Part shown: positions 1 to 64,000 of the stretch, piece after piece
Position numbering within the stretch: the stretch's first letter is position 1
Layout of the letters: every line of letters starts with the position of its first letter
From: Hemileia vastatrix
Lineage: Eukaryota > Basidiomycota > Pucciniomycetes > Pucciniales > Zaghouaniaceae
Direction: 5' to 3'
Length of the DNA: 64,000 nt
Assembly (NCBI GenBank): GCA_030280995.1
Contig: JASXTE010000016.1
Span: 8,825,501-8,889,500 of the forward strand
Translations under genes and position numbers: made by a program
Notes under the pieces: generated by a model
Databases searched by the model: none
What the model saw: the letters and a program-made list of their open reading frames with translations, nothing else
What the model was told of the DNA's origin: nothing

Positions 1-1
1 T

Positions 2-721
2 GGGTTTATGAAGTTGGTGACTGTTGATAGTGGGCTAGATTTTGGAGCTAAATTTAAAGAAGTGGTAGCAAGTATTGGTTCAAAAGTCAGAGTGGCTACA
101 CCTTATTATCCTGAAGCTAAAGGAATGGTTGAAGGAGGCCATCAAGTTATCAAAAATTCTTTGGTAAAAATGTGTGGAGATAGTGCTGAAAAATGGAGGC
201 ATTATTTACCCTTGGTGTTATTTTCTGATAGGGTCACTGTGAAAAAGACAACTGGCTATTCCCCTTATGAATTAATTTTTGGGAAGAAAGCTGTTCTACC
301 GGTGGATTTGGAAGCTGTCTCTTAACTTGGAATTGAATGGGATGGTATATGCTCAACAGAATATTTTCTCTGTGCCAGGATGCAACAGTTGGAATGTAGA
401 GAGGGATGTCAAGAGAAGGCATACTCTAGAAAGATTAAAATTATAAATCAATCAATCATATACTGGGACAAGAAGTTGGCTTGTAGACTCAGGAATCCCT
501 TGAAACCTGGTTGTTTGGTTTTGGTGTATAATAGAAGTTTGGAGAGTCAGTGGTGAAAGATGTTTTCTGACAGATGGAATGGACCTTACAGAGTCAGATC
601 TCAGGTGTCTGGGGGTTCTTATGTTTTGAAGGAGCTAGATGGCGCAGTCTTAAAGAAGAGAGTGGCTGCAGATCAACTGAGGATATTTTACCCTAGAGGC
701 ACAAAAAATGAAGAAGATTGA
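2..721 (+). pseudogene. Ty3-type integrase, C-terminal part (family D), broken
   Basis: The frame reads into the window from the left and carries the end of an integrase core. There is a DSG aspartate (codon near 26), about 34 residues, then the catalytic glutamate in GMVEGGH (near 131), as in Ty3 integrases of basidiomycetes. The frame continues past an in-frame TAA at 323-325 and a TGA at 554-556 into a recognisable integrase tail (SDRWNGPYRV, then VLKELDGAV) and stops at 721. Two internal stops make it a pseudogene. It differs strongly from the family A and B integrases further right and has no chromodomain of their type. It is the oldest layer here: element A1 and the copia element sit in its 3' side. 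Confidence 0.85.
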
Positions 722-1977
722 CTCCGCAATGAGGATAAACTATGGACAATTCTTTAAATTTAGATTTTGGTTATGCTGTGCATCTGTTTTGTTGGAAACT
801 TTTTGTTAGAAGGTACCCGTGGGTGGGGCTTCTAGATTTTATTTTAGCAAGTCTGGGGACAACTGATGGGCTGGCTGCTCTATCAACAGTTACCCCAGAT
901 TGTCTGTTTCAAACCCCTTCTCTTAATTTTGTTGAACCCTAGTATTGGTTTTTCTTCACAGGATTTAGTCCTCTAGGACTTTAAACTGGAAATTCTTTTG
1001 GTATTCAAGTGCCAGACTCTTCAATCTTATTGGTTTTGGTTTAATGTGTTGGATTTTATGTTTTGTTAGAAGGTTCCCAGGGGGGGGGGTTCTAGATTTT
1101 ATTTTGGAAAGTGTGGGGGTAACTGATGAGCTGGCTGCTCTGTAGAAAAGTTACCCCATAATGTCTTTTTCAAGTATTTTTGTTTTTTCTAGTTGAATCC
1201 TAGCTCTGGTTTTTGTTATTCAGGTTTTAAATCCACTATGACTTTAAACTGGCTTCTTTTGTCTATTTGGTTTGGTGGGGGATCACTGGTTGTCTCCAAT
1301 CACTTTTACTTATTGGAGGGAGCCCACCCAGTGATCATTTCCTTAGACTGGTCTTTCTATGGAGCTTTATTTTTTAATTAGATAGTAGTTTTAGATTCTT
1401 TTTTTTCTTTTTTTTCTTAAATTTTTTATGGGAGTTATTAGGATATAAAGATGGAAAAATCACAAAACTATATTATATGGTGTTACCACATCAGGGTCAC
1501 CTGGATGTGGGCAAGCATTGGTTGGGAAAGGCTCATCAATTGGCTGGGAAACGCTATTTTCTTTCTTTCTTTTATTATTCTCTCAATTTCTATTTATCTC
1601 ATCTTTATTTTTTATTTTAATTTATTTTAAAATTATTGAAAAGTGTATCCACATCAAGGTGCACTTGGATGTGAGTAAGGTATCAGGGGATCAGATCATC
1701 AATTGGCTGGGGGATACCATTAGTAACTATTATTTGTCTCATGTTATTATTATTCATTTTAATTTAATTTTTTAACTCCCATATTTTTGGTTAATTTTAG
1801 TATTTATTTTCAAGTTTTTTTTTATTTTTTTTAGTATGTTAGTATTTTAAAATAAAAATAAAAATAAAGTAAATAAAATAAAAATAAAAATAAAAAAAAC
1901 AAAATTTTTATATATGTATCTGTTAATTATTATTGTGCTCTCTATTTAGTGACTTATTAATTTCTCTCTTGTTTATT
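722..1977. other. 3' non-coding part of family D element with direct repeats
   Basis: I see no convincing gene here. Two diverged copies of a block of about 125 bp lie at 790-930 and 1050-1180, sharing AGAAGGT(A/T)CCC, TTCTAGATTTTATTTT and GGGGNNAACTGATG; a third partial copy is at 3873-3935. Two further similar blocks at 1485-1555 and 1645-1722 share a CACATCAAGGTGCACTTGGA-like hairpin and ATCAATTGGCTGG. 1780-1960 is A/T-rich low-complexity sequence with (AAAAT)n stretches. Short frames in this stretch have no recognisable motif. Confidence 0.5.
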
Positions 1978-3674
1978 TTAATGTCTGGAAGAAGAAGCCT
2001 CCAGAAGTTGGTCCCGATTATGGTGGCGTTTTTGCTTTTTGTTAGGATTAGAAGAAGAACTGTGTTCTTTGTGGTGTAGGTGGCTGGAAAGAGTATATGG
2101 ATTGTAATGGTCAGGGACTGGAGTGAAAGGTAATTTTTGGGAAGAAGTGGAAGAAGCGGGGATAGAGTGTTGCAATGTGTGCATGATTCTTCTAGACATC
2201 TTCCAGTGGTCATCAAGGAGCTTTTTCCTTTGATTCTTTTTAAATTCATTTAATGGAACATGGAGGGAGAAGGCCTTAAGAATTTTTGAACACATCATGC
2301 TTAGGTTTTTTTTCATGTCAGCGTAATCAAGTGTTAAGGTACTTTCTAGAGGTTGGCCGATTCCAATTGTAGTTTCAGGAGGGGGGGTTCCAACTGCATA
2401 GAAGAAATGGATCAGTAATTGTTCTCTGTTAAAGAAATTGGACTTATTAATTTGGTACTTACAGATTGGAAGCTCATAAAATTTGTAAGCAGCCCCGATT
2501 TGAACTGTTGAAGAAATCTGAATGGATGTTGAAGGAGAATCAACCAGATAGAGGTATGGATTCTCATGATCATTCTCCAAATGGTGTTGAGAAGATGAGG
2601 GAGAAGAAGGGTGTTCCTGTGGCCTGGTTGGAGCAGCAGGGCTGCTGTTGTTGTTGTGGATATTATTATTGCTTGGCCCAGTTGGGTTGGACACTGGTGG
2701 TGGAGAACCAGGTTTGTTGAAGGAAGGATCAGGAGAAGGTGACCTGGAAGCTGATTTTAATTTGCTGGATGAAGATCTAGAAGAAAGGGAACCATCAGAG
2801 GAATAATTGGCATCCAGAGGAGAGGTGTAGTTAGTTCTTCTTAAAGTAACTGGAGATTTTTTTTTAGAAGCAGAGTTGCGTGCTCTGGTGTTTTCAGAAG
2901 GTCCTCTGGCAGGTTTTCTAGAGTTGTTGGAATTTTTGGGGTTGTCTGGGGAAGAAATTTGGTGTGTACGCATTGCTCTGGGAGCACTAGAAGGTAGTTT
3001 TGTAGAGTTGTTGGTGTTTAATGGTGTATTTTGGCTTCTATCTGGCTGAATTTGGGAGTTTTGAGCCTGATTTTTGCTTTCTGGAAAGGCGGGAGGGACG
3101 CCTGGATACGTTCTAGCAGCCTGGGAACTGACATTGAAGCTGATTTGACCAAATTTTCTGATATAAAAGCAGATTATAGAGAAGATAAAGCAGGTATTTT
3201 AGGGAGTGATTTGGGAATAGACCGGCGTGATCTTCTGGAAGGAGCAGAAGATAAAGAAGAGGAAGCAGGTCCAAGTTCTGATGACCTGGTATCAAATCTG
3301 GAAGTATATTTGTGTGAAGGTTAAGGCAAAATTATTGGATAGTTGTGGTCTCTGTCACATCTTTTCTTTTTAGAGTTGCAAGAATCACAGGCTCTATTGT
3401 AGAATTTGGCTTGAGGAGTTGGAAGAGTGAAGGTACAAGGCTTGCACATGTGGATGCACTGTTTACAAACAAAGTCCTTTGGAGCAGTGAAATAGGGAAG
3501 GTCCAATGGGTCAAAGTCTGGAGATTCAGCTATGATCTGTGAAGAAAAAATAATGAAGAGAAAAGAGATAAATAAAAATTTTGTCAGTGATGTGTAGATA
3601 ATGAAGAAAGAGTGGAAGTTCAGCAGGTTGGCTGTGGAGCACTGTGCATGGAGGTGGCTCTGCCTTATATGCAA
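1978..3674 (-). pseudogene. Cys-rich/Ser-rich antisense ORF of family D element, frameshifted
   Basis: Read on the minus strand, an N-terminal piece (3674-3321) has a cysteine cluster: VCKQC, then MCKPC, then CDSCNSKKKRCDR, which resembles part of a zinc cluster. After a stop at 3321 the coding flavour continues in other frames (Ser/Arg-rich, about 3310-2975) and then as a 331-codon frame (2973-1978). That frame begins Ser/Pro-rich with NNN and SSS runs and ends in a Lys/His-rich tail. The whole looks like one protein of roughly 560 residues broken by at least two frameshifts. It lies opposite to and downstream of the family D integrase, so it is probably an accessory antisense gene of that element. 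Function unknown; a Zn-binding role is only suggested by the cysteine spacing. Confidence 0.5.
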
Positions 3675-3679
3675 AATGT

Positions 3680-4019
3680 GGTTAATCCATCAAGACTTTA
3701 AACTGAACACTGGCAGTAAATCAAGACTTTAAACTGAGAAATGGCACAGTCGCCCAAGACTATAAACTGGGGATGTTTTTTGGTTGAGTCCTTCAGGACT
3801 ATAGACTGATAATGTGGAGTTGGTGTGATTCTGGAAGAGGGCATCCAAGGTGAAGTCTCTGAATTATGTTAAGGCAAATGTGGGGGTAACTGATGAGCTG
3901 GCTGCTCTGTAGAACAGTTACCCCAGAATGTTAGTTTTTTTCTTTGGTCTTTAAAGTTTTGATCTCTGGTTCTGTCTTTTTGATTCAGGTTTTGAGCCCC
4001 CCAAGACTATAAACTGAGG
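3680..4019. repeat. CAAGACT-TAAACTGAGG repeat cluster, left of A1
   Basis: Copies of a degenerate motif close to CAAGACTTTAAACTGAGG occur at about 3690, 3722, 3755, 3790 and 3995, each often preceded by a pyrimidine run (CCCCCC, TCCTTC). The same motif continues directly on the other side of element A1 (12975-13065), and outlying copies lie near 970 and 1230. The cluster is therefore one array cut by A1. The purine-rich half resembles polypurine tracts, but no function can be shown. Confidence 0.6.
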
Positions 4020-4024
4020 GTTTT
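4020..4024. repeat. Target-site duplication GTTTT of A1, left copy
   Basis: GTTTT here is matched exactly by GTTTT at 12966-12970. This is a 5-bp duplication as made by retroviral-type integrases, and it brackets the TG...CA ends of the A1 LTRs. Confidence 0.85.
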
Positions 4025-5199
4025 TGTCAGTATAGTCTAGTATATAAGTATGATATAATAGTGTTTATTTATGGTCCTACTAATTTTTAATAAATGATTT
4101 AGTGATTAAACCTCAGTGGAAGACTAATAAAATAGTTATACTCATATATAACTCACAATACTTGGATTTTTATGCGTGCTAGTGGTGGAAAATAGATGTA
4201 TAAAATATAGTTATAGCTTATATAAAGATAATATCTATTTATAATGGCTTTATAATATATTTCTAAATGTTAATAATTGTATAGTAGTGTTTGTTGGAGT
4301 TTTAGTTTTTGAATGATGATAAATAACCGTCAAAATCCCTCCTTACTTATACCCAAATCCACTGGAGTGCACAGACCTTCAATCCAGATGATGTCACTGC
4401 TATCCCCGGCAATTACAGCACTGTGAGGGCCCATCACCTCCCCATGGCGTCCACTTCAAGCAGTTTCAACAACCAGACCTCCAGTAAGGACTCTCCATCA
4501 CTATTAATAATAACACAGATCCATACCATAAATAGAAAATCCAGATAAAAGCCGATACCATAAAGAAACAGGTAAAATAAACAATCAAAAAGAAATTTAA
4601 TGAAACCAAAAGCATATAAAAAACAAATTAAATTTCCAAGCCCCCAATAAAATCCCCAACCATCCAAATTAACCCAGAAATATCCTTCCAACCAATAAAT
4701 CCGTGAATAACCATCCAAGGAAGTAATTTTAGTTGTCCAAACTGGGTGTATGCGCCTGATATAGGTGTCTATGCTTCTGTACTGGTTGTGAGTCCACTGA
4801 TTTAGTCCATATGAGCTAAAATAAGCAGAAAAACAAAGGTTATAGGCTATTAAGGGGCTAAAACCCACTTATATACCTAAATATACATAATATACTGCAT
4901 ATTTCACTGAATATGAGATTTATGTATACATATAAGCTTATGTATGTCAATAATTACTTCATATCACTTAAGATAAGTATATTATGACTCCATTAACACC
5001 TTAATAAGTATTATTAGGCCATGGGTAAGCTATTTAAACTATTAGAGCTTATATAATAGAATAATAATTATATATATATATAATAAAATAATATATATTA
5101 TTATTTTAACCTTATTTTTAAGATATAAGCTTAATTTACTTAAGGTTATCTTATTTTAAGCATATGAAATACTCAGTCCTAAGGATATTTAGGCTGACA
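4025..5199 (-). repeat. A1 3' LTR
   Basis: Runs from TGTCAGTATAGT to GGCTGACA on the plus strand; relative to the element it begins TGTCAGCC and ends ACTGACA. It holds a TATA-like TATAAG (minus strand, 4346-4351) and, about 40 bp upstream of it, a TGACATCA site (4389-4396) resembling a CREB/AP-1 site. That suggests U3 is about 4360-5199 and R/U5 about 4025-4320. A 144-codon frame (4434-4868, minus) lies inside U3. Confidence 0.9.
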
Positions 5200-5220
5200 C
5201 TCCTTCATCCCAAAAAAAAA
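5200..5220 (-). promoter_or_regulatory. Polypurine tract of A1
   Basis: On the minus strand a T-run is followed by GGGATGAAGGAG directly against the TGTCAGCC start of the 3' LTR. This is the expected place and composition for the plus-strand priming tract. Family A copy A2 (46711-46726) has the same feature. Confidence 0.75.
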
Positions 5221-5334
5221 CAATAAAAAAATGTTAAGACATTTTAATTAAAACTAAGGAGTGAAATAATAAAAATAAAAATAAAAATAAAAATATAAAA
5301 TAATTTTTATAATACATATACTGAATAAACAGTA

Positions 5335-6186
5335 TTATTTAGATTTAAATTTTTTCAAGAGATTTTTAAGATCAGAGATTTCATTTTCTGGAATCGACTG
5401 GTCATATTCACTTGATTTATTTTTAAATCTTAATAGATACTCAACTCCCTTTTCTTTAGTAAGGTGTCTCTTTTTAAGTATCTTTTCAATTTCTACCTTT
5501 TCAACTTTTTCTTCAGGTTGCTGTTTATGCTTTCCTGATCTTCTTGGAAATAGAGCAGTATCATTAGAATGGTATGGTTTTATAAGAGAAATAGGAAATA
5601 CTGGATGTTTTCTATCATATGGTGCATATAGAATAACCTCAACAGCATTATTACCAACCATCTTTTTAACTACAAATGGTCCAATGAATTGATCCTTCAA
5701 TTTAACATTACCATTTAAATTGAAATGTAGTGTTGAAATAAGGACTTTATCACCCTCTTTGAACATTTGTTCTTTATGGGCTTTATCCCATCTTTTCTTT
5801 TCATACTCAAACGCCTTATTTATAAATTCTTGAGCATGTTTTCTGCATAATTCCTGCATCTGAAGAAAAGATTTAGTACCTGGATGGATATACAATCTAG
5901 GTAACTTATTAAGATTTTTAGCAGAGGTATTAGGTACATAACCCAACCATAACTCAAATGGCTTCTTACCAGTGACAGAATGTACTGTACTATTGTATGC
6001 AAATTCTAAACCTGGGATAAGGGTTACCCAATCATGCGTGAATTCGTCATTGTCTTTAAAATTAAGACCAAAAGCACAATATCTTCTTATCATATCTTCT
6101 AAAGTTTGTATCATTCTTTCTGCTAGCCCATCAGTCTGTGGATGGTGTGCTGTAGAAAGATTTAATTGACACCCTGAAACATCCAT
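5335..6186 (-). pseudogene. A1 integrase C-terminal half with chromodomain
   Basis: This 283-codon frame begins within the integrase core. HHPQTDGLAER carries the catalytic glutamate at residue 23, and FAYNSTVHS with PFELWLGY follow, as is usual in Ty3 integrases. The C-terminal domain has the GPFVVKK and HPVFPISLIKPYH blocks, and the last 50 residues form a chromodomain (EIEKILKKR, YLLRFKNKS, ISDLKNLLKKF). The expected tryptophan of the chromodomain cage is serine here (DQSIPE) but tryptophan in copy A2 (DQWIPE). The frame is separated from the upstream integrase piece by a one-base deletion near 6215, judged against A2. A chromodomain would direct integration to modified histones. Confidence 0.88.
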
Positions 6187-6650
6187 AAGTGATGTCCAGA
6201 ACTCAGAAGTAAATTTGGATCTCTGTCAGAAACTATTGCTTTGGGGAAACCTGCTATATTTAAAAATTGTGTCCACCATAAAAATACTAAGTCCTTTGCA
6301 GAAACCTCTTTGTGGGTAGGAATAAATTTACACATCTTTGTAAATCCATCTACAATTACCCAGCAGGTGTTATAGCTCTTATGCCCTGCTATTGACAAAC
6401 TTGTTACAAAGTCCATGTTAATGATTTCCCATGGAGCTTTTGGTTGCTCAATTTGTTGTAATAAACCAGCTCTTTTGCCTGTTAATCTTTTAGATTTTTG
6501 ACAAGAATCACAATTTTCAACATATTTCTGAACATCCTCAGACATGTTAATCCACCAAGCTGTGTTTTTTACTCTGGTTAATGTTTTATGGTAGTCAAAA
6601 TGACTTGATAATATATCATCATGACATATATTTAACATTAACTCCTTCAT
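6162..6650 (-). pseudogene. A1 integrase N-terminal half (zinc finger and core)
   Basis: The frame contains the HHCC zinc-binding domain (H10, H17, C47, C50) and the first part of the catalytic core, with D80 in INMDFV and D142 in VSDRDP. Past D142 the reading frame is lost by a one-base deletion near 6215, and the last 20 or so codons are out-of-frame sequence. The catalytic glutamate lies in the next frame (5335-6186). Upstream, a stop separates it from the RNase H frame. Its job would be insertion of the element's cDNA. Confidence 0.85.
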
Positions 6651-6707
6651 TGAAGGGGGAATTACAATTACATTACTTAATTTTTTCTTGTAATATATAA
6701 AACCATC

Positions 6708-7775
6708 CTAAATTGAAAATTTTCTTTTTTCTAATGCCTCTTTATACTTAATTGGTAATGTTTTTATTAAAACATTCATTGAAGCATTAGATGGATCATT
6801 TATTATTGTAGTTAATTTACTCAAGTCAGGATCTGAATTATAATTATCAAGAATTGATTGCATAAATTCATCCTCAAGATCTAAAATATAAATGCCATAA
6901 ATGTTAATAATCTCTGACTCAGGAACATAAGCAGGATTATCATCATTATTAGGCAGAGGTACTCTAGATAACAGATCTACATTAGAGTGCAAGGTTCCTT
7001 CTCTATGTGTAATAATAATTCGTCCTCTGTATTCTTGTACAGCTAATTGCCATCTAAACATGTGTCTATTAGGAGTTTTCATGTTTAAGAGTGACTTAAC
7101 TGCACTAAAGTCAGTTATTAACTCAAATTTTTGGTCTTCAAGGTAATAATGTAGCTTCTCAAGAGCCCATACTACTGCCAAACATTCAAGTTGAGTAGCA
7201 CTGTATTTCAATTCACTACTTCTAAGAGTACGTGAAGTATAGCAGATTTTTACTTCTGACATTTTTCCTTCAATAAGTTGTTTTTGATGCAAAGCAGCAC
7301 CCAGTCCAATAAAACTTGCATCTGTATACAATACAAAAGGTAATTGGAAATCTGGTAATCCCAAGATAGGAGCTGTCATTAAACATTCTTTAAACTTATC
7401 AAATGAATGTTGTCTTTCATTATTCCAAATGAAAGCTTCTGATTTCTTTATCAGTGTGGTCAGTGGTGCAGCAATTGATTGGTAGTTTTTTATATATTGT
7501 CTATAATAACCACACATTCCAAGAAAAGATTGTAGATCCTTTACATTTTGAGGAATGAAAATATTCTTTATTGCAGCCACTTTATTTTGGTCTACACATA
7601 TTTGTAAGCCAGATACAATATGACCAAGCACTTTTAAAGATTCAAACCCAAATTTAAATTTTTTCAATGCAAGGGTCATTTTTATTTCATCCATTTTTTG
7701 AAAAACTTTCCTTAAATGGATTAAGTGTTCATCATAAGTTTTTGAGAACACTATGATGTCATCAATGTATACCAT
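6708..7775 (-). pseudogene. A1 reverse transcriptase C-half, RNase H and linker
   Basis: Residues 3-6 are the YIDD box that holds two catalytic aspartates of the reverse transcriptase. Thumb and connection follow (FLGMCGYYRQYIKNYQSIA). The Ty3 RNase H domain has D152 (YTDAS), E197 (QLECLAVVWA) and D222 (TDFSAVKSLL). The stop at 6708-6710 falls where related copies read on into the HHCC region. The frame is cut off from the fingers/palm part by a TAG just before the YIDD box (around 7785). This is the longest intact frame of A1 pol. Confidence 0.9.
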
Positions 7776-7784
7776 TAACCATCC

Positions 7785-8171
7785 CTAAATCATTTCATTA
7801 TGGAATGTTATATCCATTAACTTCTGAAATACTGATGGAGCATTTTTTGGTCCAAATGGCATTCTGACATACTTATAAATTCCCATGTGTGTTGTTATCA
7901 ACAAAAAGTTCTGTGAATTCTTTTCAACAGGAATTTTATGGTACCCTTTATTTCCATCTAGGCAACTTATATATTTAGCACCTTTAAGGGTAGCATGTAT
8001 AGAGGCAATCCTTGGCAAGGGATAAATATCATCTACTGTAAATGTATTTAATGCTCTATAATCACCGCACAGTCTTGCTTTATCTTGTTCATAAGAAATT
8101 AGCTCTGCTGATATTACAAAATATTTTGGAGTAGTTTCAAACTTCTCAAGAATGTTCATATTCAATAACAT
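7785..8171 (-). pseudogene. A1 reverse transcriptase N-half (fingers/palm)
   Basis: Typical Ty3 reverse transcriptase blocks are visible: LCGDYRALNTFTVDDIYPLPRI, with the palm aspartate in SCLDGNKGYHKIPV, then YKYVRMPFGPKNAPSVFQ. Its start is created by a small deletion near 8165 relative to copies A3 and B, which read through without a break. It ends at an in-frame TAG before the YIDD box. Lesions on both ends show that the enzyme can no longer be made from this copy. Confidence 0.88.
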
Positions 8172-8716
8172 CTTAACATGTCCTCTATGTCTTTCCTCTT
8201 CATTGGTGAAGCAGGGTATGGCTTCTTTTTAAGACTAGCAGGAATATTATCCATATCACAGGTTAAACTAATCTTCATTTCATGATTTTTTACAAGGCCA
8301 AGTTCATTTGTACCATGTGAAAAAGCCATTGGAAATGATTTAATTAATTCCAAAATATTATTTTTCTCAGCTTTACTTATCTTAGTTCCAAATGATGCTT
8401 TTGAAATTTCTGTTTCAAGAAGTTCCATCTCATTGGATTCTCTTCCTTTACACAGGGTATTTGTGACTGACACAATATGAAAGACTGTGTTAAAAGAATA
8501 TATTTTAAATTTCTTTTTACCATTCATGCCAATTGTAAAATTGTTATTAGCAGGGTCTAATTTCACACCAAATTTAGTCAGAATATCATTTCCAATGATA
8601 AAACAGTTACTACAGTTAGTATTATCCATTACTACAAAGTCACAAGTTACCCTTACATAACCATGTTGATGTTTAAAGAAAACAGCAGCTTTGTATTTAC
8701 CAATGGGGTGTAGCAC
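8162..8716 (-). pseudogene. A1 protease-RT linker region
   Basis: This 184-codon frame follows the protease and carries the second half of the aspartic protease fold (IIGNDILTKFGVKLD, the ILG-type block) and the start of the reverse transcriptase (SLTCDMDNIPASLKKKPYPASPMKRKDIED). A TAA at about 8768, where A3 has a tyrosine codon, separates it from the DTGA part. A deletion at 8165 ends it. Family B has the same region intact in frame at 40180-40800. Confidence 0.8.
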
Positions 8717-8767
8717 TGATCCAAAACCTCTACAATTTTTACTTTGAAGTGGCTCAAGCTTAGACTT

Positions 8768-9110
8768 TTATTCACTATCAATTTTCTGTAATGTATTAGT
8801 GGAAACAACAGAACCAGCAGCTCCTGTGTCCAGTACTATATTAACATTTTCACCAGAAATGATAGCTGGAACCGTGATAGGTGTCATTCTAAAGTTATCA
8901 GCTTGTAAATCCTTAATGATTTCAGCATCCTCAAAATTCATTAAAGATTCATTTGATTCCATATTTAATATTGGATTTTCAAAGATGGACAAATCATCTT
9001 CCAACATACAGACTTCATTTTCATCACTATATGAGATATTGCTGTCATAATCACTTGATTCTTTACTTTTTTCAGTTTCAGTTTCAGATTCACGTTGATT
9101 TAAACAATAT
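8768..9110 (-). pseudogene. A1 aspartic protease, N-terminal part
   Basis: The frame 9007-8768 contains VNIVLDTGAAGSVVS, the catalytic DTG(A) motif of retroelement proteases, after an acidic linker. Upstream, at about 9105, one base is missing compared with copy A3, which destroys the join to the zinc knuckle. In A3 zinc knuckle and protease are still one frame. The enzyme would process the Gag-Pol polyprotein. Confidence 0.85.
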
Positions 9111-10791
9111 TTATGTTTTTCTCACATTTGTGACCTTTGACCCAAGGTTTGTTACACTTATCACAAGTATTTGTTTCATACTTTTTAGGTACTACAGGTG
9201 CAGTAGGTTTTTTCTGCTTCTCCTGAAATGTTTTTGAATTCTGAATTTTTACAGGTTCATCATTTTGTTTATAAGTGGAATACCTTGCTTCATACTTATG
9301 GTTTAGTAATATTTCATTTCAAATATTAATAAAGTCAGAATATTCAGTAACATTAATTGTTCCAGCTATAACTATTTCTCTAACAGATATAGGTATTTTA
9401 TATATTATCTTTTCTTTCCATAATTTAAAATCCATGTTAGGCTCAATGGCATTTAATATTTTATTTAAATTCATTAAAAATACCATAGGTTTGTCACCAT
9501 TCAATGGATTGTACCTAGTATTCTCATAAAGTCTCTGCTGAGTAAGCCTGAATTTAGAACCTCCAAATTGTTTTTCAATAAGTTGTTTCCATTCAGTCCA
9601 AGAGTAATCTTTACCCTCACTCAAGACAGCTTCAAACCATAATAAAGCAACATCCTTAAATAAAGAAATTAATTTTGATGTTATTTCTTCATCTGGTAAC
9701 TTATATGAGAATTTCAAGTTGTCAATTCTTTGAATAAAATGTTGCCAATCAGAGCTGACTTCCCCATCATAAGTTGGGTACTGATCTATCTTAGGCCAGT
9801 TTTTCTGATTGGATTTTATCTCACTAATCTTAGGTAAATTCAACAACTCTATCACTCTTGATAAATGGTCTTGTATTTCCTCCGGCACAGATTTGTGACT
9901 TACATTTTCAGATTTGACACTACCACCAGATGGTTTTAATTGTTGTGGTATAGGGAAGGAATGAGATTCACTTTTGCCAATGAAAGGATTATTATTATAT
10001 TGATTATAATTATGATTATCCTGGTTCATTAGTAGATTGGCAGTTTCAATCTCAACTTTAGTTAATCTTTGTAGCAACTCAGAGACACTTTGATTTGTCT
10101 GGGCAAAAGATAACTTTGTTCTTGATTCAGTTTTTAATAAATGTGTTTCATATAATTTTTCTAACTCACAGAATTTGTTTGAAAGGTCATTATATTTATT
10201 ACTTAATGAATCATATTTAAGAGTTAGAGACAAATGTTCTTTCTCTAATTCTTTGTTACATGTTGCTAATTGTGAAATGTTTAATGTCAAGGATGAAATT
10301 GTATCACTAGTGAGCTTAACTGTCTGTTCCTCACAATCAGTCATTCTATTCCACAATGCTGAAACAATTCTATGGACAGTTGTATTATTGTTAAAATCTT
10401 CCATGTCTTCCTTTTCAATTCTCTCACTCTCCTGTGAACTTTTCATCTCACCAGTAGGTGGTGGCGACTGAGGGTTAACTGTATTATCATTATAAATAGT
10501 ACTGTTATTGTGTACAAAAGACAAGTCAGGTGTATCTACTCTAAAACCTAAATTTCTTAAATCCTCCTCTATTTTTTGCACAGATTTAACATCAATAGAA
10601 TTACCTATATTGTAATTATCAGTATTATGTTCAATCTGAGAGGGTAATCTACTTACCATGGAATGGTTGCCAGTCCTGATTTTTGGTGCTTTTTTCCTTT
10701 GTAAGGGTGAGCTGAGGAAGTCAGATGAGGTGGTGGATCCCTGTTGCAACTGTGGCTTGTCCACTGTTGATGAAACCAGTCCCATTTCCAT
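9111..10791 (-). pseudogene. A1 gag ORF2: coiled coil, capsid and zinc knuckle
   Basis: A 490-codon frame (10791-9319) starts Ser/Thr/Asn-rich. It then has a long coiled-coil stretch (about residues 150-250, repeated Leu/Glu/Lys with KYDSLSNKYNDLSNKF) and a retrotransposon capsid domain (DQYPTYDGEVSSDWQHFIQR, WTEWKQLIEKQFGGSKF, PMVFLMNLNKIL). An in-frame TGA at 9319-9321 ends it early. Beyond the stop the frame goes on to a zinc knuckle of the form C-X2-C-X3-W-X3-H-X-C (CDKCNKPWVKGHKC, about 9110-9155). The first 139 bases overlap ORF1 in the -1 frame, an arrangement shared with family B. Confidence 0.85.
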
Positions 10792-11198
10792 TTGTCTACC
10801 AGGATTTTCTCCAGGGAGTGAGTTGACCCACCTTGGATAGGGGGTTGCTTATTTGACTGACTGGGCTGGCCTCCCTTTAACTCTGTCAATGCCTGATTCA
10901 TCTGCTGAAACCCTACCTTGCAATTGTTTTGCAACTGCTCTACCTCTTTGAACATGAGAGATTTTGATTCCTCCAATTTCAGAACCAGTTTGGCCAGGTG
11001 GGACAGTTGATCCTGAAGAGGAGGAGACGTCTTTTTTATAGTTATCTTTTTAAGAGGGCGTCCTTTTCCTCTATACTCATGCTTTCTGCCTGGGGGTATT
11101 GTTGACCCTCCATGGTGATGTCCTGGAACGTTTTTGTTAGCTTTAGACCTGGTATCATAAGCAGGATTTTCACTTACAATGTCCTGGGGATCACTCAT
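10653..11198 (-). CDS. A1 gag ORF1 (N-terminal Gag-like protein)
   Basis: A 181-codon frame follows the leader, with its first ATG at 11198. It is basic at the N-terminus (GRPLKKITIKKT), has a heptad-like middle (LSHLAKLVLKLEESKSLMFKEVEQL) and a C-terminal WKWDWFHQQW motif that recurs in families B (RKWKWDWYAQ) and C (QWKWDNLNIYY). The stop is TGGTAAGTAG, so a splice-donor-like GTAAGT overlaps the terminator; family B has the same TGGTAAGT. ORF2 starts inside the WKWDW codons in the -1 frame. No homology outside these elements is recognised. It looks intact. Confidence 0.7.
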   Translation of the reverse strand: MSDPQDIVSENPAYDTRSKANKNVPGHHHGGSTIPPGRKHEYRGKGRPLKKITIKKTSPPLQDQLSHLAKLVLKLEESKSLMFKEVEQLQNNCKVGFQQMNQALTELKGGQPSQSNKQPPIQGGSTHSLEKILVDKWKWDWFHQQWTSHSCNRDPPPHLTSSAHPYKGKKHQKSGLATIPW

Positions 11199-11694
11199 CT
11201 TGTTAAGAATGAAAATATTTTACGTCTACAAAAGGAAAAAACTCTATGGAATTAGTGGACAAAAGATATTAGCAATTATATCACTAATAAAAAAGCAATG
11301 GAGCTTACCCTGAATTTATATCTTTATTTATTTGAATAAATTATAAGAAAAATTTGAAAAAATCTGTTAAAAATATAATAATAAGTTTAAATAGACTTCT
11401 ATAAGGGTTAATAAGTAGCTTACTAAGCTTTAACCAAATACCAATTTAATTGGGTGTTATATTGGTGTCCAAATACCAAGTGAAATTGGGTTTATATTGG
11501 GTACAGTTACTACTGTAAATATCTAATTTTTATGATAAAAAAATTAGTATAATTATTTTAAGGGTTCTTTTCCGCAATCACTGAGTTATGATGAACCACT
11601 GATATTCAGCAGACCCAAATATTTGGTTATTTTGAGCTGTACTAAAGTAAAAATCATGTCCCAAGGCTTATACTAAATAATAAGTAAAATATAA
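11199..11694 (-). other. A1 5' leader
   Basis: This is untranslated leader between the primer-binding site and gag ORF1, about 500 bp and AT-rich. Two near-identical tracts at 11440-11505 share AATACCAA(T/G)TNAAATTGGGT. No coding signal was found. Confidence 0.6.
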
Positions 11695-11709
11695 GGAAAG
11701 ACCCCCAAT
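11695..11709 (-). promoter_or_regulatory. Presumed primer-binding site of A1
   Basis: On the minus strand ATTGGGGGTCTTTCC follows the end of the 5' LTR directly. Family B has ATTGGGGGCCTTTCC (37099) and family C ATTGGGGGCCTTCCC (34501) at the same position, so it is conserved across three families. A TGGGGG core two bases inside fits a tRNA 3' CCA end, but the tRNA is not identified. Confidence 0.7.
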
Positions 11710-12965
11710 CATCAGTATAGTCTAGTATATAAGTATGATATAATAGTGTTTATTTATGTTGCTACTACTTATTGATAAATGATGTAGTGATTAAACCTCA
11801 GGGGAAGACTAATAAAATAGTTATACTCAAATAAAACTCACAATACTTGGATTTTTATGCGTGCTAGTGGTGGAAAATAGATGTATAAAATATAGTTATA
11901 GCTTATATAAAGATAATATCAATTTATAATGGCTTTATAATATATTTCTAAATGTTAATAATTGTATAGTAGTGTTTGTTGGAGTTTTAGTTTTTGAATG
12001 ATGATAAATAACCGTCAAAATCCCTCCTTACTTGTACCCAAATCCACTGGAGTGCACAGACCTTCAATCCAGATGATGTCACTGCTATCCCTTGACATTA
12101 CAGAACTGTGAGGCCCATCACCTCCCCATGGCGTCCACTTCAAGCAGTTTCAACAACCAGACCTCCAGTAAGGACCCTCCATCACTATTAATAATAACAC
12201 AGATCCATACCATAAATAGAAAATCCAGATAAAAGCGGGTACCATTAAGAAACAGGTAAAATAAACAATCAAAAAGAGATTTAATGAAACAAAAAGCATA
12301 TAAAAGAAACAAATAAAATTTCCAAGCCCCCAATAACATCCCCAAGCATCCACATTAACCCAGAAATATCCTTCCAACCCATAATTCTGTGAATAACCAT
12401 CCAAGGAAGTAATTTTAGTTGTCCAAACTGGGTGCATGCGCCTGATATAGGTGTCTGTGCTTCTGTAGGTGTTGTGAGTCCACTTATTTAATCCATATGA
12501 CCTAAAATAAGCAGAAAAACAAAGGTTATAGGCTATTAAGGGGCTAAAACCCACTTATATACCTAAATATATATAATATACTGCATATTTCACTGAATAT
12601 GAGATTTATTTATATATACATATAAGCTTATGTATGTCAATAATTACTTCATATAATATACTGCATATTTCACTGAATATGAGATTTATGTATACATATA
12701 AGCTTATGTATGTCAATAATTACTTCATATCACTCAAGATAAGTATATTATGACTCCATTAACACCTTAATAAGTATTATTAGGCCATGGATAAGCTATT
12801 TAAACTAATATAACTTATATAATAGAATAATAATTATATATATATATAATAAAATAATATATATTATTATTTTAACCTTATTTTTAAGATATAAGCTTAA
12901 TTTACTTAAGGTTATCTTATTTTAAGCATAAGAAATACTCAGTCCTAAGGATATTTAGGCTGACA
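11710..12965 (-). repeat. A1 5' LTR with internal tandem duplication
   Basis: This is the partner of the left LTR. It is longer because a segment of about 80 bp (ATATAATATACTGCATATTT to AATAATTACTTCAT) is duplicated in tandem at about 12585-12740. The inner end reads CATCAGTATAG where the other LTRs have TGTCAGTATAG, so the canonical terminal bases have mutated. The TATA-like TATAAG of the other LTRs is TACAAG here (about 12031-12036), so the promoter copy that should drive this element is probably damaged. The TGACATCA site (12074-12081) is kept. Confidence 0.88.
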
Positions 12966-12970
12966 GTTTT
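12966..12970. repeat. Target-site duplication GTTTT of A1, right copy
   Basis: Exact match to 4020-4024. Confidence 0.85.
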
Positions 12971-13592
12971 TGAGACCCTCAAGACTTTAAAATGAGGGCT
13001 GTTAGTCCTCCAAGACTTAAAACTAAGGATTATTCCCCCAAGACTTTAAAATGAGGAGTTTTTTATTAATTTTATTTTTAAATCAAGATTTTCTGGGAAG
13101 AAGTAATTACAGAAAAGAATCAAGAGATGTTATAAAATTTTCAGCATTGGCTTTGAACTGGCGGATGAGGTTCATTCTTTTCTCAAGGTCCTGTGGGTTC
13201 CTGGAAGGAGTGGATTGGAAGTAATCTAAGATGAGATGCTACTGTTGAGAAGAATGTTGTTGGAAGTTGTCTTTAATGGTTGGAAATAGATTAGGTGGGG
13301 GTTCTTCAAAGGTTCCCACATTGTCATCATCACTGTCTGGATTGAAATGAGCTGGAAATTTGTCAGATTGAATTTCACTATGAAGAATTATTGGGCTTAC
13401 CATCAGAAGGACCAGGGATGGAAGAGCTAGTTTTTGTAGCCGGTTTAGCACTCTTTTTTGAAGGGTGTAATTTGTTGAATAGTCTGGGGATTAGGATGGA
13501 TGGTCTGGATCTTTTGATGCTGGTTTAAGGTGGATCAGGTTGTGGAGGAGAAGAAGATGTTGAATAGGACAATGGTCTAGGTCTGAAACAAG
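12971..13592 (-). pseudogene. Family D remnant between A1 and the copia element
   Basis: The short CAAGACT repeats continue to about 13065. The minus strand then shows decayed coding sequence: a Ser/Pro/Lys-rich stretch (about 13590-13400), then a 70-codon frame (13451-13239) with an acidic patch and PPPNLFPTIK. In another frame (about 13235-13110) a plausible STPSRNPQDLEKRMNLIRQF segment follows. The style resembles the antisense Ser-rich protein at 1978-3674 but no direct match is visible. The sequence resumes at 19089 beyond the copia insertion. No function assigned. Confidence 0.4.
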
Positions 13593-13597
13593 TCTTC
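13593..13597. repeat. Target-site duplication TCTTC of copia element, left copy
   Basis: TCTTC is matched exactly at 19084-19088, a 5-bp duplication typical for copia elements. Confidence 0.75.
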
Positions 13598-14050
13598 TAT
13601 CAGAAACCATTCAAATCACCTTTAACTTATTATAAAGAGATTTTTCAGTCATAGTAAAGCCCTGTTGACTTTAATGTATTCAATCACCTTTAAGTTATTA
13701 TAACAAGATTTTTCAGTTATAGTAAAAACCTGTTGATTGTAATATATTCAATCACCTGTCCCCAGTTATTGAAAGGTTTAAATGGGTTTCAAAAAAAATA
13801 TCAATATAATAAGTTAAAGATAAGAAGAATATAAAAAATGATCAATCAGTTTTCATTAATGGAAAAATATAAGATTGGATAGAGAAATTGAGAGAACAGC
13901 ATTCACTATATATAATCTCATATTATCATTATACACCCTAACTAACTGATCACATCTTAAATCAATACTCAGTATATATATCAATCTTTGTGTTAAGCAC
14001 ATGTAGAATACCCAAGAACATTAGTGCCTAACAACCAGTCTCCTTCAACA
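13598..14050 (-). repeat. Copia 3' LTR
   Basis: A 453-bp LTR containing two tandem copies of a unit of about 67 bp (CAATCACCTTTAAGTTATTA to CTGTAATGTATT). It is followed on the plus strand by CCCCCCCTGCTTC, which on the element strand is a GAAGCAGGGGGGG polypurine tract. Confidence 0.85.
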
Positions 14051-14052
14051 CC

Positions 14053-14707
14053 CCCCCTGCTTCAGACATGATTAGATTCAAATGCTGTTTATCACTATCA
14101 AAATAAATTTGTGGTTGTTTTTTGGTGAACATATCGGCCAGCATGTCAATAGTGGAACAATAAAGAATTCTTCTTTCATTACGTTTAACTTTCTGTCACA
14201 GCCAATGATAACCAACATCTATATGTTTTGAGTGCTAATTGATTTGAGCTTCCTTCGACAAGAAGATGACCCCACTATAATCACAAAATAGATCTGGTTC
14301 ATTTATTTGGCTAAGAAGTTGTGGAGTGACCATATGAATTTTGAGAGAGAAAAAAAATTTGAGAGCCAGACCAGAGATTTTGCGCATTCACACATTGCAA
14401 TGTATTCAGATTCAGTGACCAAAAGAGTTACCACTTTTTGCCGTCTACTTTGCCAGGATATCAGACCTCCATTGAGCATGATCAAAAAGCCAGTTACTGA
14501 AAATTTAGTGGCCTTTCAATTAGAATGATCAGAGTCACTTTGGTCCTCAAAATCAACATTACTTGTATTACATAGATTCTTGATCCCAGTTGTTTGACTC
14601 GTAATTACATACTGTAAGAGTTTCTGAGCAAGCTTCCAGTGATAGGGTGAGTGATTTGAGTTGTAGTTAGATAGAGCATTAAGGGATTGACTAAAATCTG
14701 GTCTTTT
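14053..14707 (-). pseudogene. Copia RNase H and pol C-terminus
   Basis: Fragments in several frames match the copia RNase H tail. The best is 14485-14303, with ISWQSRRQKVVTLLVTESEY and an intact TESEYIA block containing the catalytic glutamate. Lower down, ADMFTKKQPQIYFDSDKQHL and SEAGGVL run to the polypurine tract, as at the end of copia pol. Several stops interrupt it, among them one that ends the 14303 frame. Confidence 0.75.
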
Positions 14708-15526
14708 TTAAACAGCTAAATAATTCAGAGAGCCAATAAGCTCCTGATAAGGATCCTCCTTTCTGGCTTCAGTCTCCTCAGGTGATGGATCGAGCAGATG
14801 ACAATTTACTGGAAGCGGTGTGGATAGCTTTTTACAATCAGACAAATCAAAACTTCTAGCCAACTCATTAACATAAGACTCCTGAGTTAATGTGATGTAA
14901 TCATCAAGGTACAAAATTTTGATACCCAAATGATAAGCTGGGCTATCAGTCCATTTAACCTTGAAATGCGCCTGTAAATCAGTATGAAATCGGTTTATGG
15001 TTTTAACAAAATTTGAGGAAACTAGTCCTTCATCCACATGGAGATGAACAAAAAGAAATACTTTCTTATTTTGATAAATAAACAGTGATTCATCTCCTTT
15101 GGCCTCCGTAAAATTTAATTTTGTAATAACTTCAACAAACTTTTCCTTCCACTGTTGAGGCACTTGATGAGTACCATAAAGTGATTTTTTTAACTTCCAA
15201 ACCTTATTATTACCACCTATTTCATAGCCTTTGACTTGTGTAAAATAAACATCGTCTTTCATTATGCCATGAAGAAAGGCAGTTGAAACATCAAATTGTG
15301 AAATAAACCAGTTTCTAGCAGCGGCAAGGGACATGAAAAGCCTAAACGTCTCTGTACGTCCTACAGAAGCATATTTCTCTCCATAGTCTATACCCTCTTT
15401 TTGAAGATTTCCCAAAGCAACCCATTGTGCCTTAAATCTGATTACTCTACCGAGTTCATCCCTTTTTTTAGACAAAACCCAAGTAACCCCAATGACCTTC
15501 ATGTCCTTTGTCTTATTTACCAACAT
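14708..15526 (-). pseudogene. Copia reverse transcriptase (RVT_2)
   Basis: A 272-codon frame has VTWVLSKKRDELGRVIRFKA, GIDYGEKYASVGR, the palm aspartate D79 in SQFDVSTAFLHG, then KSLYGTHQVPQQW. The second catalytic box reads HVDE (residues 163-166) instead of the usual YVDD, so one metal-binding aspartate has become glutamate and activity is doubtful. It extends to LIGSLNYLAV, where a stop cuts it from RNase H. It lies between the pol linker and RNase H, in normal copia order. Confidence 0.9.
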
Positions 15527-16195
15527 GCCAACCTGATGCTCGCATAAAGAATAAAATTATTTATCCATAGCCTCAGGCCATAATTCAGCTTCCAAACTAT
15601 TCAACACCTGCTTATATGTAGGAGTATCCGATGTATGTCTGGTAAGATAACCATAGTAAGCTGGTGGATTTCATTGTCTCACTGGTCTGCCATGATGCAA
15701 GAGATTTTCAGAGGTAGGCAAATTACTAGCCTCAGAGTCATCTGGTACAGGTACTAGAGGATGATCATTTACAGTTGGTTCAGGTGTCTGACTTTGGAGG
15801 GTAAGTTTAAGCTTCTGAATCTTCCTTTGTGTACCCTCTACATGATAATCATCTAATCCTCCTAATTCCTCACCTGGGACAGAGGTGTGAATTGAGGTAT
15901 CTGAAGATGACAGAGTTAAGAGAGCCACTTGTGAAGAAAATTCAGTTTGTGCAGGTGAGTTAATGAAAGTGTTAGAGGAAGTTGGTAGAAGTACATAATT
16001 AGGTACCTTAATGGAATCATTTGGTTCATTAAAAAAATTTTGTGATTCAAGAATTTTCACATTCAGTGAAACAATAATTTTCCATTTTAATGAATCATAC
16101 AGCCGATAACTTTTAGAGTTGGGTTCAAAACCTACAATTGCACACTCAATACCCTGAGGCTGAAATTTATGAGGGAGATCTTCCTTGGCACTGTG
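15527..16195 (-). pseudogene. Copia integrase C-terminal domain and linker
   Basis: From about 16190 the minus strand reads GIECAIVGFEPNSKSYRLYD, the GKR-type C-terminal block of copia integrases. A 129-codon Ser/Pro-rich linker (16060-15671) follows, then NPPAYYGYLTRHTSDTPTYK leading into the reverse transcriptase. Stops near 15670 and 15557 and the lack of a common frame show decay. Confidence 0.7.
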
Positions 16196-16909
16196 TCAAA
16201 TGGCAAGCCAACCAAACCTTTGAAGAAATGAGTTGTCAATTGAATGATTACCTTCACTTAGAAGAAAACTATTTAAGACATCCTGTGGCGTCCTTGACTT
16301 GAGTTTAGAATGTGGGAGCATATTCAACAGATATACACTACTCATAACACACTCTCCCCAGAGTGGAGCCAGGCATGCAGAGTCTATAATAACAGTACAA
16401 ACTTTATCTATGAGATACTTGTTGAATTGCTCAGCAACAAATTTGTGTTGAGGCATCCTGGCTGGTGCCTGTTCTCAAGTGATCCCAAATTTATCTAAAT
16501 GATCAATAAATTTCCCAGCACCATACTCTCCTCCCCTATCACATTTTAAAAATTTAATTTTATGCTCCAACTTATTTTCAACATCAGCCTGATAAATAAG
16601 AAATTTAGAGAAAACTTCTGATTTGCATTTCATAAGAAAAACAGTTGAATATTGTATGCAGTCATCTATGAATGTAACAACATATCTATGGCCCCCAATA
16701 CTAAGTGTTTCAATAGGCCCCATAACATCCAAATGAATACAAAAGAGAGGTGCAGTTGCCAGTGGAAAGGACAATAGGAAGGGTAATTTTACCATTTTTC
16801 CTTTCAGGCATGTAACACACTCATATCTTTCATCAACAAAACCAAAACCCTTTTCAGTTAGAAACCTTCTGGTAGATTTATCATTCAGATGCCCTAAAGT
16901 TGATGCCAT
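16196..16909 (-). pseudogene. Copia integrase zinc finger and core
   Basis: The frame 16909-16475 carries the zinc finger (H7, C31, C34), D61 in IHLDVMGPIE and D124 in LKCDRGGEYG, two of the three catalytic residues. It stops at 16475. The continuation 16456-16196 has AEQFNKYLIDKV, in which the glutamate corresponds to the third catalytic residue, and LPHSKLKSRTPQDVL. A frameshift separates the two. Confidence 0.85.
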
Positions 16910-17299
16910 TGAAACAGTGTCAGACTTGATTCACTCAAAAAAAGAGCGCTATTGGTGAAATACCACAAGTTTTGTTTTTGACCTTTATAATTTAGCTTGG
17001 CAAAGAGCTGTCCACTTGAGTTAAGGACTTTTGTTTCAATGGGATAAAAAAAATACTATAACCTAGACAATTCAACTTATTGACTGAGATTAAGTTGGCG
17101 GAAATTCCATCTACGGCTAAGATGTCCTACAGAACCAATTTTTGATTAATAACCAAGTCACCAGAGTAATTCTCAATCAAAACTTTGGTTCTGGAAGTAT
17201 CAATTTAAACTGGAGTGATAAGATTTTTAAGATTAGAAAGCACTCCTTTATTTTAAACCATATGCAAAGTCGCTCCTGAATCTAAGACAAAAATAGTTT
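16910..17299 (-). pseudogene. Copia protease region
   Basis: On the minus strand just after the gag frame, VLDSGATLHMV gives the DSGA catalytic motif of copia proteases. It is followed by a stop and by blocks such as ILAVDGISANLISVNKL, which are usual before the integrase. Several stops are present and no open frame survives. Confidence 0.75.
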
Positions 17300-18319
17300 T
17301 CAATTTTTTGTTCCAGCTAGATACGCTAATTCTTCATGCTTGTGTTCAACAACTAATGAAGCTGATTCAGTAACTTCCTCAGCAGGTTTGGCCTTCTCGT
17401 TTTTAGAGTGGGATGTGACTTTTAATTTTTTTAACTCCTCACGTAGTTGAGTGATACAATTCTTGTCACTGTGACCAACATGTCCTAGCTTACAATTGAT
17501 ATTCTTCATGTCCTTTTTATCAGGTGAATGAGAGCGATGAGCAGTTTTTTTCTTTTTTGCCTGAGATTTTAGTGTGTTATCACTAGAGTTTTCATCACGC
17601 AATCTGTGATTTGCTTCTGATTTGAGACTATCGTAAACTTACTGTAGTGTTAAATTCTTAAAATTCTGAAAAAGGTTTTCAGTGATTCCTAACATCGTCT
17701 CATGTTGAACACTTTTAACAAGGATCATAGCCACCACTTTAGAGGGAATAGACAGCTCTGGGTCACTGGATGCACTTTTTACAAACAAGTTTTCTATCTC
17801 TTCAAATTTTCCCAAATGCTCCCTAAGAGATGAAGCTCTATCCCATTTCAAGTAAACAAGCTGATCCAACAGATCAGATACTGTAGAGGCATTTCCCTCA
17901 CCATAATCAGAATGAATTTTTTGATAGGCAAGATAAGTGGATTTAGCATTTGAGATCAGTAATGAATCCCTTGGTCCAACAGCGTTGATTAGGATTAACA
18001 GAGATTTAGCTTCACCCTTATGCCAGTCATTTAAATCAGCATCACTGGGCTTGGCAGAACAAGTAATATGATGAGTTAGATCATGAGAGTCAAAGTAGAA
18101 CTCAATCATCGATTTCAAAAGAGAAACATTCCTGGAGGTGAGAACCGGCACTGTCAATAGCTTGTTATTTGACTGATCAAACATAGTCAAAGAGATGTAG
18201 GGGCATGTAGGATTAGATGAGGTACTAGTTTCAGCTGCTGGCCAAAAGGTTGATGTTGATGAGGTATTACCAGATGTAGCAGAAGATGTATCAGGTATAT
18301 CTTCACTTGGAGAGCTCAT
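17300..18319 (-). pseudogene. Copia gag
   Basis: A 226-codon frame (18319-17639) begins Ser/Thr-rich and has a copia Gag core: WHKGEAKSLLILINAVGPRD, YLAYQKIHSDYGEGNASTVS, LDQLVYLKWDRASSLREHLG. A stop at 17639 separates it from a 100-codon continuation (17602-17300) with a basic region and a zinc knuckle CKLGHVGHSDKNC. There the second cysteine of CX2CX4HX4C is replaced by glycine, so the knuckle is probably dead. In the usual copia design gag and pol form one frame. Confidence 0.85.
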
Positions 18320-18343
18320 AAAATGATCTTCAGACTTTTAATC

Positions 18344-19083
18344 TATTGGAACCCCTTCAAATCACCTTTAAGTTGTTATAAAGAGATTTGTCAGTTATAG
18401 TAAAACCCCGTTGACTGTAATGTATTCAATCACCTTTAAGTTATTATAAAGAGATTTGTCAGTTATAGTAAACCCCGTTTACTATAATGTATTCAATCAC
18501 CTGTCCCCAGTGATTGAAAGGTTTAAACAGGTTTCAACACAAGTATCAATCTAAAAATTTAAAGATAAGAAGAATATAAAAAATGATCAATCAGTTTTTG
18601 TTAATGGAAAAATATAAGATTGGATTTCAAAGTGTCATTAAACAGTTTTAGTAATAGAACAATACCTTTAAGTTATTATAAAGAGTTTTTTCAGTTATAG
18701 TAAAACCCCGTTGAATGTAATGTATTCAATCATCTAATAGACATACTAATGTTAGTTCTAATAAACAAAGTAGCAGTGTAACACTTTTACCTTTCCCCAG
18801 TGATTGAAAGGTTTAAATGGGTTTCAACACAAATATCAATATAATAAGTTAAAGATAAGAAGAATATAAAAAATGATCAATCAGTTTTTTTAATGGAAAA
18901 ATATAAGATTGGATAGAGAAATTGAGAGAACAGCATTTACTATATATAATCTCATATTATCATTATACACCCTAACTAACTGATCACATCTTAAATCAAT
19001 ACTCAGTATATATATCAATCATTGTTTTAAGCACGTATAGAATACCCAAGAACATTAGTTCCTAACAACCAGTCTCCTCAACA
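18344..19083 (-). repeat. Copia 5' LTR, expanded
   Basis: 740 bp against 453 bp for its partner. The extra length comes from a repeated internal block: the CCCCAGT(G/T)ATTGAAAGGTTT and AAGATAAGAAGAATATAAAA segments both occur twice, near 18500-18615 and 18785-18910. A near-perfect hairpin, TATAGTAAAC-CCC-GTTTACTATA, lies at about 18464-18487 inside the 67-bp repeats. Confidence 0.8.
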
Positions 19084-19088
19084 TCTTC
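19084..19088. repeat. Target-site duplication TCTTC of copia element, right copy
   Basis: Exact match to 13593-13597. Confidence 0.75.
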
Positions 19089-20411
19089 ATCCTAGAGTGA
19101 CAGGCATTAAAGGAGGTTCTGTAGGGATGAGATGGAGGTGTTATGGTACAGATGAGATTGTTGTCAATGCAGTATTGGAAACGACCCATGTCAGTAGCAT
19201 ATTTGGAGAGGAAGCTGAACATGGTGGTTGTGATGAAGTAGAATGTGGATATTCTCTATTGGAGGGAGGATGTGGTCTTCCAACATTGGCGGAGCCCTTT
19301 GTTGGTCTGTTTGGTGTTGTTTTGATATGTCTTAAATGGCATTGTTTAATAATTGGGTGTTTTTCTGGAATTATTCAAAAAATATTGGGACTTCAGGGAT
19401 GTTGGTATTACCATTGAATAGCCCCAGTTTTCCTCTATATTTTATGCCTTTGTGACATTTTTCATATTCTAAGTATTTGAGGGATTATTTCTCATTTTTA
19501 ATTTTAAAAGATAGCTGTTTAATTTTGTTTTTTGCGTTTTACGGGCTAAACTTAAGTCTTAAGGTTAAGTGCTTAGTACCATTAGAATGGGTTAATTTTT
19601 CTCTAAATTTCATGTATCAATGTTGTTGTAGCTTAATTATGTATTTTAAAGGTTTTAGTAGTAGTAGTTTATTTTTCTAAGTATTTTGGGTGTTTTTGGA
19701 GGATTTTGGAGGTTTTCTGGCTTCAGGGCGGTCCTGCCGCCTATGGCGGGCCTCCCAACGTCAGGCAGACCCCCCACCTTGGTGCTAGAAGGCTGGGAAC
19801 CATTTCTAGAGGGGTTTTATGCAATTTGGCGCTCAGAAACGCCAAATTATTTGGTGTGCATGGGCTCTTAGATAGTGGTCTGTGTGTATATAGTGAATAA
19901 GACAGTTTTGGGAAACCTTAATCATCATACAACCATCCGGAGGTGATATCCTTGTTCCTCACTCAGTTTTCACTGTTTTTTGGCCACAATTGGCTGTGTT
20001 TGTTGCAAGGTTAGTTCTTCATTTAACTCAACTTTGGCAACTGTTTTCTCTGGTGTAGTCTTGCAAGCTATATCAAGTATTATTTCTGTCTCTGGTGTGG
20101 ATTTGCAACCTACATCAAGTATCATTGCTTTCTCTCGTGTGGACATTGGTCTACATTTCATTTCTTTGGTTTGGTAGTCTGTCTGGAGACTACTTTCTTG
20201 GCTGATCAGGCAGTCAAGTGTATTGTAAAAGGGACTTTAAAAAACAGGAACCAATTTACTGTAGCAGGTAAATCTCACTTATATTTTTCCAAAGGACAGG
20301 GGATTTTCTCTCTGATTTCTCTCCAACTCCCTTGGTCAAGGACTATAGCTAGTACTATAGGATTTCCTACACTGCCTTTTTAGATCCTACTGATTTTAGA
20401 ACTAGTGTTAG
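19089..20411. other. Family D remnant and GC-richer, LTR-like stretch
   Basis: 19089-19260 still shows minus-strand coding style (FSFLSKYATDMGRF, CTITPPSHPYRTSF), presumably the continuation of the gene cut by the copia element. 19690-19870 is clearly more GC-rich than its surroundings. It holds an inverted repeat (TTTGGCG...CGCCAAA, about 19827-19850) and then a TATATAG (19896), as in an LTR promoter, but LTR ends were not found. 20050-20150 contains a duplicated unit of about 54 bp (TCTGGTGTNGNNTTGCAANC). Small frames here are not convincing genes. Confidence 0.4.
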
Positions 20412-22560
20412 CTAGGAAGGTCTTCTTACTTGATCAATCATCTTCCATACAACCTGTATTGCTGCTGCTGTGATTTGTTGACTACTACTACCTTCATTTT
20501 CTTTTTCCTTACCTTTCCTTTTATTTTCATAATCTCTAGCTGTCTCATTTGATGAGTGAGACCCTTCACTCTGTGATATGCTAATGCTCCATTGCCTTAA
20601 GTTATACAATGAATTCCTACTTCCACTACTGTGAGACTGTAAGGAGGCCAACTATCTATATGGAGGAATAAATTTGGATCTGGATGACCTACTCTGGCTT
20701 CTTAATCGATTTTTTCCCAATACTTCACTTTCTAGTCCATGGTGACTTGATGACTGTTATGAACTCATAAATCTTTGTCATTTGTGCAGTCTTATGTGTC
20801 CTGTATAATCATCATCATTATTTGTGGTGCTTAAGCTAATTCTAAATTTTTTAGAATGTTTGTGCAGTGAAGTATCAGAAAAGAAATTGTCATCTTCTTC
20901 TCTTACAAGCCAATTTTTATCCTTTTCCAGCTTTCTTTCTAGATCTTTTTCTGCATTTTGTATTTGAAAATGCTAAGACTGTGATTTTTTAGGTTAACAA
21001 GCATATGTGAATGCATAACATCAATTGAGCAATATTCAGTTGGATACCAATATTCAAGGTTATTCAGCTCACTCCATTGTACCCCTGATTCTGAACAATA
21101 GAGACACGCACCCAATGTGACTTACAATTTTTTCACTTTGTTTCCCAGAACATATGATCCTCATGATTCCATAATGAAAAATTTCCCACATTCTTTTTGC
21201 TAATTTCATCTTTAGAGATATTACAGAAAGAGCAGAACATTCTCACAGAGTGACTTGAAAAGCCAGCCAATTTTTGTATTGCAGGAATGTCACCTATCAA
21301 AGAGAGCAATGCAACTCTTAATTTCTGGCCTCATGGATAAAAATGCATCGTTTCAATCAATATTCTATCCCATAGAGTTTTTAGATCATTAAACAGCGGT
21401 TTTAGAAGGTGATTAAGCTGCTCACTTGTGGGTTCTGTTTGTCCAGGTATAATAGCATACAAAAAAAGATTTTCCATTTTGTATCAATCTTCTTGAGGTA
21501 GTTTCATGCACACCATCATAATATTGCCTACAGACTTTTGATGACCTCCAATCATATTACCACCAGGCCTAAACCAGTTAACATATAAAGTAAACATTAA
21601 GTTGCCTGAAGTTATTGTATATTCATCATCATTTCCACTCAAAGTTGGAGTGGTTATGGGATACTTTCACCAAATTGAACCATCACAAACATCCTTCATC
21701 AAATCACACTCTACATTGTCCACCACAGTGGTTTTCATCTCAATAAGAAACTCAAATTTGAACACTTTAATATTTTACTTAAGCCAGTTGATAAAACAAT
21801 GGTGATGAAATTTTTTAAGAGAATAGTATTTTACATGTTCTTGATGTTCCACCATCAAATATAGCCTTTCATCACATTTAAATACAATTTGTCCTGCTCC
21901 AAACATTTTTAAATAGTTATTTGATGATGAAAAAAACGGTTGAATGAAACATAGTATAGATGGTTGAGATTGAGAGTTATACTCATAAAGAGCAAAGCAT
22001 TTAGGGAAGCATGTTTTTGTGAAAAATGATTGATTGAGCTTTAATCAACTAAAAACCATATCTATCTAGTGTGGGATCAGACAGATAATGCTATCAGAAT
22101 TCAGTTTTCCACCATCACATAGAAGTTTGAGCTTCTTAATTTCTTCATCCAAAAATTGAGTACAACCATCTTTGCAAAAATGATGAATCAGAGAAAGATT
22201 TGATTTCTTCCACATAATTTTTTGGCTATACCGTTCCCCAAAATTTTAGTTTCTAGAGACTGTTGAAGAACCTTCTGTCCCAATGTAATTAATCATCAAA
22301 ACATAATAAAGAATTTTATTCTCACTTTAAACTATAGATATACAGCTTACTGTTTTTGTGGAGCTGGAACTTCCAATGTTAAGTGGATTTTTGGAAGAAA
22401 TTACCATCTGGGCCTTTCTATTTCTTTCCTCTTGATGTTTTGTGTAAGAATTAGAGCTTATGAAAGCCATACCAACTTCAAAGGACCCAGAAGAAGTTTG
22501 ACACTTTCTATTTACATGTCCAAGCTCTTGACATTGACATACATGAAAAAATGGAGGCAT
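20412..22560 (-). pseudogene. Tnp2-family (CACTA/EnSpm) transposase, decayed
   Basis: A short N-terminal frame (22560-22327) has a Cys/His motif (CQCQELGHVNRKC). Then, in broken frames, come blocks of the Tnp2 transposase: LMFTLYVNWFRPGG with MIGGHQKSVGNIMM, AIIPGQTEPTSEQLNHLLKP, LLSLIGDIPAIQKLAGFSSH with MFCSFCNI, and a D-x-M-H block (DVMHSHMLVNLKNH, about 21010). It ends in a Ser/Lys/Glu-rich tail (20651-20412). At least five stops lie in the conserved part, several of them TGA. The C-terminal catalytic part was not found. Tnp2 is the transposase of CACTA elements, so this may be the relic of the machinery that moved the CACTA-like elements at 48796-59159. Element ends were not located. Confidence 0.8.
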
Positions 22561-23761
22561 TTTAATTGTGATAAATGTAGGAATAAGTTAGCTGTTAGAA
22601 GCTAGCGATTGAAGGGATTCCTTTTTTGAAAGACACCAGCTAATATAAGCTACATTTTTTTATCAAAAGAATATGATGGAATATGTGTTGAAAATATTTA
22701 AGTTGAAATATTTATTTTTAATCAGAAAAATTATATATTAATTAAAAGCTATGCAGTCTACTTTATTTGTAATCTGTATACTCTCTGCATTTGTACAACA
22801 ATTCATGCATGTTTATCAGAATATTTTCTATCATAGAAAAAAATCTATTGTCCACACAAAAATCTTAATTATTTTTCCATAAAATGCCTTCTGAGTTATA
22901 TCTAACTACCCTATAATTATTTGATTTTAATAAAAATTCTTATTTAGGGACTATAAGAAAAATAATCCATATTTTTAACTTAATTATTTAAAAAATCACC
23001 CCAAAAATCAAAGTTAAACCGAAAAATAAGGTTAATATTTTTAAAAAACAATCAAAAAGATATTTCATTCACTTTGAAAATTGGTATGTACTAGGTAGAA
23101 TTTTCCATAAAGAAATAATCAAAAATACTCAAATAATAGATGCTACAAAAGTGTACACCTTAAAGCATTACAAAAAATCTGAAAACTTGTATAAATTTTC
23201 ATACATAAATGTGATGAAGTGACACTCTAGTCTATTTTTTCAGGTTGAACAAAAATTACTCAATCGAATATGTATTACTATTATATTGGACCAAAAATAA
23301 TTTTTAGGTAATCAAAAAATGAACATAGCCTCACATTTATCAAATTATTTTTGTTGAAACAATTTTTGAAAAGAAAAAAAATCCTTTTCTCAAATGAGTC
23401 TGATTTTATCACATAATCATTATCTTACTTTTGTGCCATTCCTTTATTGTATATAAATATATAATTTATGCATATTATAATGCCATAAAGTTGAAATATT
23501 TCTTATTCTTAATTTGTGTGATATTTCTACTTTAATCAAATTTAATAATAAATTTTTGGAGCTACAAAATTTATCCTTCCTGTTTGTTTAATTTTATTGA
23601 ACACTTTCTTATTCTACTTGTTTATGAACCCTAGTAGCTCTCACTTTCCTCATGGAAAACTGCCCACAAACACACAAACACTTACTAGAATTTTTAATGA
23701 GACTTTACCTCCATTCAATTCTCACTTTTGAAGATCTATACACAATTTTTGTTGTTCACTT
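22561..23761. other. AT-rich stretch, no gene seen
   Basis: About 1.2 kb of A/T-rich sequence with no open frame, splice-site pair or repeat that I can support. Confidence 0.5.
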
Positions 23762-24742
23762 TTGAATATGTCACCAGAATCAAATGGATGGAAACAAAAC
23801 CCTACAGAAGAGAAATTAGACAGATTTTCATCATTTGACATGAATTCTTGCAACATTGCCTTTGAACTACCTCATCCAGAATCAAATTCAGCTGTTTTGG
23901 AAAAGTTTCCACCAATTTTCCATGAACCTTTTTTTGACCACCTTTGCATGTGCAGTTTCCCAGGGTCACTGTTTACTTGGAACCTTGACTGTTTTGACAG
24001 ATGGAACCAGGTCTTGGCAAATATTCTCATTAAACACTGGGACAATGCCTTAAAAACCAATAATTTGATTGCATATCCAATTTACTCAACTCAAATTAGC
24101 TTCTCAAATCAAATGGGAGTTCTTCACTGATGGTTTTTAGGTCATGCTGATAAATTAAGACTTGAGAAGGATTGTAATATCTCTCAAAAAATAATCAAAG
24201 TGAGAAAGCATAAATATAGAATTAAAAAAAGTATGAAAATCCTCTTTTTTTAACCATTTTTATTCATAACCTTTATTTCAAATTACAATTATTCTTAGAA
24301 TTCAGTTAACCAAAATTATCTTCTCAAACAAATTCCACATTTTGAAACTTCTCACAACCTTTTCACAAACATCAATTGTTTTTCAGACACCAAAATTGAT
24401 AATGATGGATTGTTAAGCCGTATCTTAATGCAATTGAGGTCTGAAGATTTTTCTAAAGTTTCAAAATATCTTGACCAACAACACTTTGATATACCAAATA
24501 CTTTGACCTACTCTGGAAGTTTGCTAAAGGACTTGGCCTTGTACAACAGAATCAGTTTGGTTTCAACATTGTCACCTAACCTCAATCCTTCTCATGTCCC
24601 CCGGGGTTTGCCAAATGACTGTTATTCTCCCTTATATTTTGCATCTCTAAATCCTCAACAACTCAGACTTTTAAATCCTCAAAATCCCATAAATATACCT
24701 GATCTCCTTATATTTCTTGCTTCCTCTAATGTTAGTGATTGA
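23762..24742 (+). pseudogene. Hypothetical protein in two parts, broken
   Basis: Part 1 (ATG within 23762-24130; the first ATG is at 23768) encodes 120-odd residues with ELPHPESNS, FFDHLCMCSFPGSLFTWNLD and IAYPIYSTQISFSNQMGVLH. After a TGA at 24128-24130 the same frame goes on (WFLGHADKLRLEKDCN, then Lys/Arg-rich) to a stop near 24250. A polypyrimidine tract and TTTTTCAG at 24379-24386 look like an acceptor for part 2 (24387-24742), which has VPRGLPNDCYSPLYFASLN and ends at 24740-24742. Style and splice signals suggest a rust hypothetical protein family, from memory and not certain. The TGA replaces a probable arginine. Function unknown. It ends 15 bases before the Harbinger terminus. Confidence 0.5.
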
Positions 24743-24757
24743 GAAACTCCCTTAATA

Positions 24758-24772
24758 GGGGGTATCAATGTT
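24758..24772 (+). repeat. Harbinger left terminal inverted repeat
   Basis: GGGGGTATCAATGTT, exact inverted match to 30239-30253. Preceded by TAATA. Confidence 0.85.
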
Positions 24773-25107
24773 GACCGATCCTCAATTAAATTAATTGCAG
24801 AAAATAATCTGCATACCCCAATTATCTTGCGCAATTATTGTTGCTAATAATTGGGTTATTAGACACTTTATGTGTCAATGTTCACCTCTTATCTGACATT
24901 TTTATCCTCAATATTTGATAACCACATCTTGGACAACTTTCTGGATATCCCAGCCTTCTACCTTGCTGCGCACTTCCATTCTCATCCCACCCTGTTCATT
25001 CTATCCGCTCAGAATTCCTCCCCATTTCATCTATTTGATTCTTCTCCTTTTCATCTCGCTATCTCATCTGCTTGTTTCTGCTCCTTTTCATCTTCATTTA
25101 TAATAAC

Positions 25108-26504
25108 ATGCCTCGTCATCCTAGATCTTCTCAAAGGCAGCCATCACCCAGTTGTTCTTCAATTCCCACTACTTCCTCTTTCCCCCGCTCAGCCAAGAAA
25201 TCAAAGACTGTTCAATTAAAAAAAGATGAACATCTCATTCTTATCAACTGGCTGAAAACCAAATCTAACTATGATTCTTGTTTTGATACTGAGTATGCCA
25301 CTAAAGTAGGACGGCCCCCCACATCAAAAGTTAATGGCTATCTTCTAATGGCAAATGAATTACGCAATAAGACCAAGGGAAGGATTGATCTTTTGCCTAA
25401 ACAGATGTTTGAACGCTTCAAGCATTATCGAGCAAAATACAAGAAGGCAAAGGCTCTTTCATCTTCCACTTGTTTTGGGGTTACTGACATTGATATAACT
25501 AAGTGTATAAAATCCATAGACAATAAACTTGATTCTTTATGTCCTTACTTTAAAGAGATGGATGCAATTTTTGGAGAGCGAGCCAATGTTAATCCTGTAA
25601 ACATTTTGGATGGAGAAGATCCTATCTCCGAACATGATGTCAAAGCAAATCTTTTCCCATCCTCTTCCTCCACTCAAGCCTCCCCTCTTCTAAATTCTAC
25701 GAATCTAGATAGCTTTGCTATTGATCCTATTGGCGATTTAACCCACCCAATCTAACTCAGGTCTGTTTCTTTTATCTTATCAATTCTATTTTTTTATTTA
25801 CTTATCTTTTTCTTATTTCTTAAAAGGCTGATGAACAAACCCAGGATCCTCAATCAACTGAGTCTGAAGCTAGTGACAATGATGAGGAGGAAAATGCTAC
25901 GTTGAACAAAAAGAGAAGGGCTTCAACTAGTCTAAATTTCCTCTCCCAAAGAAGACGAAAAAGTGATACTTCATCACAAACACCTTTTTCTTCGATGGAA
26001 CAGTTTTTAGAGGAATGTGATGCTGGTAAGTGATATCATACCTCTTATTACTTTACTCTGCTTTTCTTCTACTTTATGTTAATTTTTATTCTCACTCTAG
26101 AACAAGTGGAAATTGCTAAAGAGACACTGAGCTTTGAAATAAAGAAATACGAGCTCTCTTTAAGGAGGGATGACAGAGTACAAGATTTGGAAGAGAGGAA
26201 GTATGAGCTCTCCTTACAGAAAGATGATCGGATCCAAGATTTGGAGGAGAAGAAGTTTGAGCTCTCTTTACAGAAGGATGGTAGGGCCCAAGATTTGGAG
26301 GAGAAGAAGTTTGAGTTAACCCTTAGTATTGAAAAATCCAAAAATAAGGAAAAAACACTCGAGCATCAAAACTTAATGGAACATATGAAGTATAAGCATG
26401 ATCTCCAAGAAAGTTCTAAAAAGAAAGATTTCTTGATCGAATGCATTAAAGCAAACAAATCTGTTGAAGAAATAGAACATTTAATGAAATTTTTTGTTGA
26501 CTAG
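25108..26504 (+). CDS. Myb/SANT-like DNA-binding ORF1 with coiled-coil tail (three exons)
   Basis: Exon 1 starts at ATG 25108. After a basic Ser/Pro-rich N-terminus (about 35 residues) comes a trihelix/SANT-like domain (EHLILINWLKTKSNYDS, PTSKVNGYLLMANEL, MFERFKHYRAKYKKAK), then SIDNKLDSLCPYFKEMDAIF, a pattern familiar from rust proteins. Introns are 25761-25826 (GTCTGT...AAAAG) and 26026-26100 (GTAAGT...CTCTAG). Exon 3 (26101-26504) encodes 16-residue repeats (KKYELSLRRDDRVQDLEE-like, about 3.5 copies) that should form a coiled coil, ending LMKFFVD. A TAA at about 25753 just before the first donor puts exon 1 out of frame with exon 2, so one base has been lost or splicing differs. In Harbinger elements such proteins bind the termini and carry the transposase into the nucleus. 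Confidence 0.75.
26225..26320 (+). repeat. 48-bp coding tandem repeats in ORF1 exon 3
   Basis: Units of about 48 bp (GATTTGGAGGAGAAGAAGTT...) repeat about 3.5 times from about 26140 to 26320 and give the 16-residue coiled-coil repeat of ORF1. Copies differ at a few bases and keep the frame. Confidence 0.75.
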
Positions 26505-26629
26505 TTTCTTTTATTTCTTTCACACTTCATGTGTTCATATTTATTTGTACATAAATTTTACAATTATTTTCTGTATTTCTTGAAATATCGTATTTTAATG
26601 TTAAATATTCTTTTTTTAAATAAAATTTT

Positions 26630-27058
26630 CAAGTCTCCTTTGAAAATTTGACAATCCCCCACCCCTGGATTTTTTTGAAGTAAGGGGTGGGTATCACAAA
26701 AATTCTTTCATGTCATGAATCTTGAAAGTTTTATATGAAAATTTGGCTTTACTACCCCCTGCATTTTACCGGTATCCTAAAAATTCTTACATGTCAAGAA
26801 TTTCACAAGTCTTATAAAAAAGTTTGGCACAACCCCCCATGGATTTTATTGAAGTAAGGGACGGGTATCACAAAAATATTTACAAGTCAAAAAAATTCTA
26901 TATCTGTTTAAAAAAATTGGCAATACTCTCCCCTGCATTTTATTGAAGCAAGGGGTGGGTATCACCATAATTTTTCTAAGTCATCAATTTCACATGTCAG
27001 ATTTGAAAATTTGGCAATACCCCCCCCTGAATTTTATTGAAGTAAGGGGTGGAAGTCA
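26630..27058. repeat. Minisatellite of about 100 bp with C-run/G-run hairpins
   Basis: About 4.5 imperfect units, each holding AAATTTGGCAATACCCCCC, then TGNATTTTATTGAAGTAAGG, then GGGTGGGTATCAC and an AAATTTTTACATGTCA-like tail. The C-run and the G-run of each unit can pair. It lies between ORF1 and the oxygenase gene, both of which transcribe toward it, so a role in ending transcription is possible but unproven. Confidence 0.7.
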
Positions 27059-27246
27059 TCTAAATTTAATATAATTACATAAATTATTAAATAAATATCT
27101 AATATATATCAATTTCCCTAGTTTAAAGTAATGACAATCCCTCAAGCCAAAATGCAGACCAAGTCGAGAAACATAAGTTTGGGACTTTCTACAGGTATAG
27201 GAAAGAGGAACCCCATGAAACAAATAAATGTTATCATGATTACCTG

Positions 27247-27969
27247 TTATACAACACAAGGTCGATGGCTCATCACATTATTTGAGAAAATTGATATATA
27301 AAAAATATTTATTAAAAATTTATGGAAAAATATAAAATTTTCGATGACAACTCTAATCCCCATACTTTTTGGATCTAGATAAAGTTTTTTTAAATCTAAT
27401 AACTTTACCTTCTTTTTTACCTTATTGATTCTTTGTATCAACTTATTACTGATTTGAAATGAGCAACCAAAATGAGTGAAATCTTGACAGGATTTCAAAC
27501 CAGGAGGAGCTTTGGTCGTTTGATGATTATCCTTAGAAGAATTCCAAATAGTTTCGATGATACCATTTCCCAAACCAAAATCAATGATGCGCCGGTGGTC
27601 TTGAAAATATAAACCATGTCCTTTGATTTTAGCTGGAGATGGTATTGGGTGGCCAGTTATCAGATTGATATATGAGAATATTCCAAAAGTAAGAAAATTG
27701 GCATCATTCCTATCGATATGAATCCTATTGTGGAATCCAGAATGAGTGATAATAACATTAGAAAATAAAAGATATTCGTGGCTGATATCTTCCAATTCGG
27801 AGTCACACCAATTCGATATTCCAAATTTGGTTGCAAGTTCATGATTTTTTTGAAATGCTTTATTACAGAGCTTGTTGAGTTGAAAAGCAAGAAAAGAGTC
27901 GAAGGAAGGTAGAGTGTCCCATAAGCGAAAATCTTCATCTTTTTGAGCTTTAGTGATATTCTTGACCAA
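27247..27969 (-). CDS. TET/JBP-like 2OG-Fe(II) dioxygenase
   Basis: A 240-codon frame. Residues 65-105 (EYLLFSNVIITHSGFHNRIH and on through DRNDANFLTFGIFSYIN) contain the H-x-D iron motif (H84, D86) after the HSGFHNR block. A later DFTHFGCSFQIS (about 164-174) carries a histidine (H166) that could be the distal iron ligand. I recognise this as the Tet-like oxygenase family expanded in rusts; members of the wider TET/JBP group oxidise 5-methylcytosine or thymine in DNA. The tail after about residue 195 looks non-homologous and may be intron read-through; a further frame lies at 27259-27056. The gene sits wholly inside Harbinger-type terminal repeats. Activity is not shown by the sequence. Confidence 0.72.
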   Translation of the reverse strand: MVKNITKAQKDEDFRLWDTLPSFDSFLAFQLNKLCNKAFQKNHELATKFGISNWCDSELEDISHEYLLFSNVIITHSGFHNRIHIDRNDANFLTFGIFSYINLITGHPIPSPAKIKGHGLYFQDHRRIIDFGLGNGIIETIWNSSKDNHQTTKAPPGLKSCQDFTHFGCSFQISNKLIQRINKVKKKVKLLDLKKLYLDPKSMGIRVVIENFIFFHKFLINIFYISIFSNNVMSHRPCVV

Positions 27970-29241
27970 CGAATATATGCCTATATAATTGAAATGCCTA
28001 GATAATAATCATATAAGAGTTTTAGAATCCTTATCCTCTAAATATGCAATATAAAAATGTGAAATAAGACAAGTGAAATTTGGAAAAAAGGCTCAACTTC
28101 AAAGGTCAAAATCTCAGCAACCACTGAACCTAATTCAAACCTGTTTGTGGAAAATGAAAGATATGCTTTAGTAGAATCTTCAGTTAAAGGACATGCGATT
28201 TAAATAAACCTAACCCTAATTTGTTACATAAAAAAATGAAATAAAAATTTAAATTGGGAAAAAAAAGGCTCAACTTTAACAGTCAATATCTCAGCAACCA
28301 CTGAATCAAATTCAAATCTGTTTGCAGGAAATGAAAGGTAGCCTTCGGGAGAATCTTCAGTAAAAAGAACATTAGATTTGAATAAACCTAACCCTAATTT
28401 CGAGTCTGATTTTCAAAATTTTACAAAAACTTGAAAAGTGGTAATGAAGATGAGATCAAAAGGAGTTTTATAAGTTCACTGTTATCCAGATAAGAGTCAT
28501 GCATATATTTAAGTATGAAGTTTTCATAAAAGGAATGAGATATCATATAGGCATGAAAAAAAGGAGATGAAACTTACCTTGATTGAAAAGTAGGAAAAAT
28601 AGAGTGAGAAAGATTGATGTTGGAATTGTGAGGAAATTGAATATGGAGTAAGTGAAATGCATAAAGAATGTGCAATGTATGTGTTTCAATGAAATGGAGC
28701 CAAAAAAAAGTGAAATAAGTGAAAGGGGGGATAATGACAATGCCAAGGAGGGATGAAGAGTAGGGTGATGGAGCTAAAAAATAAAGTAAAGAGGGAGAGA
28801 AAAAAAAGGTTAATTATACCATTGAAATCCAAAATAACCACTTACAAAAAAAATTTAGATAAAAAAAATAAAATAAACAGAAAAAAACAAAAAAAATTAT
28901 AATTAGTAATCAAAAAATCAAAAAAAAAGAATAAAATGACTTACCTGGAGAGATGAGATGACAAAATGAATGAAACCAAATTGTTTGAGGGATGTTGGAG
29001 GAGAATAGGAAAAGGATATGAGGCATGAATGAAAAAAAAAATCACTGACAAAATATGCAATTTAAGAAAATATGCGATTTCATGTTGAGCTGGTGAAAGA
29101 AAACCAATGAGCCATCCAAAAAAAAGATATTCACCGTAAATTCAAAAAAAAAAGAATATGCAACAAACCAAAATACAAAACCAAGTGATTAAAGTACACA
29201 AAGAGGACATTTGGAAAGTATGAAAACATAAAAATTAAAAA
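27970..29241. other. AT-rich interior of Harbinger element with tandem duplication
   Basis: Two tandem copies of a block of about 170 bp at about 28065-28225 and 28240-28400 share AAAAAGGCTCAACTT, ATCTCAGCAACCACTGAA and TAAACCTAACCCTAATTT. The rest is A-rich sequence on the plus strand (28780-29240) without genes. The missing half of the transposase would be expected here and was not found in any frame. Confidence 0.6.
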
Positions 29242-29925
29242 TTAAAAGGGTGAAGAGAAATGTTGGAGAGTAATTGCAGGCTTTTGACTCAAAGGGATGG
29301 TTGTGCCATCAACAAAACCTACACAGCCAGGGAAACCTCCAGCTTGCATTACTTGAGAGGATTCAAGTCGCTGTTCTGGAGTTGTCCAAGCAAGAGTTTG
29401 AGACTTGAGGGAAAGGATAGCAACCATACAGCGCTTGGTGTATAATATCATGGTACCATATCCTATGTTAAAGAGATTATCCAAAAGTCTTACGGCAGCA
29501 CCATTTCCATTTGAGCCAAAGCGACATAGAGCAACAACAAGTTGGATGGCAGGATTATGCTGTTTGTTATGAGAATTGTTATGGAAGATAGGATGATCGG
29601 AGATGAGTTGATAAAGTTTGAAGAAAGAATCGGGAGAAGTTCTAAAAAGTTGTGTGAAGTTTAAATGAGGAATGTTGAGAATGGAGGCCAGATCATATCG
29701 GGGATCATGATAAAGATTTGGCCCCCTGGTGATGATGTAACGCTTTTTGGAAAGAAAACACATATAAGCTAAAGCATCTTCCAAATCAGAGTCAGATTTA
29801 TAGTAAAGAACTAAAAGAAAAGTAATAGCATTCATTGTTGAGTGAAGTAGCTTCCTAGTATAGAGGTGTTTCATTGTTGCTGGTGGAAGGTTTATGTGAT
29901 GAGGGAAGTGGGAATTCACCGCCAA
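29242..29925 (-). pseudogene. PIF/Harbinger DDE transposase, C-terminally truncated
   Basis: A 227-codon frame has the N-terminal helical region of Harbinger nucleases (DPRYDLASILNIPHLNFTQL, DSFFKLYQLISDHPIF, QLVVALCRFGSNGNGAAVRL) and the first catalytic aspartate in GCVGFVDGTTIPL (D206). Ten residues later the homology ends and the frame closes, so the second aspartate, the glutamate and about half the protein are absent. It reads from near the right terminus inward, which is usual for this superfamily. The truncated protein cannot be an active nuclease. Confidence 0.85.
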
Positions 29926-30238
29926 ATGTGCAGTTGGGGTGTGTAGATAGAAAAAAAACTTAAGTGTTCGCCACCAAAATTAAGTAGCATAGAGTGAGGA
30001 AATACTTAAGGATGGCATCAGCAATTATAAGTCATGTGACTTTCTTAAAAATCCATCATGGATGAGATGAGTTTGGGATCAGGAATTAGGAATGGAAATT
30101 GGGGTATAAGAGGCGGGATAATGCATTATCGTGGATTTCTTATCCACTAGCCCTGGGGCTAGTGGATAAGAATCTTCTGCAATTAATAATGTCTGATCCC
30201 GGGAAAAAAAATTCCCGATCCCTAATTGCAGATCCCTG

Positions 30239-30253
30239 AACATTGATACCCCC
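30239..30253 (-). repeat. Harbinger right terminal inverted repeat
   Basis: AACATTGATACCCCC, the exact inverse of 24758-24772. Followed by TAATA. Confidence 0.85.
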
Positions 30254-30369
30254 TAATAAAAGGTTTTCACACTCATACTCCTCATTTCCACTTTTTGGGG
30301 CACTCAGCCTTGAAAACAAAAACATAATTTTAATGATTACTATTATCATTAAAATTTATAGAATTTAAA

Positions 30370-32584
30370 TTTGGCTTACATTTTTAACTCCATTTTTTCC
30401 TTTGAATCTTATACATGCTTAATTCTATACTTTCATGTATAAATTAATCCAAAAAAATTTCTTCATTTTGCTGCCCCATTCTATATAGCTGATCAACTTC
30501 CTGCTGCCTAACTGCTGGATTCCAATTTGGCTCCTCTTTCAAAATTGAACATATAAAAAAATTAATACTTTTGTTCTTAATATGAAATATAAGATTTTGA
30601 GCTCAACATTATATTTACATATTTAGCACACCTGAGATCTATACTCACTCCTGAAGCCTGAATTGTTCCAACCAAAACATGGAAATTTTTATTTAAATGG
30701 ATTTTATGCAAATATTGTCTTGCCTTGTCCTGCTGAGCTCATCTATAAGCTGGGTATACTCAATATTTTGGTCATCTAGATCCATTTTTATTCTATTTTG
30801 AAATATTAGAACATTTTATTTAATAAGCCAACACAATTTTGTATAACAATGCATTATATAATCGCTTACATCTGCAAAAAGTCTGCAAAGTTGGAGAATA
30901 TAACTGCTTTTAGAAAATTTATACCCCTTTCACCAGACAAAAAGTTTTTCAAGTGGCCTATAAGATGATAAATCTTTTCAGAATGATTCCAGGTTAAATC
31001 AAAAGTTGGAGTTTCATCCAGATTTTTGTAGATTGGATGGTTGCAGAATTTTCTTAAAATCATCAGCTCTCTGAGAAACTCAGATGAGTCCCAAGGGAGG
31101 TCAGTGCTTCTGGAGGGCCCATATCGCTCAGTTAATTCTTCTTGAAGCACATCAAGTTTATACCTCCATGGATCTGCTAATTGAAGAGATATCCCCCTTT
31201 GAATCTTTTTTGGAAGAGACAAAATTTCATCCTTTTTTCTACGGAGGCTTATGACTTTCATTAATTGATTGATTGATTTAATAGAATTAGTCTTTCTTTT
31301 TGCAAACCTGGAAAAAGGAAATTCTTCCATAACCATTCTTCTTGCCACTTTTCAATTCTAAGAAAAAATATGAGTCTTTGAAGGTCAGTGGGCCTGTTCT
31401 GAAGTGGAGTTCCAGTCAAGCATAGTCAGTGTTGGGATTCCAAGTCAAATATTGTTTGAGCCCTTTGCAAGTAAGGATTTTTAATGTAGCTAAAAGAATA
31501 TTTATAAAAATGAGTTTTAAGGTTTAGATATAGAAATTGGAACTAACTGAGCTTCATCTAAAGCAACTCTATACCAAAATAGCCTTTTGAGTCACCGGTA
31601 TCTTTTTTGGCTTTGATTTTTTGATATTTTTGGGCTAGCTGTTTTATAGGTCATTAAAACAATAGCAGTGTCCTGTATCTCATTGAAATTTATATTTTGA
31701 CAATCCTTCCCATAAAGAAACTTGAAATGAAGCACATTATTTTCAAAGTGCACACTTATTTCATTGATACAATTTGATAGTGTTGCCAGTAGGCATATAA
31801 TCAGTGTGGCTGAGCTCCGATTAATACCTTCTTAATTATCCTAGACCTGGAATTGTCTTGCTTCACTTTACTTTGCACTAATAAGAGAAAGAGTTGAAAG
31901 TGTCTTTCTCAAACCCATTTTATCAGTGAATATTTACCCATTTCATTCTGGTATTAATTGATTGTTATGAAACTGATCTTTATAGTCATCAAATCCAGCT
32001 CTAAGAAAATAGTTGTCCTGGTTCCTCCACATGATATCCAACTTTTCCTTTTTCATTCCTTCATTGTCAATCATAAAATTCATTTCTTGAATTTGATGTG
32101 TTTTGTGAACTGTTTTGATTCCTTGGATAAGTTGATCAACTTTCCAATCTTGATTACTCTGAGATATTTTGAAAGAGGCTTCAAAAATTACATGTGGGAT
32201 ATTAAAAAATATAGTGGAGTCATAGTTTGGGATTGGAAATAAATTGATTTGAGCAGAATAAAATGCTTCTTTAGCAAGACTTATTAGTGTACTTGATGAA
32301 AAGACGCATCCCCAAAGTTGATAGTGATTACCAAAAACTGGAACCAAGTAAGCATGAAAACAGAATGGCTTCATAGGATTCAAGGCACTTCTTTGGTTTA
32401 AATGGTGAGATCCAGACCCAATTTCACCCAATAGTGGTCCAATGTGTTGACTCTGCACTTGAGAAAGATTACCAACAAGGGCTGGTTTTCTTTCTTCAAA
32501 TAGTCTACAAATATAAACATTCAAATGGCCTTGCTTTAAAATCTTGGGGGTCTGTGAGTTTTGAAATCTTGAAATTACATTCAT
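30370..32584 (-). pseudogene. RAD5/HLTF-like SNF2 helicase, decayed
   Basis: Frame 32584-31943 gives an N-terminal region (VGNLSQVQSQHIGPLLGEIG). Then follow SNF2 blocks in order: motif I as MGLRKTLSTLSLI (31901-31918; GLGKT has become GLRKT), SATLIICLLATLSN, LHFKFLYGKD with TAIVLMTYKT, and DEAH recreated across a GT-AG intron (about 31491-31548) followed by YIKNPYLQRA. Next come LCLTGTPLQNRPTDLQRL, the frame 31348-30866 (LMKVISLRRKKDE, LRELMILRKFCNHPIY) and finally EPNWNPAVRQQEVDQLYRMG (about 30456-30535). A TGA at 31426-31428 replaces a probable arginine, there is a frameshift near 31320, and the ATP-binding lysine loop is altered. It is host-type but dead, possibly a duplicate or one carried by a transposon. 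HLTF/RAD5 proteins act in DNA damage tolerance. Confidence 0.8.
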
Positions 32585-33654
32585 ATAAATTTAATTGATT
32601 GTTATTGAGAACTTTCCAAAACAATTGAGACTTGACATCTTAAGTAAGAATTGTATCTTAAGATAGTGATTGTTAAAAGATAGATTGAATCCATAAATAA
32701 ATAATCAGTTTTGAATAAAACAACAAAATAACTTTTCAGCATCTGCTACGCTAAGCTCATAATTCTTTCACATTAATTATTATTTTCTTTTTAAAAATAT
32801 TGGAATTAAATAAATGATAACTGAAATGAATAATATGGCTTAAAAACAAATCTTGAGCCTATAGAGTAAATTTGGGTTTGTGGAAGAAGAAAACGTTTCT
32901 TAAAAAAAAGGATCTTTTTTGTTACATTATAATCAAAAAATAGAATAATTTCACTCTTATTACACTTATTTATGTTTCTGTCCAATAGTAAAATGATTTA
33001 GGTGGAAGTTCAAAATCCAAATTGAAACTAATATCTAGAACGATGTCTTGATACTAACAAACTATTTGAAATTCTTTGGACATACACTTATGGTGATCTA
33101 AATAATATTAAAATTGATTTGAATTGTATGTTTTTATCAAATATCTATGTAGTCTAATGTAATCATTGAGATACTACAGTTTATCCTTCTGTAACCAGCT
33201 TGGTAAGAAAATATCTGTAGCTCCTCTTAGGCCCAATTTCAGCCAGGCTATCTCAGGAGTCCAGTAAATTGTTATAATAATTTATTGGAATCATATAAGG
33301 GAATAACATTATGTATTTTATGTATTTACAATGAAATATTTTATTGAATAACAAAATTACATAAACATTTTATAAATAAGTAAAATAAATATTATATTTA
33401 TTTTATTTTTAGGTAAATTTTTAATTACAAAAAATTATATTATATTCTATAAAATTATGATGCATTTTGATGTATTTAATAGTAATAAATTAATAAATTA
33501 ATAAATAAATTATTTATCAAATTATATTATAAGTGTTACAATAAATTTAACTTATAATTTAATTACAAATTAATTAATAAAATTTATATATTAAATACAA
33601 TATGTCATATATTATTATCCATATATATTGGAAGCTTTTTTTGACCCTTAATTG
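32585..33654. other. Very AT-rich stretch, no gene seen
   Basis: I see no supportable gene. 33290-33800 is extremely AT-rich with many TTAATTAA/AATTTAT-like words. Confidence 0.5.
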
Positions 33655-34500
33655 TGTCAGAAAAATTATTAAATAAATTAAAACACTTATTTAATATGAT
33701 AATATTTAAATTCTCACTATAAATTAGTAATATAATGAAATTAATTATTTGTTTCAATTAAACTAGTTATTAAATTATTAAGATAGTTAAAACACTTAAT
33801 TAATTTCTCTTTATAACTGAATTAAATTAATTACATAAATTTTGATGTGAAAATAATTTTATTTGTTAAACCCTTTACATGTTATTGTAATACTTGTTTA
33901 GGATATTTTTTTCTCACAGTTCTCAGGTTTCTTACTCATTTGGTTACTCATATTACTAATTACTTGTTTTGGGACTATATTGTGGGAAAAATTATTTACT
34001 TATTCACAGGTTTAAATTGCTGTTTCAACTTTTCTCTTACTTTGTACGTTTTAATTAATTTCTTGTTTCCCATTACAAATACTTTTTTCTATACAATTGA
34101 GGTGTTTCAGAGGTATCCTTACCTATAAAAGGGCCTTGGAATTCTTTTGTGGCAACCATCACTTGCATTACACTACTTACAGTAATTTAAAACATTTCAT
34201 TACTATTATTTCTTTAGCGCTATAAGTCCAAATAAAAATATTAAATAATTTACTATAGGTCTCTTTAAGTTTATTAGTTATCATAATTGTTAGTTAAGTA
34301 GAAATCAATTACTTACTTGATCAATACTTCCCATTAAACTATTTTTTGTCATGTCACTTCTCCCAGCTTTTCGTTGAAGTTTTTGTTAGCTATTTTATTT
34401 CCTTTATTCTTCTTCTATTTTCCTTCCTTTAGTTCTCTCTTCTCCTTCCTCCTTTTCTTTCCTCCTTCTTCTTCTCCTTCTTCTAGACAACCAGCCAATA
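33655..34500 (+). repeat. Presumed 5' LTR of family C Ty3 element
   Basis: It begins TGTCAG like the LTRs of families A and B and is followed by the primer-binding site seen in those families. Its last bases CCAGCCAATA resemble the AGCCTGACA end of family B. A strong TATA box ACCTATAAAAGGGCC lies at 34121-34135, placing transcription start near 34155-34165. A pyrimidine-rich run of TTC/TCC repeats (34420-34485) precedes the end. The 5' border rests only on TGTCAG, and the matching 3' LTR is not in the window. Confidence 0.55.
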
Positions 34501-35195
34501 ATTGGGGGCCTTCCCAAATGACATCAACACTTTTTGACAAATGACACAACACACAGACCACCTAGTGCAAAAAGCCATATTTTATGCCAGGACCTTGTTT
34601 TGAACTTGGGTTCAACCTTTTAGGTTTATAATATATTACTTTGTAATTATTTTAAGGTGCTTTCTCAATCACTATAGTAAGTAAACCTTATCACCTATCA
34701 ACTATATTATTAAATTTTTATTGCAAAAACAGTGCCTTTGCTATTTTGCTGAGTCACTGAGTGTAAGTAATCAAATTTAAAAAAAAAAATTTCTCCTAGT
34801 TGACCATAATAGAGTTATTCTCTTAGTCTTAAAAGAGCATTATTTTCTTAAAGAATTATTAAATAAATTTTTATACAAATTTTGATATTATTGGTTGACC
34901 ATAATAGTACTCAGTGCTTAGTCCCAATATTACCAATAAATTTTTTGGTATTAATTATTTTTGGTTAGCTTCTAAAACCTTTTTTGGTTGGTCTCAAAAT
35001 AATTTTTGTTTAACACTTAATAATAAAATTTGTAATTACATATTTTTTGTATTAAATATTTATTTTTAATTGATTTATAAACTGATTTAGTTTATATTTT
35101 TTATTTTTTAAAAAAATAATTTGAAAATTTTTTATTTTGAAAAATATAAATTCAAATCATTGAATTTAATCCAATTGATTTTTGTTCACAGTTTT
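34501..35195 (+). other. Family C primer-binding site and leader
   Basis: ATTGGGGGCCTTCCC at 34501-34515 is nearly identical to the site after the family B LTR. The following leader of about 680 bp is AT-rich, with a repeated TTGACCATAATAG (34800 and 34895) and no genes. A TTTTTGTTCACAG just before the gag ATG looks like a splice acceptor. Confidence 0.55.
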
Positions 35196-35606
35196 ATGTC
35201 CAGTAGCTTGGCAAGCAGCATGGATAATCTTCATTTTGATGAAATTGATGTGGATGTTGATAATGAATCTGTAGTTTCTTCAAAAATTAACTTACAAAAA
35301 TTTCTCAGCTGACAAAAAACCTTCATATTCTTCAGGAAATAGAAATGTCAAGAGGAGTGGAAAATCCCCCTCATCAAACTACTCTGAAAGAAGTAAAGCC
35401 TCAGATCAATCAGGAAAATCTTCTAAAGAGTATAAAAATAAAAAAGATCACTCTAACACAGCAAATTAACAATTTTTAAACCATATAAAAGAACTGAAGG
35501 CAGAAAACATGAAGTACAAGGCATGAGTAGAAACACTCTGGCAAGAGATGCAGGAGCTCTTAAATTCCAAGCAGGTTCAACCTCCTCCTTTCCCAACCAC
35601 TCAGAC
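35196..35606 (+). pseudogene. Family C gag ORF1, 5' part, interrupted by element B
   Basis: Starts MSSSLASSMDNLHFDEIDVD. A frameshift at about 35311 and stops at about 35468 and 35525 interrupt a Ser/Lys-rich, then helical stretch (HIKELKAENMKYKA, ETLWQEMQELLNSK) ending in a Pro run (VQPPPFPTTQ). There element B is inserted; the sequence resumes at 45305. Overall design matches gag ORF1 of A and B: basic or Ser-rich start, coiled region, Pro/Gln linker, WKWD motif. Confidence 0.65.
35602..35606. repeat. Target-site duplication of B, left copy (CAGAC)
   Basis: CAGAC against CAGCC at 45305-45309, one mismatch. The right copy restores the reading of the host gag frame, so the left copy is the mutated one. 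Confidence 0.6.
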
Positions 35607-37098
35607 TGTCAGCCTGGATATTCCCAGGACTGAGTAAAAAGTACTTATAAGTTATGTTAAACACATGGACTATACATGGGAGTAATAAATTAGAGTACAC
35701 AAATAGTACACATAAGTAAAATTATGATAATATACAAAATATGCCATTATAACGCCTTATATACACGCATATATCCACCTTTTATAAGTCTTATGTACTT
35801 AATATTAAGTTAAAAAATGTAAGGGTAATATTAAGAACCTTTAATATAAGGCTACATAATTTTTGAGTACACTTAAAGCTGTTATTTTCATTGTTTTATG
35901 TAAAAAACAAGAAATGTGCTTTAAATCACTTAAAAGTTGATTATATGCGCTATAAAGTTAATAATATTAAAAATGCACTTTAACCGATCAATTTCTCTTA
36001 AATAGGACTATTGATTTGGCTGATCAAATGCATAAAAATAAGACTTTTCAAATTTTGTGTTTTTATGCCAGAAATGGCTTCTGTGTACTGGCCACATACT
36101 GCCTGCATTATTTCACATGTGAATAGCTTCATTTTAAGAAAAGTTAGCTTTTTCACACTATAATTACCCCAAATTCTATTTCAACTTTTGGGAAACACAC
36201 TAAAATAGGCTACAGGCACTTATTTAGTGTCCTAGCTTAATTATAAATGCATTGACCCTCTTTATATGCACTAATTTCATTTATTACCTAATTCTTGGTG
36301 CTTTAATTCACTACCACGCTTAAATTTGCCTAAATTAGTCAAGGATTTACCTGTGCAAGTGCCTGCCAAGGACTTCATGTAGTTACCCCACATTTCACGC
36401 CCTTTTTTGGGTTTTTTGGTGGTTTCTCAGTCAATTTTGGATATTTTTGAATGGGGATTTCACATAGGATAATTTCATGATTAGCCCCAAAATTTCTAAA
36501 GTTAATCCCCCTTTTTATTTAGTATTTATTTGTCTTAATTATCCTTTTTGGCCTTTTATATTATTGTATAATATGCATATACTCTTTTTTTCTTATTCTT
36601 TATTTTTGATGGATTATCCCTATTACTACAGGATTTTGGCAGGTGATATCATTCTAATTATGTAACTAGTCACTATTTTTGGTTTTGAACTTGTCTATTG
36701 GCTATAAAGAGGCGTCATTAACTGTGTATTGATCTGAAAAATCATAGGGGTCATTTGGGAAGTAATTGTGTATAAAAGGAGGAGGTTTTTGGTCTTATTT
36801 TCTTCATTCTTTATCATTACAATTTAAACATATAACCAATACAATTACAATACATATAAATAGTACCTAAAAAGTCTTTGAATACTATCTGAATTTATTA
36901 AATCTATTTTTCTACCAACTATAAAGATTGTAAGCCATATATAATTAGTGAGATTAGAATTACTGAGACCCTTATATTGAGTTATATTTTAATACTTATT
37001 GGATTTACACTAAAGTATTCATATAGGACCATTAAAATCTTCTATACAACTGACAGTTTAAGCTAGCTCACGTCTCTGTACTTGACCTTAGCCTGACA
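35607..37098 (+). repeat. B 5' LTR
   Basis: 1,492 bp, starting TGTCAGCCTGGATATTCCCA and ending CTTAGCCTGACA. A TATA box TATAAAAGGA at 36771-36780 puts U3 at 35607 to about 36800 and R/U5 at about 36800-37098. The inverted TACACTTAAAG/CTTTAAATCACTTAAAAG-type motifs at 35865-35940 also occur in the right LTR. Confidence 0.9.
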
Positions 37099-37777
37099 AT
37101 TGGGGGCCTTTCCTAAATAATTCTGTTTGTTATCTTCCAGTAAGTAAAAATTCAAAAAAAAGTGGCAACAAGTAAATAAAATCCCTATAGAAATATTTGG
37201 ATGATTACAACAGGTTGGGGTCACTTGCATAGTGATTTCAGAAAAAGAAGCCATGTTATATAATAAAATTGTGATATTTAATCAATAATTTTACCACCAA
37301 TTTAACTTATAATTGTTGTTAGTGGGAATCTGTCAATAGACCAATTAATTTTGTGATCTTTGCAGATATAAATTTTTACCACTAATTAATCATAAAATTG
37401 TTATTAGTGGGAGTCTGTCAATAGACCAATTAAATTTGTGAACTTTTCTGATGATAAACCAATTAAGCTGATTAATTATTTCTTTTAACAGGACTTTTAA
37501 TCTCTTTTTATTAGAATGTAAAATACATTTAATATTTAGAAAGAATCTTACTGACAGATTTTCTTTTTTAAATATAAAAACGCGGCTACATATTCTAGAC
37601 CAGTTAAATAAAGTGACCACATAAAAGCATATTTGACTTTTGGCACTTATAAATTAACTTCATACCTACAAGTAAGCAGTAAAAGTGTCTTCAGTGGTAT
37701 TGATAAATACTGATAAAACTCCTTTTTGAAGTTTCCAGATCTCAAATTTCAATTCTTTGATTAAATTCCATATAAAA
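37099..37777 (+). other. B primer-binding site and leader
   Basis: ATTGGGGGCCTTTCC (37099-37113) directly follows the LTR. The leader of about 680 bp includes a tandem duplication at about 37290-37370 and 37375-37440 sharing TTGTTATTAGTGGGAGTCTG and TCAATAGACCAATTAA. No coding signal. Confidence 0.65.
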
Positions 37778-38314
37778 ATGTGTGACAACAATGATATTGT
37801 GAGTAATAAGGTAAAACCTTACAGCTTAAGACCTAGAGCTGAAAGACCTGTTACAGGAAATTTAAATGGAGTGCCAGGATTTCCCCACAAACAGCAACAC
37901 TCCACAAATGTCTCTGGAGGAAAGGGAAAAACTGTTAAAACAGGTATCAATAAAGAAAACAAGAAATACCTTACAAGAACAAATTTACTCCCTCTCCACT
38001 CTACTGAACACCTTGAAAGTAAGAGTCAACAATATATTGGACCAGAGAAACAATCTGGAGAAAGAGCAGCTCAGGGTTTCATAGAAGTCAATAAAGCTCT
38101 AGTAGAAATAAAGGCTCAACAACCAACAGTGGCACCCAACAGTTCTATAGAAACACCTCCAGCTCAAGAGGAGGACCAAAAAATTACTGTAAGAAAATGG
38201 AAGTGGGATTGGTACGCCCAAAACTACAACAACCCTCAACAGCAGGGCTCCATCAGTTGCCCTTACAGGGGAAGGCCAAGGAGAGGCAGGGGAAATGGAA
38301 TAAGACCTTGGTAA
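37778..38314 (+). CDS. B gag ORF1
   Basis: Starts at MCDNNDIVSNK, which aligns with the MSDPQDIVSEN start of A1 ORF1 and is chosen for that reason over an ATG 21 bases upstream. It has a basic N-terminus, a middle with QGFIEVNKALVEIKAQQP matching QQMNQALTELKGGQP of A1, a Pro/Gln linker and RKWKWDWYAQNY, ending RGRPRRGRGNGIRPW. The terminator is again TGGTAAGT. ORF2 overlaps in the -1 frame as in A1. It could be an RNA-binding Gag part because of the Arg/Gly-rich end. Intact. Confidence 0.7.
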   Translation: MCDNNDIVSNKVKPYSLRPRAERPVTGNLNGVPGFPHKQQHSTNVSGGKGKTVKTGINKENKKYLTRTNLLPLHSTEHLESKSQQYIGPEKQSGERAAQGFIEVNKALVEIKAQQPTVAPNSSIETPPAQEEDQKITVRKWKWDWYAQNYNNPQQQGSISCPYRGRPRRGRGNGIRPW

Positions 38315-40076
38315 GTCATCCATCTTCTCAGGATCAATTATATAATCCTAACAATGAATTACTTATAGGTAATGAAATTTATATAGAGTTAATAGATATG
38401 ATTTATAAGGATTTAAAAAAATACTCATTTGAAAATATCATGTTAAACTTGTCTTTAAATGAGGACAATGTACATAGTTTTATTGACCAACAGGATAATG
38501 CTATAAATATAAAAATGGAACCAAATGAATCAAATCTTGAACCTTATGATGAGTCTTCTGAATTGGAAACAGAAAAATTGAATATTTTCTAAAAGAAAAT
38601 CCAATGGAATCAAAAATAATTAACAAGTTATCATTAAGAATCATAAAATTGGAAGAATTCTCTAGAGAGTCAAACAATAATACAGAAAGTGTATTATTAA
38701 ACCTCACACAATCATTGAGTACAACAGCCAATAGGTTAAAAATTATTGAGAATTAAAATAATGAATTAATCAATTAAAACAAAAGATTTAACTCTGAGAT
38801 TAAAAATTCAAAGAAATTGGAACATTCTCTGAATATTATGGCTATCATAGAGGGATGTGTAAAATTGTCTTTTTCAAATGTGAATGATACCTTAACTCAT
38901 GTACCTGTAATAAAAGATATGTTACAAAGAGTAGAAATTGAAATAGCTTAAATTTTGAAAAATACTGATAAAGTAAAAGATGATACCTCTTATGAGGAAA
39001 GAGTATCAGCTCTTATGAAACACTCTGATAATAAACCAATGGTTGAACATTAACATAGTGTCATGGGCTCTGAGAATATAAAATCTGTAAAGGATGAAAT
39101 AAATGATCATCTTTCTAAAGTAAGTGAATTACTCAATATTCCTCAGGTTAGGGAAGCAAAAACTAGTCAAATTAACTGGTCGAAGCTAGATCAGTACCCT
39201 TCTTTTGATGGGGATTCAAAATCTGATTAGTAACAATTCATTCAAAGAACTGATAACTTAAAATTTTCATACAAATTACCTGATGAAGATATTAAATTAA
39301 AATTGATATCTTTTTTTTTCAGATGTGGCCTTATTATGGTTTGAATCTGTATTGAGTGAGGGAATTAACTACTACTGAAATGAATGGAAGGCACTAATTT
39401 AAAGGAAATTTGGTGGCCCAAAATTTAAAATCACTCAACAAAGATTGTATGAGAAAGCCAGATATAATCCAAATGCTGGGGATAAACCCATGGTATTTTT
39501 AATGAATTTAATAAAAATCATGAAAGCCATGGATTATGATGAGTGTAAAGAAAAAATAATATATAAATTGCCTATATCAGTCAGAGACATTATTGTATCT
39601 AGAACTGAAACCATCAGAGATACTTCTGGGTTTATTAATATATCCAATGAAATATTATTGAACCACAAATATGAAACCAGGTATAATAATTACAAGCAAA
39701 GTGTTGAGGTAGTAAAGCCTACTAAAAATAGGTTACCAGTGTAGAAGAAAAAACTTTGAGCTCCCCTTGTCTCTAAAAGACAAGAAAATAACACTTGCTA
39801 CAAATGTAATCAACCTTGGGCTAAAGGTCATACTTGTAATAAAAGAATAAATGTTATTGAAAACTCACAAGATTCTGAACAAAGTAATCATGAAGATGAA
39901 AAGGAGGAATATAGTGAGGATTGTAAAAGTAACATTTCTTACAGTGATGATGAAAATGAGATATATGTATTAGAACAGGATATTATGTTCCTGAATGATG
40001 CAATACCACATACAGATACATCTTTAACTTCCATTGAAGAAGCTGAAATTATCAAAGTTTTATCTCATGATACTTA
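38197..40076 (+). pseudogene. B gag ORF2: capsid and zinc knuckle, decayed
   Basis: The frame opens as MEVGLVRPKLQQ inside ORF1 (38197-38592) and then breaks up. Recognisable pieces are WSKLDQYPSFDGDSKSD (about 39180), FIQRTDNLKFSYKLPDED (about 39240), the 99-codon frame 39445-39744 (MYEKARYNPNAGDKPMVFLM), and a zinc knuckle CYKCNQPWAKGHTC (about 39800-39840). Many stops lie between. The middle (38600-39160) corresponds to the coiled-coil part of A1 and is very decayed. Confidence 0.75.
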
Positions 40077-41271
40077 AAAAATTACACCTAATATAGCGCC
40101 TGTAATTATATGTGGAAATGAAATTAATTCCATTCTTGACAATGGCGCTGCAGGTAGTGTAGTTTCTATTAATACTTTATTGAAACTAGATAGTAAGTAT
40201 AAAGAAAAACTAGAACCTGTACAGACAAAGAACTGGAGGGGTTTTGGTTCATTATTAAATTCAATTGGAAAATACCAAACAGCTGTATTCTTTAAATATC
40301 ATAATGGATATGTAAGAGCAGTGAGTGAATTTGTGGTAATGGATAATAATAATTGTAGTGATTGGTTTATTATTTGCAATGACTTATTGACAAAAGGTGG
40401 CACCAAACTAGATCCTGCAAATATTTGCTTCACTATAGGTGTAAATGGGAAAAGAAAATTCAATATTTGCTCTGAAAATTCAGTTTACTCCATTGCTTCT
40501 AAAGAAGAACAACTGCAAGGTGGAAGAACCACCTCTGAAGTGTTAGAATTAGAAAATGAAATCCAAAAAGCCTCTTTCCGTCCTCAACTCTCAAAAATTG
40601 AAGAAAACAATATTTTGAGATTGATAAAATCTTGTCCTATGGTATTTGCTCATGGTTCAAATGAACTAGGATTGGTCAAAGACCATGAGATGAATATCTC
40701 TTTAAGTTGTGATTTGGATAATATTTCTGGAAGCTTGAAAAAGAAACCTTACCCAGCTTCTCCTGCAAAAATGAAATACATTGAAGACAACCTAAAAATG
40801 TTGTTAGAAATGGGTATTGTTGAAAAAGTAGATGCAACACCTAAGTATTGTGTTATTTCACCAGTTTTAATCTTTTATGAAAAAGATAAGGCAAGATTAT
40901 GCAGTGATTACAGAGCTCTGAATACATTCACTGTAGATGATATTTACCCTCTATCAAGGATAGCTTCTATCCATGCTACCTTACAAGGAGAAAAATATAT
41001 TTCCTGTCTAGATGGGAACAAAAGTTACAACCAGATTCCTGTGGAAAATAATTCTCAGAATTTCTTACTCATAATCACACACATAAGGATATATAAATAT
41101 GTGAGAATGCCTTTTGGCCCAAAAAATGCGCCTTCAGTCTTCCAAAGATTGATGGATATTATTTTTTATCAGGAAATGATCAAAGTATGGCTTTTAGTTA
41201 ATATTAATGACATCATAGTGTTCTCAAATACATATGATGAACATTTAAATCACCTGAAAAGAGTATTTTAA
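40077..41271 (+). pseudogene. B protease and reverse transcriptase
   Basis: The protease motif reads LDNGAAGS (40136-40160) where A1 has LDTGAAGS, which destroys the DTG active site. The 363-codon frame 40180-41271 covers the second half of the protease (ICNDLLTKGGTKLDPA) and the reverse transcriptase: ARLCSDYRALNTFTVDDIYP, SCLDGNKSYNQIPVE, VRMPFGPKNAPSVFQRLMD. The YIDD box is NIND, so a catalytic aspartate is lost. A stop at 41269-41271 replaces the residue before KMDE. Confidence 0.88.
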
Positions 41272-42010
41272 AAGATGGATGAAATTAATATGACAATTGT
41301 ATTGAAAAAATGTAAGTTGGGGTTTCAATCCTTGAAAGTACTTGGACATTTTGTATCAAGATTGCTAATTTTGTTTTGACCAGAACAAAGTGGCAGCAAT
41401 AAAAAACATTAGTATACCTAAGAATGTGAAAGATGTTCAAAGTTTTTTAGGTATGTGGATATTATAGGCAGTATATAAAAAACTACCAATCAATTGCAGC
41501 CCCTTTAAAAACATTAATCAGGAAAAGTGAAGCTTTCGTTCAGAATAATGAAAGAAAACACACCTTTGATAAATTGAAGGAGTGTTTAATGTCAGCTCCA
41601 ATATTGGGACTGCCAGATTTTAACCTACCTTTTATCTTGTACACTGATGCAAGCTTTATAGGGTTAGGTGCTGCCTTACAGCAAAAACAGATAATAAATG
41701 GGAAATTATCTGAAGTAGTTATCTGTTATATATCCAGAACCGTATAAAAGACAGAGTAAAGTATGGTGCCACCCAACTGGAATGTTTAGCCATTTTTTGG
41801 GCCCTAGAGAAACTTCATTACTATCTGGAAGACCAGAAGTTTGAATTAATAACAGATTTCAGTGCAGTGAAATCATTACTAAACATGAAAACACCTAATA
41901 GGCACATGTTTAGATGGAAACTAGCTGTACATGAGTACAGAGGAAGAATAAAAATCACTCATAGAGCAGAAATATTGCATTCTAATGTGGATTTATTATC
42001 CAGAAGAACT
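41272..42010 (+). pseudogene. B RT connection and RNase H
   Basis: Frames are scrambled near 41350-41460: the GHIVSGLQI block is shifted and one base is missing in the CGYYRQY block. RNase H follows, with LYTDASFIGLGAAL (about 41638), QLECLA (about 41777) and ITDFSAVKSLLNMKTPNRH (about 41850), keeping the three acidic residues but in different frames, with stops near 41747. Confidence 0.8.
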
Positions 42011-43631
42011 TTTATAAATGATGCTGACAACCCAGCTTATGTACCTGAAAATGAGGTTATACATATATTTGGGATTTATATTGTGGATTTAGAGGAAGAT
42101 TTTATGCAAACTATATTGGAAAATCGTTCATCTGATAAAGATTTGGCTAAATTATCTACCATTTTAAATGATCCAACTAATGCCTCCATGAGTGCATTAA
42201 TAAAAACCTTTCCTCCAAAGTATAAAAATGTGTTGAAAAAAGGCAAACTGTCAATTGAAGATGGATATATATATTACAGAAAAAAGCTAAGTAATGTAAT
42301 AGTAATACCACCTTCTATGAAAGAGTTAATGTTGAGTACTTGTCATGATGGCATCTTAGCTGGTCATTTTGATTTTAACAAAACATTAACGAGAGTTAAA
42401 AATACAGCATGGTGGATAAACATGAAAGAAGATGTACAAAAATACATTGAAACATGTGATTTTTGTCAGAAATCTAAACGATTAACTGGGAAGAGAGCTG
42501 GGTTGTTATCTCAAATAGAGCAGCCAAAATCTCAATGGGAAATTATAAACATGGATTTTGTCACTGGCTTTCCAATTAGCAGGAAAAGAAAGTTTCAGTT
42601 CTTGCTGGGTAATTGTAGATAGATTTACAAAAATGTGTAAATTTATCCCTACCCATAAAGAGGTATCTGCAAAATACTTGGCATTACTATGGTGGACTCA
42701 AATGATGAATACTTCTGGGTTCCCTAAAGTTATAATCTCTGACAGAGACCCTAAATTCACTTCAGAGTTCTGGATATCTTTTATGGAAGTATCATGATTT
42801 CAATTGAAATTCTCTACAGCACACCATCTACAAACTGATGGACTGGCTGAGAGAATGATACAGACTCTAGAAGATATGATCAGAAGAGATTGTGCCTTTG
42901 GATTGAAATACAAAGACAACAAGAAATTCACAAATGACTGGGTAACATTAATTACTGGCCTTGAATTTGCTTATAACAGCACAACTCATTCTGTAACAGA
43001 GAAGAAAACATTTGAACTCTGGCTGGGATATGTACCAAATACCCCAGTAAATCATTTAAATAAATTACCAAGGATAGATATACACCCTGGTACTAAATCC
43101 TTTATTCATATGCAACAAATTTGTAGAAAGTATGCAGAAGAATGCATCCAAAAATATTTGAATATGAAAAGAAAAGGTGGGATAAATCTCATAAAGAATT
43201 TGAATTTAAAAAGGGAGATGAAGACCTCATATCAACACTACATTTTAACTTACAAGGTAATTTTAAATTGAAGGATCCCTTTGTAGGACCTTTTGTAGTA
43301 AACAAAATGGTTGGTAATAATGCTGTGGAACTGATATTATATACCCCATATGATAGGAAACATCCAGTTTTCCCTATCTTATTATTAAAACCTTACCATG
43401 CAAATGATCCTGACTTATTTCAAAAAGAAGAGAAAGGCCTAAAAATCATCCTTAAGAAATTGTGGAAAAGGAAGAGATTGAAAAAATACTCAAAGAAACA
43501 ATTCTTACTAAAGAAAAAGGAAGTGAGTATTTATTAAGATTAAGAGTAAATCAAATGAATTTGATAAATGGATACCTGAAAAAGAAATTTCAAATCTATC
43601 CTCCCTTCTTAAAAAAATTAAGCAGAAATAA
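42011..43631 (+). pseudogene. B integrase and chromodomain
   Basis: The HHCC finger (CHDGILAGHFDF, CDFCQKSKR) and the first core aspartate (NMDFVTG) are in the frame ending 42622. A frameshift near 42575 is followed by frame 42558-42797 with IISDRDPKF. A stop at about 42798 is followed by frame 42804-43271, with the glutamate in TDGLAERMIQ and EFAYNSTTHS. A frameshift near 43145 leads to the C-terminal domain (GPFVVNKMVGNNAVELILY) to 43537. The chromodomain (EKEEIEKILKE, YLLR, then in another frame FDKWIPEKEIS) ends at 43629-43631 and keeps the cage tryptophan. Confidence 0.85.
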
Positions 43632-43792
43632 ATTACTGTTTAACCATCTGAGGGGTTAAAAAACCAGTACTCATAATATTTTGTTATGTTTTATTTCTTT
43701 AAAGAATTAATCTTTAATGCTACAGAAATTTCTGAATACCTGAAAAATAATATAAAACAAAAATAGTGTATAACTTATCATTTTTTTATTGT

Positions 43793-43809
43793 TTTTTTGG
43801 GTGGGCAAG
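43793..43809 (+). promoter_or_regulatory. Polypurine tract of B
   Basis: TTTTTTGGGTGGGCAAG directly before the 3' LTR, in the same place and style as in family A. Confidence 0.65.
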
Positions 43810-45304
43810 TTTCAGCCTGTATATCCCCAGGACTGAGTAAAAAGTACTTATAGGTTATGTTAAACACATGGACTATACATGGGAGAAATAAATTAGAGTA
43901 CACAAATAGTACACATAAGTAAAATTATGATAATATATAAAATATGCCATTATAACACCTTATATACACAAATATATCCACCCTTTATAAGTCTTATGTA
44001 CTTAATATTAAGTTGGAATATTTTAAGGTAATATTAAGAGCCTTAAATATAAGGCTACATAATTTTTAAGTACACTTAAAGCTGTTATTTTCATTGTTTT
44101 ATGTAAAAAACAAGAAATGTGCTTTAAATCACTTAAAAGTTGATTATATGCACTATAAATTTAATATTAATAAAAATACACTTTGAAAGATCAATTTTTC
44201 TTAATAAGGACTATTGATTTGGCTACTCAATTGCATAAAAATAATACTTTTCAAATTTGGTGTTTTTTATGCCAGAAATGGCTTCTGTGTACTGGCCACA
44301 TACTGCCTGAATTTTTTCCTGTGTGAATAGCTTCACTTTTAGCAAAGTTAGCTATTTCACACTATAATTACCCCACATTCTATTCCCACTGTGGGGAAAA
44401 ACACTAAAATAGGCAACAGGCTCTTATTTAGTGTCCTAGCTTAATTATAAATGCATCTACCCTCTTTTTATGCACTAATTTTATTAATAACCTCATTCTT
44501 AACACTTGAATTCACTACCACGCTTAAATTTTCCTAAATTAGTCAAGGAGTTACCTGTAAAAGCACCTGCCAAGGACTGTATGTAGTTACCCCACATCTC
44601 ACGCCCTTTTGGGGTTTTTTTGGTGGTTTCTCAGTCAATTTTGGTTAATTTTGAATGGGGATTTCATGTAGTATAATGTCATGATTAGACCCAAAATTTC
44701 TACAGTTAATCTTCCTTATTATTAAGTATTAATAACTATTAATTATTTCTTTTTGGCCTTTTATATTAAAATATAATACACATATACTCTCTTTTTTGCT
44801 TATTCTTTATTTTTGATTGATTATCCCTATTACTACAGGTTTTTGGCGGGTGATATCATTTTAATTATGTTAATAGTCACTCTTTTTGGTTCTGAACTTT
44901 TCTATTGGCTAGAATGAGGCGTCATTAACTGTGTATTGAGCTTGAATATCATAGGGGTCATTGGGGAAGTAATTGTGTATTAAAGAAGGAGGTTTTTGGT
45001 TAATTTTCTTCATTCTTTATCATTACAATTTAAACATATAACCAATACAATTAAAATACATATAAAAAGTACTTATAAAGTCTTTAAATAGTATCTGAAT
45101 TTATTAAATCTATTTTTCTACCAACTATAAAAATTGTAAGCCATATATAATTAGTGAGATTAGAATTACTGAAACCCTTATGTTGAGTTATATTTTAATA
45201 CTTATTAAATTTGTACTACAGTATTCATATAGGACCATTAAAATATTCTAGAAAACTGACAATTCAAGCTAGGTCACATCTCTGTACTTGACCTCAGCCT
45301 GACA
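43810..45304 (+). repeat. B 3' LTR
   Basis: 1,495 bp, starting TTTCAGCCTGTATATCCCCA (TG mutated to TT) and ending CTCAGCCTGACA. The TATA box of the partner (TATAAAAGG) is TATTAAAGAAGG here. It is clearly diverged from the 5' LTR, so B is an older insertion. Confidence 0.88.
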
Positions 45305-45534
45305 CAGCCTCAACCTCAACCTCAGCCCCATCAGTCACCCAGCACTTTCTCTCAAAATCAAAAAACTCTACAAGTGGAACAGTGGAAGTGGGACAACCTG
45401 AATATCTATTACCAGAAGCTTAACACCCTGGCCATCCAGGACACAATCCTACCATCAACCTCTTCAGGTCCCTACTTATCAGGGAGACAGAAGAAAGAAG
45501 GAACAGGGGAAATTTCCTCCCTTTCCATAGTAAG
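45305..45534 (+). pseudogene. Family C gag ORF1, 3' part
   Basis: Continues from 35606 with a Pro/Gln run (QPQPQPHQSPSTFSQ), then VEQWKWDNLNIYYQKL, the WKWD motif of A and B gag ORF1, then SGPYLSGRQKKEGTGEI. At 45535 it is cut by the family A2 LTR. The -1 frame over WKWD reads VEVGQPEYLLPEA before a stop, in line with the MEVGL/MEMGL starts of ORF2 in B and A. Confidence 0.65.
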
Positions 45535-46710
45535 TGTAAGTGTATCTAGTATTTAAGTATGATTTAATAATATTTATTAATGGACCTACTACTTATTAAT
45601 AAATTATTTAGTGATAAAACCTCAGGGAAAGACTAATAAAATAGTTATACTCAAATAAAACTCACAATTCTTGGATTTAAATGCATGCTAGTGGGTGAAT
45701 ATAGATAAATATAATATAGTTCTAGCTTATATAAAGATAATATCAATTTATAAAGGATTTATAATATATTTCTAAATAATAATAATTGTTTTATAATGTT
45801 TATTTGAATTGTAGTAAGTAAGTGATGTCTAATAACCATGAAAATCCTCCCTTACTTATACCAAAATCCAATGGAGTGCACAGAGCTTCAATCCAGATGA
45901 TGTCACTGCTATCCCAGGAAATTACAGAACTTTAAGGGCCCATCACCTCCCCATTTTGTCCACTTCAAGAAGATTCAACACCCAGACCTCAAGTAAGGAC
46001 CCTCCATCACAATTAATGATAACACAGACCCATACCATAAATAGAAAATCCAGATAAAAGCAGATACCATAAAGAAACAGGTAAAATAACTCATCCAAAG
46101 AGGATATAATGAAAGCAAAATCATATAAAGGAAAAAAATGAAATGTCCAAGTGCCCAATAACATCCTCAAACATCCATATTTACCCAGCAATGACCTCCC
46201 AACCCATAAATCCGTGAATATCCATCCAAGGAAGCAGATTAAGTTGTCCAAACTGAGTGTATGCGCCTGAAATAGATGTATATGCTTATGTAGGCATTGT
46301 GAGTCCACTGAATATGTCCATATGACATAAAATAAGCAGAAAAATAAAGGTTATAGACTATTAAGAGGCTAACACCCACTTATAGCCCTAAATATACATA
46401 ATATACTGCATATTTCACTGAAAATGAGATTTATGTATAAATATAAGCTTATGTATGTCAAGAATTACTTAATATCACTAAATATAAGTATATTATGACT
46501 CCATTAAGAACTTCATAAGTATTATTATTCTGTGGATAAGTTATTTAAACTACTATAATTTATATAATAGAGTAATAATTATATATATATGTAATATAAT
46601 CATATATATTATTGTTTTAACCTTAATTTTAAGATATAAGCCTAATGTACTTAAGGTTATCTTATTTTAAGTATAAGAAATACTTAGTCCTAGGGATATC
46701 TAGGCTGACA
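45535..46710 (-). repeat. A2 3' LTR
   Basis: A family A LTR starting TGTAAGTGTATC (for TGTCAGTATAGT) and ending ATCTAGGCTGACA, about 1,176 bp. It is more diverged from the A1 and A4 LTRs than those are from each other. It keeps the TATAAG (45855-45860) and the TGACATCA site (45898-45905). Next to it, 46711-46726 is the polypurine tract. Confidence 0.85.
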
Positions 46711-46822
46711 CTCCCTCACCCCAAAAAACAATAAAAAAATGTTAAGACATTTTAATTAAAAGTAAGGATTGAATAGAATTTTTTTTTTAATTTTCTACAA
46801 TACTTATACTGAATAAACAGTA

Positions 46823-48795
46823 TTATTTTGATTTAAATTTTTTTAAGAGATTTTTAAGATCAGAGATTAGATTTTCTGGGATCCACTGGTCATATTGCCT
46901 TGATTTATTTTTAAATGTTAATAGATACTCAACTCCCTTTTCTTTAATAGGGTGTCTCTTTTTAAGTATCTTTTCAATTTCTACCTTTTCAACTATTTCT
47001 ACAGGTTGCTGTTTATGCCTTCCTGATCTTCTTGAAAATAGAGAAGTATCATTAGAATGGTATGGTTTTATAAGAGAAATAAGAAATACTGGATGTTTTC
47101 TATCATATGGTGCATATAGAATAACCTCAACAGCATTGTTACCAACAATCTTTTTAACTACAAATGGTCCAATGAATGGATCCTTCAATTTAACATTACC
47201 ATTTAAATTGAAATGTAGTGTTGAAATAAGGACTTCATCACCCACTTTGAACATTTGATCTTAATGGGCTTTATCCCATCTTTTTTTCTCATACTCAAAC
47301 GCCTTATTTATAAATTCTTGAGCATGTTTTCTGCATAATTCATGCATCTGAAGAAAATATTTAGTACCTGGATGGATATCCAATCTAGGTAATTTATTAA
47401 GAGTTTTGGCAGGGTTATAAGGTACATAACCCAACCACAACTCAAATGGCTTTTTGCCAGTGACAGAATGTACTGTACTATTGTATGCAAATTCTAAACC
47501 TGGGATATGGATTACCCAATAATTCGTGAATTTTTCAATGTTCTTTAAAGTTAAGACCCAAAGCACAATATCCTTTTATCATATCTTCCAAAGTTTTTAT
47601 CATTCTTTCTGCTAGCCCATCAGTTTGTGGATGGTGTGCTGTAGAAAGTTTTAATTGACACCCTGAAACATCCATAAGTGATGTCCAGAACTCAGAAGTA
47701 AATTTAGGATCTCTGTCAGAAAAAATTGCTTTGGGGAAACCTGCTATATTTAAAATTTGTGTCCACCATAAAAAATCTAAGTCCTTTTCAGAAACTTCTT
47801 TGTGGGTAGGAATAAATTTACACATCTTTGTAAATCTATCTAAAATTACCCAGCAGGAGTTATAACTCTTATGCCCTGCTATTGGCAAGCCTGTTACAAA
47901 TTCAATGTTAATTGTTTCCCATGGATCTTTTGGTTTCTCAATTTGTTGTAATATACCAGCTCTTTTGCCTGTTAATCTTTTAGATTTTTGACAAGAATCA
48001 CATTTCTCAACATATTTTTGAACATCATCAGACATGTTAATCCACCAAAATGTGTTTTTTACTCTGCTTAATGTTTAATGGTAGTCAAAATGACCTGCCA
48101 ATATATCATCATGACATATACTTAACATTAACTCCTTCATTGAAGGGGAAACTACAATTACATTACTTAATTTTTTCGTGTAATATGTAAAACCATCCTC
48201 AATGGAAAATTTTCATTTTTCTAATGCCTCTTTATACTTATTTATTAATGATTTTATTAAAAAATTCATTGAAGCATTAGATGGATCATTTAATATTGTG
48301 GTGAGTTTACTCAAGTCAGGATATGAAGCATACATTTCAAGAATTGATTGCACGAATTCATTGTGAAGATCTACAATATAAATGCCATAAATGTTAATAA
48401 TCTCTGATTCAGGAGCATAAGCAGGATTATCATTATTATTAGGCAGAGGTATTCTAGATAACTAATCTACATTAGAGTCTAAGGTTCCTGCTCTTTTTTT
48501 AATAGTCATCTGTCCTCTGTAATCTTGTAAAGCTAATTGCCATCTAAACATGTGTCTATTAGGAGTTTTCATGTTTAAGAGTGAGTTAACTGCACTACAG
48601 TCAGTTATTTACTCAAATTTTTGGTCTTTAAGGCAATAATGTAGCTTCTCAAGAGCCCATACTACTGCCAAACATTCAAGTTGAGTAGCACCATATTTTA
48701 ATTTACTACTTCTTAGAGTATGTGAAATATAGAAAATTACTACTTCTGACATTTATCTTTCAATAAGTTGTTTTTAATACAAAGCAGCACCCATA
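46823..48795 (-). pseudogene. A2 pol 3' half: RNase H, integrase, chromodomain
   Basis: On the minus strand from 48795 downward: RNase H tail in broken frames (48795-48480), linker, HHCC region (48220-48036), integrase core frame 48035-47535 (D in INIEFV is changed to E; SDRDPKF and TDGLAERMIK are kept), frame 47566-47261 (EFAYNSTVHS), and frame 47254-46823 with the C-terminal domain and a chromodomain containing DQWIPE. It is cut at 48795 in the RNase H domain by the 10.4-kb element; the same gene resumes at 59163. Confidence 0.85.
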
Positions 48796-48845
48796 CACCA
48801 CAGGAAATCTGGGGGTGAGCTGCTAGCAGTTCCCTCTATTTGAAA
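48796..48845 (+). repeat. Left terminal inverted repeat of the 10.4-kb element
   Basis: CACCACAGGAAATCTGGGGG, then TGAGCTGCTAGCAGTTCCCT. It contains a CTGCTAGCAG palindrome and resembles the MITE ends at 51632 and 54228. Confidence 0.85.
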
Positions 48846-50210
48846 CTATCAGGAATTTTTCTGGAAACTGTTGGGAAACCATCCTGAAACTTTCAGAAAT
48901 ATGTTTTTAAATCTGATGAAAAAAGATTGAAAAAATAAACTGTCACAGATTGAATCCAGAACAATCCCTCCTTGAGCAGAGCTTAGGAACCACATTGAAC
49001 ATCAGTTAATCTCAGGTTTGGCAAAAGGTTGAACAACATCACTTAGCATACCTTAATATTCAAATATTAAACTTGAATATATGTTGCGTGTATGATATAG
49101 ATGCATATGCATTTGAATTTGCATGGTGGATACTTATTGCATGTTAAAAATTGATGTGAAATGCCTATCCAAAGTGTATGCATAATGACTATGAAGAATA
49201 AATATGCAAAACAAATATTAATAAAAAATGCATATTGATTATGCATAAAAAATATTCATATTGAATATGCATAAAAATATTAAAATTGAATATTCATTTA
49301 AATTTGCATATTGAATATGCAAAAAAATGGTGCATATATGTATATGAATAAAATGTATTAATATGCATATACATCTGTATAATTAATATGCATATTCATA
49401 TGCATAAATATGCATAATGATTGAAAAATGCAAAAAAATGATGCTTAACGAGTATATTTTATGCATAAATAGAAATATGCAATATGAATTCATATTGCAT
49501 AAAGATAACACTGGCAAACCAACTTGACCAAAACTCATACTAAATTTTCATTCTGGACTAAAGGTGTGAGGGAAGGAAGAAAAACAGTCTGACATTAGAA
49601 AAATGCTACATGCACTCATTTTGTAGCAGAGCAAATGAGAAGTGCTGAATTATGGTTGGTGCCCATAATTTTATTTAATTGTTTTCAATATTGAAAAGAC
49701 TTTAGGTTGGTTGGTATGGATCTAGCTGTGCCAGGGTCTAATCTAATTTTTTTAACTATTTCTTAATAATTAACGGGTTTTAATACAAAACCAGGTTGTA
49801 TTTTTTGTGGGATATTGGATATCATAAGGTCTTTTGTAAAAAAAACTTATATTGTTTAAAAATATTCCTGAATCAGATGTGGGATAATCACTACAAAAAA
49901 TTGTAGTACTGTGGGAAATAAAATATATGCACAAGCCGTAAAGAAAGGACTGAGTGAACCCTTTTTGTGCAGTGGGAATCATTAGAGTGGAATTGTGGAT
50001 GAAAAATCTAATTCATTATTACTATTTTATTTAATCAAAAAAATTATAATTTTAAAAAGAACTATTGATTCATTGGTATTTGACCTTTGTGCCTCACTCA
50101 TATTTATCATTTGATTGATTTTTTTTCACTATTATGTTATTAATATTATAAGTATATCAAAAACTCATGTGCCCAAGGCATACTGGGTGATGTTACACCT
50201 TTTAAAATAT
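48846..50210. other. Left interior of the 10.4-kb element
   Basis: 49070-49500 is a degenerate array of ATGCATAT/TTGAATATGCATAAAAAT-like words, purely A/T/G/C-poor and easily melted. No gene found. The palindrome units begin about 50030. Confidence 0.6.
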
Positions 50211-51631
50211 TATTAAATAAAGGTAAAAAAATATGAAAATGATTTGTTTACAAAAAATAAATTGATATCCAAAAGCAATATGAGGGATAAAAAGTTAAAA
50301 TTAAAGGGATCAAATATGAAATAAAAAATTAAAGTAGAATTCCTGCAATCAAGAGCAAGTAGACATGATGGGGTGAACACCCACCAGTGGCACTTAACTT
50401 GGACTATAATTTCTTTTTTGTAAAAATAAAAAAAATACACTTGAGCTTTACCAAAACTTCAGGATGACAATTTTTTAATATCAAACAACTTCTAGTGCAA
50501 TTATTGAAGAAAATTTCATTTTCATTGCAATAGAGAGAATTGATCACATAAGGCTGCATGTGACCAAAAGTGTCCAGCAAAAGTTTGGCCAAACTTGTGC
50601 TGGACACTTTTATGTTGGAGAGTAGCTAGGGTGGAATTTTTAATCAGTTCATCTGGTATTTCTTATAAACATGTCCACTGGTATTTGATCTTGGTTCCTC
50701 ACTCATATTTATCATTTGATTGATTTTTTGTCACCATTATGTTATTAATATTATAAGTATAGCAAAAACTTGTGTGCCCAGGGCATACCGGGTGATGTTA
50801 CACCTTTTATGATATTATTAAATAAAGGTAAAAAAATATGAAAATGATTTGTTTTAAGAAACATAAATTGATATAAAAAAGCAGTATGAGGGATAAAAAG
50901 GTAAAATTAAATGGATCAAATATGAAATAAAAAATTAAAATAAAATTACTGCCATCAAGAGCAAGTAGACATGTTAGGTCAAATGCCCACCAGTGAGGCT
51001 AAACTTGGACTATAATTGCTTTTTTGAAAAAAAAAAATTGCCAACCTGAGGTTTAACAAACCTTCAGCAGAACCATTTAGCTATATCAAACAACTTCTAG
51101 TGTAATTATTGAGAGAGAATTGATCACACCAGACTGCATGTGACCAAAAGTGTCCAGCACAAGTTTGGCCAAACTTGTGCTGGACACATTTATGACAGAG
51201 AGTATCTAGGGTAGAATTTTTTCTCATTTAATCTGGTATTTCTTAAAAACATGTCCATTGGTATTTGATCTTTGTGCCTCACTCATATATATCATTTCAT
51301 TAATTTATTTTCACCATTATATTATTAATAATATAAGTATAGAAAAAACTCATGTGCCAAATGCATACCAGGTGATGTTACACCTTTTATAATATTATGA
51401 AATTAAAGTAGAAAAATATGAAAATGATTAGCTTTACAATAATTTAAATAGATATTAAAAAGAAAAAGAGAAATGAAAAAGTAAAATTAATCTCAAAGAG
51501 ATCAATTATGAAAAACAAAATACTTGTAAAATTCTTGCTCTCAAGAGCCAGTAGAAGTTTTGAAACAAATGGGAGCCATTAGGGCTAAATTTTAATAAGT
51601 GACCTATTTTTTAAAGATAAAAAATTATACA

Positions 51632-51892
51632 CACTACGCAATATAGGGGGTGGACTTGCTAGCAAGTCCTCAACCTGAACTCAGATGGAACTCAGATGGA
51701 ACTCAGACTGAACTCAGACTGAACCCATACTGAACTCTACTTGAACACCCACCTAAAACTGTTCTGCTGAGTGGTGTTCATCCCTGATTGTATGATTCCT
51801 TTATCAATAGCTCAATGTGTGTTCAATCTATGGTGAGTTTGGGTCCAAGGTTGCGGACTTTCTAGCAAGTCCGCCCCCCATATTGTGTGGTG
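51632..51892 (+). mobile_element. 261-bp CACTA-like MITE, copy 1
   Basis: Starts CACTACGCAATATAGGGGG and ends with the inverse of CACCACACAATATGGGGGG. ACA on both sides (51629-51631, 51893-51895) is a 3-bp target duplication. The inverted ends of about 40 bp include GGACTTGCTAGCAAGTCC, an 18-bp perfect palindrome. Inside is an 11-bp repeat (TGAACTCAGAC-like, about six copies). No coding capacity. Confidence 0.9.
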
Positions 51893-54227
51893 ACACTTGA
51901 GGTCCAGAAGAACGACAGGTGGATGATTCAGCTAAACAAAACTACTTGTAGTGAAGTTTGATAAAAAATGTTTTTGTTGCCATAGAGAGACTTGATACCA
52001 TCTGACTGCACATGACCAAAAGTGTGCAGAACAAGTTTGGCCAAGCTTGTGCTGGACACTTTTATGATAGAGAGTAGCTTGGGTGGAATTTTTCTTCAGT
52101 TCCTTCATCTTGTATTTCTCATAAACATGTCTAGTTGTATTTGATCAGTCTGTATCATTCATATTTATCATCCAATTAATATTTTATCACCATTATATTA
52201 TTAATGTTATTAGTATAGCAAAACCTTGTGTGCTAAATGCATACCAGGTGAAGTTATGAATTCAATAATTTTTTAAAATAGACGTAAATAAATATGGAAA
52301 TGATTAGTTTTACAAAAATTAAATAGAAATTTACAAGTAAAAAGAGGAATAAAAAGTCAAAGAGTTCAAATATGAAAAGAATACTAGTAAAATTCCTGCT
52401 ATCAAGTGCCAGTAGAGGTTTTAAAGCAAATGGGAGCCATCAGGGCTTATATTTAATAAGTGAACTTTTTATTAAAGATAAAAAATTATACATCTGATAT
52501 TGGGCAGAACAGCTTGTGGATGATTAAGCTAAACCAAACTACTTCTAGTGAAATTTGATAAAAAAGATTTTTGTTGCCATACAGAGAATTTATCCCATCT
52601 AGCTACACATGACCAAAAGTGTCCAGCACAAGTTCGGCCAAGCTTGTGCTGGACACTTCTATGATGGAGAGTGGCTGGGGTAGAATTTTTCTTCAGTTCA
52701 TCTGGTATTTCTTACAAACATGTCTACTAGTGTTTTATCTTTGTGCCTCACTCATATATATTGTTTGATTAATTATTTGTCTTAATTATATTATTAATTT
52801 TATAAGTATAGCAAAAAGTCGTGTTCCAAATTTATACTGAGTGATGTTACACCTTTTATAAAATTATTAAATAAATGTTTAAAATATTTAAATAATTTAT
52901 TTTCAAAATTATTAATTGATATCCAAAAGCAATATGAGGAATAAAAAATTAAGTTAAAGGGATATAATATGAAAAAAGAAATCCAAGTATTATTCCAAAT
53001 ATCAAAGGCAAGTAGAGATGTTGAAGCAAATGAGATCCATCAGGGATAAATTGTACAAAATGACTGTTTTTTAAAGATAAAAAAATGTGTACCTGTGGTT
53101 TGGATGAACTCTAGGTGGACAATTCAGCTATATGAAACTACATCTAGTGAAGTTTCTAATCAAATAATTTTTTTCATTGCCATAGAGAGAATTAATCCCA
53201 TCTGACTGCACCTGACCAAAAGTGCCAGCACAAGTTTTGCTGAACTTGTGCTGGACACTTTTATGATGGAGAGTAGCTAGGGTGCAGGTCTTCTTCAGTG
53301 CAACTGTTATTTTTTTAAAACATGTCAACTAATATTTGATCTTTCTGTGTTATTCATATTTTATTATCTGATTAATTTTTTGTTATTAGAATATTATTAA
53401 TTATTAGTTTAGAATAAAATTGTGCGCCAAATGCATGCCATGTTATATTACACCTTTTATAATATTATTAAAAAATGTTAAAAAAATATGAAAATGATTT
53501 TTTTTCCAAAATAATAAATTAATATCCAAATGTAACATGAGTGATAGAGAAGTAAAGTAAAAGAGATCATATATGAAAAAGAAAAATTCAAGGAAAGTTC
53601 CCGCCTTCAAGAGCCAGTAGAGGTGTTGAAACAAATGGGTGCCATCAGGGCTAAATTTGACAAAATTTAATTTTTTTTAAAGATAAAAAATTTTTCACCT
53701 GAGGTTTTGAAAAACTTAAGGTGGATAATTCAGCTATACCAAAGTACTTCTAATGTAATTATTTAGCATTTTTTTAAATTTAATTTACACAGAGAGAATT
53801 TATCCCATCTGACTACACCTGAACAAAAGTGTCCAGCACAAGTTCGGCTGAACTTGTGCTGGACACTTTTTTAATTGAGAGTAGGCATACAGCAAATCTT
53901 CTTATACTCAAATGGGACTTCTTATAAGCATTTCCACTGGTATTTGATCTTTCTGTGTCATTTAAATTTACCATTTGATTAATTTTTTGTCATCATTATA
54001 TTATTAACGTTATTACTATAGTAATAACTTGTGTGAAAAATGCATACCAGGTGGTGTTCCACCTTTAATCATAAATTATTAAATAAAGGTATAAAAGTAT
54101 GAAAATTATTGATTTTAAAAATTAAAAATTGATATCCAAAGCAATATGAGCAATAAAAAAGTAAAATAAAAGGGATAAAATAAGAAAAAAAATCTAAGGA
54201 AAATTCTCACTATCAATAACAAATAGA

Positions 54228-54488
54228 CACCACACAATATGGGGGGCGGACTTGCTAGCAAGTCCGCAACCTTGGACCCAAACTCACCATAGATTGAACA
54301 CACATTGAGCTATTGATAAAGGAACCATACAATCAGGGATGAACACCACTCAGCAGAACAGTTTTAGGTGGGTGTTCAAGTAGAGTTCAGTATGGGTTCA
54401 GTATGAGTTCAGTCTGAGTTCCATCTGAGTTCCATCTGAGTTCAGGTTGAGGACTTGCTAGCAAGTCCACCCCCTATATTGTGTAGTG
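54228..54488 (-). mobile_element. 261-bp CACTA-like MITE, copy 2 (inverted)
   Basis: The same element in the opposite direction, also 261 bp, flanked by AGA on both sides (54225-54227, 54489-54491). By eye it differs from copy 1 at four positions (about 98.5% identity), far less than the repeat units around it. Both are therefore recent insertions, or one locus was homogenised. Confidence 0.9.
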
Positions 54489-57400
54489 AGAGGTGTTATA
54501 TCAAATGTGCACCACCAGGGCTCAACTTGGACTATATTTTCTTTTTTGTTAAACCAAAGAAAGTACCGTGATTAGTTTTGAAAAATCATCAGGAGGACAT
54601 TTTGGCAATATCAAACTACTTATTGTGCAATGATTGAGCAAAATGTCATTTTCATTTCCATAGAGTAAATTTATCCCATCTGACTGCATGCAACCAAAAG
54701 TGTCCAGCACAAGTTTGGCCGAAATTATGCTGGACACTTTTATGATGGTGAGTATCTAGGGTGCAGGTCTTTTTCAGTTCATCAGGTATTCCTGATAAAC
54801 AAATCCACTTGTATATGATCTTTCTGTGTCATTCATATTTATCATTTGATTCATTGTTTTTCACCATTATACTATTAATGTTATTAGTATTGAAAAAACT
54901 TGTAAGCCAAATGTATACTGGGAGATGCTACATCTTTAATAATCTCTTAAATAAAAGTAAAAAAAATATGAAAAGTATTAGTTTTACATTAAACAAACTG
55001 ATATTTGAAAGCAAAAAGAGGAATAAAAAAGTAAAATAAAAGTGATTAAATATGAAATTAAACATTTAAATAAAATTTCTGCCATCAAAGATAATTTGAG
55101 TTTTCAGACCAAAATTGCACCACCAGTTCTAGATTTGGAATATATTTTCATTTTTTTAAAATTAATAAAAGTGTCCACCTGAGGTTTTCCTAAAAATTAG
55201 GAGGATAGTATAGCAGTATAAAACTACTTCTTGTACAATGATTGAGCAAAAATTCATTTCAACTTCCATTGAGTAAATTTATCCCATCAGACTGCATGCA
55301 ACCAAATGTGTCCAGCACAAGCTCAGCTGAACTTGTGTTAGACAATTTTATGATGGAGAGTAACTAGGGTGCAAGTCTTCTTCAGTTAATCTTGTATTCC
55401 TTTTAAACATTTCTATGGGTATTTGATCATTCTGTGCCATCCATATTTATTATTTGATTATTTTTTAGTCACAATTATATTATTAATGTTTTTAGTATAG
55501 CAAAAACATGTGTACTGAATGTAAACTGGGTGATTTTACAAATTTAATAATATTATATAATAAATGTAAAAAAATGTGAAAATTATCAGTTTTACCAAAA
55601 TAAAATTGATATTTAAAAGCTAAAGGATAAATAAAAGGGTAAAATTAAAATTAAAGAGATCAATCATGAAATAAAGATATAAAGTATAATGTCTGCTATC
55701 ATGAGCCAGTAGAGGCTTCAGAAAAAATGGGCACCATCATAGATTAACATGGATTAAATTTACTTTTTACCAGAGTAAACAATTGTCTACCTTAGGTTTG
55801 GACAAACTTCAGGGGGACAATTTGTCCATATAAAACTACTTTCAGTGCAATGATGGAGTCATCATTCAGTCTCATTTCAATAAAAAGACTTGATTGCATC
55901 TGACGGCATGCAACCAAAAGTGTCCAGCACAAGTTTGGCCAAACTTGTGCTGGACACTTTTATCATGGAGAGAAGACAGGGTGAAAGTCATTTTTAATCA
56001 TCTGAAATTTCTTATAAACATGTCCACTGTTATTCAATCTTTGTGCCTTACTCATATTTATCAATTGATTAATTTTTTGTCACCATTATTTTATTAATAT
56101 TATCAGTATAGCAAAAACTTGTGTGCCAAATGAATACTGGGTGATGTTACACCTTTTATAATATTATTAAATAAAGGTAAAAAAATATTAAAATGATTTA
56201 TTTTACAAAAAATAAACTTCTATCCAAAAGCAATATGAGAGGAATAAAGTAAAATAAAAGAAATTAAAGATGAAAATTAAAATCCAAGTTAAAATCCTGA
56301 CATAAAAAGAAAAAAGAGATGTTGAATCAAATTAGCACAATCAGGGCTAAACTTGCACTAAATTTTCTTTTTTGTAAAAAAAGAAAAAAAATCCACTTGA
56401 GCTTTACCAAAACATCAGGATGACAATTTTGTCATATCAAACTACCTCTAAGGTTATTTTTTATCAAAAATTTATCTTCATTTCCATAGAGAGAATCACT
56501 CCCATCTGACTGCACCTGACCTAAAGTGTACAGCACAAGTTCGGTCAAACTTGTGCTGGACACTTTTATGATGGAGAGTAGCTAGGGTAGAATTTTTCCT
56601 CAGTTCATCTAGTATTTCTTACAAACATTTCTACTGGTATTTTATCTTTGGCCTCACTCATAAATATCATTTGATTAATTTTTGGTCAACATTATATTAT
56701 TAATTTTATAAGTATAGAAAAAACTCATGTGCCAAATGCATACCAGGTGTTGTTACGCCATTTATAATATTATTAAATAAATGTATAAAAATATGAAAAT
56801 AATATATTTTAAAAATTATTAATTGATATCCAAAAGCAGTATGAGGAATAAAAAATTAAGTTAAAGGGATCAAATATGAGAAAAGAAATCCAAGTAATAT
56901 TCCTACTATGAAAGGCCAGTAGAGGTGTTGAAGAAAATGAGAGCCATCAGGGATAAATTGTACTAAATTTACTTTTTATAAAGATAAAAATTGTGCACCT
57001 GTGGTTTGGACCAACTCTAGGTAGAAAATTTGGCTATATAAAACTACTTCTAGTGAAGTTTTTTATCAAATAATTTTTTTCATTGCCATAGAGAGAATTG
57101 ATCTCATATGACTACACCTGACTAAAAGTGTCCAGCACAAGTTTGTCCAAGCTTGTGCTGGACACTTTTTCAATGGTGGGTATCTAGGGTGCAGCTCTTC
57201 TTCAGTGAAACTGGTATTTTTTTAAAACATATTCACTGGTATTTTATCTTTCTGTTTTATTAATATTTTATCATTTGATAAATTTTTTGTCACCAGTATA
57301 TTATTATTTTTATTAGTATATCAAAAAAACATGTGCCAAATGCTTACAGGGTGATGTTAAACCTATAATAATTTTATTAAATACAGGTAAAAAATTATGA

Positions 57401-57790
57401 AAATGATTTGTTTTACATAAAATTAATTTATATTTAAAAGAAAAAAAGGGGTAAAAAGAAATAGGTTGAATAGAAGGGATTTTGTATGAAATTAAAAATT
57501 CAAGCTAAATGCCTACTTTCAAGGCTCAGAAGAGGTGTTGGATAAAATGGGCACCATCAGGAATAAAATTGTACTTAATTTGTTTTTTTGAAAAACTAAA
57601 TGAAGTTTTCAACCAATTTTTTTCCAATATTTAGTTGGACACTTTTCTATATCATATTACTTCTAGTACCATGATTGACCAAATTACATACTCATTTCCA
57701 TATGTAGAATTGATCCCATATGGCTGGACCAGGTCAAAGGTGTCAACCACAAGCTTGAGAATTCTTCTGGTGGACACTTTTATAATGGAC

Positions 57791-59109
57791 AGTGGTAGGG
57801 TGCAAGTCTTCTTTATTTAATCTAGTATTCCTCATAAACATTTCCAACTTATTTTTGGCCAAAAATCAGGTGGAAAGTTTGTCCATATCAAATTACTTCT
57901 AATGCCATGATTGACTAAAAATTGATTCTCCTTGCCATATAGAGAGTTGATCACATATGACTGGATCTGGCAAAAGTGTCACCACAATTTTTGATAAACT
58001 TAAGTTTGAAAGTTTTATGATGGAAAGTAATTGCAATTCTTCTTCATTTCATCAAGTAATTCTCATAGAAATTTCCACCTGTATATTGGCCAAACTTCAG
58101 GTGGATACTTTGGCCATATTAAATTAATCATAGTTCCATGTTGATAAAAAATCATACTTATTGCCATATATAGATATTATTCCCATAAGACTGTGCCTTT
58201 CCCAAAAGTGTCTGCCTGAACTATGGCTAAACCTCAGTTGGAAAATTTTTTGATGCAGAGTAGCTAGGGCAAAAGTATTCTTCAGTTAATTTGGAATTCA
58301 TGATTTATTTATCCTCCTGAAGTTTAGCCTAACTTCAGGTGGAAAATTTTGGAAAGCATCGGTTAGTCACTATCCATCAAAAAAGTGTTAACCAAAATTT
58401 TTGCTAAACTTTTGGTGGACCACTTTCATCAGCCACGGTCAGATGAAATCAATTCTTTAGATGGAAATGAGGATGAGATTTTGGTCAATCATGGAAATAG
58501 AAGTAGTTTGATGTGGTCAAATTATCCCCCTGAAGGTCAGAAAAACCTCACAAGAACATTTTTTAACAGGGAGTAGCTTAGAAAAATAAATTTATCAGAA
58601 GGAAAATCATTTATTGGATAGATGCCAAGGTTTCATATTTGTGTATTATGGTCAGTATTAATTTTGAAAGTGTCTTTCCAAGCAATTTCATTGCCCATCA
58701 TGACAAATTTATTTTTAAATTCTTCAAACTGTGCGATACAGTATTAAAGTGTCACATAGTATAATTAAGTTCTATTAAGTGCCCTCCTATGATGCCTAAA
58801 TTTATAATTTAATATCTTACATAATAATCATTTTTTATATAAATCCATCAATATTTTATTTTATTATCAAATTTAATAGAGCAAGTATCCTGAACTATTA
58901 TATATGCATAAGCTTAGGTTAGATCAATTTGTGTTCAATTTGTGCTCAACAGAGGACCAAAATCAAGTTCTGGAGGATCATCTTGTGCATAATTTGGAAT
59001 CAGTTGATATTCTGTCTAAAATCAATCTGAGAATAAATGTACTTCCAATACAATTTTGTATATTGTTATTAAGTGAGAATAACCCTGGAATAATAAGAGA
59101 CACACTGGA
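57791..59109. repeat. Decayed right part of the 10.4-kb element
   Basis: Shorter, more diverged repeats of about 230 bp (near 57640, 57880, 58100, 58330) share AACTTCAGGTGGANANTTTGGCC, CATATCAAATTACTTCTA and CCATATAGAGA. Palindrome remnants are at 57975, 58205 and 58385. 58430-58560 is an inverted relative of the unit (GATGAAATCAATTCTTTAGA, ATTTTGGTCAATCATGGAAA). 58600-59109 shows no gene; a 103-codon frame at 58904 runs into the terminal repeat and has no motif. Confidence 0.6.
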
Positions 59110-59159
59110 TTTCAAAGAGAGGGGATCACTAGCAGATCACCTCCAGATTTTCCGTGGTG
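59110..59159 (-). repeat. Right terminal inverted repeat of the 10.4-kb element
   Basis: Read inward: CACCACGGAAAATCTGGAGG, then TGATCTGCTAGTGATCCCCT. Nine differences in 50 from the left end. Confidence 0.85.
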
Positions 59160-59162
59160 ATA

Positions 59163-60136
59163 CAAATAAAACTTGCATTTGTATACAATACAAAAGGCAA
59201 TTAAAAATTTGGTAATCCCAAGATAGGAGCCGTCATCAAACATTCTTTCAAATTATCAAAAGAATGTTGTCTTTCATTATTCCGAATGAAAGCTTCTGAT
59301 TTCTTTATCAGTTTGGTCAATGATTCAGCAATTAACTGGTAGTTTTTTACATATTGTCTATAATAGCCACACATACCAGGAAAAGATTGTACATCCTTTA
59401 AATATTGAGGAATTCCAATATTATTTATTGCAACCACTGTATGTTGGTCTACACATATTTTTAAGCCAGATACAATATGACCAAGCACTTTTAAAGATTC
59501 AAACCCAAATTTACATTTTTACAATGCAAGGGTCATTTTTATTTCATCTTTTTTCTTAAATACCTTCTTTAAATGGATTAAGTGTTCACCATATGTCTAA
59601 GAGAACACTATGATGTCATCAATGTATACCATAAACCATCCTTCAATAATTTCATTATGGAATGTTTTTTCCATTAACTTCTGAAATACTGATGGAGCAT
59701 TTTTTGGTCCAAATGGCATCCTGATATATTTATAAATTCCCATGTGTGTTGTTATCAACAAAAATTTCTGTGAATTCTTTTCAACAGGAATTTCAAGGTA
59801 CTCTTTATTTCCATCTAAGCAACTTATATACTTAGCACCTTTAAGGGTAGCATGTATAGAGGCAATCCTTGGAAAGGGATAAATATCATCTACTGTAAAT
59901 GTATTTAATTCTCTTTAATCACCACACAGTGTTGCTTTATCTTGTTCATTAGAAATTAGCACTGGTGATATTACACAATATTTTGGTGTAGTTTCAACCT
60001 TTTCAATAATTTTAGTTTTTAATAACATTTTAATATTATCCTCTATGTCTTTCCTCCTCATTGGTGAAGCAGGGTATGGTTTCTTTATAAGACTAGCATG
60101 AATATTATCCATATCACAAGTTAAACTAATCTTCAT
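59163..60136 (-). pseudogene. A3 reverse transcriptase and RNase H start
   Basis: The continuation of A2 pol. It starts in the RNase H block (complement of YTNASF-like codons at 59163-59195). Frame 59488-59201 covers the RT connection (GMCGYYRQYVKNYQ, RNNERQHSFDNLKECL). Around 59580-59640 lies the YIDD region (MVYIDDIIVF, then a stop). 59641-60136 holds the palm and fingers (MPFGPKNAPSVFQ, SCLDGNKEY) and the frame 60136-59915 (KKPYPASPMRRKDIEDNIKM). Stops and frameshifts are present, but fewer deletions than in A1. Confidence 0.85.
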
Positions 60137-61482
60137 TTAATGATCTTTTACAAGGCCAAGTTCATTTGTACCATGTGCAAAAGCCATTGCAAATGCTTTA
60201 TTTAAGTCCAAAATACTATCTTTCTCAACTTCACTTATCTGAGTGCCAAATGATGCTTTTGAAATTTCTGTTTCCAGAAGTTCCATCTCATTGGATTCTC
60301 TTCCTTTGCACAGAATATTTGTTACTGACTCAATGTGTAAGACTGTGTTAAAAGAATTTTTTCTAAATTTCCTTTTACCATTCATGCCAATTGTAAAATT
60401 GTTATTAGCAGGGTCTAATCTCACACCAAATTTAGTCAGAATATCATTTCCAATGATAAAACAGTTACTACAGTTAGTATTATACATTACTACAAAGTCA
60501 CAAGTTACCCTTACATAACCATGTTGGTGTTTAAAGAAAACAGCAGCTTTGTATTTACCAATGGGGTGTAGCACTGATCCAAACCTCTCCAATTTTTATT
60601 TTGAAGTGGTTCAAGCTTAAACCTATATTCACTATCAATTTTCTGTAATGTATTAGTGGAAACAACAGAACCAGCAGCTCCTGTGTCCATTACTATATTA
60701 ACATTTTTACCAGAAATGATAGCTGGAACCGTGATAGGTGTCATTCCAAAGTTATCAGCTTGTATATCTTTAATGATTTTAGCATTGTCAAAATTCATTA
60801 AAGATTCATTTGAGTCCATATTCAATATTGGATTGTCGAAGATGAACAAAGCATCTTCCAACATACACACTTCATTTTCATCACTATGTAAGATATTACT
60901 GTCATAATCAATTGATTCTTTACTTTTTTCAGTTTCAGTCTCATATTCCTGTTGATTTTCAACAATATTTATATTTTTCTCGCATTTGTGACCTTTTACC
61001 CAAGGTTTGTTACACTTATCACAAGTATTTGTCTCATACTTTCTTGGTACTACAGGTGCAGTAGACTTTTTCTGATTCTCCTGAAGTGTTTTTGAATTCT
61101 GATTTTTCACAGGTTCAAAATTTTGTTTATAAGTGGAATACCTTGCTTCATACTTATGGTTTAGAAATATTTTATTTCTAATATTAATAAAGTTAGAACA
61201 TTCAGTAACATTAATAGTTCCAGCTATAACTATTTCTCTAACAGATATAGGTAGTTTATATATTATCTTATCTTTCCATAAGTTAAAATCCACATTAGGC
61301 TCAATGGCATTTAATATTTTATTTAAATTCATTAAAAATACCATAGGTTTGTCATCATTCAACAGATTATACCTAGTTTTCTCATAAAGTCTCTGCTGAG
61401 TGAGCCTCAATTTAAAGCCTCCAATTTGTTTTTTAAATAGTTGTTTCCATTCATCCCAAGAGTAATCTTTACCCTCACTCAA
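60137..61482 (-). pseudogene. A3 capsid end, zinc knuckle, protease and linker
   Basis: Frame 61482-60511 (323 codons) keeps capsid C-terminus (PMVFLMNLNKILNAIEPNVD), the zinc knuckle CDKCNKPWVKGHKC, an acidic linker and the protease motif MDTGAAGSVVS in one frame, showing that gag and protease are continuous in this family. A frameshift near 60585 leads into frame 60592-60137 (protease C-half IIGNDILTKFGVRLD and RT linker). It serves as the reference for locating the lesions of A1. Confidence 0.85.
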
Positions 61483-62951
61483 AAAATCTTAAAACAATAA
61501 TAAAGCAACATCCTTACATAAAGCAATCAGATTTGATGTTATTTCTTCATCTGGTAACTTATATGAGAATTATAAATTATCAATTCTTTTTATAAAATGT
61601 TGCCAATCAGAGCTGGCTTCCCCATCATAAGTTGGGTACTGATCTATCATAGGCCAGTTTTTCTGATTGGATTTTCTTTCACTAATCTCAGGTAAGTTCA
61701 ATAACTCATTTAATCTTGAAAATGGTCTTGTATTTCCTCCTGTAAATATTTGTGACTTACATTTTTAGATTATACACTACCACCAGATGGTTTTAGTTGT
61801 GGTGGTATAGGGTATGAATGAGATTCACTTTTGCCAATGAAAGGATTATTATTATACTGAGTATACTTATAATTATCCTGGCTCATTAGTAGATTAGCAT
61901 TTTCAATCTCAACTTTATTCAATCTTTGTTGCAGCTCAGAGACACTTTGATTTGTCTGGGGAAAGGATAACTTAGTTCTTGATTCAGTTTTCAATAAATG
62001 TGTTTCATACAGTTTTTCCAACTCACAGATTTTGTTTGAAATTTCACTATATTTATTACTCAATGAATCATATTTAAGAGTTAGAGACAAATGTTCATTC
62101 TTTAATTCTTTATTATGTGTTGCCAGTTTAGAAATATTTAATGTTAAGGATGAAATTGTATCACTTGTGAGCTTAACTGTCTGTTCCTCACTATCAGTCA
62201 TTCCATTCCAGAATGCTGAAACAAATCTATGGACTGTTGGATTATTAATAAAATACTTCAAGTCTTCCTTCTTGTTTCTCTCTCTCTCTTGTGAACTTCT
62301 CATCTGACTAGTAAGTGGTGGCAAGTGAGGATTAACTGTATTATAAATACTACTGTTGTTATTGACAAAAGACAAGTCCGGTGTATCTACATTAAAACCT
62401 AATTTTCATATGTCCTCACCTATTTTCTGCACAGTTTTGACATCAATAATATTACCTATATTGTAATTATCAGTATTGTGTTCAATATGAGAGGGTAATC
62501 TACTTACCACGGGATTTGTGTGAGCCCTGATTTTTGGCACCTTTCTTTTCCCTTGTAGGGGTGAACTGAGGAAGTCTTATGAGGAGAAGGATCCTTGTTG
62601 CAGTTGTGACTGGACCATTGTTGATGGAACCAATCCCACTTCAATTTTTCTACCAGTATTTTCTCCTGGTAGTGGTGTGACCCTCCTGAAGTAAGAAGTT
62701 GCTGACTTGGCTGGCCTCCCTTTAGCTCTTTAAATTACTGGTTCATCTCCTTAAATCCTACCTTGAAATTGTTCTGCAATTTCTCTACCTCCTTGAGCAT
62801 GAGGGACTTTGATTCCTCCAACTTCAATACCTGATTTGCCAGATGGGATAGTTGATCCTGAAGAGGAGGACATGTTTTTTTATGGTAATCTTTTTTAAGA
62901 GGGTGTCTTTTTCCTCTATTCTCATTTGCTCTGCCTGGGGGTATGACTGAC
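61483..62951 (-). pseudogene. A3 gag N-terminal part (ORF1 and ORF2 start), truncated
   Basis: Frame 62375-61770 is the Ser/Asn-rich and coiled-coil region of gag ORF2 (KYDSLSNKYSEISNKICELE). Between 61770 and 61483 the capsid start is broken by stops. 62500-62951 holds the overlap region with TGGTAAGTAG at the ORF1 end (about 62503-62512) and ORF1 up to the PPGR codons. There the LTR of A4 begins, so the ORF1 start is displaced beyond the window. Confidence 0.75.
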
Positions 62952-64000
62952 TGTCAGTATAGTCTAGTAGATAAGTATGATATAACAGTGTTTATTTATG
63001 GTCCTACTACTTATTGATAAATGATTTAGTGATTAAACCTCAGGGGAAGACTAATAAAATAGTTATACTCAAATAAAACTCACAATACTTGGATTTAAAT
63101 GTGTGCTAGTGGTGAAAAATAGATTAATAAAATATAGTTATAGCTTATTTAAAGATAATATCAATTTATAGTGGCTTTATAATATATTTCTAAATGTTAA
63201 TAACTGGATAGTAGTGTTTATTGAAGTTGTAGTAATTGAATGATGATAAATAACCGTCAAAATCCCTCCTTACTTATACCCAAATCCACTGGAGTGCACA
63301 GACCTTCAATCCAGATGATGTCACTGCTATCCCCGGCAATTACAGCACTGTGAGGGCCCATCACCTCCCCATGGAGTCCACTTCAAGCGTTTTCAACGCC
63401 CGGACCTCCAGTAAGGACCCTCCATCACTATTAATAATAAAACAGATCCATACCATAAATAGAAAACCCAGATAAAAGCAGATACCATAGAGAAACTGGT
63501 AAAATAAACAATCAAAAAGAGATTTAATGAAGCTAAAAGCATATAAAGGAAACAAATAAAATGTCCAAGCCCCCAATAACATCCCCAAGCATCCACATTA
63601 ACCCAGAAATATCCTTCCAACCCATAAATCCGTGAATAAACATCCAAGGAAGTAATTTTAGTTATCCAAACTGGGTGTATGCGCCTGATATAGGTGTCTA
63701 TGCTTCTGTAGGCGTTGTGAGTCCACTGATTTCGTCCATATGACCTAAAATAAGCAGAAAAACAAAGTTTATAGGCTATTAAGGGGCTAAAACCCACTTA
63801 TATACCTAAATATACATAATATACTGCATATTTCACTGAATATGAGATTTATGTATACATATAAGCTTATGTATGTCAATAATTTCTTCATATCACTTAA
63901 GATAAGTATATTATGACTCCATTAACACTTTTTTAATTATTATTAGGCCATGGATAAGCCATTTAAACTATTATAAGTTATATAATAGAATAAAAATTAT
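62952..64000 (-). repeat. A4: family A LTR, runs off the window
   Basis: Starts TGTCAGTATAGTCTAGTAGA directly in the gag of A3, preceded by CTGAC (possible target repeat, partner outside the window). 1,049 of about 1,175 bp are visible. It is closer to the A1 LTRs than to the A2 LTR and carries TATAAG (63273-63278) and TGACATCA (63316-63323). It is therefore better read as a younger nested insertion or solo LTR than as the own 5' LTR of A2/A3. A 134-codon frame (63393-63797, minus) parallels the one in the A1 LTRs. Confidence 0.8.

What the first reader, a model, noticed from the sequence alone, without database searches (positions are those of the whole stretch)
48796..59159. 10.4-kb inverted-repeat element with no protein gene splits a retrotransposon
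The family A pol sequence breaks at 48795 and resumes at 59163. In between lies one unit with 50-bp inverted ends and an ATA duplication. Its size without any recognisable transposase is unusual for a non-autonomous DNA transposon; nearly all of it is repeat array.
Basis: seen in the sequence. Interest (0 to 1): 0.85.

Follow-up and report, generated by a model that had tools for sequence, protein, structure and literature searches.

The report
Protein-free CACTA transposon in coffee rust
A 10.4-kb stretch that splits a retrotransposon is a jumping DNA element without any protein gene, mostly an array of regularly spaced palindromes; it is one of a family with many copies in the coffee leaf rust fungus and is probably moved by the enzyme of related elements.

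Summary
48796-59159 is one DNA-transposon insertion: 50-bp terminal inverted repeats (41/50), ATA on both sides, flanks that rejoin without a gap onto an uninterrupted retrotransposon copy (72/80), no ORF longer than chance. The genome matches the Hemileia vastatrix Race I HiFi assembly. It is one of a family: 1754 left-end and 380 right-end motifs genome-wide, reversed controls 0; identical 3-bp flanks in 8 of 11 left-right pairs. The ends (CAC..GTG, 3-bp duplication) and homology over about 300 bp to the end of a locus with a tnp2 transposase (PF02992) make it a non-autonomous CACTA/EnSpm element. About 80% is an array of roughly 605-bp units, each with a 46-bp near-palindrome; the tnp2-bearing relative has its own, different palindrome array. 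Two nested 261-bp CACTA MITEs add 522 bp. Most likely it moves by cut-and-paste with transposase supplied in trans; a binding role of the palindromes is inferred. Large repeat-filled CACTA elements are known in plants; the fungal host and palindrome arrays are the new part. Right termini vary, and no autonomous element with exactly these ends was found.

The parts
48796..59159 (+). non-autonomous CACTA/EnSpm element, this copy
   Evidence: TIRs, target duplication, empty-site match
48793..48795 (.). target site duplication ATA, left
59160..59162 (.). target site duplication ATA, right
48796..48845 (+). left terminal inverted repeat (CACCACAGGAAATCTGG...)
   Evidence: 41/50 identical to the right end
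59110..59159 (-). right terminal inverted repeat
49177..49417 (+). AT-rich subterminal tandem repeat, 25-bp period, 9.9 copies
50091..58425 (+). array of about 605-bp units, more degenerate towards the right end
   Evidence: unit alignment
50566..50611 (.). 46-bp palindrome 1 (44/46 self-complementary)
51146..51191 (.). palindrome 2 (44/46)
52018..52063 (.). palindrome 3 (40/46)
52615..52660 (.). palindrome 4 (40/46)
53218..53262 (.). palindrome 5 (one base shorter; 32/46 when scored without a gap from 53217)
53825..53870 (.). palindrome 6 (44/46)
54696..54741 (.). palindrome 7 (40/46)
55304..55349 (.). palindrome 8 (36/46)
55916..55961 (.). palindrome 9 (46/46, perfect)
56522..56567 (.). palindrome 10 (38/46)
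57124..57169 (.). palindrome 11 (42/46)
51632..51892 (+). nested 261-bp CACTA-type MITE, flanked by ACA/ACA
54228..54488 (-). second nested 261-bp MITE, inverted relative to the first, flanked by AGA/AGA
45535..48795 (-). host Gypsy-type retrotransposon, part on the low side of the insertion
   Evidence: 89.3% to A1 4025-7303
59163..64000 (-). host retrotransposon, part on the high side; its LTR runs off the window
   Evidence: 89.2% to A1 7308-11099 and LTR match

Best explanation
It is a copy of a large, protein-free (non-autonomous) CACTA/EnSpm DNA transposon of Hemileia vastatrix. A Transposase_21 (tnp2) transposase made by related autonomous elements is taken to recognise the CACCAC...GGGGG...TGCTAGCA ends, cut the element out and insert it with a 3-bp duplication. 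Shown: ends, target duplications, family copies, lack of coding capacity, homology of the left end to that of a tnp2-bearing locus, and an analogous palindrome array in that locus. Inferred: supply in trans, cut-and-paste, and that the repeated palindromes act as binding sites for an accessory DNA-binding protein, as the family-specific subterminal motifs bound by TNPA-like proteins do in plant CACTA elements.
For: TIRs, ATA and empty site. Family: 1754 left-end motifs, 380 right-end motifs, 4409 TIRs at up to 3 mismatches, reversed-pattern controls 0; 40 of 40 strict TIR sites sampled on C2 are this family (39 left ends, 1 right end). Identical 3-bp flanks in 8 of 11 left-right pairs, including one copy inserted into another copy. 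End homology to the tnp2 locus on C34: 300-bp alignment score 19 against -158 +/- 17 for 300 shuffles; beyond the TIR -24 against -128 +/- 17; the transposase there is PF02992, E 4e-17. Generic TIR architecture: 17,643 sites, reversed control 0. Of 13 PF02992 hits on contigs or parts for which the TIR lists are complete, 3 sit 6.6-6.7 kb inside a left TIR of the large tnp2 family, same strand. Palindrome arrays in both elements.
Against: No autonomous element with exactly these ends was found: 0 of the same 13 PF02992 hits lie within 30 kb inside a strict TIR of this family; with exact left-end motifs on C2, C19 and C26, 1 of 27 hits does (C2:7163228, 13.1 kb inside, same strand), where 0.58 is expected by chance; that one was not fetched. 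The 27 and 13 are from the best 150 of 2198 candidates. Only 380 right-end motifs against 1754 left-end motifs, and the right 50 bp are less conserved between copies than the left 50 (0.894 against 0.962), so many copies have another or a degraded right terminus. 3 of 11 pairs lack identical flanks. Palindromes are not more conserved than the rest of the array between copies (0.918 against 0.927) and show no compensatory change beyond shuffles (201 of 500 reach the observed pairing). The right TIR of the tnp2 locus was not in the fetched stretch, and a second fetched PF02992 locus showed no such ends.
Confidence: 0.85

Rival explanations
1. The array is a passenger: a CACTA derivative captured or expanded a satellite-like repeat, and the palindromes have no role in transposition.
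For: Satellite arrays captured in CACTA elements are described in Chenopodium (PMC8978399, passages). Between copies the palindromes are no better conserved than the rest of the array. Unit number changes: between element positions 5421 and 5694 five other fetched copies (e2, e3, e4, e7, e9) carry about 615 bp that the window copy lacks, e6 about as much by arithmetic around a nested piece, e1 does not.
Against: Between units of the same element the palindrome is the best-conserved 46-column window (0.885; best elsewhere 0.821; all other columns 0.653). A tnp2-bearing relative with different sequence carries its own palindrome array.
Confidence: 0.45
2. Assembly artefact or collapse of unrelated repeats.
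For: A long repeat array in a repeat-rich genome.
Against: Seven other fetched loci hold the element from left to right end, 9.9-10.5 kb once nested insertions are set aside, with gain or loss of a unit (e1, e2, e3, e4, e6, e7, e9); with the window copy they are 3.6-7.6% apart in pairwise comparison. The matching assembly is HiFi-based with reads longer than the element.
Confidence: 0.02
3. A PIF/Harbinger element (also 3-bp duplications) rather than CACTA.
For: 3-bp duplications; Harbinger-like elements seem to be present in this genome (frames by eye).
Against: Termini are CAC..GTG; duplications include AGT, AGA and ATT; end homology is to a tnp2 (PF02992) locus.
Confidence: 0.03
4. The family is a set of relics: copies moved long ago and the element can no longer move.
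For: Mean pairwise divergence of eight copies 5.8%; nested insertions in several copies.
Against: Weak: 39 of 39 sampled left ends lie within 3 mismatches of the 40-base left motif, and every place in the cut-off listing matches it exactly.
Confidence: 0.5

Closest known systems
EnSpm (CACTA) families of Puccinia and Austropuccinia (Kojima 2025, PMC12730594)
   Same: Termini 5'-CAC..GTG-3', 3-bp duplications, rust fungi (section 3.1.5 read)
   Different: The families described there are defined by coding for transposase and, in part, a TET/JBP dioxygenase; this one encodes nothing. I could not compare sequences.
Large CACTA families of barley, DTC_Balduin and DTC_Caspar (PMC5738225)
   Same: Reference lengths 11.6-11.7 kb, thousands of copies, CACTA elements there said to contain tandem-repeat arrays (passages)
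   Different: Plant elements; no 46-bp palindrome array is mentioned in the passages seen.
Non-autonomous Spm/En and Tgm elements, moved in trans
   Same: CACTA ends, 3-bp duplication, motif arrays bound by TNPA-like proteins, family-specific motifs (passages of PMC2613891)
   Different: Those are deletion derivatives with subterminal repeats; here the array fills about 80% of a 10.4-kb element.
Galileo (P superfamily) of Drosophila (PMC4168063, search listing only)
   Same: Structurally diverse repeat-rich copies (from the listing)
   Different: Another superfamily.

Membership tests
CACTA/EnSpm DNA transposon | termini CAC...GTG in inverted repeats | tested here: met
   41/50 between the ends; CACCAC at both ends
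CACTA/EnSpm DNA transposon | 3-bp target site duplication | tested here: met
   8 of 11 left-right pairs
CACTA/EnSpm DNA transposon | tnp2/Transposase_21 in the autonomous relative | tested here: inconclusive
   End homology to a PF02992-bearing locus, but no autonomous element with identical ends found
CACTA/EnSpm DNA transposon | repeated motifs near the ends, bound by a TNPA-like protein | tested here: inconclusive
   A motif array is present, mostly internal; binding not testable with these tools
MITE | short length, usually below about 1 kb (recalled) | tested here: not met
   10,364 bp; the two nested 261-bp elements do fit
PIF/Harbinger | TWA target and Harbinger-type termini (recalled) | tested here: not met
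   CAC termini; duplications AGT, AGA, ATT among others
Plain satellite array | no defined ends, no target duplication | tested here: not met

The most novel reading that the evidence does not exclude
Fungal CACTA elements carry family-specific palindrome arrays as obligatory loading sites for an accessory protein, and this element is a pure loading array between two ends: a parasite that outcompetes its coding relatives for transposition proteins because it offers many sites, so that its large size is selected rather than tolerated.
Probability: 0.2. Interest if true: 0.65.

Novelty: new variant of a known kind. Interest (0 to 1): 0.45.

Why it matters
Non-autonomous DNA transposons best known for high copy number are short (MITEs). 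A protein-free element of about 10 kb with well over a thousand left ends in one genome suggests that length and lack of genes need not limit success, and its regular palindromes, mirrored by a different palindrome array in a tnp2-bearing relative, point to a cis-acting part of fungal CACTA elements that can be tested. If all left ends belonged to full-length copies, the family would make up about 18 Mb (1754 x 10.4 kb), some 2.4% of the genome; that is an inferred upper figure.

Tried and rejected
The 28.9-kb pair of this family's ends on C2 (2783851-2812719) was suspected to be the autonomous partner; of 11 samples 4 are pieces of the element and 7 are other sequence, with AGT on both sides, so it looks like a copy with nested insertions. 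Inserts in e6, e9a and e10b carry retrotransposon-like frames; those in e7 and e10a have Harbinger-like ends or frames; this is by eye, no domain search was made on them. A hairpin reading of the palindromes got no support from compensatory changes. A whole-genome search with the nested MITE returned no candidate, which the tool's note on very common words can explain; MITE-type ends are frequent in the generic TIR listing. One search used a wrong slice (inner right region, not the right end of e2); the comparison lines for e2 suffer from the same slip and are not used. No homologous-protein search, structure prediction or fold search was run. Of the 10 fetched copies, e5 (5.1 kb, deleted) was left out of the conservation count, and e5, e8 (two left ends facing outward) and e10 (heavily interrupted) out of the pairwise divergences; e8 is not among the 11 left-right pairs.

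Print: searches for CACTA with rust terms, CACTA with repeat terms, large non-autonomous DNA transposons with repeat terms, Hemileia with assembly terms and Hemileia with CACTA/EnSpm/non-autonomous showed no description of this family in the titles and abstract starts listed. I read part 1 of 2 of PMC10652848, outline, abstract, section 3.1.5 and passages of PMC12730594, and passages only of PMC12210899, PMC5738225, PMC8978399 and PMC2613891. The assembly's own TE library (a dataset named in PMC10652848) was not available to me and may contain it. PMC166951 is not held.
Full report
What is there. The window lies at G000:C531:8825501-8889500 of a 747.6-Mb genome. Its contig C26 is 71,415,227 bases long, exactly the largest scaffold reported for Hemileia vastatrix Race I (PMC10652848); total length also agrees (747.61 against 747.98 Mb). 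I take the host to be this coffee leaf rust fungus.

The insertion. A self-comparison shows a retrotransposon copy (A1, about 4025-12965) and a second copy cut in two, 45535-48793 and 59165-62944 plus an LTR to the window's end, with the break at the same place of A1 (7303 | 7308). Joining 40 bases of each flank with one ATA gives an ungapped 72/80 match to A1. The ends are inverted repeats, 41/50 identical (300 shuffles reach at most 26 of 50), and the longest frame, 95 aa, is below the shuffled mean of 106. The LTRs of the split copy are unequal: A2 is 13.9% from A3 and 13.9-14.3% from A1's LTRs, A3 only 6.3-6.6% from A1's (main pieces). I cannot explain that difference; gene conversion or recombination is possible.

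Inside. Repeat families cover about 50091-58425. Eleven units of about 605 bp each carry a 46-bp palindrome with majority sequence AAAAGTGTCCAGCACAAGTTTGGCCAAACTTGTGCTGGACACTTTT. A palindrome scan finds 19 in the element (the 11, three inside the nested MITEs, five others) against 0-2 in 10 shuffles. Between units the palindrome is the most conserved 46-column window (0.885; best elsewhere 0.821; all other columns 0.653). Between nine copies and the window copy it is not (0.918 against 0.927), as expected if copies decay without constraint after insertion. Two 261-bp elements with CACTAC/CACCAC ends are nested in inverted orientation, each with its own 3-bp duplication.

The family. The strict TIR pattern has 1263 sites (615 + 648), reversed control 0. 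Of these I sampled 40 on C2: 40 of 40 match this element over 167-404 bp, 39 as left ends and 1 as a right end. With up to 3 mismatches there are 1754 left-end motifs, 380 right-end motifs and 4409 TIRs, controls 0. First-look candidates, of which only 40 each were scored, were 1970 for the left 505 bp, 2166 for one 606-bp unit, 1890 for an inner right stretch and 1343 for the right 505 bp. So left ends and array are common, and the last few hundred bases on the right seem to vary or be missing in many copies. In the sample used to choose the motifs, 39 of 39 left and 11 of 13 right ends matched, but those 13 had been found through similarity to the window's right end or its TIR, so that calibration is biased.

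Copies. Ten TIR pairs were fetched and compared. Seven (e1, e2, e3, e4, e6, e7, e9) run from left to right end, apart from identifiable insertions and gained or lost units; e5 is a 5.1-kb derivative, e8 has two left ends facing outward, e10 is heavily interrupted. With the window copy and the C2 2783851 pair there are 11 left-right pairs, 8 with identical 3-bp flanks: window ATA, e1 TAT, e2 ATA, e3 ATT (inferred from alignment coordinates: e3 sits inside another copy, whose positions 642-644 occur on both sides), e6 AGA (right flank), e7 AGT, e9 AGT, C2 2783851 AGT. Not identical: e4, e5, e10. Eight copies differ by 3.6-7.6%, mean 5.8%. Substitutions from the window copy are not dominated by C-to-T and G-to-A (1142 of 5490), so no strong repeat-induced mutation pattern is seen.

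Which superfamily. CAC..GTG ends and 3-bp duplications are those reported for EnSpm families of rusts (PMC12730594 section 3.1.5). PF02992 (tnp2) has 150 scored hits out of 2198 candidates in this genome and none in 14 control genomes. I fetched two such loci. One, on C34, has a left end CACCACAGAAAATTTGGGGGGGTATTGCTAGCA about 5.8 kb before its transposase frame (PF02992, E 4e-17) with SNF2-like frames between. Its first 300 bp align to those of our element with a score of 19 against -158 +/- 17 for shuffles, and -24 against -128 +/- 17 without the TIR. The other locus gave no such end within 8 kb on either side. In the generic TIR listing for the first 4.4 Mb of C2 I see eight apparent pairs of ends of the C34 type, 27-49 kb apart, three of them at 28.5-28.7 kb (3043615-3072209, 3638487-3666956, 3919345-3948019); I did not read their sequence. 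3 of 13 PF02992 hits lie 6.6-6.7 kb inside such a left end on the same strand, against 0 of 13 within 30 kb inside strict ends of our family. With exact left-end motifs instead, 1 of 27 hits on C2, C19 and C26 lies inside, at 13.1 kb on the same strand, where 0.58 is expected by chance; it is an open lead, not a partner. The left TIR type of C34 has 2237 sites at up to 3 mismatches. The C34 locus also carries an array of another palindrome, around TTAATTTCGATCGAAATTAA, at about L050:3550-5520; the scan found 14 palindromes in its 17 kb, 8 in the 16 kb of the other locus, 1 and 3 in 20 and 18 kb of other window sequence.

How it most likely works. By analogy with Spm/En, where TNPD cuts at the ends and TNPA binds repeated motifs, and both can act in trans on non-autonomous copies (passages of PMC2613891), I take this element to be moved in trans by a tnp2 transposase, with the palindromes as binding sites of an accessory protein. 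The classification is well supported; supply in trans follows from the lack of genes; the role of the palindromes is inference. The ends themselves hold a short palindrome around TGCTAGCA whose flanks differ by family (GAAC..GTTC, GTAT..ATAC, GACT..AGTC; and the window sequence), which would suit family-specific recognition; this too is inference.

Novelty. Large CACTA elements with tandem-repeat arrays and thousands of copies are known in barley (passages), and captured satellite arrays in Chenopodium (passages). What I did not find described in the searches listed under Tried and rejected is a fungal, protein-free CACTA family of this length built from palindrome units. I call it a new variant of a known kind.

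Noticed in passing
window 24758-30253: A Harbinger-like transposon with inverted ends GGGGGTATCAATGTT and TAATA on both sides; it contains a Tet-like 2OG-Fe(II) oxygenase frame (27250-28008, PF20515, E 3e-27), as reported for other rusts (PHISTA, PMC12730594, passages). A copy that appears to lack the TET stretch sits inside e10.
   Followed up: partly
window 30869-32590 (-): SNF2-like helicase fragments (one weak PF00176 match below its cut-off), similar by eye to the SNF2 frame of the tnp2 locus on C34; possibly debris of such an element.
   Followed up: no
G000, whole genome: 17,643 exact sites of the generic TIR architecture CACYAC-N9-GGGG-N4..8-TGCTAGCA, reversed control 0: a very large CACTA expansion; the listed part shows ends of 261-bp, about 831-bp, 10-kb and 27-49-kb types.
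   Followed up: partly
L040+L041 (C2:9018642-9037516): An 18.9-kb compound: two copies of the element tail to tail, left ends outward, right ends missing in the middle.
   Followed up: no
window 45535-46582 and 62952-64000: Unequal LTR divergence of the split retrotransposon (13.9% between its own LTRs, the high-side one only 6.3-6.6% from the LTRs of A1).
   Followed up: partly
window 53825-54696: This copy seems to lack one unit of about 615 bp that five or six other fetched copies have, as unequal recombination between units would leave.
   Followed up: no
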